Assembly (NCBI GenBank): GCA_019054805.1
Contig: JAHQIY010000002.1
Location: forward strand, 1,054,001-1,118,000
Direction: 5' to 3'
DNA length: 64,000 nucleotides
Source of the DNA: Brachionus manjavacas
Taxonomy: Eukaryota; Rotifera; Eurotatoria; Ploima; Brachionidae
This document shows, piece by piece, positions 1 to 64,000 of the stretch. The notes below the pieces were generated by a model. The model was not told the origin of the DNA and searched no databases. It worked only from the letters and a program-made list of their open reading frames with translations. Position 1 is the first letter of the stretch; each line of letters begins with the position of its first letter. Made by a program: the position numbers and the translations under genes.

Positions 1-239
1 GATTTTATCTGATACCAAATTATATGAATTGATATCAAATAAAAAAAAATTAAAATTAAAGTTAATTAATCAATTAATAAATTATATCAGTGGTCAGTTT
101 AGATCTTTTCTTTGATCCCTTCATCATAAATTAGTAAGAAAAAATTTAAGAAATTAATTTAAGAATGTAAATTTAAAAAATTGAGGATATTATTTTAAAT
201 AAAAAATTCGTTCTTTATCACAAATATATACCTATTAAA

Positions 240-1171
240 GAATATTCGGGTCTTGCCTGTTATGTGATCAGTTGGTCACATATTATGTGACCAGTGACTT
301 TATATCGATTTGGTGACCAGGTATTTTTTCTGACTGGTCACATATTCGAAGGTCACCTAATATGTGACCAGGCAAATTATCTATTTGGTATAAATGTTTA
401 TAAATAATTTTGACCTGGTCACCTAAATTAACATTTGGTCACAAAAATTTTGTAATTGGTCACATAAATTTCTTTTAAGTTAAATAAAATTAAATTATAA
501 ATATAATAAAATAATTGAAAATATAATAAAATCATGAAGAAAATTTTGAATCAGATTTTGAAGAGGTTAGTGCAACCATTTGTTAGCCTAGTTTAAATCC
601 AACAAAAAAAATAAGAAAAGTTGTCAAAAATTGCATCGTTTGTCGATTTAGATCATTTCTTTGTAAATTGCATAGAAAAGTAAGATTTAGATCATTTCTT
701 TGTAAATTGCATAGAAAAGTTGTCAAAAATTGCAATTGTGTCGTTCAGAAGCTCCAATTGCTTCTGAACGACACAGTCTGCTGTAAAAAAGGTTCTTAGC
801 AAACATAAAAACCCAATAGCTTGCCCGGGGTGCGGGGAAATTAATGAAAAATGAGCGTGGTGTAAAGCAACACATAGCAAAATTGCATAAATAATTTTTT
901 TTATTGAATTTTTATAATTTTAAATTAATATATAAATTGGTCACGTAAATAAAAAAACTGGTCATATAAATTTAATAACTGGTCACTTAAATAATAAAAA
1001 AAATTTTTTTTAAATTCTTTATTTTAATAATAATATTGCCTGGTCACATATTAGGTGACCATTGAATATGTGACCAGTCAGAAAAAATACCTGGTCACCA
1101 AGTCGACAAAAAGTCACTGGTCACATAATATGTGACCAACTGATCACATAACAGGCAAGACCCGTATATTC
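240..1171. mobile_element. Foldback/MITE-like element with 136-bp terminal inverted repeats
   Basis: Positions 240-375 and 1036-1171 are inverted copies of one another with few mismatches, both beginning GAATAT(T/A)CGGGTCTTGCC at the outer ends. The arms and the sequence just inside them carry well over a dozen copies of GGTCAC or its complement GTGACC, often as nested palindromes. The centre (about 530-880) has a 37-bp direct duplication and fragments reading like broken zinc-finger coding (Cys-x2-Cys and Cys-x-Leu-His spacing on the + strand), possibly the remains of a transposase tail. I could not find a convincing target-site duplication. Family unknown; non-autonomous. Confidence 0.8.
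645..720. repeat. Tandem duplication (37-bp unit, two copies)
   Basis: Positions 645-681 and 684-720 carry the same 37 bases, beginning GATTTAGATCATTTCTTTG. The duplication sits in the core of the foldback element at 240-1171 and breaks any reading frame through it. Confidence 0.9.
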
Positions 1172-1359
1172 TGCTAATAACTCTTGTATTCTATAATAAC
1201 TGGTATAACCTAAAAAAAATTGTAGCAAAAAACAAATATAAAAATTAATTAAACTTTACTTTTGCCAAAGTTGTTCAAAATGCAAAAGAGTCAAGGTCAT
1301 AAATTCAAAGTTATACTTTGTTTTGATTTTTAAAATATTTTATAATATAATTTTGAATT

Positions 1360-1513
1360 TTTTTTAATCTATTTTGACTTTAGATTTTGACTTTTTACCA
1401 AATTTTGATAAACTGATACCAGCTGACCGCTTTTGTAATTTGATATCAAATAATTTTATTTGTATTAGATAAAATCAGATGTCGTGATGTGACAGGTTAA
1501 TTTACGGCACTGT
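1360..1513. repeat. Dispersed repeat, copy 1 (core GATGTGACAGGTTAATTT)
   Basis: A stretch rich in GATATCA-type palindromes ends in a 28-base core at 1486-1513 that recurs at 18114-18141 with 26 of 28 bases identical. The preceding 'ttttaccaaattttg' stretch also has a counterpart near 18280. The first 40 bases of the window look like the inverted counterpart of 1439-1477. This copy may therefore be one end of an older inverted-repeat element whose other end lies upstream of the window and which now contains the 240-1171 foldback. Confidence 0.55.
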
Positions 1514-2709
1514 ATATTTTAATGGCGAGTGTTATATATCAAATTGTAGAGTAAAAAAAACTCTTTAAAATTAGTGTTATAATTTTTTTATTTTGTACTC
1601 AATTTTTCTTCAAATTCAAAAAATAAACAATTTTAGATTAATAAAATAATTAATTACTAAATTTATGGAACATAGTGTATCGAAAAAGGTTCATAAATTT
1701 TTAGAGAATTTTTATTTCAGAGAAAAAAAAATAGCGACAAAAATTTAAAAAAAATTAGCAAGGAAAATTCTTAATTGTTTTTATTATAATCTAAAATTTG
1801 TCTTTTTTTTATGCTTTTAATGTCATTGACTTTAATTGAGTGCCAGCAAACAGCAACAAAAAATCAGACTCCATATTATTTTGTTCCAATCTGGCTCAAC
1901 TTTAAAAACTATTATAATTTTCTCTGTTTTTTTAGATTCTCTATTTTAATTTTTCTCTATTAGGATAGTTCACCTACTGTACAGTCTGACCTCGGTTTTG
2001 TGAAGTACCTGGGTAAACATTAAAAATTTCACAACTTCAAAAAAACATATTTTGAAAAAATTTTATAAAAAAAAGTCATAACAAAATATCTAAATTCGAA
2101 TCAATAAAATTCTATATTTTTGAATAAAAACAGTTTTTTTTCATAAAATTTGCTTTCAAATTTACGCAATAAATCTAAAATTTCTATGGACTCATCTTGG
2201 CTTCCTTGAGTACAATATAGTCAAAATGCCGAACGATTGTCTCACCATTATTATTCTTTTTAATCAAATTATTTTTTATTTTCACAAGCTCAAATTAATA
2301 AGAATGTAGTTAATCATATATATCGTAAAAAAATTGTCCTTTTTCATTTTTTTGAAATCAAAATTTTACGAAATTAAATTTCACAATTACAATTAAGAAA
2401 TACATTAAAAGGATTATAATCTTGAGTGTTCTTAAAAAATTTTTTTCGCAAAAAAGAGTGTAACAAAATCGAGGTCAGACTGTATCACTTTGATTATTAA
2501 TTTTGCACTAAGACACAATTCATGCGACTTCAAGCATTCAGTCAAATTTTTTTACACATTCAACTCTAAAATTAAATCAAAATTATGCACAAAAATATAA
2601 AAATAATTTTGTGTAAAATTCACTTTTATTATTAACTTAAAATTTATTTGCATTTAAAAGAACTAAAAATGGCTTTTACCTTTAAAATTTCGTCTATTTA
2701 GAATTCAAA
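1514..2709. other. Intergenic, upstream of TDP-43; no gene seen
   Basis: AT-rich sequence with stop codons in all frames. The TDP-43 promoter and 5' untranslated region presumably lie in its right part, but I see no motif I can assign with confidence. Confidence 0.5.
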
Positions 2710-5700
2710 ATGATGTTTGTAAAAGTGGCCGAGTATGAAGCACCAGAAGAGACAATAGAAATACCAGTCGAGTCCCAAGGCTACATTATAATGAGCACTT
2801 TGACTGCGCAATTTCCAGGCGCATGCGGCCTAAAAATCAAGACCGGCCAGACTTCTTGGAGAGGGTATTTTTAAATTGACTAATTCCAACAAAATCCAAA
2901 TAATCCTTTTAAAGAGTTCGCGTTGTTGAAGATAAAATCTATCCACCAGGCGATGACCAATGGGATAATAAAATAACTTACATTGTCACTTATCCAAAAG
3001 GTAAATCCCTCTTTTTTCTTATTTTTTTTAAATGAGTGAGAATTCGGTGAAAGTGAATTGAATAAATAAAGTGATTTTCTCTTCAGATTCTAAGAGAAAA
3101 GGCGAAGATTTGGATATAAACAGTGCTAAAACTAGAAAAATAGAGCGAAAATGTGTTGATTTGATTGTGCTTGGCATTCCTTGGAAGTCGACTGAAGAAG
3201 CAGTGAGACAATATTTTGAACAGTATGGTGAAGTTGTGTTGTGTGAGGTAACCTATCAATTGAAAAATTTGTTGAATGAGAGCGAGTGTGAAATTGCTTA
3301 GGTCTGGTCTGAATTCAGCACCAGGAAGCCCCATTTTATTTACTTTAAGTTGATTGATATAATTTAAGGCTTGGTTATCTAATTTTTTCTGTTAGATTTA
3401 AGTAATGATATATTGCAAATCAAATATTGACAATTATTACTGGTACACTCAATTTATTAGACTAGGATTTATTGAAAATCTAAAATGCTTATTAGTGTAA
3501 CAAAAAAATAACAGGAATGATAATGAATAAGACAATAGAAATATCATTTTTTTTATTCTTATTTTAGGCTAACTTGGTAGCAAAAAAAAATTTTTTGGAC
3601 AAAAAATAATTTTTAACAAAATTAAAAAAAATTTTTTTGTCGCACCAAAGCTGCTTTTTGCTTTTGGAATACGACCTCTTTTTTTATTTTAGAATTTAAG
3701 GAAATATTTTTATATTGAACTGGTCCATTACACAAATAGTGTAAGTATGACTCGAGCAAATTTCTTGTTCGAGTGGGTCAATTCTTCTTACTTTATTAAT
3801 TCACTCAATCAATTGCGCACCACAGATATAAAATAGAAATAAAAAATTGACAATAAAGTTAAATAAAAAGGGTTAAATAATTAATTAAATTAAAAAAAAA
3901 TTAAAAACGTTAAGTTGAAATAGCTAGAAGTTAGACATGTTTAAATACCTGATAGTTCAGGAAAACTTATTATTTTTTTGTTTTCTGTACAGAGCTAGAG
4001 CTCCTTCAGAATAAATTATAAAAAAAAATAAATAAAAATGAAAATAAAGTTAATAAGCCAAAAAAAATGTAAAGAAAATTAGAAAAACATATATATTGAA
4101 ATAGTTTGTTATATGTGACACTTGTTTACATAGTTGAAGCTTCAGGAAAAAAAGAGGAAATATTAAGGTAGCAAATAGACAATGGAGTTGGGAATTCAAT
4201 ATATCTCGATTCGAAACCTTTGTTTTCCTCCCCTAGTCTGAAAACCAATGGAATGGAATTACCCAGTCCTGTCCCAACATATCTCTCACTCAACTCAAAA
4301 AACCGATTAGAAACTGTTAGTAATTTTAGTTTATTAAAAGCCTCTTGATGCTAGATGCTGGAGGGAGACCTAACTGCTGTATTCTGAATCGCTTGTAGTT
4401 TTTTGATATTATTTTCAGAAAATGAATTCAAGCAAGGAAAAGAATGGTCTAAATTGATCCGACTAAAGATTTATATAAATTTCCTAGGATATTTTGATCA
4501 AGACCCCATTTTTTGTTTGACAGTATATTAATAATATTTAACCTTTTATTGCAGCGTTCTTTAATTTCATCTACTAATATATTAAAATTTAACTTAAAAT
4601 CAAATTAAATACCAAGAAACTTGATTTCTTTTTGGCTCAGTATTCTGTGTCCATAAATTTTTAAGTTTAGATTATCACTCTCTTTTTTTCTTAGAAAAGA
4701 CAACTGAGCACGACTCTAAAATAGTGTTGGAATCCGTACAAGCGGACACTTGACCAGCCAAAATTTTCAGAAACCGTGACCGTGTCCGCATTAGCCGGAC
4801 AACCTTTGGCGGGCGGTCTATATTTTGGAACGTCAAAAAAAAACGGTCTAAAATATACGGGCGGCCTAAAAACCTGTCAATTTTTTGGCGAGCGGTCACT
4901 AAATTTTTTGTAAAAATTTGAAAAATAAAATAACAAAATTTAAAAAAAGTTTTTAAAATAAATTAAGAAAATTTTTTTCTACTTTTTTTATCATTTTAAT
5001 AAGTTATTTTTTAAAAATTAAAATCATTTTTTCGAAAAAAATATCAATTTAAGTGGCTAACCGCCTAAAATTTGGCCGTATTTTTGACCGTCCGCATACT
5101 TTAGACCTTTTATTTTGGCGGTCCAAAAAATAGACCGACCGGCCAAATGGCTGCAAAAAACCGTCCGTTTAATGTACCGGTTTTTCTTGACCGTATCCAA
5201 CACTACTCTAAAATTATTTAACTTTGCTTTTAATTTCGTAAAAATTACAGAATCAATTTTAAGGTGTCAAAATGGTTCTTTTAAAAAGGTTACAATTTTG
5301 ATTTATTTGATTTATCTGATACAACACAAAAATGAATTTCTAAGACTTAAATTTTTTTAAAATGCATAACAAAAAAAATGAACTATATGAGACTAATTAA
5401 ATCGGACAACCAAGTCCAAAGGGTCAATAATAATATTTACATCAACTAGGCAATTTGGAATTTAAATATTTTTTGTTCAAAGATATAAAGCTAATTTTAA
5501 AAATATTTTTCTAGCAATAAGTTAATTTAATTTTGATTTAATTAAAACAAGGAAGCAATTTAAGTGTAAAAATAAGAAGTAGCCATCTGTTTTCTGACCT
5601 TGTAAAACTCGGGCAGATGAAGAACCAGTTTCTTGGTGTTGCTATTTGGCCATAGTTAACTTATTGATCAAGATGCATTCAGAATAAATGATAATCGAGT

Positions 5701-7185
5701 CTTGGCATCAAAAATTATTCAAATTCGGCATTTGATACCAGATAATTATTTTGGTTAAATCATAGAAAAAAAATTTAGTAGCAATTTTTTTATTATAGGC
5801 AAAAATAATGATTTTATCGGCTCAAATTTTATTAGCAATTATTCCACAAATAAACCTAAATTTAATAATCATGAAAAAAATATTTTTGATTTTGTTCTAT
5901 GAATTTTTTTTCTTCAAATTTTTTCTGCTATGACGTGATCGTTTCGCCATTATTTTTTGTTGATAAAAGAAGAATTGACTTCTGAAATTTTTAAATTTGA
6001 ATTTTTTTTGAGATTAATTTAAAAAATATTAAAAAATTTTGAGAAAAAATATTTTATTTTAGTTTTAATACAATACTTTTGAAAAAAAAATAGATCTAAA
6101 AAAACTATGGGCGTTCTTGAGTTAAAGCTTAATTCAACAAGCAGACAACAATTCTTAAATGAAGTTCAATTTTTTTTAAGATAAAAAGAGACTTTGCCAA
6201 TAATTCAAAGGGTTTCGGCTTTGTGCGCTTTAAGGACTACAACGACCAGTGTTCAGTGCTTGGCAAAAAACATTTCATCGATGGTCGTTGGTGTGATGTT
6301 AAAATTCCCAATTCTCAAGTACAATTTTGGGCAAAAAAAACTTGCAATTTTTTCTAAAATTTTACTTTAAAGGAGCCGGAAATTTGTCGAAAAATATTTG
6401 TGGGCCGATTGAGCGAGAGTTTGAACACAGCCGATCTGCATGACTACTTCTCTCAGTATGGTCAAGTGATAGATGTGTACATTCCGAAGCCGTTCCGAGC
6501 GTTCGGCTTTGTGACTTTTGTAGAAGCCGATGTGGCACAGGGCCTTTGTGGTGAGAGTCACATCATAAAGGGAGTAAGTGTGCATGTGAGCCGAGCAGAT
6601 CCCAAAGACGACCCGAGTATGTGTTCGTCTAGCAAATACTCCCAAAGTGTTCACAACTTCAGCCAGTTTAGCCGAGAGCTAGACAACCGCAGGTTCACAC
6701 CTCATCAGCATTCCCAGTCGTTTCAGCAAATATCTACTCCGCAGAAAGGAACCAAAAACCGAAAATTTGAGCAACATAACTATGATTCATATGACAGAAG
6801 AAACGACATTCGATCACCCACTATGCCCTCCACTTTCAATGGCCACAACAACACGGCTATCAACAATCTGCCGAGTAAAAATTTCGGAAATAAGGACCAA
6901 ATAGCGGCGATGATGAACATGTTTAATCCGATGATGGCTGCGTTTATCCAACAATTGGCAACGCAGTCTAATGTTATGCCACAAGGGCCTATCGATTTAC
7001 ACAAGGCGCACAATCCTCCGTCTATGACTCATCACCAAAATGCAATGCCCTCTGGAGTGCCTGCACCTCCATGGACTAGCTCAAATGCTCCACTACAAGC
7101 AAATCATGTGAATACTCCTTCTGGTCTTGGCATTGGCGCTGGCCACAATTACAATTCACGCTATGCTAATGAAAAACGATTTTAA
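2710..7185 (+). CDS. TARDBP: TAR DNA-binding protein 43 (TDP-43), RNA-binding protein
   Basis: Spliced gene, exons 2710-2864, 2915-3000, 3087-3247, 6181-6318 and 6373-7185; 450 residues, every junction GT-AG and in frame. The family is a nuclear hnRNP-like protein that binds UG-rich RNA and controls splicing and RNA stability. Visible order: N-terminal oligomerisation domain (1-80, with [10 protein letters not shown] as in vertebrates); a bipartite basic stretch [16 protein letters not shown] (83-98) where the known nuclear localisation signal lies; RRM1 (~105-180, RNP2 LIVLGI, RNP1 KGFGFVRF); RRM2 (~187-262, [13 protein letters not shown]). The C-terminal ~190 residues are rich in N, Q, H and P and not glycine-rich, but keep a Met/Ala-rich patch [19 protein letters not shown] (~357-375) matching the conserved helix of vertebrate TDP-43. 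The first ATG is used; a second Met codon follows directly. Length is close to the human 414. Confidence 0.96.
3820..5330 (-). mobile_element. Decayed non-LTR retrotransposon RT fragment (3' part), interrupted by a small DNA element
   Basis: Read on the minus strand, about 4680 down to 4130 gives the C-terminal end of a non-LTR reverse transcriptase: [24 protein letters not shown] and LYKSLVGS, then [16 protein letters not shown] before the stop near 4130. There are in-frame stops and at least one frameshift. The part upstream on the minus strand (about 5330-5214) is separated from it by the inserted element at 4722-5205. The 3' untranslated part (about 4140-3820) includes GAGCTCCTTCAG-type and TTCAGGAAAA-type motifs shared with 11770-11895 and, in part, with 45145-45230. 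It lies in antisense orientation within TDP-43 intron 3. Jockey-like by its C-terminal sequence style; not assigned further. Confidence 0.75.
4722..5205. mobile_element. Non-autonomous hAT-type element (MITE), 484 bp, with 8-bp target-site duplication
   Basis: The element starts TAGTGTTGGAATCCGT and ends with the imperfect inverse ACGGTATCCAACACTA. It is flanked on both sides by CTCTAAAA (4714-4721 and 5206-5213), which fits the nTnnnnAn 8-bp duplication typical of hAT transposases. Inner sequence is comparatively GC-rich, with repeated CCG/CGG motifs in both orientations. No transposase frame is present, so it would need one in trans. It is inserted in the decayed RT fragment of TDP-43 intron 3. 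A partial second copy is at 47408-47509. Confidence 0.87.
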
Positions 7186-7557
7186 ATGTCAAAATGATTC
7201 AAAAAAAATTAATGTATATACCATTTTGTTTTAATTTTTTTTCAAGTTTTGAATTGAAAATAAAAATAATTTAAAAAAATTTTTTTTTCAATTTCATCTT
7301 TTTTTAAATTCAGTAATTGCATTCAATAGTTTCAACTAACGGGATATGATTAACACTACGAATTGACATAACTGCCTCTAATATTAATTTCTTTAAAATT
7401 CAAAAAGAATTATTTAACTTCATTAAAAAAAAACTATTTATTCACATTTTTGCCTTTTCAACTACTTCTTTCCTTCTCATACATAGATAATGAGAAAATG
7501 GTTATTACAGGTTCCTTTTTTAAAAAAAACTTTGTTTCTTTTTGGCCCTTTTTAAGT

Positions 7558-7620
7558 TAATAATAATAATAATAATAATAATAAACATAAGCTACGGCAA
7601 GCATACTTGCGGAGACTTTA
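7558..7620 (-). repeat. LINE 3' tail with (ATT)n microsatellite and hairpin
   Basis: On the minus strand this reads CTCCGCAAGTATGCTTGCCG followed by TAGCTTATG and a run of ATT units. The same arrangement, a short CCGCAAG...CTTGC hairpin then (TTA)n, occurs at 34490-34540 behind an RT fragment and at 54048-54110. It is therefore interpreted as a solo 3' end of that LINE family. Confidence 0.65.
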
Positions 7621-7637
7621 AATTTCTATTAAATTAT

Positions 7638-8160
7638 AAGTTCTTTTTGGTTTCTTATGGTGTTTTCAGGTTATTTAAAAATTTTAAACGTTTCTAAGAA
7701 TCTTCGGTTCTTTAAATTTTTTTTTTAAAAAGAACAATTTTATTTCTTTTTGATTATTATTAGTTTCTTGATTTTTAAATTAATACACCTCTAATTTAAT
7801 TATAACAACCCTATTTTAAGCCCTGGTTTAGGTTTTCGGTAAAGGAAAAGTTAAGGGTCTTTTTAATAAATAAGACTTGACTTTAATTTGGGGGCTTATT
7901 TTTATTATAAACCCCAAAATTAATATTTAGAAAAAGAAAAAGAACCTAAAGATTCTTATTAAATATGCTAAAAGTTTAAATTTAAAGAACCATTAAGGAC
8001 CATTAAGACCAAAATGAACCGAAAAGAACCAAAAGAAACCGAAAGGATTCAAAAAGAACTACAAAGAACAAAAAAGCTACTTTTTAAAATAAGGAAAAAG
8101 AACCGAAGATTCTTACTAAAACGAAAAGGTTCAATTTTATAAATAACCAAAAAGAACTAA
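7638..8160. repeat. Imperfect foldback repeat
   Basis: Positions about 7638-7713 and 8097-8160 form an imperfect inverted repeat containing AGTTCTTTTTGG and AAGAATCTTCGGTTCTT. The sequence between them is littered with GAACC / GGTTC motifs in both orientations. No coding sequence or clear target duplication was seen; probably an old foldback element. Confidence 0.6.
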
Positions 8161-8296
8161 AAATATTCATTTAGAAGATTTGACAAGAACCAAAATTGTT
8201 TATTCACATGAAGCCAAACTTAATTTTAATCCCATATTTAAGAGCAACTTAAAGAACATTCAAGTTCATTGTCTATAAGTTTTCCCCCTATCTTCA

Positions 8297-8515
8297 TCAG
8301 TTCGAGAGAAAACGCATTCCATCAAGGGTTTTAGGGAGATACGGCCTATCTTTTTGATCCCTTCCGAGGATAATTCTATTATTTAAAAAAAAAAAAAAAA
8401 CAATGATTCCATTTTTTACTTCTTCCAGATTCTTGAATTTTCCGTCCTCCTTGAATACGATCTTATATATTCCTGCCACCTTCATTAAATCTATCCAGAG
8501 TTGGTCAAAATGCAA
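8297..8515 (-). pseudogene. Unidentified coding fragment, probably mobile-element debris
   Basis: A 72-codon minus-strand frame reads FDQLWIDLMKVAGIYKIV and, after a run of 16 T on the + strand, GRDQKDRPYLPKTLDGM. Composition looks protein-like (balanced charge, few Asn/Lys runs) compared with surrounding AT noise, but the homopolymer probably marks a break and stops follow at once. Surrounding sequence is repeat-like (a 'gttggtcaaaatgcaaaa' stretch also seen near 1270). I do not recognise the family. Confidence 0.3.
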
Positions 8516-8599
8516 AAATTTTTTTTAAAAACTGCAAAAGTCAAGGACAAAGTTAACTTAGACTTTTAAAATTTTTATTTTTGAATTAGTTTACGTTTC

Positions 8600-9800
8600 A
8601 AAATTTAGATTTTTAAATAAAATTAAAAGAAGACTTATTTTTTCTTAGTTTTTTTATTTAATAATTTTATATTATTATTCTTCAAGTTTCAATTGATTTA
8701 ATAATTCTTAGATTTTGACACATTTTAGTAGCAGTAGTATTTTATTTCTAAAATTATTTTTTTTCTCATTTAAAGAATAATTCGCTTCTAATTACCAAGA
8801 AAATAAAAAAAAATAAAAATTTTCTTAATTTGAAATACAACAATAACAATTAATTTATTTATTTTTATTAATATATCAAAATTATAAGTTCAAGTTAAAA
8901 TTTGACTTTGACTTTTAATTTTGACTTTTTTTGTAGTAAAATAATAATAATTTAAAGGTAGCAGTTATGCAGCAGATACAAGCTTTTAATGGTAGCGCTT
9001 CGAACTCTTCTACTAAATAATTCCTATTATTTCTGACTAACTATGAATTGTTTCTTATTAATTAAAAAAAAATTGAAAATGATTAAAGTAATAAAATTCA
9101 AATATCAGACAATACTTAATCGAATAATTTTGAAATAGAAATTTCTAATTCATCATCAGTTCGTTTGAAAAGCCAAAACATTTTGTTTATTTTAGACGGT
9201 AAATTTTCCTTTAATTTTTAAGCTTTGTAAGGAACTTGCAGGAGAAAAATTATTCTTCTCCTTCAACTAATTCGTATACATACGATGGATATTTTTGATG
9301 GAATTTTTAAATTAAATTAAATTAAAATTTTTTTTTTGTATCAGAGTTGTTTAAAAGTACCAAGTAAGTCCAAGTCCGAACTTAAAAAATTTTTTTTTAA
9401 AGTCCGGACATTGACACTTGCTAGGCCGCCATAATAACAACCTGGAACTAATAATTAAGATAATCAAAATAAAAGACATTGGCTGGGACTTAAAATATAG
9501 TCCGGACAAAAATTCCCAGCAAAAATAGTGTCCCTTAACGCTTCTTAATGCTGAGTTTTGAAATTTTTTTAGTTCATCTTTTTAAAATTCTTTTTAATAT
9601 TTAGTTTTATTTTTTGTTTGTCGAATTTTACACTAAGTTAAAACTTCATTATTATTAAAAAAAAAAGTTTCAATTTAGCTTTTGTTCACACTGTTTGCTA
9701 ATAATTAGTTGGATTATATAAATTGAATGAATAGAATTCTTTTTAGACATTTTTTATTATTTTGTATAAGATGATTCTAAAAAAATATTTTAAAATAAAT
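8600..9800. other. Intergenic; dispersed repeat fragment only
   Basis: No gene is visible. Around 9346-9420 lies 'cagagttgtttaaaagtac' with 'aagtaagtccaagtccgaac', matching the inverse of 49407-49470 and, more weakly, 31745-31830. It belongs to a dispersed family built on 'caagtc/gacttg' units. Confidence 0.45.
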
Positions 9801-10350
9801 TTATTTTTTGGAATCGTTCTCAACTTTGAATTGAATAATGGCTTCTTCACCCATTGATTTTAAAACGGTGACAATGAGCGATTCATCGGCGTCAAACTTG
9901 GCTTTGATGTCATTACCTAAATGAAAAGATAATTTTTTAAAAAATTCATTTCTTTTCTATAATCTCTTTGTTACCTAAATCACCACTTGGCAATTTAATG
10001 TCATCTCTGGTGTCGTTTTTCTCAGGATCCAACAAAGATACAAATCCATCATCGGTAATATCCATCAAACTGTACTCCTTGCGAGAAACGTTTGGTACCA
10101 TCATGTTGTGAGTGGATGGACTGATATCTTCGTATTTTTTTCCAGTAAAGATATCAATACCGACCATGTTTACTTTGGCATGACCGTGTTTTCCGGTTTT
10201 TGAAGTTGACATTTCAACAATTTTGCATGGTCTATCCTTGATCAAAACGAAGCCGTTTTTTCTCAAAGCAGAACATTGCATTGGAAAGCTTTCTGAGGCA
10301 CCGGACTGAGTTTGGTCGAAACTGAACTCTTCGTTTTCTTGATCGGCCAT
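9801..10350 (-). CDS. EIF5A: Eukaryotic translation initiation factor 5A (eIF5A)
   Basis: Two exons on the minus strand, 10350-9975 and 9916-9801, joined across a 58-nt GT-AG intron to give 163 residues. eIF5A is the hypusine-containing factor that helps the ribosome form difficult peptide bonds and terminate. Visible: [15 protein letters not shown] and the loop [14 protein letters not shown], in which Lys54 (TGKHG) corresponds to the lysine converted to hypusine. The OB-fold C-terminal half runs [20 protein letters not shown] then [20 protein letters not shown]. The start at 10350 (MADQENEEF) was chosen over an in-frame ATG 11 codons upstream, because it gives the usual family N-terminus and length (~155-160). 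Near-intact and well conserved, so very likely functional. Confidence 0.97.
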
Positions 10351-10891
10351 TTTAATTATTAAAATAAATCTAAACTTAATCAAGTTTTAATGTGAAAAAA
10401 TAAAATTATTTTGCTAACCGAAGTTTTTCTAAGTTTGCTTCAAATTTTTTTAATTTTAGAGAAATAAAAACGTGTTTAGTTATTTGTTTTAATTCAGAAA
10501 CACTGAGCTTAGTCTTATGTTTTTATACCATAGACGCATCCATTTTAATTTTAATTTTAATTATTTAAGCAAAATTATCTTCATTTAGCATGAGTGCTAA
10601 AGAAAGCGTGCAGATTTTAAAAATGCACACTCACCAAGATGCTTGATTTTTTGGTTGCTCTATCTATTTTTTCCAAAATCGCTTATTTATCCAAATATTT
10701 GGCAACAATGTGTGTAGCAAAAATATTGCCTATTCAAACTGAATGAGCATAAAATAATTTTTGATTGCATTTAATTGTGAAATTTTTACATTTTACATTT
10801 CAGAATTATCAGTCTTTTTTCAAATCAGTTTCAAAATTAAAATCTAAAATTTCACTTTCAAATTCATAAATTTTTTTTAATATAAAAAATT

Positions 10892-11200
10892 GTAGAATAA
10901 AAACAAATCCTTCTTTTTTTTAATTTCTGGTTATTTTCATGAAAAATGTTTTGTTTATACCTTTAAAAGTTAATTTTTTTTTTTAAATTTCACATCCATA
11001 TCATTAAAATTAATTAAAATTTAAGAGATTGAAAATCGAAAAAGAGTCATTTTGACTCGTTGGTGCTTCTAATGTCAAAAAATTCTGGAAAAAATTTGGA
11101 GCACTTAAAAAAAAAATACTTTTAAAGGTATAAACAAAACATTTTTCATGAAAATAACCAAAAATTAAAAAAAAGAAAGATTTGTTATTATTCAATAATT
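10892..11200. repeat. Foldback element with ~90-bp inverted arms
   Basis: 10892-10980 and 11105-11200 are inverted copies. Each contains GGTTATTTTCATGAAAAATG and TTTGTTTATACCTTTAAAAG or their complement, with outer ends GAATAA(T/A)AACAAATC. The loop (about 120 bp) includes AGTCATTTTGACTCG followed by TGCTTCTAAT, a phrase repeated with variation at 11682-11710. No coding capacity; a small MITE-like palindrome of unknown family. Confidence 0.75.
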
Positions 11201-11769
11201 ATTTTTATTAAATTCAATTTTTTCTTTCTTTTTTTAAATTTTCTCAGATTCTGATTCAGACTTGAACGAAGATGAGCACATTTCAATAAAGCAAGAATTA
11301 AAAAATGAAAATTTTAAAAATTGTAGAGTTAATTAAAAAAATAGAAAAAAAGTCAATTTTTTCATATTTTTTTGAGAGCAAAGACAATTTTTTTGTTAGA
11401 GTAAAAGTTAAATTTGGGCTCTATTTTTAGAAAATATCCCATATTCAGGGTATTTTCTTGCAAATTAAATTTTAATTGTTGTAACATAGAAACTATGAAA
11501 TTAACTCTTAAAGAAAACAGGTTGGATTTGGGCTTTACTCTTAGAGTCGTGAACACGAGTTTACGGTAGCTCAATTATTTGCTATATATTTTTTTAAGCT
11601 ATTATTTTATTTTTCCTCAACAAAGTTTTGAGTAGATTAAAACATTGAATAAATTTCTAATCCATAAGATTTTGATAGAACGAGTCAAATGACTCGCTTT
11701 GATGCTTCTAATATTAAGAAATTTTGCTGCTTCTAGTCTTGAACCAGTTTTTGATTTTTATTTGATCAC

Positions 11770-11950
11770 TTATATTTCTATCTTATGAAGTAAAGAAGTT
11801 AAAGTATAGAAGAAAATTAAAATAGATAAATTGAAATAAGAGTGACAGATTATACATGTTTAAATGTTTGAGGTTTCAGGAAAAAAAAAAGAAATTGTAT
11901 GCTAGCAATTACGCAATCTGGTCCAGTATTCGATATATATTTTTATCTAA
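11770..11950 (-). mobile_element. LINE 3' untranslated fragment
   Basis: The stretch 'aagaaaattaaaat ... ttgaaata ... acatgtttaaat ... ttcaggaaaaaaaaaagaaat' parallels 3905-3970 and 4065-4165, the 3' end of the RT fragment in TDP-43 intron 3. It is therefore the same minus-strand LINE family, with its RT body lost or diverged beyond recognition. Confidence 0.5.
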
Positions 11951-12000
11951 AATCTTTAAACGCCTTATCTTATCTACAGCGGTTCTAATAAAATCGTAAC

Positions 12001-12085
12001 GCAGTTCGGCCGGCCGGCGCGGCCTCGGCCATTTTGTCGGCCCGGCGCGGCCTTTCGATGGCGCCGTTGGCCGGCCGCGCCGGGC
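12001..12085. other. GC-rich patch (~80% G+C) with a 13-bp perfect hairpin
   Basis: In a genome of about 25% GC, 68 of these 85 bases are G or C. GCCCGGCGCGGCC at 12040-12052 pairs perfectly with GGCCGCGCCGGGC at 12073-12085, and a related GGCCGGCCGGCGCGGCC lies just left of it. A minus-strand frame (12112-11909) runs through it, ending RYDFIRTAVDKIRRLKIL..., whose second half looks protein-like, but no family is recognised. CGTAAC occurs at both borders of the patch. It could be a piece of a GC-rich mobile element or of foreign DNA. Confidence 0.7.
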
Positions 12086-12810
12086 TATTAATGACGTAAC
12101 ACCAACATACAAAAAATATAAAACTAAACATTTTGAAGCCCTTGATCTTTTTGTGATACCATCATCACTTGGAATAAGATTCTCGGCTTCAAAGATTTAA
12201 CAGATCATGATTTTTTGAGTGATATCACTCTCCAATTCAATCTTATATATTAGTTGAATATTTTAAAATAATTAAGCAAAAATTGATTTTAATTTCAAAA
12301 ATGCTAATTGGGAATTCTACCTTGGGTTACTTAGGTCATCAAATCACCATAATAACTTACAAAAATTGATAAGCTGAATGAACAAATCTCAGAAAAATTA
12401 TTCTCTACTTAAAAAGTGTTGTCCCAACTTTTAGTCCTCATCTTGATTTAATCTTGACCTCAAGACTTAGAGTGTGGTAATAACTTAAGTCTGGTAATAA
12501 CTTAGAGTGTGAAGCAAAAGTTAAATTCCAAGGAATTATATTAGACTCAAAACCAACATTTATAATCGGATACAATGTGCTTTATACGTTTTATATTTAA
12601 TTGTAAATAATAATTTATTTGTAAATAAAAAAAAATTTTTTGAATTAAAAGATTAATCTCAGAGTCCCAAGAACAGTTCTAATAAAATGGATACAAAAAT
12701 AGAGAGAAGATTTATGATAGGGAACTAAAAGTAAAGCCTTAAATAAGATAATTTTCTCACCCATTCAATTTTAATGCTTAGACAAAAATTGAAAGATTGT
12801 CACTTGATAA

Positions 12811-13467
12811 CATACAACGGTAATCGAAAAAAAGACGAGTACGAGTAAGAGTACGAGTATCGTATTAATACTCATACTCATACTCTTAAACATTAAAATA
12901 CTCGAGTAAATACTCGTACTTTTACTCGTACTCGGCAAAATACTCGAGTAAATACTCGTTCTTTTACTCGTACTCGGCAAAATACTCGAGTAAATACTCG
13001 TTCTTTTACTCATAATAATCCAAATACTTAAATTTCTTAAATAATAATAAACGTTCTATGAATATTAAGCCAGAAAATTTTATTGATAAAGTGATGTTTC
13101 GTGTAAATATTGATTTATTAGACAGAACAACTACTCACTTATTTTGAAATTTTTTTTTGAAACTCAAATTTAATACATAAAAATTACTTATAATTTACGA
13201 ATAATATAAAAATAAAAAAATTTTTTTCAGTTTTTTTAAAAAATAATATGATATAAAAGTCATAAAATAAGAATTTTAAATTGTTTCAAAATGTTTTTTG
13301 ATAGGCGTCATTATGAATGGTAGTAAATACTAGAGTATTTTGCCGAGTAGGAGTAAAAGAACGAGTATTTACTCGAGTATTTTAATGTTTAAGAGTATGA
13401 GTATGAGTATTAATACGATACTCGTACTCTTACTCGTACTCGTCTTTTTTTCGATTACCGTTGTATG
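12811..13467. mobile_element. Foldback DNA element with hAT-like 8-bp target duplication
   Basis: Starts CATACAACGGTAATCG and ends with its perfect inverse. CTTGATAA flanks it on both sides (12803-12810 and 13468-13475), fitting the hAT nTnnnnAn pattern. The inverted arms extend about 150-180 bp and consist of GAGTA/TACTC-based units. The left arm has 2.7 tandem copies of a 42-bp unit (12897 onward), the right arm only about one, so the arms have changed by unit gain or loss. The centre is AT-rich and non-coding. The matching duplication and clean ends suggest a fairly recent insertion. Confidence 0.88.
12897..13012. repeat. 42-bp tandem repeat, 2.7 copies
   Basis: The unit AATACTCGAGTAAATACTCG... 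is repeated at 12897, 12939 and 12981 with one or two differences between copies. It lies within the left arm of the 12811-13467 element. A minus-strand frame through it (STSKRTSIYSSILP repeats) is a by-product of the repeat, not a gene. Confidence 0.85.
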
Positions 13468-14034
13468 CTTGATAAGTATTCCGACAATAGAAGTAGCTTG
13501 AGACAAGATAAATTTTAATGGAAATCACGCCTGTTATTTAACTGGGTATTTGAGCGATAATTTAATATTAAAAGATTTCCATTTATGAATCAAAATACAA
13601 AAAGATTGATAAATTAAAGTATGTGAATCATGCAAAAAATTAATGGTTTCATTTATTGATATTCATAAGTTAAAATAATATTAATTATAAATAAATAAAT
13701 AAGTTAGACTTTTAATTTCTTAGCCAAGCTTAATATTAGCTAAAATGAATATTTTTGATTTTTTTAATACATTATCCAACAGAATAATAGGTAGATTATC
13801 ATATTTTTGTAATTGACTGACTTAAATAAAATTAAAAGTAAATATCGAAACTAAAATTTAGAAAAAATAGTTAATTTTGGGCAATTTTCGATATTATTTA
13901 TTATTTTTTATTTCGATATTATTTAGACTAAAAAATAAATTCTTATTCAGTATTTTATTAAAAGTTGATTCGATGAATTAAAATATAATTAACCTCCCAC
14001 ACTACCAAAATTGAGTAATATCCTTTACTCACTT

Positions 14035-14370
14035 TAGAAAATTCAAAGTTAACGTAAATGATCATATTACCGAGAATTTTATAATATCTGCAGGTTTGCC
14101 TAAAGGCTCAGACATTAGTCCATTATTGTTCTGTTTATTTATTAGCGATATTCCTTAAAGACTGAGTAATATTTTGCTTTTTAGTATTTTTATCAATGAT
14201 ATATCCAAATGAGATTAAAAAAATAGTCAATATTCTCTTATTTTTGCTGATTACTCACATTCTACATTTTTAAGAAAAAAGGAGATCTTGAGAACAAGAT
14301 AAACAAAAATTTAGACAAACTAGGAAGATGGCTTTTCAAATGAAAAATAAAAATATTTGCTAAAAAGTCC
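14035..14370 (+). pseudogene. Reverse-transcriptase relic
   Basis: The translation gives NFIISAGLPKGSDISPLLFC, then a stop, then a second ILLFSIFINDIS phrase, then LIFADYSHSTF, and after a frameshift KGDLENKINKNLDKLGRWLF. These correspond in order to the RT GxPQGSxLSP, INDI and FADD motifs and the following ...LxxWL block. The catalytic FADD has become FADY, with several stops and a frameshift. The doubled ...LF-I-DI phrase suggests a local duplication. Family uncertain; non-functional. Confidence 0.65.
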
Positions 14371-15093
14371 TGGTTCATATTCTTCTCTAAATATAATAAA
14401 GAAAATATTGACTGAATACTGAAAATTATGCAAAAATTAAGAAAATAATAAAAATAAAAACTACAAAAAAAGAGAATTTTTATTAATTTTTTACACTAGC
14501 GATTACATGATACTTAAACTGATTTTATCCAAGAGTCATTCTTTAAAATAATTAAAAAAATACATTTTTTAAAAAAACATAATATTGTTTTTTTGGGAAA
14601 ATATAAGCAATCGGCAATCATTATTTTGAAAAATAAATTTATTAATGATTATATTTATAAAAAAATCAAATTCAAATTAGATTCGTTTAATTAGTTACAA
14701 AAAATTAAATATTTAACACCGAAAATAATTAATTTTCTAGGCTTGATAAAATGTCCACAGGCATGGTCTTTAGTCGGTCGAAGAAATTGTGTGAATAACA
14801 TTTCTCATTCAAATCCGGAAATAGAAAAAAACTTGAGCTCAAATCGAACACATATAAACATTGTAACTTTAATTTATTCTTAAAGAACTAAACCAAAAAT
14901 AATAATCGAGGAATTAATTTTACCATTCGGAAAAAAAAATTGAGCACTTTGAATTCAATGCATCGACCCAGTACCTTTAAATTCTCATCAAAAACCAAAT
15001 GATTCATATCGGACACCCAATTGCATAAAATTATTTAAAAATTAAAACTAAAAAAAATCCAGAATTCGTTTAAATTTGTCCCAATGATTTGTA

Positions 15094-18000
15094 TCATTTC
15101 TCAATATTATCTAGTTCTGATTCACTATCTTCTTTTATGCTATCATTTCTGTTAATCAAAACGGCGTCGTTTTGTTTCGAGAATGTCTCATTCGAATCCT
15201 GACTCGATTGGTCTGATTCGTCCTCAGCTGATTCACGCCAATATACCGTGTTTGCCTGTAAGTTAGACATTACCTCCGGCAAGTCAACAAATTCATCCCA
15301 ATGCTCGAACATGTCTTCAATAAAGTACTCTATAAAGCTTATCTGAGCTTTTGGTATGCTACAAACAGCCCGATCATATGTAGGCATAACAACTGGGAGA
15401 CCTTTTTCTTTTTCTTCATCAGTCTTTGATAAAATTAATAGATTAAAAGTCTAATTGAAATTTTATTAATAAATAGATTTTTTTTTAGAAAAAAAAGTCA
15501 TTGAAAACTTGTTTTTCTAAGTAAAAATCTGTATGTCCACAATTTTGACATACAGATTTTGTAAAGAAATTTTCATTTTTTCTTAGATAATAATAAAATG
15601 AAATAAAAAATTTGCTTTTATTTAATAATTTTAAATTAAGAGATGGAAATTTAGGATTAAAATTTTTTATGATTGCTATGATTTTTAAAGATATAAAGAT
15701 ATAGATAAGAGATACTTAAGAAAACCTTGAATTGTATACATCCACTCGAGGAGACGAGTCAAGAGAAAGATCTCGGTGTATTTATTTTAAATGGTTTAAA
15801 ATGAAACAAGCAATGTTACGTTACGCAGCGGCTTTAAAGGCAAATAGCGTTTTGGGTCAAATCAAGAGTTCTTTTTCATATCTGGACAGAGAGACGATTG
15901 TACCACTTCACAAGGGGTTGGTTCGCCCTCATCCTGAATATGCAGTCAGTGTTTGGTCGCCTTCATTTAAAACGGACATAAATATTCTTGAGAAGGTCCA
16001 GAGGAGAGCAACCAAATTGGTTAAATCAGTTAAAGAGAAACCTTATGAAAATGAAGTAAGACTTCGAGATTTAGATCTCATTAGCTTACGAGGAACGCCA
16101 ATTAAGAGGTTACTTGATCCAAATGTATAAGATTGTGCACAAGGTGATAATATAGAATTGGTAACTGATGTGAATTATGCTAAAAGTTTGTACTCTGAAT
16201 TTAAGAAGATCAAATGATAAAAAGTTGGTAAGGGAAATAAACAAAAGAGGAAGGTATCGCTACAATTTCTTAACGAACAGAGATGTCGAGACAAGGAACA
16301 GGTTTTCATTAATGCGGTTAATGCGAAGTTAGTCAATAGTTTCAAAGCATTCATAGACCGAGAAATGGCAACGCCTGCAATGGCCATTTAAAGGCTAGGC
16401 GCAATTACGCGCTTGTATAGGCAAATGCTTATACTACAGTTTACTACAACTACTACTACTACCACCACTTTTTGAAAAACACTAAACTAGACTGACCATT
16501 TAAAATATTTTAATTTTTTCGAATTAAAATGAATTTCGACAGAAACTGAAAAGAAACTAAACTTTTAATTACTAAAATTAAGAGATACTCTTCATAAAAT
16601 CCTTAAATCTGATTAAATTTAACACCAAAAACCATTTAATTAAAAATAAAATTAATTAAAACTTAAAATTCGAAATGAACTTAAATTTTGTGGAATTTTA
16701 TTTACTAGCAATTCTCCCAAATTTTTCTACATTCAAAAATCAGTAAAAATTTTTAAGCCATTGTATAAAAGTTTATTTGATGCATAATAAAAAATGTTCT
16801 ATAACAAATGAAATGGATTTTTTCTTGGAAAAAAATTACTTCTTCTTTATTTTATGTCATTGAGAATAAATGGATAAAAAAAATTGGGCAGTAGAAAACT
16901 AACCTTCTAATAATGCAAGCAAAAAAAAGTGATTTAATTTATTTACTTGTTGAAAGTATTCGGATGCTATGCGATCAGCCCATTCTTTGTAAATATCCAG
17001 TGGTCTGCATGGATTGCTCACATCCGCACATTTAATTAAAATTCTTTTTATTAATATTTTGTTCTCGGGCAACTGAAGCATGTCCAAACTCTAAAATTTG
17101 GAAAAAAAATTTTTTTGATTAAATAATATTTTTTATATTTAAACCTTAATTGCTAATTTTTCGTCCGTCGAAATGCTGAACTTGTTAACAAATTTGTTCA
17201 AATGCTCGAAATGTTTATTCATTTCGGTGGCCAGAACCATGTCGATTACAACTGATCTGATAGCGCGGTATTCATCTCTGGTCAAGTTTTGAAATATGTT
17301 AGCATTTTGACTTTGCCTAGTCAATTGAAAAGCCAGTGCGGCATGATGGTTTTCCAAAACAGCCCTTAAGAAATTAATTATTTTTTAAAAATAAACTTTT
17401 TTATCTAATTAATTACTGATCGTTGTACAAAAGAGCCAAGTCATTATCAGAATTGCATAAAAATGCATTAGTTCTTCCTGGATGGTTAAGATCATGCACA
17501 GCTGCAGCTATCAACGAGGCACATCTATCCACATCGTCCAAAATTTCCTTAACATTAGCAAATAGATAGTTTGTCTAAATAAAAAAATATCTTACGGTTA
17601 ATTTATCGGTGGACAGGAAGTAAGCTGTTGCATGCAAAACATCACTGGCATGGGTTGAATTATGATAAGGATTCGATGGTTTATAATTAGATTCCATTAA
17701 CGTCAACCAATTAACCAGCATACTTTCACTTATTTTTAAATGTTGACACATGGAAAACCGGTTCATTGTTTTCAAGCCCAGAGTTATGAGAGGTCTAAAA
17801 CATAGGTCAATTTTTAGATAAGAATATATAATAGATAAAAAATCCTCGAAATTTTTCATAACGAGAAGTTTCTACATCTAAAAAGGACATTACTAGAATA
17901 TTTTGATAGATTCCTTGACCAATTCAATATTTAAAAAGTAATTTAATGTAATTTAATAAATGATACATAGTATTCATATCAGATAATATCAGGTGAATTA

Positions 18001-21000
18001 AAATTTGAATTTTTATATGTCAAAATTTGTAAAAAAATTTTTTTTCCTGATATTAGCTGATTTCAGTTGATATCATTTGATATCAAATTATATCATATGA
18101 TATCACATGATATGATGTGACAAGTTAATTTCCGGCACTGTCTACTTCAAGCATTTTCATATCTGAAATTAAATCTGATAGTGAAATAGAATGAGTTTAT
18201 TTTTTATTTGGAAATTTGAAAAAAATATTGAAAATTCTTTTTTTAAATTTTTTTAATCTATTTTTTTTACCAAATTCTGGTAAAACTGCAAATTTAGCTA
18301 TTTAATAGAATGCCAAATGTTTGAAGTCGATTTAAAAATAAACAATTGAAGTTAATAATTTTTTTTTGTTTTTTTTTTTAATTTGAAAGATCCTTAGAAA
18401 TAGCGTTTTCTCTGATCTGTTTAACCTGGTATTAACCTTTCAACAATCTCAAGTACCCAAATGCGCTCTCTACTAAAATATCTGCCTTTAAAGAAACATT
18501 ATAAAAATTTAAGATAACTAAAATTAATTGTTAACCCTTCGAGTGTTTGACTTTCGGGAACATCATATATTTTGCAAATTTTACCTACTCCGCCCAACTT
18601 TGAATTTTTTTTTCTATCTTATTTATGAATATTAAATTTAGCTCTTTTCTAAATTGATGAAAAAATTTCAAAATAGAAAAACAATTTTTAGATTTGGTGA
18701 ACTAATAGTTCATAAAATCTGAGAACAACAATTGTTCCAGTAACAGGTTAACCATAGTTCACCTAACCGACTAGACCGGAAAAACTTTATTTTTTTCTTT
18801 ATAAATTTTGACTTTAGTGATAATTGACGTTCATTTGATGAATTTTAACAAAAACAAAATTTATAAAATACGCAAAACAGAGCCTCGATAGTTTTTTAAA
18901 CAAATATTATCTTAAGAATCATCATATGACAAACTCAAAGCAGTATTAACACTATTTACTTCCATATTTTATCAATTATTTCTCTAAAAACAAAAAAAAA
19001 GAAATTCAATATTTTTTTAATTCTAGTAAAAATATTGAAAAATGATCAATTATTATTTATAAAAAGTAATAATATCTAATTATATTTATTCCTCCTTTTT
19101 GATATATTAAAGAAAATTTTGCAGCAAAATGCGATAAACTTTGTTGCGTCTTTTTACCTAAATTTAATTTTAATTTTATTTCATAATTCATAATTTGATT
19201 AAAATCTTATCAATGTTTTATTTTATCATAAAAAAATCTATTTCTGGTAAAATATGTAGCATTTTGTTATTAAAAATATTTTTTTAGGTTAAATTTCAAT
19301 TTATCTAAAACGAAAGATTTTTTGTTTAAATTGTGTTTTAATTTCAAAAAACCTTTTTTAGTATTTTTATTTTTTTAAATTTTCCCAGTACTTAATTTGA
19401 ATAAAAATCTTTTTTTTGTAAATTTCGGGAAAAATTTTAAATGTATTTTACTTTAATTTTTTCAAAAGAGATTTAATCTAGCCTCAAAGTCTCCTAATGT
19501 TAATTTCTAGATAGTGTCAAAGCATTTTTGACTAAAAATAAAATATACTAAAATATAACTTGGTTGATATGGTATTAAGCGCAGGCTTCAAAGCTGAATT
19601 TTTTGATACAGAGTTAATAAAGCGAGGAAATACGGTACTTCAAATAAAAGATTCTTCGATCCTCAAAAGATAGACTTTTTTTTTTAATTTATAAATTAAG
19701 AAAATTACTGTAATTTAAATAAAAAGTTACTAATTTCTTTTATTTAATATTTATTCAATAAAAAAAGTGCTTAACCAAAAGAAAAAATAGGAAAAAAATC
19801 TTCTAAATTTGAGTGAATTTTTTTGGGCGAAGATTAAAAATTAAAAAAGTGAAAATAAAAAAAATTTCAAAATTAACTTTCTAAGGATTGAAAAAAAACA
19901 AAAATAGTTAATTAAAATTTCAAAAAAAGATATTTAAAAATTAATTTTTAAATTTTTATATTTATTTTAAAAAATCTTGAATAGATAAAAATCACTCAAG
20001 TCCATGAAAATTGAGTTAGAAGAGATAAAAACACAAATAAATTTTTTGTATTTAAATTAAAAAAGCATTTAATAATGCGTGAAAAAATTGAAAGGTTAAT
20101 TATGACCACTATTGGTTCAGATGTGGAGCCCCAATACTTTTTTAAAAAAATCCCCAAAACAACGTTAAATCACACAAATTAATTATGTTTTATTATCTCT
20201 TTTTATATTTATTTAATCTCGGTTAGGAGTGGGAATCATAGAGGAATAAAAAGGAGATTTTTGGAAGTTTAACTTTTTTAACTTTTTTAATTTTAATTTT
20301 TTTTAAATTAAACGATTATTAAAAATTAAATACTGATTTAAAAATTCAAAAAATTTTAGCATTTTCAATTTGTGGAACCGATTTCCCACCCCTAGTCTCG
20401 GTCGAATTTTTTTTGACCGCACTTTATTTTATTTGAAATTACTGGGCAGATAAGAAAAAAATTCTCATTAACAAGAACAAAATAAAATCTTACCTTTTGT
20501 TAGTGAGCCGCTCTAGAGCTATGATGTCAAAATCCCACGATTCTTCGGTCTCAAGAAGCTGTACAATGTCAGGCGAAAGATTTCTGACGTAATTCTGAAC
20601 CGAATTAGACTCATTGTTAAGTAAAGCTAAAGAAAAAAAATTAAATTTCGAACCAGAAAACATGTCAATTTCACGTTTTGTTCCAACAATGCTTCCTTTG
20701 GCAAAGCGCTTTTGTAAACCGTTCGACATCAGACCCGAAACCAAATCGCTAGTGTGCTTGTCGCCATCTAGCAAAAGTGGATTGTAGAGTTCTGTAGATC
20801 GAAGAATGTCCAAAGCTTTGTCCAAATTTTGCCTAACTAATTCAGTTTTTGAGCTCTCGTGTGCCAGACTGATTATGTTGATAACTTTTCGGATCGGGGC
20901 CTCGATCGATTGCTGGTGCACTTTGGCCATTGAATGACGACGCGAAGGAAATTCGTTGCCAGTCGATTGAATGTCATAGGATCGCTTTCGGAATTGATTG

Positions 21001-23526
21001 CTTGATGATGTACTCAATTGAGGATCTTTTAGAAAAATTGAAAAAATCTTAATTTTTCTTTTGAAATTATAAAGCTGTTTACTGAATTCAGGCGAAGACC
21101 GAGTCAAATCGTTAGGAGTGTCGGTTTGTTTTTCGTTGTCAGATATGGTTCCGTCATCGATGGAGCTGGTTGCGGTGTGCGCATCCGACTTTATCATGTC
21201 AGCGAACCGCTCGAAATCACACGACTTTTTGGGCATACTTAAGGAAGTTATTTTTTTCAAAATGGGATGAGGGCTCTCATCGCTTGGCTCATTTGGTTTG
21301 AAATTTTTTTTGTTCTTAAAATTGCTCAATGCTACTCTATCTGACGTTGTTGTTATAGTTACATAATTTTGAATTTTACTAAATAAAAAAAATTTTAAAA
21401 ATTATTTTTATCATTTTACTTTGAACTAGAACAGTACTTGGTATCGCCTTGCACAATAATCGGAATTGTTATACTCGAGTAATTGGACACTTCGCCAGTG
21501 CTTTTTTGAATGGGCAGTGAGAATTCCCATGCCATGCCGGCTTTAACATGCTCAGTTTTGTTAAGTATTTCGTTTTTGTCGAGCTTGTGCAGATTGTGAA
21601 AACTTTGTCCACTCAGCTCGTTTAGCGACATTCCAGTCAATTTTTCAAAAGCGTTATTTACATACTTTGAAAAAATATTAAAAATCAAAAAAATTATTTA
21701 TTTAAAATATTTATTAAAATTACTAATAACTGAAACTGTTCGTTCATAATCTCAATGGGATCACTTGTGTATTCGAGAGCTGTGAATAGAGTGTGTGCTG
21801 CCTGAAGGCGTTTTACACTGGACACTTCGCCATGTTCCAAAGTTAACAGGTCATTTTTATATCTCATCAAATTGGTTGTCTCAACTATTGCCTTTTATTA
21901 AATGATGAATTTTAAATGTCAAAAATTAGACAATTCCCAATTTCTCACTTTATTAAAACCCATTTTCAGAAATGGAAGAACGCAAGGCACCTCTCTGTCC
22001 TCACTAAAATTTTGCATAAAAAATGTTTTAATTATTTAAGATCAAAAAATTGTTTATTCTACTTAAAGTACTTACTAATTATGTGTTAGAGCTACAATCA
22101 CTGTGTAATGGAACAACTTTCGAATAAAGCTTAAAAATTAGAAGATTAATAAAAAAAAGTTTTTTTTGTTTTTCTTTTCAAGGTGTCTAAAATTGGTTTC
22201 TGTCATGAAATTAAGTATTTTGTGAGCATTTTCCCATAGAGACTGATTCGATTCGAAAAAAATGAGAAATCTAAAGGATTCAAATAAATTACGTAAAAAA
22301 TGCTTAAAACTAACGAAAAATTTCAATTCTCTTAAGTCAATAATTACTTTTGAATCGCGTAGTTTCAATATTTATGATCAAATATTTTGCTCAATGGTGT
22401 TGATTTTGAAAGCCATAAATTTTCTCCTCGGAAAAAATTTATGGTTTTAATTTTTCCTAAATCCAGGACAAATTAATCGATTGAAATTTTTGCTCCAGAA
22501 AATTATGCTTGATGCGATAACAAAAAAACAATTAGTTTGCATTTGACAATTTAAACCTACAACTAGCAAATTAATGTCAAATTATTAAAAAGAGAATATC
22601 GTTAATTATTCAATTGCTTGTCAGAAATATCTAGAAATTAATTAATAAATAAAAAATAAATTATTCTTAATAATTAAAAAAAATTGTAATTACTCTGGAA
22701 TCCAAAAACAATTAATTAAAAGATAATATAATTTACACAGTCATTGAAAATATTTTTTCCTGATAGCTTTTCGATTTTTAGTTTTATTTTTAAATTTTTT
22801 AAATAAAAGAAAATAAGATAAAACCAAAAGGGGTAATGGTAACCTGACTAAATTAAAAAAAAATCATCTAAATAGATGTCGTATTAAAATTTTAAGTCAA
22901 TTTCAGAGTCGAAACGCTGAATTCTAATTGTGAAAATACACTAAATTCGAAACAAAAAATAAATAAAAAATAATAATTTTAATTTTTAATCAATTCTGAA
23001 TTAGTTTTTTTGAGATTCTTTTTGTATTTTTTATCGAAGCAAAATCCTAATATTTAGAGCTGAATTTTAAATAAAAATAAAAGCTTTCATCCTTTCTTTC
23101 TGAGGTTATTTAAAGAACCAAGTATAATTTAATATTAATTTAAAAAGGTTAAAAGCTCGAAAATTTGTCTGAAAGCAGAATTGTTGGTACAGGGAAAAAC
23201 ACTAAATGGTTTATTAGGAAAAAATCCTACCGGCATATGTTCTCGTAATCGTACTGATTCGCGGACGCATTATGAGCTTTGTTTGTATTTGAATGAGTTC
23301 TTCTACAGTCTATTAGCACGAGATCATAATTGACTTTTTTTAAAGCTTCATGGGTTTCCTGAATATTTTTGCTACAGGTGATCGAATAGCCGCAATTCAA
23401 GATGGCATTCTTGAGCGCAATCACTGCCGGGTCTTCCCTGTTTTGTACCAAAAGGACCTGCATTACTTTGAGTCCAATTCTTCGACAAATAGACAAGTCT
23501 GTGCGGACGCCGTTTTGTAAACTCAA
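15094..23526 (-). CDS. PDE8: High-affinity cAMP phosphodiesterase, PDE8 type (5' end missing)
   Basis: Exons (minus): 23526-23231, 22129-22076, 22003-21949, 21891-21724, 21664-21438, 21378-21083, 21025-20675, 20626-20494, 17794-17596, 17547-17417, 17364-17145, 17090-16947, 15423-15094; about 867 residues. Order: REC-like domain ([14 protein letters not shown]...), PAS domain ([20 protein letters not shown]), linker with RRHS (a protein-kinase-A-type site) and [13 protein letters not shown], then the HD phosphohydrolase domain. That domain shows [46 protein letters not shown] and the purine-binding Gln in [10 protein letters not shown]. It would hydrolyse cAMP. Oddities: the usual HDxDHPG is HDLNHPG, and introns 21026-21082 (57 nt) and 20627-20674 (48 nt) are frame-neutral and could be retained. 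One donor is ambiguous (21438 or 21420). The first coding exon here opens after an acceptor-like CACAG at about 23527, so a further 5' exon probably lies to the right. A LINE fragment sits in the last intron. Confidence 0.93.
15732..16465 (+). mobile_element. LINE 3' fragment (RT thumb region and tail)
   Basis: The translation [20 protein letters not shown], then [32 protein letters not shown] and [17 protein letters not shown] is the conserved C-terminal end of CR1/jockey-like RT proteins ('[22 protein letters not shown]'). The final 'R.RGD...' block is shifted out of frame at about 16100. The 3' end has GCGC-aattac-GCGC and TATA-type mini-hairpins and stops at (ACT)n near 16440-16465. It is 5'-truncated and lies in antisense orientation inside the last PDE8 intron. 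Confidence 0.8.
17980..18300. repeat. Dispersed repeat, copy 2 (intronic)
   Basis: A run of GATATCA / TATCAxxTGATA palindromes leads to the 28-base core at 18114-18141, shared with 1486-1513. The downstream 'ttttaccaaattctggtaaaactg' resembles 1391-1415. Located in the 2.7-kb PDE8 intron (17795-20493). The rest of that intron shows no coding sequence. Confidence 0.55.
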
Positions 23527-26500
23527 CTGTGTGTCTATGAATACTAGCGATAATTAAATTAAACCGCTTAATTTTTATTCAACAAACAAAAAAAAAACTT
23601 AAAAACTCTTTTATTAATTTAGATTAATCTAGTAAAATAAAACAAAAATAAAGTTCTTTCGTTCTTTGCTATTTCAACGTCTAAAAGATAAAGATAAATA
23701 TTTGAATTTTATTATTTTATTTTATTTTTTACAAAAAAAAAAGAAGAGATTCACTTGAAATGTAATACACAAATAGAGACACATATTAGTAATATTCTAT
23801 TGTTCGTGTTTAGTCGAGATTTTGTCGATTTAAAGCTAGAAATTCGAGCTTCTCAATCAGGTAACTATTAACTATTTTTTTATTTTGTTTTATTTTTTCG
23901 AGTTTGAAATTTTTTACCTTTTTTCTTAAACAAATTTTTGAATTTCAAACAAGGTTCCTAACGCTCATTTAAACATAAACTCTAACAGTATTACGCTTTT
24001 TACTCTCTTTTAATTAAAACTTTATTTATTCTATCTTTTCCAAACTTCACTTTGGCTTAATAGTGGCAATGCTTTGCCTAGAATTAATTAAATTAAATGG
24101 TACGTAAATTGAATAAATTTACCTTTTTTGGCTAAACTCGTGATTTTTGATAAGCGTCATTAAATTTAGCATAAAAAAAATTATGGAATTTTATGAGCAA
24201 ATTAAGGTGTACCGATGAAAATTGAGTATCAAAGTTTGCCAGACGCTTTTGCTAGAATGGAAAGCAAAGACTTGGCATGAGATAAAAAGCCATTGCTGAG
24301 CTAACATCTGTTACAAGAATTTAATCTAAAATCAAATCAACTCTATAAATTATTAAATTTGTTTGTCAAGTGATTTTTCTAGTACTAAAACTAACTTGAT
24401 TTTTTTTTACCTATTTTGAAATTTTTTTCAAAATTCAGCCTTTGGTTAATCTCACAGTTTTGTACTTTTTGGCGAAATTTTTGGATGAAGTGTCTTTGAT
24501 GGATAGCAAAAATCGCCTTGATAAACTGCGACCAGCGATTAGAGCCCGCGCATATCATGATCATTTATTTATCTAGACTTGAAAATATTTTGATTGTCAA
24601 AAACAAAAAGTGTTTACCTATTTTTGTTGGTTGTGTAGCTTGAAGAAAAATATTCCTTTCTTAGCATCCCAAGCAAACAAAATTGAAAATAGCAATCATA
24701 AAATTTCAAAAATCTTATTCTCCTTTTCAAGAATCAAAACAATAAAACTGAATAGTTTTATTATCTGCTTCGAAAGAGAGAGAGAGAGAAAGTTGGTTTT
24801 TTAATTAGTTTTTTTTTCATTTTTTAACTGTTGTTATAGCAATTATAAAAAAAGTCTTTCTGATAAACAAACATAAAATAATAAAGGAAATTTAGAGCCC
24901 ATTTTAAATCAAATATCCCAATTAGCTATCCAAGTTATCTAGCTTTCCTTGGCTTTTGCCAAAATAATTATGATAATTGCGGTCTATCATTAAATAAAAT
25001 GATAAAAATGTCTTGCGCGAAATTGTAATAAAACAAGACCAAGTTGAGCGAAAATAAAACCTTTAGTAGTTTTAGTTTGCTTGCCATAAATTATTTCTCC
25101 AAACTTTTCTTATTGCAATCATTATTTTGGGTTATTATCGCTCCATTGCCTCAACTAAATTTATTCAACTAATTATTATAATTTGAATTCAATTTCGACT
25201 CTTTTCTTTCTCTAATCTTGTAGCAGCGCCTTTTGTTCACACAGCTTTCAATTGCAACAAGAAAACGCATCAAACCGGATTTGGACCTGGAATATGTTCA
25301 TTGATTGAACTCTCACTATAAAAACATCAACACTTAATCTAGACTTTTTATTTTATTTCTAAATCTATTAAGCAAGAAAAATTTTCATAATTTAAATATT
25401 TTTTTGTTGCTAAAAGGATCACAAAAAATTCATAAAATGTGGCGATTAAATTGGCCAAGTTGCGCTGTGAAAAGTTTGGAGTCCTTCTAGTTCTAGTCAC
25501 AGCTCAAGCCTATAGCTACATGTCGATAGCTTGAGCTTTTGGGTAAAAAATAAAAAATCCTCAAATTTCGGATGAAATATTTAATTTGAACAAAACAGAT
25601 TTGGCCCTGATGCTGGCTTCAAAAAAGCTCTGAGCTCTGTTTATGTCTTAAAACAATTCAAAACTCTAATCAATAATTTTTGAAATTTACTTTCTTTTAA
25701 AATGAATCAATTAAATTCTAAGAACAAAATGCTTTAAGCAAACTCAAAAGAATTAGCTAAGGAACTACTATCCTCGCTGTGGAATAATTAAATTTGTCTT
25801 TGAAAAAATTCAATAAAACTTCAATTTAGCCTGCGAAAAAAAAATTAATTTTTTTTAAACTAATGCCAAAAACCACTGTCTTTTTTGTAATCAAAACAAA
25901 GTTCGTAATTCGACTAATTGATTTTTTTTCCATCAAATTATTTCTTATAATAAGTTAAAATTATAAAAAAATATCAACATTTTAACTTTTCATGTATATT
26001 TGTTTCTATTATTCTTGATCTAATGTCATATCACTAAAATATGTCATCTTAGAGTTTCGAAAATATTTTTGATTTAATTTTTTTAAATAATAATTAAAAA
26101 TAATTGTCCTATTTCTTTCCTAGCGGACAATGGGGAGGCGCTCATCTCCTTTTCCTGATCTGACACAGAGGTTACTGCATGGAGTTGATCATGTACACTC
26201 ATTTATTAAATTCCAGAGATTTATAAAAAATTTTTTTAATAATTAGCCGTATTTAAGTCTGCGCCAACTCTAAAAAAAAAATTTCAATATTTAAGCTGGT
26301 ATTTTCTCCAAATGAGCATTAAAATTCCCATTAAAACTCAAAACATAATGCTTTTTAAATCATCCATTTTACATGAAAAACTTGCCAGCATCGGAGCTCT
26401 CAGCCGCTTAGAGGAAATGTTAATCTTTGTTTTTTTATCTAAGCTAATCATCATGTATTGTCTAATTAGCACGAATTTAAACAAGTTAATTTTAAAACAA

Positions 26501-29500
26501 AATTAATTTCCACTAGAATAGCAAAAAAACAAGTCTAAAACAGCATTATTTAGACCATTTTTTTACCAGTCGAAAATCAAGGAAAAAAATTGAAGTAAAT
26601 TTTCAAAAACTTGCTCAAAACTAGAATAAAAAAATGAGAAATTTTTTATATTTTTTAGCTTTCAAAACTAAATATTTTAATCTAAAAGTAAAGTTTAATT
26701 AAAAATGTTTATTTTGAAATTTTGCTCTATATCTTTCGTTTTTGATTTTAATAAATACTAAATTAATGGGACTCGTGTGCAAAATTTAGAATAAAAAAAG
26801 GAAGGAAACACCATTTTATAAAGAATAACAAGACACCACTAGTAAATTAATTCCGAAATTATTTTGTTGAGTGATTTATTTAATCGACAAAAAAAGACGT
26901 CCAAAAAAAAAAATTGCACAATAGTCTGCTCAATCTGAAGATTGGCGCTGAATATTAAATATGGAACCGCTTTCATCAAGTACCTAAAGTTAAACAACAA
27001 CAAAAATTTCCTAATTTTCTCTTCAAATTTTCAAGTATACCATTAACGATTTACTTAAACTAATTTTCTTGATTGATTTTAGACTTTATTTTTTGCTAAA
27101 CAGAAACGTGTTCACCCGCTCTTAAATTTAAACAAATTCCATAATGAAAAATCTCTAAGATTTTAATTGAAACAAAAAAATGAAATATTACATAATTTGA
27201 ATGAATAAATTAAATAGGGCTCTTTATTTCCTCCAACTAAATAATAAAAATAAAAACGCGAATCATTAATGAAATTCTGTTTTTAAGTTTTTATACTACA
27301 TATGTTTTATTTAATAATTTTCCTACTTAACTCATTAATTTGAAACCTTTCGATACTCAAGTAGAAACAATGTACCTAAAATCTACGCCAACATTTCTTA
27401 AGCTAACAGTGATCATGTTTGTTTATGGATTTGGCAAGCATTTTGAACCCACATAGCAAATGCATTCAGAATTGATACTTTACTCTATATCGTTTTGTTT
27501 GATTGAAACAAGTCTAATCGCTTGTTTTGTTTGTGGGGAGCATTGTGTGAGGAATCGAGTTGCTTTTAGGCAAAACTTTAATGGAAAAAATTCCAAAATC
27601 TTATTTGATTTTCTTTTGCATAATTTAGTCATAAAAACCTGAAAAACAACCTTTAAGTTTCATTCTAGCATGATAGTTTAGCAGTAAATGCGGTATAGTG
27701 TTCCATACCAGCGCAAAATTACGCTTAGATATCAGGGCTATTGCAGTCCCCATAAATTTAATTTGAGCTTTAAAACTATAACTGTCTTGGCAGTTGCTAC
27801 TTCTTTGGATTTTCTATTCAGTGCGTCCACAACTTTGTTTGCTATGAATCATTTACGGTATTGTCCTTTTTTATTTATTTCTCTCACAAGTTTATGATCA
27901 TTTGCCCTTCTAAGATTCATTAAGATTGTCTAGCATTAAGAACTTCACTATAAACTGAAGTAACTTATTCTTTATTTTTAGTTTTATATTCACTCTTATT
28001 TTATTCAAAAAAATATTTTAAAACGAAATCGTTATCTTTAACTACGCTTGAAGTATTGGCCAGACTTAAAGTGTAACAGACGTTTAAATTATTTAGAATT
28101 TTTTTAATCAAATTCCCTTTTGCAAACAATGCACTAAATAATGTAACTTCACTACTTTGAAAGCCTGTCTTGATCAATTTTTTTATTAAAATTGGTGAAA
28201 ATTTTTAAAAAATGATGTAACTCTGGCACTGAAGCTTAAAAAATTGCAGCCAAAATTTTTAATGGAAAATTTGCATTTGAGAAAAATATATTTTTGCTAA
28301 ACAAAGTAAAAATCAATTGAAGATTATCAAAAAATCGATTTCAAATAATTTTTTGGTTATTGAACTTGGCAAATTCTTCTTCGAAATATCGATTAGCATT
28401 TTTAGATTTTTTTTAAATTAATAAATTGTCATATCCAAATTGTTAGATTCATGTGCGAGGCTTCTCAAAGTCTTGAATATGCTAATTCGATATTAGATGA
28501 CAAAATTTTCATCATTATGATTTTTGTTGACTTTGGGGAGTCGAAATTTTGAATCCAAATTCTATCGAAGGCTACGAAAACTAAGGTGCAAAATAGACGC
28601 AGCTTAGCTTCATTTATTCCTTGTTATTCAGCTTTAGCCTCAGACATAAAAGTGTTATTTAAACAGAATGATTAATTAGCTCTTGCATTTTACTTGTGAA
28701 AAATTATTTAAAAAATTTTCTGAACTAGAAAAAGAATTGTTTATTCCAACTAAATCCGGAATTCGCTTTTCTTTTTTTTAAATTTAGCTTGTATAACTCA
28801 AAGCCTAGAGACTACATCAAGATAAGAACGAATAAATTTAAATCTCTAATAAATCATTCTGAACAATATTGGCCAAATTATTGGAAAATTTGCATCAAAC
28901 AAAGCGATAAGATTATCGATTCAATTAAATAAAATCACAATAAACCCAATTTAAATTCAGCTTTTCAATTTATTATTTCATTATAAATAGGAAACATGGT
29001 TTCGAAATTTCCAAAAATAACAATAACTCGCTTAGACTCTGCCTTAAAATCTATGCCTTTTTCTCCTTCTTTTTTATTTTGGCTATCAATTTAACCAAAA
29101 AAAAAACGATGATGCATTTTAGTTTAGCCCACGTCTGATTTCTAAGCTAATTTAAAACAACATGTGTGAAATCCTACACACAATTTTAAAAATTCCGGTC
29201 GTGATGTAAAATATAAAAAACAGAAAATCAAGCAGTCAAAAAATAGTTAAATTTAAAAAATAATTTCAAATTGGTTTTAAGTAAAGGTTATTAAGAAAAT
29301 TTTAAAATTTATGAAAAATATTCTTTTTAGTTGATTTAAAAATGGAGTTTTTTCTTGAACAAAATAACAATTATAAAACTATTAAAATAATTTTTAGCCT
29401 TTTTTTGTCTTGAAAATCGGTTTATCTGGAAACAAAGTTAAATATAAACTTTTATTTATAGAAACATGCAGTTCCTTAAGCGCTATTTTGAGATCTTTGC

Positions 29501-31266
29501 TTAATCTATTAAGTATTTTTTTCTAATAAAAAATAATTTATAACACATGAGTTTTTTTTTATTACCTTTCAAAAACCATAATTAATTCTATTTTTTTATT
29601 AAAAATATGCAAAATAGTGTCTCCGATCTGGTCATTGTTAAAAAAACTAATGAGGTTCAGATAAAAAAAATTGCTAAAAATTTAAAAAAGAAAGTTTGCT
29701 ACCAGACATAACCCTTAATTTATTTAGATTAAAAAATAAAGCCGGAAATCTTTTTCTTTCCTTTCCTTAAAATTTTTCAAAAACTTTGAAAACTTAAAAT
29801 TGACAACAAAAGGATTAAGATTATTAATACCTTTAAAAAATTCTAAAATATTTAAAAAATGTTCTTTTAATAGTTAATGATCATATTTTTTTTCCGAAGA
29901 TGAAAAAACTTCAAATCTTATTTCTTATCCAGGAGGAAAATTCAGACTCTTGAAGCAATCTTTCTTTTTATTAAAGCTAAAAATACTTATTTATTTTATT
30001 TTAATAATTTTTTATTCGAGCTTAGATTTCATCAAATTCACAAAAACCATTTTAAAAAAGTACAAAAAAATATTTCATTTAAATTTTTCATATGAATTTT
30101 CAAAAACAAAAATCAATAATTAATTAATTGTCAGTTAATGTGTCAAAGATGATAATGGAATTTCATAATTTTTCGATTTAAAATTGAACTAGATCAATGA
30201 AGTAAAATGCTGGTTATCAAGAAAATTCGCTTCTGTGTTGAATTTCTTCATATTTAGTTTAAAATTATATTCAAAATAAAAATATAGCAAGTTTTACCGA
30301 AACAAATATAATTAATATTAATTGGCTTTTAATTTTTTTTAAATTTCTCAGTCTAAAAAAAATAACATTTAAATTTAATATTATCAGTTTTTTTATCACC
30401 GATGATTTTTTCCTATGATCAAAAAATGAAATCTTCTAAATTAAATTAACCACATTAAAAATTTAATAAAAATATTAAGTAAAAAATAATTTTATAAGGA
30501 AGAGAAAAGTTGATGGAAGATTAAGGAAAACAGAGAATGCATGACTCTTGGTAGTTAGTTAGAAAAAATAAAGAGATTATATTTAAAATGAGTAAAAGAC
30601 AAATCTGAATAGATAGTTGCTAGAATTTATTAAAAAAAAATGAAGCTAAAAAATGCTGAATTATTACTTTAAATTATTTAATAAGGACATTTGATTCTAA
30701 TAATAAAAAAAAATTCCTTTTTAAAAATTACTTTAATCTTTATTAGTTTTATTGTTTTTATAGCTCTGACTTTAGGTAAAAGAAAAACCGAAGCTTAAAA
30801 ACATTTATATGTCAAATTCTTTTCAATAAGCTGATTTTTTTACAAAAAATCATAACTTTTATTTTAATTTGCTTGTAAATTTTGTCAAATTTATTATTTA
30901 ACAAAAATACGAAATTTAGAAAATATTGTTGTCTGCTTTAAAAAAGAATATTCTTTAAAAAAACGCTAGATTAAACAATTTTGATCCCGTAAGCAACTAT
31001 TTGACACTTTTTGTAGCCAAAAGTCAAAAAAAAATTCAATTTACTTATAAACATTAAATAAAGATTTTAGAAAATTAAATTTATTTTTTATTTTTTTTCA
31101 ATAAATAAACACATAAATTACAAACTCAAAACTGTAAACAGATAGAATGCCAAAAAACTAAAATCAAATTTTAATTTTTGACTGTAGTCTCTGTTGTTTG
31201 GCTATTGATTATATTTGATTGAAGTTTTTTAATTTCAGGCAAAGTAAGCGTTCAAGAACAAATATT
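23527..31266. other. Gene-poor stretch; nothing recognised
   Basis: About 7.7 kb of AT-rich sequence on both strands without a frame whose translation looks like a conserved protein. It may be the 5' intron and promoter region of PDE8, since that gene lacks its usual N-terminal exon here. Slightly GC-richer islands (26120-26200 and 27690-27860) give short frames that I do not recognise. No tRNA, array or clear inverted repeat was seen. Confidence 0.5.
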
Positions 31267-32131
31267 CTAAATTTGACATTTGTAAAAAAGCAGTTGAAAA
31301 AATAAACTTGAATGAAAGAGAAAAGCAAAAAGATCAATCAAATTTAAAATGCTACACCACTTGGAATTGATAAGAAATAATTATAGAAAAAATCCAAATG
31401 AAATTGTCGCTGGCATAGTCATTATAATAAAAGCAAATGTAAAACTCAATATGGAAATTTTTAGCCTTCTCTTCTTCTAATTAGCCTTGATTTCATTTTT
31501 GTTTTTAATATTCTTGAGAGATTTATTTTGCATTTGCGTCTTGGTAATCAGTAAAATATTGAAAATGGTCATTACTGCAAGCGGAAAAAAATTGTACACT
31601 GCCAAGTTTATTTTGTCCCAAAGCGGGTATATGCGAAATGCGGGCGTGTACCAAAAGCATTTGTCATAAACCACTTAAGAAATTAGGAAGCAACTACTTT
31701 ATTGGTATCAAATTTGGATTTATTAAAAACATTGACTTGACTTTAAAGAAAAAAAAAAAAAATTTAAGTCATTGACTTGACTTGATTTAAGACTTGTGAC
31801 TTAAATACAAGTCTAATAAAAAGTGAAAGTTGAGGAAGAATAAAATTGTGGTAATCAGGCCACTCTATTTGTAAGAAGTCTTTAGGGTCTTATTTTAGAT
31901 ATTCAAGCTCGATTGTAAAGTTTGGCTATAAAAAATGATTCAAGTTCCATACAAAAAGCATGCTGTGTCTGCAAAAGCCACAAATGATAAGAATACCATT
32001 GCTGGTATTTTTTTGAAAGGTTCGAAAAATCTGAATATAGCAAAGCATGGAGTATTTCCAGTAATATCTAGGAATATAATCAATAATGGTAGGTAAGAAA
32101 CAAATTTTTCGAATGTTTTAAGTTCACTCAT
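31267..32131 (-). pseudogene. Rhodopsin-family GPCR pseudogene
   Basis: Minus-strand pieces in receptor order. 32131-31940 gives transmembrane segment 1 (YLPLLIIFLDITGNTPC, with the typical GN) and segment 2 (VFLSFVAFADTACFLY, with AD). 31674-31477 gives an extracellular loop with Cys and Trp and segment 5 (PLAVMTIFNILLI). After an in-frame TAG comes segment 6 (RRLKISILSFTFAFIIMTMP), and after an in-frame TAA segment 7 (LIDLFAFLFHSSLFFQLLFY). Segments 3 and 4 are missing, replaced by AT-rich repeat sequence at about 31675-31930. Ligand class cannot be told. The segment 6/7 style resembles the large receptor expansions of rotifers. Confidence 0.75.
31740..31830. repeat. GACTTG-rich dispersed repeat
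   Basis: 'attgacttgactttaaag...gtcattgacttgacttgatttaagacttgtgactt' is built of GACTTG units related to those at 49407-49470 and inverted at 9346-9420. It lies in the gap of the GPCR pseudogene where segments 3-4 should be, so the insertion may have caused that loss. Confidence 0.45.
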
Positions 32132-33300
32132 TTTGAAAATGTTTTAGAATAAATGCTAAAGAAAAAATTGATTCGAAGGCTTATTTCATACTTTGCAAAC
32201 ACTATCATTTTTTAAAATTTAAACCATTAAGCAAATGTTTTAGTTAATTAACTATGATAGAAAATCAATTAACTTTATATTTTTAAGGAAATTTATTCCA
32301 ATTGTAAATATATTCGAATTATAGAGTATTTTAAGGATGAAGAGATCTATTTGATAAATTTAAAAATTCATTAGATTTTTTTTGGTACCGCGCAATTTAA
32401 TTTAAAAAAAAATTAGTGAACGTTTTTTTATTCAAGGTAATTTAAAAAAATAAAATGTATCTAAAACTTATTACTAACATTTTCTGAATATCAGTAATAA
32501 AATATACATGTTTCGAGATACTTTGAGAATACTTGAAGCTTTTATTTAAGAGTTATTCAATTAAAAAATAAAATTTCAAACTTAAGTTCCAGAAATTCAA
32601 AACCTAAGTTCTATCTTAATTTCTAATTTTTGACTTGAAATTCGTAATCTACGTCCTGTGAAACCTAAAATTTCAAATTTTTTTAGAAGTTCAAAAAAAT
32701 TAAATTTTATAATATTAATTAATTTTTTATGTAAAAAAATTGTTTTTTAAAATTTTGCAGTTATTTCAGATCCAGATATTCATTGATAAAATTGAAATTT
32801 TTTTTAAAATAATATATAACCTGAAAGAATAAAAAAATTTCTAAACTTTATATAGTTTTATAGTTTATAATCTAGTATATAATTTTACTTTAGACCCAAT
32901 TTTTTTTTTCTTTTAAATATACTAGACAAAATTCTGACAAATCAATGGTTTTATTTTTTTGGATATTAGGCTTATTTTTTACAGACAAAATCATTTATAT
33001 TAAAATTAAATTGGTTTTATTTTTTGTGTTTGAATTACAAAATATACTAAATGTTGAACAAACATTGAAATAGTGTGATGTTTCACATATTTTTTCAGAT
33101 TCAAAAAAATAACATTGCCAACATGAAAAGCTTTTTTTTTTTTTATTTTGACTTGGGGTTTGTGATGTGATGATCTTTATGTTCACCTAATCAAAAATAC
33201 TAAAATCTTTGGTTTTGGTATTCCTAATTATTTATTTGAAGGTTGAAAAATTAATTTTAATTCTTATTATTTATGCTGAAAGACAAAACAAGCTCCTTCA
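32132..33300. other. No gene recognised
   Basis: AT-rich sequence with runs of A and T and stops in all frames; no conserved coding or structured repeat was found. Confidence 0.5.
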
Positions 33301-33324
33301 AAAAAACAAAATCAAAATATCTGT

Positions 33325-34545
33325 GGATTCTGCCCTGGAATTTGTTAGAGACTTCCTGTCCGGTAGGCGGCAAGCGAGTTGTGTTTGGACAGCATAAAGC
33401 AGATTGGCTGGATGTGGCGAGTGGAGTTCCTCAGGGTAGCGTACTTGGACCCCTTCTGTTCGTCATATACATCAACGATATGCCTGGAGAAGTCAATCAT
33501 CTTGTCAAACTTTTTGTCCGACTATAACAAGCTAATCGCCACGATACGTACCAACAGTGACAACAGTGACCTCGACAACAGTGACCAACAGTGACAACAG
33601 TGACCTCGACAACAGTGACCTCGACAACAGTGACCAACAGTGACCAACAGTGACCAACAGTGACCTCGTCCTCCTTCATCACGACCTTGACGCTCTCTCC
33701 GAGTGGTCAAAAATATTGCGCATGCTTTTCAATGTGGAAAATGCAAGGTGATTGAGTTCAGCAGGTCCAGCAAAAACCACTTCTCTAATGAGGGATTCTT
33801 GCTCTAATGAGAGTCTGAGCTACTAATGAGGGATTTTGGCTCTAGAAGTGCATTAGACTTTGTAAACACTGAGAAGGATCTGGTAGTAACTTTCTCAAGT
33901 AATTTGAAGTTAACTTACCACATTTGAACACAAGCCAATAGAGCAACGAGTATCCTCGGTCAGCTAAAACGGACTTTCAGATACTGGACCATCGACACAT
34001 TCAGGACCCTCTACTGTGCTTTCGTGAAGCTCCATCTGGAATAAGCTGCCGTCATCTGGTCCCCTCCTTGCAAGAAAGACACAAAACTACTGGAGACCGT
34101 GCAGAAGAGAGCCACCAAACTAGTCTCGAGAATTAAAGATTGAATTTACGAGGATCGCCTTGCCATCCTTACATCCTAAACTTGACATCCCTCCACGATC
34201 GCCGTGCAAGAGGTGACATGATCCAACAGTTCAAGCTAATAAACGGCATCAACGCAGTAAGCTGGGCGATGATGCTTTTAAAGCTGGCCACCAAGTTTTT
34301 ACCACATGATAATTTTTTTTATATTTCTTTTTAATTTCTTTATTATATACCTCTCTCAGTTTATTCTAATTTTTTGACTTTTTATTTTGTGTATTATCAA
34401 AGTTACCAATTATGTCTATCGAAATACAAAATCTTATCAGTTTCTCTTATTTCTGTAATTTTCCTTTTATTGCGTAGTGTGCTACCATACCGATCTCCTG
34501 GTAGACCGCCTCCGCAAGCTTTCTTGCCATACCTTATTATTATTA
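33325..34545 (+). mobile_element. 5'-truncated LINE remnant (RT domain to 3' tail)
   Basis: The translation runs LEFVRDFLSGRRQ, then after a frameshift ADWLDVASGVPQGSVLGPLL and FVIYINDMPGEVNHLVKLF. The catalytic F-A-D-D block is damaged (FVRL/SDYN). After a minisatellite (33550-33666) come LDALSEWSK, EKDLVVTFSSNLKL, TFRTLYCAFVKLHLE, AAVIWSPPCKKDTKLLETVQ and RRARGDMIQQFKLINGI, in several frames. This is the usual order of a CR1/jockey-like RT. The 3' end at 34490-34545 is a hairpin (CCGCAAGCTTTCTTGCC) followed by (TTA)n. Many stops; not functional. Confidence 0.85.
33550..33666. repeat. CAACAGTGAC minisatellite inside the RT frame
   Basis: About ten copies of CAACAGTGAC, four of them followed by CTCGA, in two interleaved higher-order patterns. 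It sits between the RT catalytic block and the LDALSEWSK block of the LINE remnant at 33325-34545. The flanking coding sequence shows that roughly one copy was the ancestral state. Confidence 0.9.
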
Positions 34546-35262
34546 TCTAAAAATTGTTCATCGAATTCTATTTTGGTACACCTTGAACAAAAATAATGGG
34601 TGAAGTAATAGTTCACAAAACCAGAGAACAAACCAGAGATTTTTCGCATAAGAAGTAAACTATGATTCACCAACTAGACCCAGTTTTTCGACGATTGAAT
34701 ATAAACTTTAATCTAAATGAATTATTTATCTATTTTTTTTCTTTTTTTCTATTTATTCATTTTTTATTTTATTTTTTATTATTTAACTTTATTTTTAGTT
34801 TATTCATTTGTTTTTATTCTAAAGGAGCATTTACTCGGTATAAATTATAAATGAGTTATTTAATTATTATTTTGTTTCTTAAACTAATGCATTTAATGAA
34901 CCTTATAGTTATTAATTATTAATTGAAACACCGTTAAAAATAAGCAGAGAATTCGGTGTTAAAGTTGGCAACAGTCCAGTGAATAAATTAAATGAATTAT
35001 AAAAAAATTGTCTTTGAGATTGTTTTTCTAATAGCCAAATGAGTTAATTCTTTGTCATAATTCAACGTTTTCATGGTTGTTAGTTTTCATCGAAAAAATT
35101 CTGCCCTTAGATTTCCACAATCCTGCTTATTAACAAGTTTTAAGAAGAATTCTTACTTTTTGAATTCTAGACAAATATAGAATAAAATTCAAAATAATGA
35201 AAATTTTTGTCTAAAAATTAAAAAAGTTACGAAAAATTTATTTTTAACCTTTTCCTTACATT
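34546..35262. other. No gene recognised between two LINE remnants
   Basis: AT-rich. A partly protein-like minus-strand frame (34673-34482) overlaps the LINE tail and is considered chance. The right end abuts the (TAG)n tail of the next LINE. Confidence 0.45.
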
Positions 35263-37765
35263 TAGTAGTAGTAGTAGTAGTTTTGATTGTATTTGGCTAG
35301 CCAGCGAGTGTGCTGATAAGGCACACTATGACAGCTGATGTGATTGATTGCTGATCATCCAGCAATCAATGCCTGCTCTAAAGCTGTTAACATAGGGGGC
35401 TTCAACTAATTGATTTGGCAGTGAGTTCCATATTTTAGCGGTTCTGTTGAAAAAAAGTTATTTCTATGTTGGAGCCTCGAAATTTCTCTGTGATATTTAA
35501 AGCAGTGACCTCTTCCTTGGATTTTGGTGACATTAAAATTGTTGCTTTTTTCAACCATTTCTATTCCATGCATGAACTTGTATAATTGAATTAGATCACC
35601 TCTTTTTCTTCTTTCTACCAGATTTGGAATGTTCAAGCCTTCAATCTGCTTTCATACGGTTTATTTCTAATTGAAGAAACAAATTTCGTAGCTCTGCGTT
35701 GAATCCTCTCAAGATTCTCAAAATCCGACTTAAGAAATGGAGACCATACAGGCACAGCAAATTCCAAAAGAGGACGAACAAAAGTTAAATACAATGATCT
35801 AAATAACTTAAAATCAAAACGAGCGAATGATTTCCTGATGCGACCCAACATTTGATTTGCTTTGTTTGTAGCCTCTATCACTTGATTTTTCAATTTGAGA
35901 TTTGTATTAAAGTTAAAGTTTGTATTAAAGTTAACTTTAAGATCTCTTTCGGTTTCAGACGTTGATAACTGTTTACCATTAATAAAATAAGTGAATTCTT
36001 TGTTTTTATGAACGTAATGCATAACCACACATTTTGATGTGTTGAAGAGAAAAAGCCAATCTTGAGTCCACTTGAAAATTAAATCTAAACTGATTGAAGT
36101 TTTACTGCGCTTATTTCTGATACCGTTTGCGTAAATATTTTTGTATCATCTGCATACATTTTGACAATATTCTATATTCTTTTTGGTAGATCATTGATAT
36201 ACAAAACGAACAAAAGTGGACCAATCACTGATCCTTGTGGTACACCGCTAAAAATCTCAACCCAATCCGAAAAAATTTCACCTTGAACAACTCGCTGTCT
36301 TCTATTTTTCAAGAAAACTTCAATCCATTTTAGTGTCAGACCATCAAAGCCATACGCTTTCAATTTAGCTATTAGTCGTCTGTGCGGAACAGTATCAAAT
36401 GCTTTCGCAAAATCTAGCAGAATTACATCAACAGGAAAACTTTTGTCTAGACTCATTGAGATGAAATTTAGAGATTCCATAATATTAGATGTACATGACT
36501 TTTTCTTGACTAATCCATGCTGTTCTTTAGATATAATGTTGTTCTTATAAAGATAGTCTTCCATTATGGTTCTTATTATGCTTTCCATAATTTTGCACGG
36601 AATTGAAGTTAAAGACACGGGACGATAATTGCTGGCCGTTGATTTATCACCTTTTTTAAACTATGGATTAATATTTGCTGATCTGAATTGTATTGGAAGC
36701 TGACTATTAGATAAAGACTTTCTGAAAATTTAAGTTAAAGGAACAGTATAGGCGTCTGCACAGTTTTTTAGCAATAGCGGATAAAGCTTGTCTACACCAC
36801 ATGATTTATTATGATTAAGGTCTTGTAATTTTTTATAAACCACTTCATAACTAATATCATTTGGTTCAATGTCAATATTTTCTGAACAGTTTTCATTAAG
36901 TTCAGCTACAAAAGGTGGAAGCTCCCCATCTTGTTCAATAACAAAAACATCTTGAAAACATTTATTTAGTAGATTTGATATCTCTTTCGGTTCTTGCGTT
37001 AATTCATTGTTTGACTTCTTTAATGCTTTGATTGATTCTCTTATTACTTGTTGATCATTTAGATATTTGTATAATAATTTTGGATTCTTCTTAGCTTTAT
37101 CCACTAAATTTTGTTCATAAGTTAGCCTGGCTCTTTTTATTTCCGAAGAAACTAATTTACAGATACTTTTGTAATCATTATAAAGATTCATATCCTTCCA
37201 GTTACATGAACAGTTCCTGTATCTAAGATTTTTTTTATTCCTAATTAAGATCTTGAGATCATCTTTTATCCAAGGTTTTGAGATACTTTTCTTTTTAGAG
37301 CCATCCGTCACTGGAATGAATCGATTACTAGCTTCGCTGACATAGAAAATAAACTCATTGTACATTTCCTGAATATTTAAATTCTCAAATAAGTGCACCC
37401 AATCAATATTTGATAAAAAATCAGAAATTTTTTCAAAGTCAGCTTTACTATAAATAAATTTTTCAATAATATATGATTCCTTACTAACATTGTTTTTGAG
37501 TACAAAATTGAAAAAGATAACCAGATGTCCTTTAATAATGTTACCAAGCACAAATTTTGTATCGATTGCATACACACTGCCAGACTGAGTCGTGAAAATC
37601 AAATCCAAAGTGTTGACAGCTTTTTCGTTTGACATTTGAAATGTTGGAACATTTACATGCTGATATAGAAAAGTGTCGCTTAGCGTCTCGCTGAATTTAT
37701 GTTCGATGCCATTTTCATTTAAGATTTGAAAATGGCTGTGATTCTTACATTCAAATGTATTAAAA
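35263..37765 (-). mobile_element. LINE (CR1/jockey-like), 5'-truncated, nearly complete RT
   Basis: Read 37765 to 35263. It opens with the end of an APE-type endonuclease (VNTLDLIFTTQSGSVYAID and a KGHLVIFF block where SDH is usual). An inter-domain region follows (ISKPWIKDDLKILIRNKKNL, YKYLNDQQVIRESI, NHNKSCGVDKLYPLLLKNC). The RT follows: TSIPCKIMESIIRTIMEDYL, LLDFAKAFDTVPHRRLIAKL, FSGVPQGSVIGPLLFVLYIN, catalytic YADD at 36156-36145, RPLLEFAVPVWSP, LERIQRRATKFVSSIR and RRKRGDLIQLYKFMHGIE. An in-frame TAG before YADD and several frame breaks disable it. The 3' end has two stem-loops and a (CTA)n tail (35263-35280 on +). Relatively well preserved, so a younger insertion than its neighbours. 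Confidence 0.92.
35308..35370 (-). other. Two stem-loops in the LINE 3' untranslated region
   Basis: GTGTGC (35308-35313) pairs with GCACAC (35321-35326). ATTGATTGCTG (35343-35353) pairs perfectly with CAGCAATCAAT (35360-35370) across a 6-base loop. They precede the short tandem tail, where the element's own RT is expected to recognise its RNA. Confidence 0.7.
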
Positions 37766-38379
37766 AGAAATACATTTGATTTACTTTAGAAGATAGTTGT
37801 AGATTTGTTATAAAGATTTAACAAAATCTAAAAAAAAAAATTTTTAAATTAATTCAGATAGAAGAAATCTGATTTTATTTTCAGATTCCTAAGGATCGAT
37901 TACCTATATTTGCAATTTTACATTGTGGGAAAAAATGGCAAAAAGGCAAAAAATGAGGGTGTATTGTCGAAGAGCCAAAAAAGTTGTTTTTTCGATTTTT
38001 AATGGCAAAATCAAATTATTTAATTTATAAAAACCATATTTTCTAGTAGATACTTTTATGCTCTATTCAAAAATATAATCAGTTTTGGGGTGTATTTGGA
38101 AAGTTATGAGGGTGTTTTGATTTGTTTTTTTTTCATTCGAAATTTAAAGGTGATGACAAAATTTTTTTTTAGATGAAAATGGGTGTATAGTTAAATTCAG
38201 ATAATTAGGAATAAATTTATCAGAATAAAATTTCACTTTTATAAAAATTTTGGTGATTTACACCCGGTGTTGTTTTTTCGCAATCCTGATGGGTGTATGT
38301 TTTAGACATTATTATATAAGATAAAATTAAATAATTTTAATAAAAACTAATTTTAATTTAATTAGAATTTAAACCAGCA

Positions 38380-38450
38380 CAAATCACTTATATTATTATT
38401 ATTATTTATTGATTTAAGCCTCATAGGCAAATAAAAAAAAAGAAAAAAAG
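38380..38450 (-). repeat. Solo LINE-type 3' tail
   Basis: On the minus strand: TTGCCTATGAGGCTTAAATC followed by AATAAATAATAATAATAAT. A short GCCTATGAGGC hairpin plus a trinucleotide tail is a common 3' end of invertebrate LINEs. No RT body remains next to it. Confidence 0.45.
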
Positions 38451-38912
38451 AAAAAGTTAAGTTAAGTTCTTCAAATTCTACAAAATTTGTAAATAAAAAT
38501 AAAAATACTTATATACTAACGAGTGTTTAAAAGAGAATGTTCAAAATTTTAACAATTAAAAATATTTTCTTATTGACCGACAACATCTCGTAAAATCTAA
38601 AGTTTTTTTTTATGAAAATCAACCAAATTCAAATATTACTGATGTTTATTTTTTTTCTGTTTGATCCATGAAAAAATTTATTTTATTAAAAATGATTCTA
38701 TATCACAATTAAAAGATAAATCCGAACTACAGAGAATCCGAACTACAGAGATTTGTGTTCATTTGGGTCCATCAAAATTGTGATCAAAGGTTTCATGTTC
38801 AAATTTTGAGCATAGAGTTATGATTTGAAATCACATTTTTTTAAGGTCTCTAAAATATTAAAATAGGACGTTTATTAATTAAAAAATAAAATTTATAAAA
38901 CAATGTAAAAAT

Positions 38913-41900
38913 TCATTTTATTTTTAGCAAATGTTTAATTCTGTATTTGAGTAAACAATAAAAATGAATGGAGTCGTAAACGGAATTGTTAGAAAATTTG
39001 CTTGGTCTCTTAAACAACGTATCTACGGATAAACTTTTATTTTTGGTAATAGTAGTTTTTTCACTTACAATTGATGTGGCTGATTTTTTTTCGAAATTCT
39101 TTGACATGCTCAAAGACGAGTAGCTAAGTCTTAAACTATCGCGATTGTAAAATATTGTTCTACTTTTATTCATTAGATCAACCATCTCAGATGATCTAAA
39201 ATTGGACTGATCATCGCTTTGATCCAAATCACCTTTATCTATCAGGTGATAATAATTTTTGGAATGAAAAATTTGACTTTTTTTTTCAATTTCAGTTAAA
39301 ATAATTTCGTTTTCTGATATAAAGCTCGACACACTCTGGACTTTGGTGTTATTTTCTTGTTGTTCAACTTTGACGTTCTCAAAGCTCGATCTGTTGCTCT
39401 TAATCAACTCTAGTTCTTGATCTATTTGGTTTTCAATGTCGTAGGATTCATCAAGAAAATCATTCTGGAAATTGAACGTAGCCTCGTCTTTGGATGGACT
39501 AGTATTATTTACTTGAACTATTCTGCCCTGAAGCTGGGTGGTTGATTCGTCTTTGGTCAAATATTTTCCCAAGTTTTCTCTGGTTAGTTCAGTAAATGTG
39601 TCTAACGCTTGTTCATTTAAGATCTCCAAGTCGATCGAATTTAATTCAGCTACTTGGTAAATTAAGCGATTTCTGTTGATGACTTTTTCTATCGCTTCAA
39701 CTGGTTCTGGTGCTTAAATATTCAAAGTTTATTATAAAATAGGATTAATTTTTGTTTGATTGAACATTAGAATGTGTCGCTAAGATCATCAAAAGATAAT
39801 TATTTGTGAATTAAAAATAAAAAATCAAATTAAAAAATAAGTTTTTTTAACAGAGAACTTTATTTTAAATCCTAATTACGACAAAAATTAACTAAAAACT
39901 ACTTACTAAACAAAAAATCTTGATTTTGATCAAAAGACAAAGTTTTTTTTAATTTTAAGTCATCGATTTCTTTTGACTTTTTATCACTATAAAACACTTG
40001 ACACGAGACTAAAATGTCACTTTCTGTTGTATTCGGGTTTGAGTTGAAATTTAATTCAAAATTTGTTAGCGATTCTTTATTTTTATTTGACTTTTCTTCT
40101 GAATTTTTTAAATTTTCTTTAAATATTTGTTCATTCACCAACGATTTAGAAAAATTTCGTTTTTCGTCTGAATTAATTGAAGTTTTTTGTTCATTTATTT
40201 CACTTTCTTTGTCAAATTCAATTGCTTTTTTTTTCTTGTCCGATTCGAACAGATTTTCCACCGCATTCTTTTGACCAGTTTCATTTAGCATCTGATCCAA
40301 ATTATCTTGAGGATCAAATTTTTTAATTTTATTATTTTCTTCATTTTTTTCTTCTAAAGATTTTTTCCAAATCTTTTGTGTTGATTTTTTTTCTGAATTC
40401 TTTCTGTTTAAGCTCAACTTGATTTGCTTAATCAAGCTTAATTTTGTCTTCTGAGTGTTTTCTTCATTTTTTTTCGAATCAAATTTCAAACTATTTCTTA
40501 TTTCTTGTGTATTGTGTTTCCTATCTTGATAATCATCCAGATTTAAAAGATTCATTACGTTTTCTTTTGTTAAAAATTCTTTTGAATAATTAATTGAAGT
40601 TTTAGCAATTTCAACATTTTGATCTTCAGGATATTTATTTTTTTCTAGTTCGATTCTATTTTTATTTTTGGATTCATCTTAAAAATTGAAATGTCAACAA
40701 AAATTTAATTACTTAATATTTTAAATACTTGAAAAAAATGTTTCCGTTTCAAATAATTTTTCATTTTGATTTAAAATTAGATTTTCCTTTAGAGATTGAG
40801 AATTTTTTGGATTCGAAATTTTTTTATAATTTTCTTCTTTATCATTGTTATTTTCATTTTGAAATTTTTCTTCCTGGTTTTTATTCTCAATTTTAATACC
40901 AGTATCCAAAAGACTTATTCTCGATTCCTTTTTTGTCTCATTCAAAACTATTTTGATCATTTCTTTATTTTCGCTCATCTTTCTTGTTGAATTTAGGCTT
41001 AAATCGTTATCTGCCGATAACTCAAGGCTTATTTTTTTTATTTTAGAATCTATTTTTTCTATTCCATTAAGAGATTTTTTAATTTCCTGATCATCAATTT
41101 TCGTTTCGTTGTCTTTCATTTTTAATTAATTTAAATCAAAATTTTTATTTTCTCAACTTACTTGATAAATTATTTTCATTGTTCAAGTTATTCCAATTAT
41201 TTTTCAAATTCACTTTTCTTATCGAATTTCTGTTTGAAATTTTATTATCTTCTGCCATTGCTTCGTGGCTTTTTCGTATGGAATTATTTTTTAAATCAAT
41301 TTTATCTTTTTTAATATTTTCTGCAAATGTTTCCCGAGTTGTTTGCATTGAATCATTTTTTAAATTAACTTGATCTTTTTTAATATTTTCTGCAAATGTT
41401 TCCAGAGTTGTTTGCATTGAATCATTTTTTAAATTAACTTCATCTTTTTTATTTTCTGAAAATGCCTCTGGGCTTGTTTGAATTGAATCATTTTTTAAAT
41501 CAATTTGATCTTTTTTAATATTTTCTGCAAATGTTTCCAGAGTTGTTTGCATTGAATCATTTTTTAAATTAACTTCATCTTTTTTATTTTCTGAAAATGC
41601 CTCTGGGCTTGTTTGCATTGAATCATTTTTTAAATCAATTTGATCTTTTTTAATATTTTCTGCAAATGTTTCCAGAGTTGTTTGCATTGAATCATTTTTT
41701 AAATTAACTTCATCTTTTTTATTTTCTGAAAATGCCTCTGGGCTTGTTTGCATTGAATCATTTTTTAAATCAATTTGATCTTTTTTAATATTTTCTGCAA
41801 ATGTTGCCGGGATTGCTTGTGTGGAATCATTTTTTAGATAAATTTCATCTATTATGTTAAAAGGTTCTTTTTTTTCTTCATTATCTATTTTTTTATCTTT

Positions 41901-42612
41901 TTCTCCGTTTTCTATCGTAAATAATAAAAAAAAATTGATTTTTTATTCAAAATTTACTTGATAAATTTTTTTCGATGTTAAAATTATTAAATTTGTTCTT
42001 TAAAATTTTCAAATCCTGAATATTCTTTACTTGAATTTTATTTTGTTTAGTAATTTTACTAAATTTCTTGATTTCACTTATTTTATTATCAGCTTCTAAT
42101 TGCTCTATTTTACTAAAATTAAAATCTTTTGTCTCAATTTTAATTTCCTTTTTTAAATTTAATTTCTTTATCGCAGGTTGTTCTTCATTTGCCGTCTTTT
42201 TCTTTACTAAGTTCAAATTTTCTGGTCTCAAAAAACGTCGTGTTTTTTTGTTAATAAAAAGCTTTCGACTCTCATCACAGTTTTTATCATATCTTTTTGC
42301 ATCAAGAGTAATGAATGTTTTGGGGTTTGCTTTAATTCTATACTTTTTAGTCCTTGTTAGAAAATCTGATTTTTCATCACAATTGTTTTTTAGAATTTTT
42401 CTCTGAAGAATTATTTTTCTCTTGTTTAAGAAATTTCTTCTAGTAATTATATCAAAATTTTTGATACATGCATATCTTTTATTAAGTGTCTTGGCGAGAG
42501 TAATATCTGTAAATGCTAGGAGACTGAGATGCAAAATTTTTGTTTCAACTCTTTTTTGAAAATAGAACGATTTTTGTCGGTTCTTCCCGCTTTGGTTCAT
42601 CCTATGATCCAT
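38913..42612 (-). CDS. Unrecognised Lys/Asn/Glu-rich protein with internal tandem repeats
   Basis: Five exons on the minus strand: 42612-41958, 41911-41162, 41112-40729, 40677-39907, 39712-38913. They give 1,119 residues ending at a TAA. All four introns are 46-194 nt, GT-AG and in phase 1, and three exons end in the same Ser/Ala codon context (TCA-A|GT). Exon 1 is very basic (RRNFLNKRKIILQRKILKNN). Exon 2 has nine 22/23-residue repeats. Exons 3-4 are charged and low-complexity (EKKSTQKIWKKSLEEKNEEN). Exon 5 is more ordinary in composition (VINRNRLIYQVAELNSIDLE, ending KYRIKHLLKIK). No signal peptide or membrane segment is visible. Likely largely disordered. No family is recognised; function unknown. 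The joint frame-keeping of all exons is the main evidence that it is a real gene. Confidence 0.75.
41230..41870 (-). repeat. Coding tandem repeat: nine units of 66/69 bp alternating in two types
   Basis: Type A encodes LKNDSMQTSPEAFSENKK-DEVN and type B encodes LKNDSMQTTLETFAENIKKD with ID or VN. They alternate B-A-B-A-B-A-B-B-B' in protein order. Near-identity at the DNA level between A units and between B units shows that the A+B pair (135 bp) was duplicated as one block recently. The terminal units are more diverged. Frame is kept throughout. Confidence 0.92.
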
Positions 42613-42925
42613 TTTATTTTAAAGAAATTAAAATTTTTTTATGAATTTTAATTCATAGCAACAAATTTTTCTTAGCAACTAATTATTAAGAGCATTTTGA
42701 TTTTATAAATATTGAATCATTATATGTTTAATATTGATTATTAAGATACAGTACAAAAATAATCTTTGAATTCGTTTTCCCTTTACTCAACTCTTCATTT
42801 CTTCGTTTATATCCTTTAACCGGAGAAAGAGAAAAGAATGCTAAAGAAAAAGACAAGACAAATACACATTCAAGTTAGCTACAATATCCTATGTTTTTAG
42901 TGCCATATTAATAAATTAAATTTTT

Positions 42926-43124
42926 CAGTGATCTCTTACTACCAAACACCAAAGGCTCAAATTGTTCGAAATATAGAAAAACACACTAATTAATCAATGA
43001 AAGTCAATTACAAATATAAAAATATTTTCAAAAATTTCATTTTTTATTTTCAAAAAAAGACTGTCCGATAATTGCGATGAACGATTTATTCAACAATAAA
43101 TTGAACCTAATAGTGAACTTGAGC
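42926..43124 (+). pseudogene. Relic of a dynein heavy chain (DNAH5-like) 5' exon pair
   Basis: 43061-43124 matches 46797-46860 (exon 2 of the downstream dynein gene) at 56 of 64 positions without gaps. 42926-43005 matches 46464-46590 (end of exon 1) in pieces, including AAGGCTCAAATT and ATCAATGAA, with deletions. A stop replaces Ser in the ...FIHQSVGPNSELE block, and the region matching the intron between the two exons is shortened. So part of the gene, or of a close paralogue, was duplicated upstream and decayed. Confidence 0.8.
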
Positions 43125-43670
43125 AGTGACAAATTTTTGGCTGGGGACAAGGGGTATCTTTTCCAAAGAAAAATTTTAAATTAATTAAACTTTTTTGAAT
43201 TTGCAAATTGATTGTTTTGATTGAATTGATAATTTTGAAATTTTCGATGATTTTTCGATATATCTTTAAAAGAATTAAAAAAAATTTAAACAATTATGAA
43301 TAAATAAATTTTGCTTAAAAGACTGACTCGAGAGAAAAAACAAAATAAAATTTAACAATAATTTAAAAAGAAAAATATTTTATTCACAATTTGTTTAATG
43401 ATTTTAATTTGTATTAATTTATTAAAATTTTTTATTTGAATTAGATAAAATCTTTATTGAACTGCATTTTATGAACTGCATTACTAAATATTTGCCTAAC
43501 ACTATGAGTAGAAAAGATCTAATTTAAAATCGTTAGTATTTGGTTTTAGATAGAATACGAAATAAATTTTTTTTTAAAATTAATTGTCTTTATGTTCTCT
43601 TCTCCTCGATGATTTTCTCAATAAAAAATTGAATTTTGAATTTGATGAAATTTTGAATTTATGTCTTGAA

Positions 43671-43916
43671 TCATATCTTGAAAAAAAATTCTGCTTCCAT
43701 TTTAGTTTCTTCAACACTCTGGTATTTTGCGGTCATATCTATTTCGTCGATTGATATTTCATCACTAAAATAAAAGTCATGAATATTTTGAACATTATCG
43801 TCATCCATGAATTCTTTTTTGAGAATCAAATTTCTAAGCTTAATTTCTAAGCTTAATATCAATAATTTTTTTAAAACTTGCATTAGTCTTGAACGCGTCA
43901 AATGTAATTATTCTTG
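43671..43916 (-). pseudogene. Possible coding fragment of unknown type
   Basis: A minus-strand frame reads LRNLILKKEFMDDDNVQNIH, then DFYFSDEISIDEIDMTAKYQ, and ends near a possible donor. Composition is protein-like and acidic compared with the surroundings, but no family is recognised and no convincing neighbouring exon was found. It may be a degraded exon or chance. Confidence 0.25.
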
Positions 43917-44075
43917 AAATGGTTGACTGTTGTAGCTTCTGTGAATTCGGCTGACAAGCCGTTCTAATATTTGACGACTCTTTTCATACAAAAGTTGGAC
44001 CCCTGAATATATTTAGTTGATAACTAATCTTTTTTTTTAATTTTGTTAGAAATTTCGTAAATTCGCATTTTTTTT

Positions 44076-44460
44076 TAGCAAAAAATGGTAAAAAAAAGGT
44101 GAAAGTAAGTAAAAATACTAAAATATTTAAGTTTTAAGAAATTGTTTGTCAATATAGTTTTGAATAATTATTTTATCATTTTTTAGATTTAATCTCGCCA
44201 AGTTTAAAACCTAAAATTATCAAAAAAAAAGCTTCATCTGAGGAATCAGATAATATAAAGAATTATCAGTATTATCAATTTGATTTACTTTTTTATTTCA
44301 GTTAAAATTGATTCTATCTTTGTTCAAAAGATACTCAAAAAGACCTCACTGATGAGCTTCTAAAAGAACTTGAACAAAATTTTCCAGATGATAATTATCA
44401 AACAATGATTTTCTATCAAAGTAAAGATGTTAAAATTTATTAATATCGAAGGTAAACTTA
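44076..44460 (+). CDS. Weak candidate for a small multi-exon gene
   Basis: Three short coding-like pieces in order, bounded by acceptor- and donor-like sites. About 44080-44105 gives KNGKKKVK before GTAAGT. About 44187-44302 gives LISPSLKPKIIKKKASSEES after TTTTTTAG. About 44331-44450 gives DTQKDLTDELLKELEQNFPD and DNYQTMIFYQSKD, then a stop. The Lys/Ser/Glu-rich style recalls nuclear or adaptor proteins, but nothing specific is recognised and the frame across the last junction is not settled. Confidence 0.3.
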
Positions 44461-45144
44461 TAATAATTTTAAGGTACAAATACCAATTTAAAATATTTTC
44501 CATTTAACATTAATTTTAATAATCTAGGACAAAACGCTAAAAATTGCTTAAAAACTGATTGAGCTACCTCACAAAAAAATGCTATTATTCAAACATAAAG
44601 ATTTAAGATTAAAAAATTTTCTAAAAATTATGTAAAAAAATTAATTAAAACAATAAAGAAAAATAATTGCTTGAAATCTAAATTTTAGATTTTTTTGAAA
44701 ATATTTGAATTACAGTTACAGAAATTCTATAAAAAATTACAGAAATTTACGTAAATTACTTTTATAGCAAATTTCCTCTGTTTTTCTAACAAGATTAAAA
44801 CAATTCCAAAATTTTATGAAAATTTAAAAAAAAGACAATTTTTTGCTCTTTTACGATTATCGTAATTTTAGTAATTTTAGTATTATTATCAATGAAAAAT
44901 AACGGTAATAATAATAATAATTTAAAAGTCCTCTTTGTTTTTTATTCAAAATGGCTTAGACTTTTTTGGTGTGACAAAATTAGCTTTTTTGAGATAAAAA
45001 AAAATACTAAATGTAGCGACAAATTTAATTAAGTTTTTCTGACAAAAAAAAATTAGCTGACAATTTAATTATTTTGGACTGACATAATAAACCCTATTTA
45101 CTCACTAGATAAAATAATTCGGGTGACAAAAAATATTTATTTGT

Positions 45145-45235
45145 TTTATCTGTGCCGAGCTAAAGCTCCTTCAGATTAAAAAAAAAAATAAAAATGTAAA
45201 GAAAAATTAAAATAAGTTAAATAGATAGCCGCAAA
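45145..45235. repeat. LINE tail fragment (GAGCTAAAGCTCCTTCAG motif)
   Basis: 'gtgccgagctaaagctccttcagattaaaaa...aatgtaaagaaaaatt' matches 3990-4080 in the 3' region of the RT fragment of TDP-43 intron 3. It is a solo copy with no coding remains. Confidence 0.5.
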
Positions 45236-46092
45236 CGATTCTGAAGATTTTATATTTAACTTATCAATTAAATATTTGTCAGTTTTAGGTTTTAAATATA
45301 ATAAAATTAAATAAACTTATCAACATGTTTTTGGTTCAATTTTTCATCTAAAAAATATTTTATCTGTTAGTTAATTAGTAAATTTGTCATCTAATGTAGT
45401 TTTTTGTCAGTCCATTAAATGATGGCCCTTAAATATTATAATTATTTTTTAAATTTTTTCGATATTGGACCAGAGTTAAAAATAAAAAAAAGAACCCATG
45501 GATTATAGGATATTCGTAGGTTTGGGGGTTATGGCTATTTACAACCTTAAACCTGCAAAGCATTTTTGAAAAAATTTCAAAAAATTGATTAAAAAAATTT
45601 GTGTTTTTTAGAAAAAAAAAGTTTTTTAAAAAGACAATTATTTTTTATATTCATGCAAAAAGTTAGTTTAGTTAAAAAAAATTATTTTTTTAAAATTTTA
45701 TTCTTATTGACGTCCATATTTTTCTAGTAAACATTTCCAGAAAAGCAAAAGTTAAAGAATTTAGTCTGATTTTATTTTATATTTTTTTTTTTCAAGGGAT
45801 CTTTGATTTAGATAAAATTGAATAGCAAATTTTAAAGTCTATCATTAATTAGCTTTATTTGAATTACAGGAAATGCTGAAGTGCGAAAAAATTTTATATA
45901 TTAATTATACTTATTTTAACAAAAAAGTAAAAACTTAATTCCATAGCAACATGTGAATTTATAAATAAATCTAAAACTAGAATCAAAAAATCATAGTTAC
46001 ACATTGTAAACTTTATTAAAAAAAAGAAAAAAAAATTGTATTTGAATTGAAGGTATTCATATTTAACAAATAAAATAAAACCCCCTAAAAAA

Positions 46093-49000
46093 ATGGACGA
46101 GCGACACTGGTGGATCGCGCAGCGAGCTGCTCAGGCGTTCTCAATCGAAGCATCCAGTGGTTATCTGGAAAAATTTATTTGCGAAACTTCTAACTTTGAA
46201 AAGATCAGTAATTTTTTGTGCATGAATGGAAACAACAAGCTCTTTTTTCTAAGTACAAAACTCGAATCTGGAACTTTTGGTGAAATAACAATTTATGAAA
46301 ACTTGCTCCGCATTCCCAAGCAATATCTGGAAAATCTGGAAAATACAGTTATTCTCTATTTTATAAGACATGACTCTATACAAGAGGTTAGCCCGACTCA
46401 GATCCACAAAGAGGTATATTGTGGTGAAATTAAAAAAGTTTCCCATATACTGCATAATGTATACAGTGATCTTTTACTAACAATGGTCGAGACTAGCAAC
46501 AATTGGGGAAACTGTAACGAAGCAAGCAAGGCTCAAATTATACGCAATATGGAAAAATACATTAATTCAATCAATGAAGTATCATTCGATAGTCAATCAC
46601 AAAAAAATATGGTAATTAATATTAAAAAATATTTTTAAACATTTTATTTAATTATTTTAAATAAAAAAAGATGCTTAAACGAGTTGATACCGAGGCTCTT
46701 TTGGAGCTTAAGCAACCTAGGTTGAATCCTGACTCGCCAGTGATTAAATACTGCGAGGATTTAGCTCTGGAATGGATGACTACTATTGAGAATATTCTGT
46801 CCGACATTTGTGATGAACGATTCATTCATCAATCAGTTGGACCTAATAGTGAACTTGAGCGATGGCAGCGAAAACAGCGTCTCTTGAGCAGTTTAACTGA
46901 ACAATTAAAAACTAAAGAATGTAAAAGTGTTATAAGTGCTTTGATTGCAGCCAAGTCTAAAATACTCAAAAAATGGAAGATTATTGATGCTGGGTGAGTA
47001 AATTTTAGTTTATTAAGGATTTGAATTTTCTAACTTCAATAGGAAATAAAATTTATATGAATTAGTTAAGTATCAATAAAATTTTATTAATTTTGCAAAA
47101 GATGGAATCAGAAGCGTAATAGAGAATCTAAAAATATTTTAATTTTGTTCATCAAAATTTTCATTAAAAATCAATCTTTATGTTATGATTTTTTTTTCTT
47201 TTTCACTCCTGATGGGTAAAGCATATTTAGTATCATGGTGTTTGACCATTAAAGTTTAAAGTCATCAGTGTTGAGAAAGAGAGAAAGAAAAATAAATCAA
47301 AAAAAAATTTAATATAAATGAATATTTTTATTGAAAATGCGATGGACAAATTTTTTTCTTGATTTTTTGATTAATTATTTATACTAAATTAAGCTAATAA
47401 TGGTAATAATAGCCGTCCACAATCAAGTTGGCCGATTAATGCGGACACAGTCATGGTTTCTAAAAATTTTGTCCGGTTAACTATCCGCTTGGCACGGATT
47501 CAAACACTAACCCTCAATTTTGTTAAATTAAATTTCTGAAAAGGTTTTTTTTTTTTAATTTTTGGAAAGTTTGCATAAAAATTCGCAATGCAAAAAAAAA
47601 AATTCACATTAATTTAACACTCTAACACCGAATTTTTTTTATAGGTTAAGTACTAGAAGGGTCCAAAAAAACCCTTTAAAAATATGCTTTTTTGATAACA
47701 TCAAGTACCATAATTATTCAAAATATGTTAGAAAAATAGACTGAATTTAAAAATAAATGTCTCTTATTAATTTTTATTTTGGTTTAAAAAAAATGTATAT
47801 TTTTAAGTAAAAATTTTAAATTATTTATAAAAAAAATTAGATACAAATACAGTTTTTTTTTTAATTCGTATTCGTAGCTTGTTCTTAGCAATTTTTACAG
47901 ATCGATTTAAAAACCTTCTCTTCTAAAGAAAGACCACATGTAAATTGTTTAAAATTTGTCACAAACAAAGCTCGATTTGTTTCGATTACGGAAACAAATT
48001 GAACTTCATAAATTCTTGACCACATGGCTTTGAGAGTAACATTTTGGCATTAAACACTTCTTGCATAAAAAATGCTGATAAAAGCTAACACATCTCTTTA
48101 TTCATCTCTTCAAAATTTAGGATCTACTGTTTTCTGATGACAATTGGGACAATTCAATATAAATTTATCATCGAAAAGTCAGAAATCATGAAAAATTCTG
48201 ACAATTTGGTCTAACTTTCTCATCTAAAATTTATCGTTTTCCTAAGACTTGCCACTTCTCCGTTCTCAGTCAATCCAATATCATTCTTAATTTTGAATAT
48301 TTTTCAATGAGTGTTGCTTATTCTTCTTCAGGCTATTCATTACCTAATTATTCGGTATTACGTTGATTTGGTGTTCCTATTTTTTCTTCAAAATCTTTAT
48401 CAAAGTTTTAAGTATCTTTATAATCATTATGATTATGATCAGAGACTTCTTGCTGGGTATCATCCGCATTTCTAAGAAATTAAAGAGCTTGTAAGATAGC
48501 TTTCATCGAGACTTGGTTCAAAAAGTAATTATATAAAATAGAAATTATTGAAATGAAGTAAAGTTTGAGATTAAAAGCATAATTAGCCTTGTCTTTACCT
48601 AATTTTACCAAAAATAATACAATATTTTTGGAGGGTTCAAAAATAACCCCTTTTTATATTTAAAAATAATTATTAGCTTTCAATATTTTATATTTTTCTA
48701 AGTAAAAAATTTCAAAAGTTTTTTTATTCAATGATTTCCATTAAAATAGTTTCAGAAAAATTTAATTAAAAATAAAAATAAAAATTCTGTGAAAATTTAT
48801 ATTGCTATGAAATTTTCATGCAATCAAGTCAGTATTGCATTAAAAAATCGCCTGGCAGTGATGTGTAACAGGGCTATTTGGTAAGATTTTATAAACATCC
48901 TAAAAAAATATTTTGTGAATAAAAGAAAAATAATGAAATATTTTTAGAAAAAACCGAAAGATCATATTTTAAAAATTTGATTTTTTTTCTTAACTAAGAA

Positions 49001-52000
49001 ATAAAATTTTTCATGATTGAATTTTTTTGGTTTAGGTTCTGAAGATAAATAAAAAATTGATTTTAATCTTTTATCTTTAATATCAAAAATTTAACTGATT
49101 ATGTGTAAATTAAAATTTCAAATGTTTTAAATAAAAATTATAAGTATTGAAATTTTTTATTCAGGAAAGAATAAAATTATTTGTTTTAATTTCTTTTTAA
49201 TTATTGAAATATGATTTTTAAAAAAATTCACATAATTGTCATATTCTTTTTAATTGAATTTTTTTAATAAAAAACAAAAAAATTTTTGCTTAAAAAATTT
49301 TAGAAATAAATCAAACAAAATAAAAAATATTAAAAAATATATAAAAAATATAAAAAATCAAGATATAAAAAAATTAATGACTTGTAATTTTTATATTTTT
49401 TAAAATTCTTGAAATAAGTCAAAGTCCTAACTTGCACTTGACTTGTGACTTGTGACTTTTATACAACTCTGTTTTTTTTTAAATATTTTTTGTTTAATTG
49501 ATACCTTTCATTTTCCACTAGCGATTTTGATATTCGCCTATCTTTTAGCCGTGGGTCATTATTTAAAAATATTCTGTATTTATAAAAATATTTTAATAAT
49601 CAGCGGCTTAGTCATAGAGGGGTTGACCGATACTCAAGTCCGTTTATCCAAAAATTAAGAGAGACTGAGTCCCCTTTAAAAGTTCTATTTATTAAAAAAA
49701 GTGAAAATTTTTCAATTAAATTGTAAATTTTCAGCAAAAAAAAATTTTTTTTTTCATTAATTCCAAATATGATTTTTTAAAAAAAATTTCCCCTGAAAGC
49801 ATCAACATATCTTAATATTTTAAATCTATGAAATTTAACTTTTATTTTCTTATAAAATGGTAAAAGTAAATTTTCAATAAAACTTTATTTGAATTGAAGA
49901 ATAACAGATGCCCAAAACGAGTGTAGAGATAAAGTGAAATTTTTGGAATCTCTAAAGAGACCTATTGATCAATTTTACCAGGAAGCAACACCGATAACAT
50001 GCGTCACTACTGCATTACCAGGTTTATGTACTGCTATGAGAACAGTCGAATCAGTATCAAGGTACTACGCAAGACAGGGTTACTTAGGCCTTTTATTCAC
50101 CAAAGTTACTAACCAGCTAGTCAATGTTTGCAAAGAATATTTACTAGAAGCGGCTCAAACTGTTAGCAATCAGCAATACTTTTGGCCAACAATTTTCAAA
50201 GAAATCGAAGAGTACCATGATTTGCAAAAAATTTTAGAAACTAATGATTTTAATCATGTAAATAAAATTTTTTATAAAAAAAAAAATTAGTTTTTTTTTT
50301 AAGATTCAAAAATTAAAAAGTACTGATAGCGCTGATTTTAGCAAATTCAGTGATAGTCTATTTCAGCGTTTAAAATCTTGTCTAATCGTGCAGGCAAAAT
50401 ACAAAGAAGCGTTCAGAAATTTGAGAGATTCGCTTGGTGGCAATCTAGCTCTTTCTGGTTTTCCTTCAGTTTCTTCAGTGCATACAGCCGAACAAAATTC
50501 GGGTAGTTTACGCGAGCACTCAGTTATTAGCAAGAAAACATCATCAAACCGCAAGACCGCCATTGAGAGCGGACGAGCAGCCGGAATTTTGATGTCTGAA
50601 GAAGACGTCATCTTTGGTCACTTGGACATGTTTTGCCAACGAATCCGATATCTTATTGACCAAATGGTATCCTTGTCCCAATTTCAACTTCTGTTCAAAT
50701 CATCGTCAAATTTGTCCAGGCCAAAGAGAGAAGATTTAAGACTCACTGACGAAAGAGGCATACAATACGACTCGGAAAGTGATGAAGATTTTGATGAAGA
50801 ATTTGAAGTAAAAGAAAAAAGCGAAGTGGTTTTAAAAGACTTGGACCTGGGCGATTATTCTTCCAAGCCATCATTGGCGGTTTTGATAGAAGAAAATGAA
50901 GAGACAAAGCGAAAGAAAAGCTCCGTAAAAAAAATCAATGAGAAAATTGAATTCAAATCGGAGGGAAATTTGAGTACGTCCGATCTTGGATCAGACGAAT
51001 ATTTGCAAGAAGATTTTAAAGATGATACCACATCTGAAAGTCCGACTAAAAGTTTGCTTAGCACAACCGAAAGACTGTTTAATACGGAAAAAAATGTAGA
51101 AGCTGAATCGAAAAGAATATTGAAAAAAGCTCAGACTTTGTCAAAAGAAGACATAAAATTAATGAGTAATTTTTTTTTAATTTTTTTAATTTTTTTTTTT
51201 GAATTAAATTTAAATTTTTAGAAAAGTATTATAGTAGAAAAAATGAAGGTCCGACAGTCAGTCATATAATTGAAGATCATATCAAATTAATGAAAAATTC
51301 AATGAAAGAAGTTAAATCTTCACATATTTTAGATGTTGGTACTAAAGATTCCAATGTGTAAGGATTTGTTTCAGAAAAAAAAATTTCAAAATTTTATTAA
51401 TCTTAAAAAAAGATTTCAAGAATCCTATCAGACATTTTTGAATGCTCAGTCAAATTTGGAGAAATTTCTTGCGGCTTATTTAAACGTTATCTTTTGTAAA
51501 ACAAAAAAAACCCACGATGGTCTTAATGTACTAACGACGTAAATTTTTTATTTAAAAAATTTTTATGTGGATTAAAATTTTTTTCAAGATTTTTACCTGT
51601 GAGCCAAAGAAATATTTTAAGGCCGATTATAAATGATAAATATGTTGAAATATTTTCGATTTATCAGACAGACTTAAGTGAAACAGAGGATAATTTCGAT
51701 TATTACAGGGTATTTATGAAAGTTTTGTTTTTTAATTTTAAGAAGATTTTTTTTAATTTTTTGAAGTAAAGAATTAAAAAATAATAATTTTTTGATCTTT
51801 AACATTTTTTTTAATTCAAGAACAATCCACCAATTTTAAGAAATGCTCCACCAATTGGTAAATTTAGTATAAATCTGAAACATTATTTATTTTAAATGTT
51901 TAAGGTGGTGCCATATCATGGGTCAGGCAAATGTTGAAAAAAATTGATGAACCAATGAAGGTTTTTAAAGAAAATAAATATATAAATAGTCTTTCAGGTA

Positions 52001-55000
52001 GAATAAAAAAATGTTTAATGAAATCATTCAGTGAAATCTTTTTTAGATTTTTGGCTCACTTTAAAACAATACAATAGCTTGACTTTTGCAATGATAAACT
52101 TCGAAAATGACTATTTAAGCGCTTGGAAGACAACTATTGACGAAGCTAAAAATGGTCTTAAGGGCTATTTGATGAGAAAAAAAGACGAAGATTACATTTT
52201 TGAAATAAATGCTGACGAAAAGTGACTTTTCTTAAAACTTAAAATGTCTTAATTAAAAAAAAATCTAGATTACTTATCTTGTTCCAAGAAAGCAAATGGC
52301 TGTTAAGACTGGGAATAGACATACCCAATTCAGCAAGGGAGCTTTTGGCTCAAGTAATATTATATAAGTTTAGCCCAAAAATGTTTGTCCGATATTTTAA
52401 TTGACAAAGAATTATTATAAATTTTAGTAAGATTTACCAAATTCAATACACTAATACTTCGAATCTCTTTACTTTGAGAAAAAGTTATTTAGAAAACTCT
52501 GAATTATCAAAAAAATATTTTGTCATCTTTGGATTTGATTTTTTTTCAAAATTTTGAATTAAAATTTCGAACAAGCATTTTTGAGTGCTGTATTTTTAAT
52601 TTTAAAATTAAATTATAAGGAAAAAAAATTCAAACAATACAAGTCTAATCTAGACATGCTGTTAAGAAGCTATAGAGAAGTTTTGAAAAAAATTCCATAC
52701 CATTTACTGGACCTGTTTGAACCTCATATCATTCAAACTTTAGATCTTTGCAATCCAGGCTGCTTTATTCTCACGTGGAATAGTTTAAATATTGATTCGT
52801 TTCTAAAAACAGTTGAAAATGGCATTAAGAAATTAGATAATTTAGTCTGTCTTGTACGAGACTCGAAGGAAGCGACTGTTTTGAACTCAATTGAGAAAAT
52901 AAGTCAAATGTATCTTTTTGATCATGAGCTGGCCTTCAGCACTACCTGGAATCCGGAGGATTTTTTGACTGAAATCGGTGCTTCGATTGACAGCATTGGT
53001 CAACGAATTAAAAATCATTTTACCTTGATCGAAGAAAAAATTGAGGAAATTGGAAGCGTTTTGATAGCCACACTGAAAAACTCTGCAAATTTAAAGAAAA
53101 AATCCAAAATTACTTTAAAAGATATGCTCAATTCGGAGCCTAAACTAACTATTTTGAAGGATTTCTACTCAGAAAAGCTGTATAATGCCATGCATAATTC
53201 GATTCTTAAGTCTTTGCAATTCTTGGCACAAGCTTGCGGGTATGAATCGACTAATCATTTGGTGAATATTAATCCAGATGGTGCTGATGCACTCTACTAC
53301 ATGCGCCTTAAGTCAGGTGACGACTTGACACGTAACAATAATTCACAAAAAAGACCACTTTCTGTCAGCTCGGTTCTCAGAGACACTGACTGGTCTGACA
53401 GTCACAAACTGGAAAAAGCTTTTCTCAAGTAAGTTAGAAAATATGCAAAATTTTAGTTCTAAACGATATTAAGTTAATTTTAAAAAAATTGAACTTGAAA
53501 TTTAATCAAAAAATTTACTGAAAAATTTTATTTAGATTGAAATTTGTGTTGAAATTTGCCATACCAGATGTAATAACAGATCCATCTTTGGATTTATTGC
53601 AAACAATAGTTAAAGCAATAGCTTCCAAAATTGTTGAGACATCAAAATCAATCCACTGGATTCATCCAAAACAAGATAAACTGTATTATGATTGTCTTAA
53701 CAAAGACGCCGATATCAAAAATACTCTTGCTATATTCGATAGATTGCTTTCAGGTAATTTTATCCTTTTATTTCGAAAACAAGTTTTCTTCAACTAATAA
53801 TTTGAATATTTATTTTTTGTCGATCTTGTTAGTTAAATTTTTACTTTGTTTATCTAAATTTTGGTATTAAGTATTGAGAAAAATTAATCCTTTAATATAC
53901 ATTTTGTTAAATTTTTACTAAATAAGTACTGTTTTATTAATTTTTGTGCTAAATTTACAACAGAATTTTATTTCTTAATCATAAATACTTGATTATAAAT
54001 CGAATTCCTGATAAAAAAGAAAAATTAATCATTACTAAATAGCTTACTCCTAGTAGACCGCCCCCGCAAGCGTGCTTGTCGTAGCTTATTAGTATTATTA
54101 TTACTTGGATTTAGATTTAGAGGCTTTAAACAACTCTGATTTTATTTTTTAATAACTCAAAAAATTTTCGAAAATTTGAATAAAATAAAATATTAAAATT
54201 TATAAAAAAAAATTCCAAAAGAAACTTAATGAACATAGTATTACTAATTTTTTTTAATTTTTTAAACTAAAATTTAGCAGTTCAAGTTTCTTACCACTAG
54301 GATACTCAAAATTCCTTAGACCATATTTGCATTATTTAAAAGGAAGATTCTGAAAGATTATTTAAAAAAGGCTCTATGAAGTTTATGATCAATTTTTTAT
54401 GCTAAAAATGATCAAATCAAGTTTTAATTATAAATTGAAATAAATTAATTGTTATTTTTTAATAGAATTAATGCAGAGATATTTTTGGATTTAGCATTCT
54501 ATGTTAAGCAAAAAGTTAACTATTGACTATTGCTGTTAATATGACTTACTATGGAAAGAGTTATCATTTTTATGCTTTGAGTTATGGTTTTACTCATTTT
54601 TTTCAATTTTCCTATTTATTAATATTTAAATTAATTTTTAAATCTTTTATTTATTTGATTAAAAGATAAAAAATTATTTTTTCGATTATTCTCCAAAAAT
54701 TAATTGTAGAAAATTTTAGCATATGATTAGTATGCTTAAAAAAGATTTTTAAAATAAATTTTTAGGTAAAATATCCCGTAAAATTAACGCAATTTTTTTG
54801 ACAAAATTAATAAAATAGGATTTAATTTTTTGATTAAAATATCGTAGAGTGAAAAAGAAATTATTCTAATAAATTTTTAAAAATTTTCTTTGAATAGATT
54901 TGATTTTTATAATATAAAAATTAGAAATTTAAAAAAGTAAATCCTTACCTTAAACACAAAAAACCTCATCCCTAAACTAATATTATATTAATCGGTAATA

Positions 55001-58000
55001 TTCAAAATCAAGCCTAAAATTTACCCTAATTTGCCAAAGCTCGAGACGTGTGGCTACGTCTCTCGTTTGATTTAATTATTTAAATTTTTATTTACATCAA
55101 TTTTTAGTAAGAATTTTTCAATATAATAAAAAAAATTATCAATTAATTAGCTAATCAAAAAAAATCCCTTTTTTATTTTCATTATTCCGGCAGCGGAGCA
55201 ACCGGTAAAACCTTGTTCTAGTTAAAAAATAACAATTTATTTCATTAAAAAAACTTGATTTGATCATCATTTAGCATCAAAATTGACTGAAAAAAAGACT
55301 TTGAATTGGAATTTTTAAGAATTAACTAAAAATTTGATTGAATAATATTTATTATAAAACAAAAAATCAATCAATTTAAATCACCTTAAAAATCATGCCT
55401 TATATTTTTTAATCGATTTAATGAAAACTTAAAATTCATTTAAGAGATCGGACCGTCAATTAAAAACCACATGATTCACATACGCCTATTTGAGTTTTTA
55501 TGGAAAGAAGATTTAAATGGTCTTTTTAATGACTTTATGAAAAATGAACCAGACGAACTTGTCATCAAAAGAGAAGTAGACCGCTTAGCCAAAATCGAAA
55601 AGCAAGTTTTTGAAATTCCCCAATATCTGAACATAGGTCCGGCTTGTCTCAACACAGAATCCATAAAAGTGTCCTTGAAAACGTTTTCTTACAGCTGGAA
55701 ATTCAAATACGCGTCGGTATTGCACGAAATGGCTCGCACACGACTCCAGGAATGCATTGTGTATAGGGAAAATGTGCAAAAGCGTCTCATGGTAAATGTT
55801 CAAACTTTGGAACAACTAAATGACGCTTTACGACTTTTGGAAGAGCTGTCCGACATGGAAAACAAAATAGACAAAATCTATTTGCCAATTGAGAATATTT
55901 ACGCTGATCTGCAGCGCTACGAGCTCATTCTGACCAGACAAGAGATCGAACAAGTGTCAAGTCTAAGAGACAATTGGTCTCAATTGATGAACAATGCAGA
56001 AATTGTGCGCTCCACTTTGCTCCAGGACAAAAGAAATACTCTAGAGCAAGAGCTGGACAAACAAGTGAAAACATTTGTGGTGGAAGTTATCAGATTTAGG
56101 AATTCATTTGACGCTACTGGGCCCTCGGTTGTCGGCATCGACCCCTACGAAGCTTTAAGAAGACTACACGAATTTCAAAAACAGTACGACACATTTGACG
56201 CCAGGCGAAAAACACTCGACTCCATCAGCATTCTTTTCGGACTTCAGTGCAAGCCATTTCCTGAGCTGGACAAAACTGGCGAAGAGCTAAATCTCCTCAA
56301 TCAACTGTACAAAGTGTACCAGGTTTTTCTCAGCTTCGACAAACAATTCCGCAACACTCTATGGAGCGATGTAGATCTCAACAAAGCATTCAGTAACATT
56401 AAGGCCTATTGGGAGGAATTTTTAGCTTTGCCAGAAAAATTGAAAGAAAATTGGGAGGCTTATTTTGACTTGAAGAAAGCTCTCAAAAAATACATAGATG
56501 TATTGCCAATACTGATTTTGCTAAATGAAAAAGAGATTCGAAATCGCCACTGGCTTCAGGTCATGCAAGTGACCAAAAGTGCTTTTAGACTCGAGGCCGC
56601 TGTTTTCAAGCTAAACGATCTGATCGACATTGGACTCGACTTACACTCGTATGAAATAGAGGAAATATGCAAATCGGCCAAGAAAGAACAAGAACTTGAG
56701 AGCAAAATGAGAACTATCGAGGAAGAATGGAACGAACAAGTGCTAAGCTTTACCAATTACAAAGATTATGGCGAAATTTGTTTTGACAAAGAGTACACTG
56801 AAAGATTGCTGGAACAGCTGGAGGACGCTCAGGAAATATTGGCCAACATGCTGACCTCAAAATATGTGGGTCCATTGAGAAGTGAAGTGGCCAGTTGGTC
56901 GGAAAAGCTGAAAACCATTGCCGAAGTGTTGGAACTGTGGCTGGAAGTGCAAGAGCTTTGGATCAATTTGGAGTCGGTGTTTTCCACTCCGGCAACTGTC
57001 AAAGAAATGCCCGCAGAGGCCAAGCGATTTCTCCGAGTGGACAAATCTTGGATAAGGTCCCAAAAGCAGTCGTATGATATGAAATCAGTGCTGCAATGCT
57101 GCTTGGGCTCATCGGTCCAAGAGAACACTAAACGAGTCTTGCTGAAGGATATTCAAAAAGAGCTTGAAATCTGCTTCAAATCGCTCAATGCTTATTTGGA
57201 CAAAAAAAGACGCTTATTTCCGCGCTATTACTTTCTCTCGAATCCTTCATTGCTAGCTTTGTTAAATCATTTTTCGAATAGTGGCAACATAAGTGAGGTA
57301 AAGTCGTACTTTTCCTCTTTGTTTAGTGCATTAAGAGACTTGAAGTTGGAGGAGTTGAGAGACAGAGATGACATACTGTCTGTGTCGAGCACATCTCTGT
57401 CCGAAAAGCCAAAGAGCGGAGCAGCGTTTCAGTCTGGATCGGAGAGTCCGAGTTATTACCGGGGCACGGCAAAAGAAAATGGCGTACAATTGTCTGAATT
57501 GGAAATAAGTGAAATTTACAGTGCGGATGGCGAAGTGCTTGTTTTAGCTAGGAGGGTAAATTTGGAAAAAGGCACAGAGTTATGGTTACCAAAGTTAAAA
57601 GAATCGATCGGTGAGACCATTAAGAAGTACATGAGCGTGTCTTTAATGGATCTGTTGAACAACATGCCCATCGAAGAGTTGACTTTAAAGTATCCAACAC
57701 AGATCTGTTTAGTCGGATTAAACTATGTATGGTCAAAAGAAGTTGAGACCAGCATTCTAGAGCTTAAGAATGAAAGAAAAGCGATGAGCATGGCCAGCAA
57801 AAAATTTTCCGCAATTACTAATAGATTTTTATCAATGCTTTCTAAATCTAGATGGCCTAATATTGATAAGCCGGTGTTGACTCATCATAAGCTTAGATTA
57901 GAAACAATGGTCACTGTAAGTAGCCGAAATTGGCTTGTTTTTCTAAAGAAAATTTAAAAAATAAAATTATTTTTAGATCTAAAAATTTCCTTAAATTCAT

Positions 58001-61000
58001 AAATTCATTATGAAATTTTTTAACTGCCTGATCAGACTTTTAAAAAAAATTATTAAAATTAAGTATGCTATTAATATTTTTAGAATTAGAAGATTGACAG
58101 GTATGCTAAAAAATTCAAAATTATTTAAGATCGTATCTTTATAATTGATACAAAGCTTATAGATTCCGCTTGACGTAGAATTAAACACATAAAATTACAG
58201 AAAAAATCTGCATCTAAACCAAATTTTTGATCAAATTAGGAAGAGAAAAAAGTTGTTAAGCTCGCTTATAAATTCATAAAGTAATTTAAATCAGATTATT
58301 GTGGAGGGTAATAAAAGAGGCAAATGACGATCAATTTAATCATCTAATTTGGTTTGTATTAAGGATAACATTGGATAACCAGTTTCGGTTCGAAAAAACA
58401 TATAAAAGTATTCCAAGAAAAAAAAATGGTAGTTTGTCTGAAAGGAATTAATTTTACTAAAAAATTTTCATTAAAATTGACCAATGTTTTATTCACTTTT
58501 GTATAGAATTAATCTTTTTTACGTGAGTTCTCTTTTTATTTGTTTTGTTTTCAATTTGTAATTTATTTCTACCTTAACCATATTTGCTAAAAAACTTACT
58601 GCGGTGACTTAATAATTTTTATCATTTATTTTAAGCATACAAATCCGAATCTTTTCTTTGAAATTCAAATATAAATTAATATATTTATGTGATGACTTCA
58701 AATGAACGGGTAGCAAATGTCCTTTATGTTACCAATTTAAAAAAGGATCTAATTAAATCAAAATTGAATTTTATCAAGAATAATCTAAAAAGATGTCAAA
58801 AGAGTTATATTGAAATACACCTATAGAAAGTTATATTGAAATAAAACGATAGTAAAAATGATTAATAATTGAAGAAGTTCGGTTTTGTGAAGTTCAGTTC
58901 AAAAGAACAGAACAAAGAATAAAAAGATTTAATAATTTTTTATCTAAAAGTTTTAATATTGTAATTTAAAAATTTTGAATTAAATAAGTTTATAAATTGA
59001 TAGTTTTTCTTCTAAGTGTTATTTCTAATTAATTTTTTTCTTTTTAGCATTCAAATTATTTGAGAGATCTATTTGACAATATAGCAAATAAAAAAATAAA
59101 AGATTTGAATGATTTTGAATGGCAACGCTGTTTCAGAGTCTATGTTCTGGATGAAAATGGTAAGAAAAATTTAATTACAAAAAATAGATCACCATTTTTG
59201 GACCCGAACTAATTTCACTGGTTTGCATTTTTAGACATTGATTTTAATTTTTTTGGTGCACGAGGTATTGAAATAGTTGTTTTATTATTGTATTTATCCA
59301 TAAATGGATATTGCGGTGTAATTTTCTAGCTCCGCAAACCTCATTTTTTGTTCAAATTTGTATTAAAATTGAATCCTCTTTTTTTTAAATTTAATAAATA
59401 AAAATTAAAATACTATCTATTTTCAATTTTAGTTCAAATGACTAAAATTCAAAATAGAAAATTTAAAAAAACAAAAGATTTCTAACTTTTTAATATTAGC
59501 TTCGAGCGTTAATCCAAAATTCTGTGTTCTTGACGATAACTTTTCATATGGCAATGAATTTTACGGAATAGAACAGCAATCAGTAATTACACCTCTAACC
59601 GAAAGATGTTTTTTGACAATTTTGCAAGCAAGCCGAATAATGAAAGGCTCTATAGTCTGCGGCAAACCAAACTCGGGAAAGACACAAATTTCAAAAGTAA
59701 TTTTATTCTATTTAAAAAAAAGTCTAATTTTATTTATTTCTAGGGTTTAGCTCAGTATATGGGAAAATTTATGTATATTCTTTATTGTTCTGGCCAAACT
59801 GATCATTCCTCTATTGCAAATTGTCTTCAAGGAGTCGCTCAAGTAAGTCTTGAATCCTGGGTTTTTTAAAATTTTTAAATTTTAAATTTCAGGAAGGCTC
59901 TTGGGTTTTGTTTGATGAGTTACAAAATCTAAGCGAACTATGTCTGTCCTGGTTTAACGAATACTCAAGCGGTATTTACCAGGCATTAAGAAAACGGTCA
60001 TCATTAGCGCAATTATCTGATGGAAAAGAAGTAATTTCTTATATTTTTCTTAGATTCAACTCTAATTATGCCTTTAAGATGTCTGTGAATCAAAATTTTT
60101 GCTTGATTTCTACTCTTAATGTTTCCAAACATTCTGGCCAAGTTCCGCTCCAGTTAAGGTCTATGTATAGAGTTATTGCTCTATTGGAACCTGATATTGA
60201 GGTTATTATCAAAGCAAAGTGTATTCAATACGGCGTCAAAGGCTCAAACATTTTGGCAACAAGGCTTAAGACAATTTATGACTTGTGTCAAGCGAGTCTA
60301 ATGTCCTTACAGAGCAAATTTCAATTAACCATATCAACTTTTTTGTCTGTCATCAGAATAATGTATGATAAACAAAATCTGGAAAGTGGGGACTCGAGAC
60401 CAGGTAGTCTTGCAGGAGCCCAGTCGGCAAACAAATATAGTGCCGCAAAATTAGAGAGTAAATTTTTATTTAAAAATCAGCATTTCTTAAATCTTGAATA
60501 TTTTTTATCAGTGTTGTCTAATCAAACTTTGTCAATAAAAGAGTTGCCGAGGAAAAATCGACTGGCTCTGGCAAACTATTCGAAAAGCGAACATGCTCAA
60601 ATTGGTCAAATGCTAATTGACAATATTACTCCCAGACTTGATTCAAATGATTCTAAAACTTTTAAAAAAATAGTACAGGAGATATTGATGTTTAAAGAAG
60701 ACTCGAAAATAGCTCAGTCAAGTCATTCGACAAATTTAACTATTTTGGAAAAAATTATAACAGAAAAATCTACTAATGACTACGGATTTTTTCCGAATAA
60801 AAACTGGATAGATAAATGTTTACAAATTTATACAGTATCTAACACATTTGAGGGTAAATTTTTTCAATAAGTTTATATTTTTTTTTTAGATTTTCTTTAA
60901 GGAATTATTTTGTGCGGGCAACCGTGTACTGGCAAAACGTCTACACTAAATGTTTTGGTTGATGCCTTAACTGAATTAGGCGAGCGAGATCTAAGTGCTA

Positions 61001-63482
61001 GCCAAAATAACTTTGTTTTTAAACAAAAAATTAATTCTCATCATGCACACAAAATTAGAAAGTAAGACTTTTTGCTCAGATAATTTTATAAAAAAAAGAT
61101 TTAAAAAAAAATATATATATTTTGAGCTCTATGTTTAGATTATATTAATAATCATGAAAAGACAACTTCTACACTTTTTTTCGATTCTTTTGGATTTTTG
61201 AAATATTTTTTATTTAAAACTGGCTTTTAAAATAAAAGTTAATAGTTGAGAGTTTAGGGATTGAGTTTTTTTTAAATATAAGTGTGAGATTAATTCAGAA
61301 AATCAATGAAAATAATGATATAAAAAATAAAATACAATTGAAATGTTAGATAAATTGAATAAGAAAATATTCGAAAAAATTAATTGATAAGAGAAGGAAA
61401 GAAAGAGAAACTTCGATAAAACAAAAATTTTCCAGTTTTAGTCAAGTTAATATCATGAAAAATCAATTATTGTTTTAAAATGCTTTTCATAAACCATTTT
61501 CTTGGCAATATTGTTTAAATTTTATTAAATATTCATATTTCATCACATTAAACAACATTCATTATTTTTCAACTATATTATTCTTTAAAATTTCATTATG
61601 CTTTTTCCATACTAAAAACAAAGTCCAATTAAACTTTCTAAAATTTAAATGATTTCATTTTACTTATTGTTTACGTTCAATTTTACTAAAAAATTATGTA
61701 TTAAAAATCTTATAAAATTAAAATCTGAGTTATCTTTTGACATACTCGAAGCTCACCTTTAATTTTGTTCAGAGCTCTTTAGTTATTAAGCTGAGTTCGA
61801 GGAAATGATCTCATATATCAGGAACGTTTAATAAATATTTCAGAGCACATCTTTTAAATCTGATAATTTTATTATTTATTTTTAGCTAAAAAGTTTTTTC
61901 TCCAAATTTATTTTAAAAAATATAGAATTAATCATTTGGCTGTCGATGATGAATCACTTTTATTTGGTTCATTGGCTCAAAACAACGAATTCAAAGACGG
62001 CTTTTTAACATATGCCTTACGAAAAGCTTGCAGAGTACAGTTTAAATAAAAAAGAAAAAATTTTGCTTATCTATTTTGTAAAGAATGAAAGCACAACTTG
62101 GCTTTGTTTGGATGGACAAATTTTACCAAACTGGTGTGATAGTTTTAACTCGATTTTTGATTCTGGTCTTTTTATGCAGCTAAAAAATGGCGATCACTTG
62201 AGAAACAATTGCAAGATAGTCTTCGAAACTGGCGATATTTCAAATGCTTCACCATCTCTATTATCAAAAACAGTATTTTAACCATTATTTTTATACAAAA
62301 ATGATAAACAAAAATTCAAGGGCATAATATGCTATGGTGAAGATTTGGTGGGATGGAGGTCTATAGCGAGATCATGGCTTGAGTCTAGGATCCAAAATGA
62401 AGTCCAGGTGAAAATTTTTAATTGACAAAGCAAATCTTTGATAATTTTTTTTCATTTCACTGAAAAAAAATACATTTCAAAGAACATTAGCAATTAACAA
62501 AATTACTTTAACCCAGATCCCTAACTAATATTAAATTTTAGCAAAACTCTTCCCTTAATGTTGCTCAGGTAAGCCATAGAAAACATTTATGCTTTGACAA
62601 GCTTAGTCTAATTTTAGCCTTTAACTTTCATTTTTTGCATTAATCTATTATTGCCTTAAAAAAAGATGAAATAATCAAACTAATTTTATTCTAAACAAAT
62701 AAGTGCCTACAACGATGTTTTAGTAAAACAATGGATGAGATTAGCAACTATTGCTTAAAAGAGTGCAAACCAATGCTTCCAGTATGTGAAGAGAGCTTAT
62801 TTATATCCTGTCTTAATCTATTGGCAGCGATGCTGAATGAAAACACGAACATTGGTGGTGAGGTCCACATAGAAAGATTGTATTTGTACTGTCTTATATG
62901 GACATTTGGAGGGGTGTTGGAACAAAATGATCAGCGTGGTTTCAGTGAATTGCTATATCGTTTGGTTACAGCTCTTCCCGACGACGATCTAAAAAGCTCT
63001 GTTTTTGAGTATTATGTTGACGAGTCTGGTGAATGGGATCTTTGGTCACAGAGGTAAAAATGTCAATTTAATTTACAAGTTTTAAAATGCTAAATATGAA
63101 CTTGCTTAAATCTAGCCCAATCTTAGAACTATGGACTAAGTCTAAGTAAAAAGAAAATAAAAAAAATAAATTCTATTAGTTTAAGGATTGATACTGAGTA
63201 ATAAATAATTTTCATTAAAAATTAAAAATTATATTAATAATAGATTTTTAACGTTACAATTAACACCCTATTAGATTTTAATTAAAATTCTATAAAGGGT
63301 GCCAGAGAACGTGTATATGGATAACATGGATTTATTGGGTAATGTTTATGTAGACACAATTGATTCAATAAGATGTAGAATTTTTCTGGAATTTTGCAAT
63401 CTGGCGCACAAAAATGTAATTCTGTTTGGACCGAGAGGCTGCGGAAAGTCAAAACTTTTACAAGAATTTATTCAAGAATTTG
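46093..63482 (+). CDS. Axonemal dynein heavy chain, DNAH5/DNAH8 type, N-terminal ~2,941 codons (continues beyond the window)
   Basis: Exons: 46093-46611, 46671-46993, 49900-50257, 50304-51165, 51222-51334, 51375-51538, 51589-51709, 51821-51857, 51905-51997, 52047-52221, 52269-52353, 52620-53428, 53536-53753, 55445-57915, 59048-59159, 59500-59696, 59744-59842, 59893-60853, 60902-61061, 61926-62034, 62084-62272, 62321-62407, 62542-62568, 62704-63053, 63298-63482. All are in frame. It is a motor subunit of the ciliary outer arm. Seen: tail (WKIIDAGITDAQNECRDKVK; RNAPPIGGAISWVRQMLKKI), linker (RHWLQVMQVTKSAF; LDKKRRLFPRYYFLSNP), AAA1 (GKPNSGKT, LFDE), AAA2 (GQPCTGKT, WLCLDGQ), start of AAA3 (GPRGCGKS). 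Odd: AAA1 motifs are strongly altered, an acidic/Ser-rich insert lies in the tail (50700-51165), and 62542-62568 is a 9-codon micro-exon. The junction 51335-51374 (40 nt, weak donor) is the least certain; 60458-60511 could be an extra frame-neutral intron. The start is the first ATG; an extra 5' exon is possible. Confidence 0.93.
47408..47509. mobile_element. Truncated copy of the 4722-5205 hAT-type element
   Basis: The reverse complement of 47420-47509 begins TAGTGTTTGAATCCGTGCC, then ...AAGCGGAtagtTaaCCggacAAAATTTTtAGAAACC and TGTCCGCATTAatCGG, following the left end of the 4722-5205 element with scattered changes. The other end was not found, so the copy is truncated. It lies in the 2.9-kb second intron of the dynein gene. 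Confidence 0.75.
49400..49470. repeat. GACTTG-rich dispersed repeat (copy)
   Basis: 'gtcaaagtcctaacttgcacttgacttgtgacttgtgacttttatacaactctg' is the inverse of the 9346-9420 stretch ('cagagttgtttaaaagtaccaagtaagtcc') with several changes. Dispersed and non-coding; in the same dynein intron as the hAT-type copy. Confidence 0.55.
54048..54110 (+). repeat. Solo LINE 3' tail with hairpin and (TTA)n
   Basis: TAGTAGACCGCCCCCGCAAG, then CGTGCTTGTCGTAGCTTATT and AGTATTATTATT, closely matches the 3' end of the LINE at 34490-34540 and the inverse of 7558-7620. It lies in the 1.7-kb dynein intron (53754-55444), the rest of which shows nothing recognisable. Confidence 0.7.
57916..59047. other. 1.1-kb dynein intron, no feature seen
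   Basis: Bounded by GTAAGT and TTTTTTCTTTTTAG, and AT-rich. No coding sequence, inverted repeat or transposon tail that I can recognise. Confidence 0.6.
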
Positions 63483-64000
63483 GTAAAATATTGTTTTAAT
63501 GCTTTAAATTTTGGTTCAAATAGTCAAAAATTTCTATGTTTAAATAATTTTTTATATTTAAATTTAATTGTTTAATTAATTTTAAAAAACTTCCTTAGGA
63601 TGATATTTTTTAAATGTATAAAACGTAAAATAACTTTTTAATAGGTTCAAAGGAATTATTTGTTCTATTCTTTATTTAAGTTTATTTAATCAAAAAAAAA
63701 GTAGAATAGGAAATCATCAAATCTGCTATTACTTCTAATAGAAGAGTTGAATTTTTATATTTTTTGATAATTATTTTATTCTATAAATATACTAAAAAAA
63801 TTCGGTTCAACCAAATATATTGTTTAACTTTAAATGAACGAGAATATGGCATCAAATAAATTCTCTTTAATTTTCTTAATTATAAAAGACAATTTTAGCT
63901 TTAATATCGAAAGCATGGACAAAAGTTGACAAATTTTATAATTAGAGAAAAGAAGGCACTTTATTTTTGTTTGATTTCAAACTTTTGTTTTAATGGCAAT
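63483..64000. other. Start of a further dynein intron
   Basis: The exon ends TTT-G before GTAAAATA at 63483, leaving phase 1. No continuing dynein frame (AAA3 Walker B region) was found up to the window end, so the next exon lies outside. Confidence 0.6.

Follow-up and report, generated by a model that had tools for sequence, protein, structure and literature searches.

The window, a stretch of 64,000 nucleotides at C2:1054001-1118000 in a genome of 114 Mb and 61 contigs, carries on its plus strand the first 23 exons of a dynein heavy chain gene, hereafter W, whose main ATP site departs strongly from the consensus. We put the probability at about 0.6 that W is a full-length, maintained duplicate of the DNAH5/8 class which now acts as a specialised, hydrolysis-impaired but nucleotide-binding chain for assembly or regulation; it is probably structural or regulatory and not an ordinary motor, because the main ATP site has been rebuilt and two key arginines have been lost. 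An earlier reading made from the sequence alone had suggested a specialised or motor-dead heavy chain in place of an ordinary outer-arm motor, and the first part of this is well supported by the open gene, the orthodox paralogues elsewhere in the genome, and the loss of the sensor II and arginine-finger residues, while we infer from the residues concerned that the motor may be dead.

W starts at window position 46093 (MDERHWWIAQR...) and, with the next 39 kb added, was followed to C2:1132499 (78499 in extended coordinates). The gene was modelled with a purpose-written spliced protein-to-DNA aligner, for which splice-site and codon scores were trained on other heavy chains of this genome, and alignment to the orthodox paralogue C13 gave 44 exons and 5086 amino acids in an open frame ending in ...RGVCATLKPY*. 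The model is collinear with C13 over C13 residues 94 to 4581 of 4586, with 4344 of the 4586 residues aligned at 25.9% identity; 17 of its 43 introns are 47 to 53 bp long, and GC3 is 0.352 in comparison to an intron GC of 0.207. The aligner bars stops by construction and renders short exons approximately. A stricter insert penalty yielded 55 exons and 4687 residues, and alignment to the second orthodox paralogue, C2b, yielded 48 exons and 4416 residues (C2b residues 202 to 4465 of 4471), with 25 exons identical between these two models; since the alternative runs differ, exon edges and insert lengths in W are approximate. A few exons have weak support, and the model includes some unusual donor sites.

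Separate exons of W matched the Pfam profiles DHC_N2, DYH2-5-8 coiled coil, AAA_6, Dynein_AAA_lid, AAA_7, AAA_8, Dynein_heavy (D6), AAA_lid_11, and Dynein_C, the last with E 1.5e-15 at the end of the gene, where it was also recovered by a genome-wide search. Five of the exons scanned with Pfam gave no match: in the tail, the first exon and the long acidic one; in the stalk, two exons; and, in addition, L010:1877-2623. The six AAA modules, the stalk and microtubule-binding domain (MTBD), and the C-terminal domain follow in order, AAA5 and the stalk/MTBD being placed by alignment only. The features that lie within the window are collected in Table 1.

Table 1. Features of the heavy chain gene W in window coordinates.
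Feature	Position	Strand	Basis
Gene W, DNAH5/8 (gamma) class	46093..64000, on to C2:1132499	+	Spliced alignment, Pfam, tree
N-terminal tail, exons 1-11	46093..53753	+	Model; 25% identical to C13 (1228-1239 residues aligned)
Linker exon	55445..57915	+	PF08393 DHC_N2, E 2e-87; PF25007 DYH2-5-8 coiled coil, E 4.3e-9
First AAA1 exon listed, carrying the N-loop (VITPLTERC) and the Walker A motif GKPNSGKT (59661-59684)	59500..59696	+	Model, Pfam
AAA1 exon with second strand (ILYCSGQTD; VFNCSDQMD in C13)	59744..59842	+	Model, alignment
AAA1 Walker B exon, LFDELQN (59908-59928)	59893..60030	+	Model, alignment
AAA1 sensor I (STLN, Asn 60118-60120) and small subdomain, sensor II Arg to Ser (60334-60336)	60079..60853	+	Alignments
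AAA2 P-loop exon, GQPCTGKT (60916-60939)	60902..61061	+	Model, alignment
AAA2 Walker B (WLCLDG) and arginine-finger site, Lys (62267-62269)	62084..62272	+	PDB alignments, multiple alignment
Dynein_AAA_lid exon	62704..63053	+	PF17852, E 4e-21
AAA3 P-loop exon, GPRGCGKS intact	63298..63482	+	Pfam, alignment

Sequence comparison places W clearly, by descent, among the axonemal dynein heavy chains of the DNAH5/8 class. When the linker exon was compared with PDB sequences, the nine best scored 308 to 380 bits and the tenth dropped to 220; the nine comprised a gamma-named chain (380), DNAH5 (339), four chains (309) whose names refer to an outer arm protein or to alpha, and three others that bear odd or unspecific names. 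The DYH2-5-8 coiled-coil profile (PF25007) scored 36.5 bits in W against a cut-off of 27, and in a tree of seven heavy chains of this genome, built on 4014 columns with AAA1 left out, W grouped with C13 and C2b at 100/100, standing outside both on a long branch. An orthodox DNAH5 paralogue, which had been proposed as something to look for, thus exists in two copies, C13 (C13:1.24 Mb) and C2b (C2:5.88 Mb), which are 63% identical over the main aligned block and both carry GPAGTGKTET, CFDEFNR and TMNPGYAGR; we take both to be DNAH5/8 chains from their grouping with W and from features typical of DNAH5. W resembles DNAH5/DNAH8, the gamma, outer-arm type, in its tail and linker, in having the DYH2-5-8 coiled coil, in the order of its AAA modules, and in its stalk and Dynein_C end, and differs from the orthodox chains in being only 23% to 30% identical to C13 by domain and in having lost the sensor II Arg, the AAA2 arginine finger, and the AAA4 P-loop Lys. 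The earlier description of tail, linker and AAA2 as DNAH5/8-like stands for the tail and linker, on the PDB ranking and the tree, but AAA2 is not especially so (27% identity to C13). Intron positions gave no signal, none being common to W and C13 or C2b and none common to C13 and C2b either.

The altered AAA1 strings to which the sequence-only reading had drawn attention proved to be real. CGKPNSGKTQ (59658-59687), LFDELQN (59908-59928) and ISTLNVSKHSG (60106-60138) all lie in frame in exons of one gene, Pfam AAA_6 (PF12774) matched this AAA1 with E 1.1e-10 for the Walker A exon and 1.6e-17 from Walker B onward, and because W is collinear with C13 a chance occurrence of the three strings is excluded. 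The alignment shows that the Walker Lys/Thr and Asp/Glu are retained, as had been noticed; that the surrounding consensus is gone is correct in so far as the orthodox motifs are altered, but the generic P-loop pattern GxxxxGK[ST] still fits and the sensor I Asn remains. The spacing between N-loop, Walker A, Walker B, sensor I, and sensor II (24/50/53/73 residues) is the same in W, C13, and C2b, so that the net length change from N-loop to sensor II is nil. In strand 2 of AAA1 the Asn of VFNCSD, presumably the glutamate-switch Asn, is replaced by Tyr.

Catalytic residues were identified by mapping PDB chain 3vkg to the Dictyostelium numbering with an offset of 1363, the residues listed in Table 3 of PMC8304172 being D2026/E2027, N2078, R2150, and R2410; residue roles were taken from that table and from PMC4879348. 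The sensor II Arg is Ser in W in the multiple alignment, where at 25% to 28% identity the position could be off by one or two residues, and Ser again in the separate PDB alignment through 3vkg. The AAA2 arginine finger is Lys at residue 62 of the PDB query, one beyond the stretch aligned with 3vkg; the five PDB alignments listed (7k5b, 7k58, 6zyw, 7kek, and 8j07 chains) show Arg there, and the multiple alignment agrees. On these alignments, the two arginines appear to be the clearest catalytic losses, and the sequence-only reading had passed over both. According to PMC4879348, AAA1 holds the complete catalytic set in all dynein isoforms; W departs from this rule at two residues, and the set of Walker A/B, sensor I, sensor II Arg, and AAA2 arginine finger is incomplete in it. 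Dynein itself offers a parallel in AAA5 and AAA6, described in PMC7215579 as degenerate AAA+ modules which, as in W, keep the AAA fold with degraded Walker motifs; W differs in that the degraded module is AAA1, the principal site.

Elsewhere in its ring, W retains the P-loops of AAA2 and AAA3 and, in AAA3, also the Walker B motif (FIDD), and the AAA4 P-loop reads GNIGNHLTS, without its Lys. The stretch from sensor II to the AAA2 P-loop is 178 residues in W versus 106 in C13 (72 longer). The stalk segments are also longer in the model than in the orthodox chains, with 187 residues to the MTBD (31 of which are spliced out as an intron in an alternative reading) versus 140 in C13, C2b, C6, and C16; the distance is 133 in C8a, a chain described below, and 122 in the incomplete model of C1b.

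Profile searches of the whole genome with AAA_6, DHC_N2, and AAA_7 identified at least 17 heavy chain genes including W; the searches score the best candidates only and the counts are therefore lower bounds. Of the 16 other genes found (again at least 16), 14 carry GPAGTGKTE and CFDEFNR, and 12 of these 14 orthodox loci have TMNPGYAGR at sensor I, with the variants TMNPTYAGR in C16 and TLNPAGKGYGGR in C1b, where W has GKPNSGKTQI, LFDELQN, and STLNVSKHSG. Between orthodox classes no other domain is conserved as well as AAA1, at 40% to 56% identity (C16-C13 50%, C6-C13 54%, C1b-C13 40%, C16-C6 56%), and it is 85% identical between C13 and C2b. When W was aligned with the heavy chains of the same genome, as had been proposed, its AAA1 fell to 26% to 28% against this 40% to 56% (28%, 26%, and 27% to C13, C2b, and C6, respectively), and its linker was 30%, 30%, and 27% identical to the same three chains. 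Identity to C13 was 23% to 30% in all nine stretches compared; AAA1 thus stands out in W because its usual extra conservation has been lost, the divergence being motor-wide. C13, C2b, C6, and C16 share the same residue in 121 columns of AAA1; W is aligned in 120 of these and keeps 56, in comparison to 92 of 121 in the orthodox outgroup C1b (Fisher p 3e-6), and for linker columns identical in the four orthodox chains the counts are 43/65 for W versus 30/61 for C1b (Fisher p 0.07). W keeps 38 of 81 such columns in AAA5, 26 of 65 in AAA6 and the C-terminus, and 13 of 19 in the tail. The tail and linker are thereby the best-kept parts, and since AAA5 and AAA6 with the C-terminus are as eroded as AAA1, the erosion is not specific to AAA1.

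One way to account for such divergence is that W evolves fast but is still a working motor, such as an outer-arm chain specific to sperm, with hydrolysis at AAA1 sustained by compensating changes. The retained P-loop, Walker B acids, and sensor I Asn with their exact spacing are in favor of this, as is the positive charge still present at the finger site as Lys, and slow hydrolysis by way of that Lys and the retained K/T/D/E/N could take place. However, C16, which at 14% to 36% identity to C13, C2b, and C6 outside AAA1 is about as divergent as W, keeps an orthodox AAA1 (50% to 56%), and because of this evolutionary speed alone does not explain the AAA1 of W. The Ser at sensor II and the model's stalk, of 187 versus 140 residues with 31 possibly intronic, also speak against a working motor, and we regard it as unlikely.

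As for whether W is a gene under maintenance, a neutral-decay control was run ten times from the C13 coding sequence, with substitutions of intron-like base make-up and without indels, until 26% identity was reached, and every run left 307 to 340 in-frame stops. The W model is open at a similar divergence, which argues that W has been maintained; as the aligner bars stops, a fairer measure is the coverage of 4344 of 4586 C13 residues in open exons, mostly separated by short introns, together with codon usage. The codon-usage index was 0.733 for W in comparison to 0.731 to 0.750 for five orthodox models, three of which set the scale, and synonymous sites with the base composition of introns would give 0.684 to 0.697. 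We infer that W is selectively maintained from just three features, namely its open frame, its AAA1 spacing, and its codon usage. A decayed pseudogene is contradicted by the open model.

The few weakly supported exons, the unusual donor sites, and the dispersed dynein fragments elsewhere in the genome, many with stops, could point to a recent pseudogene or an assembly artefact. Against it, the open model runs for 5086 codons to an orthodox C-terminus (Dynein_C E 1.5e-15), and no leftover orthodox AAA1 piece lies near W among the at least 39 genome-wide AAA_6 matches listed, the unassigned pieces being short fragments on other contigs. We therefore give this explanation very little credence, and a misassembly swap at AAA1 is likewise unlikely. 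A hidden orthodox AAA1 exon set inside W was also considered and rejected, as among the AAA_6 matches listed only the two altered pieces are found there.

Two further heavy chains with degenerate AAA1, C8a and C8b, were found, both on contig C8. C8a runs on the minus strand from C8:2371818 down to 2342534, with 56 exons and 4949 residues covering residues 367 to 4828 of the 4977 of C6, a DNAH17/DNAH9-like chain (1926 and 1873 bits), and 31 of its 55 introns are 44 to 56 bp long. The spliced score of its first 20 kb was 2564 against C6 in comparison to 1101 to 1671 against four others, one of its exons matched DNAH9 (E 8.5e-5) and DNAH17 (8e-4) and no other dynein up to E 1, and in the seven-chain tree without AAA1 it grouped with C6 at 96/96, so that C8a is a full-length chain of the beta, DNAH9/17 class. 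Its AAA1 retains neither the P-loop consensus nor either of the Walker B acids (FMN), and Glu replaces the sensor I Asn; the arginine finger is Thr, the AAA2 Walker B has no LDG, and the AAA4 P-loop is gone, while AAA2 and AAA3 still have their P-loops and AAA3 its FIDD. C8a has thus lost more than W. Its profile scores are 123 bits for AAA_7 versus 26.8 for AAA_6, and sensor I to II of AAA1 spans 93 residues versus 73 in C13 (20 longer). Descent of W and C8a from one degenerate ancestor was rejected (AU p 2.6e-26, 7 rows, with long branches that are not fully correctable). C8a thus suggests a second, independent case in which the same has happened to the usual partner class, beta. C8b (C8:232001-260000, plus strand) is a partial model with Walker A GPDSSGKR, Walker B FDR, in which the catalytic Glu is therefore Arg, and FFIDD in AAA3. 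Its spliced scores were 584 to 632 against five models; after extension, C8b scored 846 with part of C6, 760 with part of C16, and 708 with part of C13. A PDB search with one of its exons gave no match up to E 1.

The closest published idea we found in the literature consulted is the ghost gene suggested for human DNHD1 (PMC8754002), a vertebrate orphan gene which, like W, is a dynein heavy chain relative and no ordinary motor gene. W differs from it in being clearly of the DNAH5/8 class, and the likeness is drawn from the published description of DNHD1. Applied to W, the idea would be that of a functionless duplicate which decays slowly since truncated chains would poison dynein assembly. Besides the published description of DNHD1 in these terms, divergence along the whole length (23% to 30% to C13 in nine stretches), with AAA5 and AAA6 eroded like AAA1, would agree with it. 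Neutral decay to 26% would, however, have brought more than 300 stops, whereas the open W model covers 4344 of 4586 C13 residues; from N-loop to sensor II the net length of AAA1 is unchanged, and in both W and C8a the P-loops of AAA2 and AAA3 are kept and that of AAA4 is lost. We accordingly hold it improbable that W is a functionless duplicate. Among the titles and abstracts listed in searches of a limited set of openly licensed PMC articles, none reported that AAA1 is degenerate in a heavy chain of the DNAH5/8 or DNAH9/17 class.

Under the preferred explanation, W would have arisen by duplication and then specialised as a hydrolysis-impaired heavy chain. Its AAA1 may still fold and bind Mg-ATP, but with both the transition-state Arg and the sensor II Arg missing, it would hydrolyse ATP very slowly or not at all. 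In that case the ring would stay in one nucleotide state, which by analogy with the Walker B mutant described in PMC4879348 would be ATP-like, with low microtubule affinity and a bent linker, and the longer stalk of the model could disturb the coil sliding used by motors. The conserved tail would still permit W to join a dynein arm, where its role may be structural or regulatory, alongside the two orthodox chains of the DNAH5/8 class and perhaps in a single type of cilium or in sperm. A more far-reaching version, which we consider doubtful, is a matched set of pseudo-motors, in which W (gamma) and C8a (beta) would pair as the orthodox chains do to form a silent outer-arm-like complex, with C8b as a third member, nucleotides at AAA2 and AAA3 serving structure, and AAA1 and AAA4 retired. 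If true, such a catalytically silent arm could act as a brake, a spacer, or a sensor in some particular cilium or tail of a sperm cell. If the reading of W and C8a is true, non-motor heavy chains would be possible in axonemal dynein arms, and the two chains would serve as natural mutants that tell which parts of the ring are structural.

Some other observations were made in the course of the analysis. An orthodox heavy chain at C4:4267401-4270700 (minus strand) carries its AAA1 Walker B exon in two tandem versions, at 535-640 and 788-893 of the reverse complement, each of 106 bases and both with AG/GT edges; they are candidates for mutually exclusive exons at the main ATP site of the motor. 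Dynein fragments, many with in-frame stops, are dispersed over the genome: linker fragments on C23 (three places), C28, C29, C34, and C41; AAA1 fragments on C3, C24, C29 (three places), and C30 (two places); and a Dynein_C fragment at C4:6072837. Most linker fragments run from profile position 1 to about 155 with TAG stops, as if one decayed copy had multiplied. In the window itself, open frames at 35633-37785 on the minus strand resemble, as we take it, the reverse transcriptase of a non-LTR retrotransposon; a low-complexity protein with tandem repeats of approximately LKNDSMQT.ETFAENIKKDQ is encoded at 41145-41942 on the minus strand; and an RNA-binding frame at 6358-7185 on the plus strand presumably resembles TDP-43.
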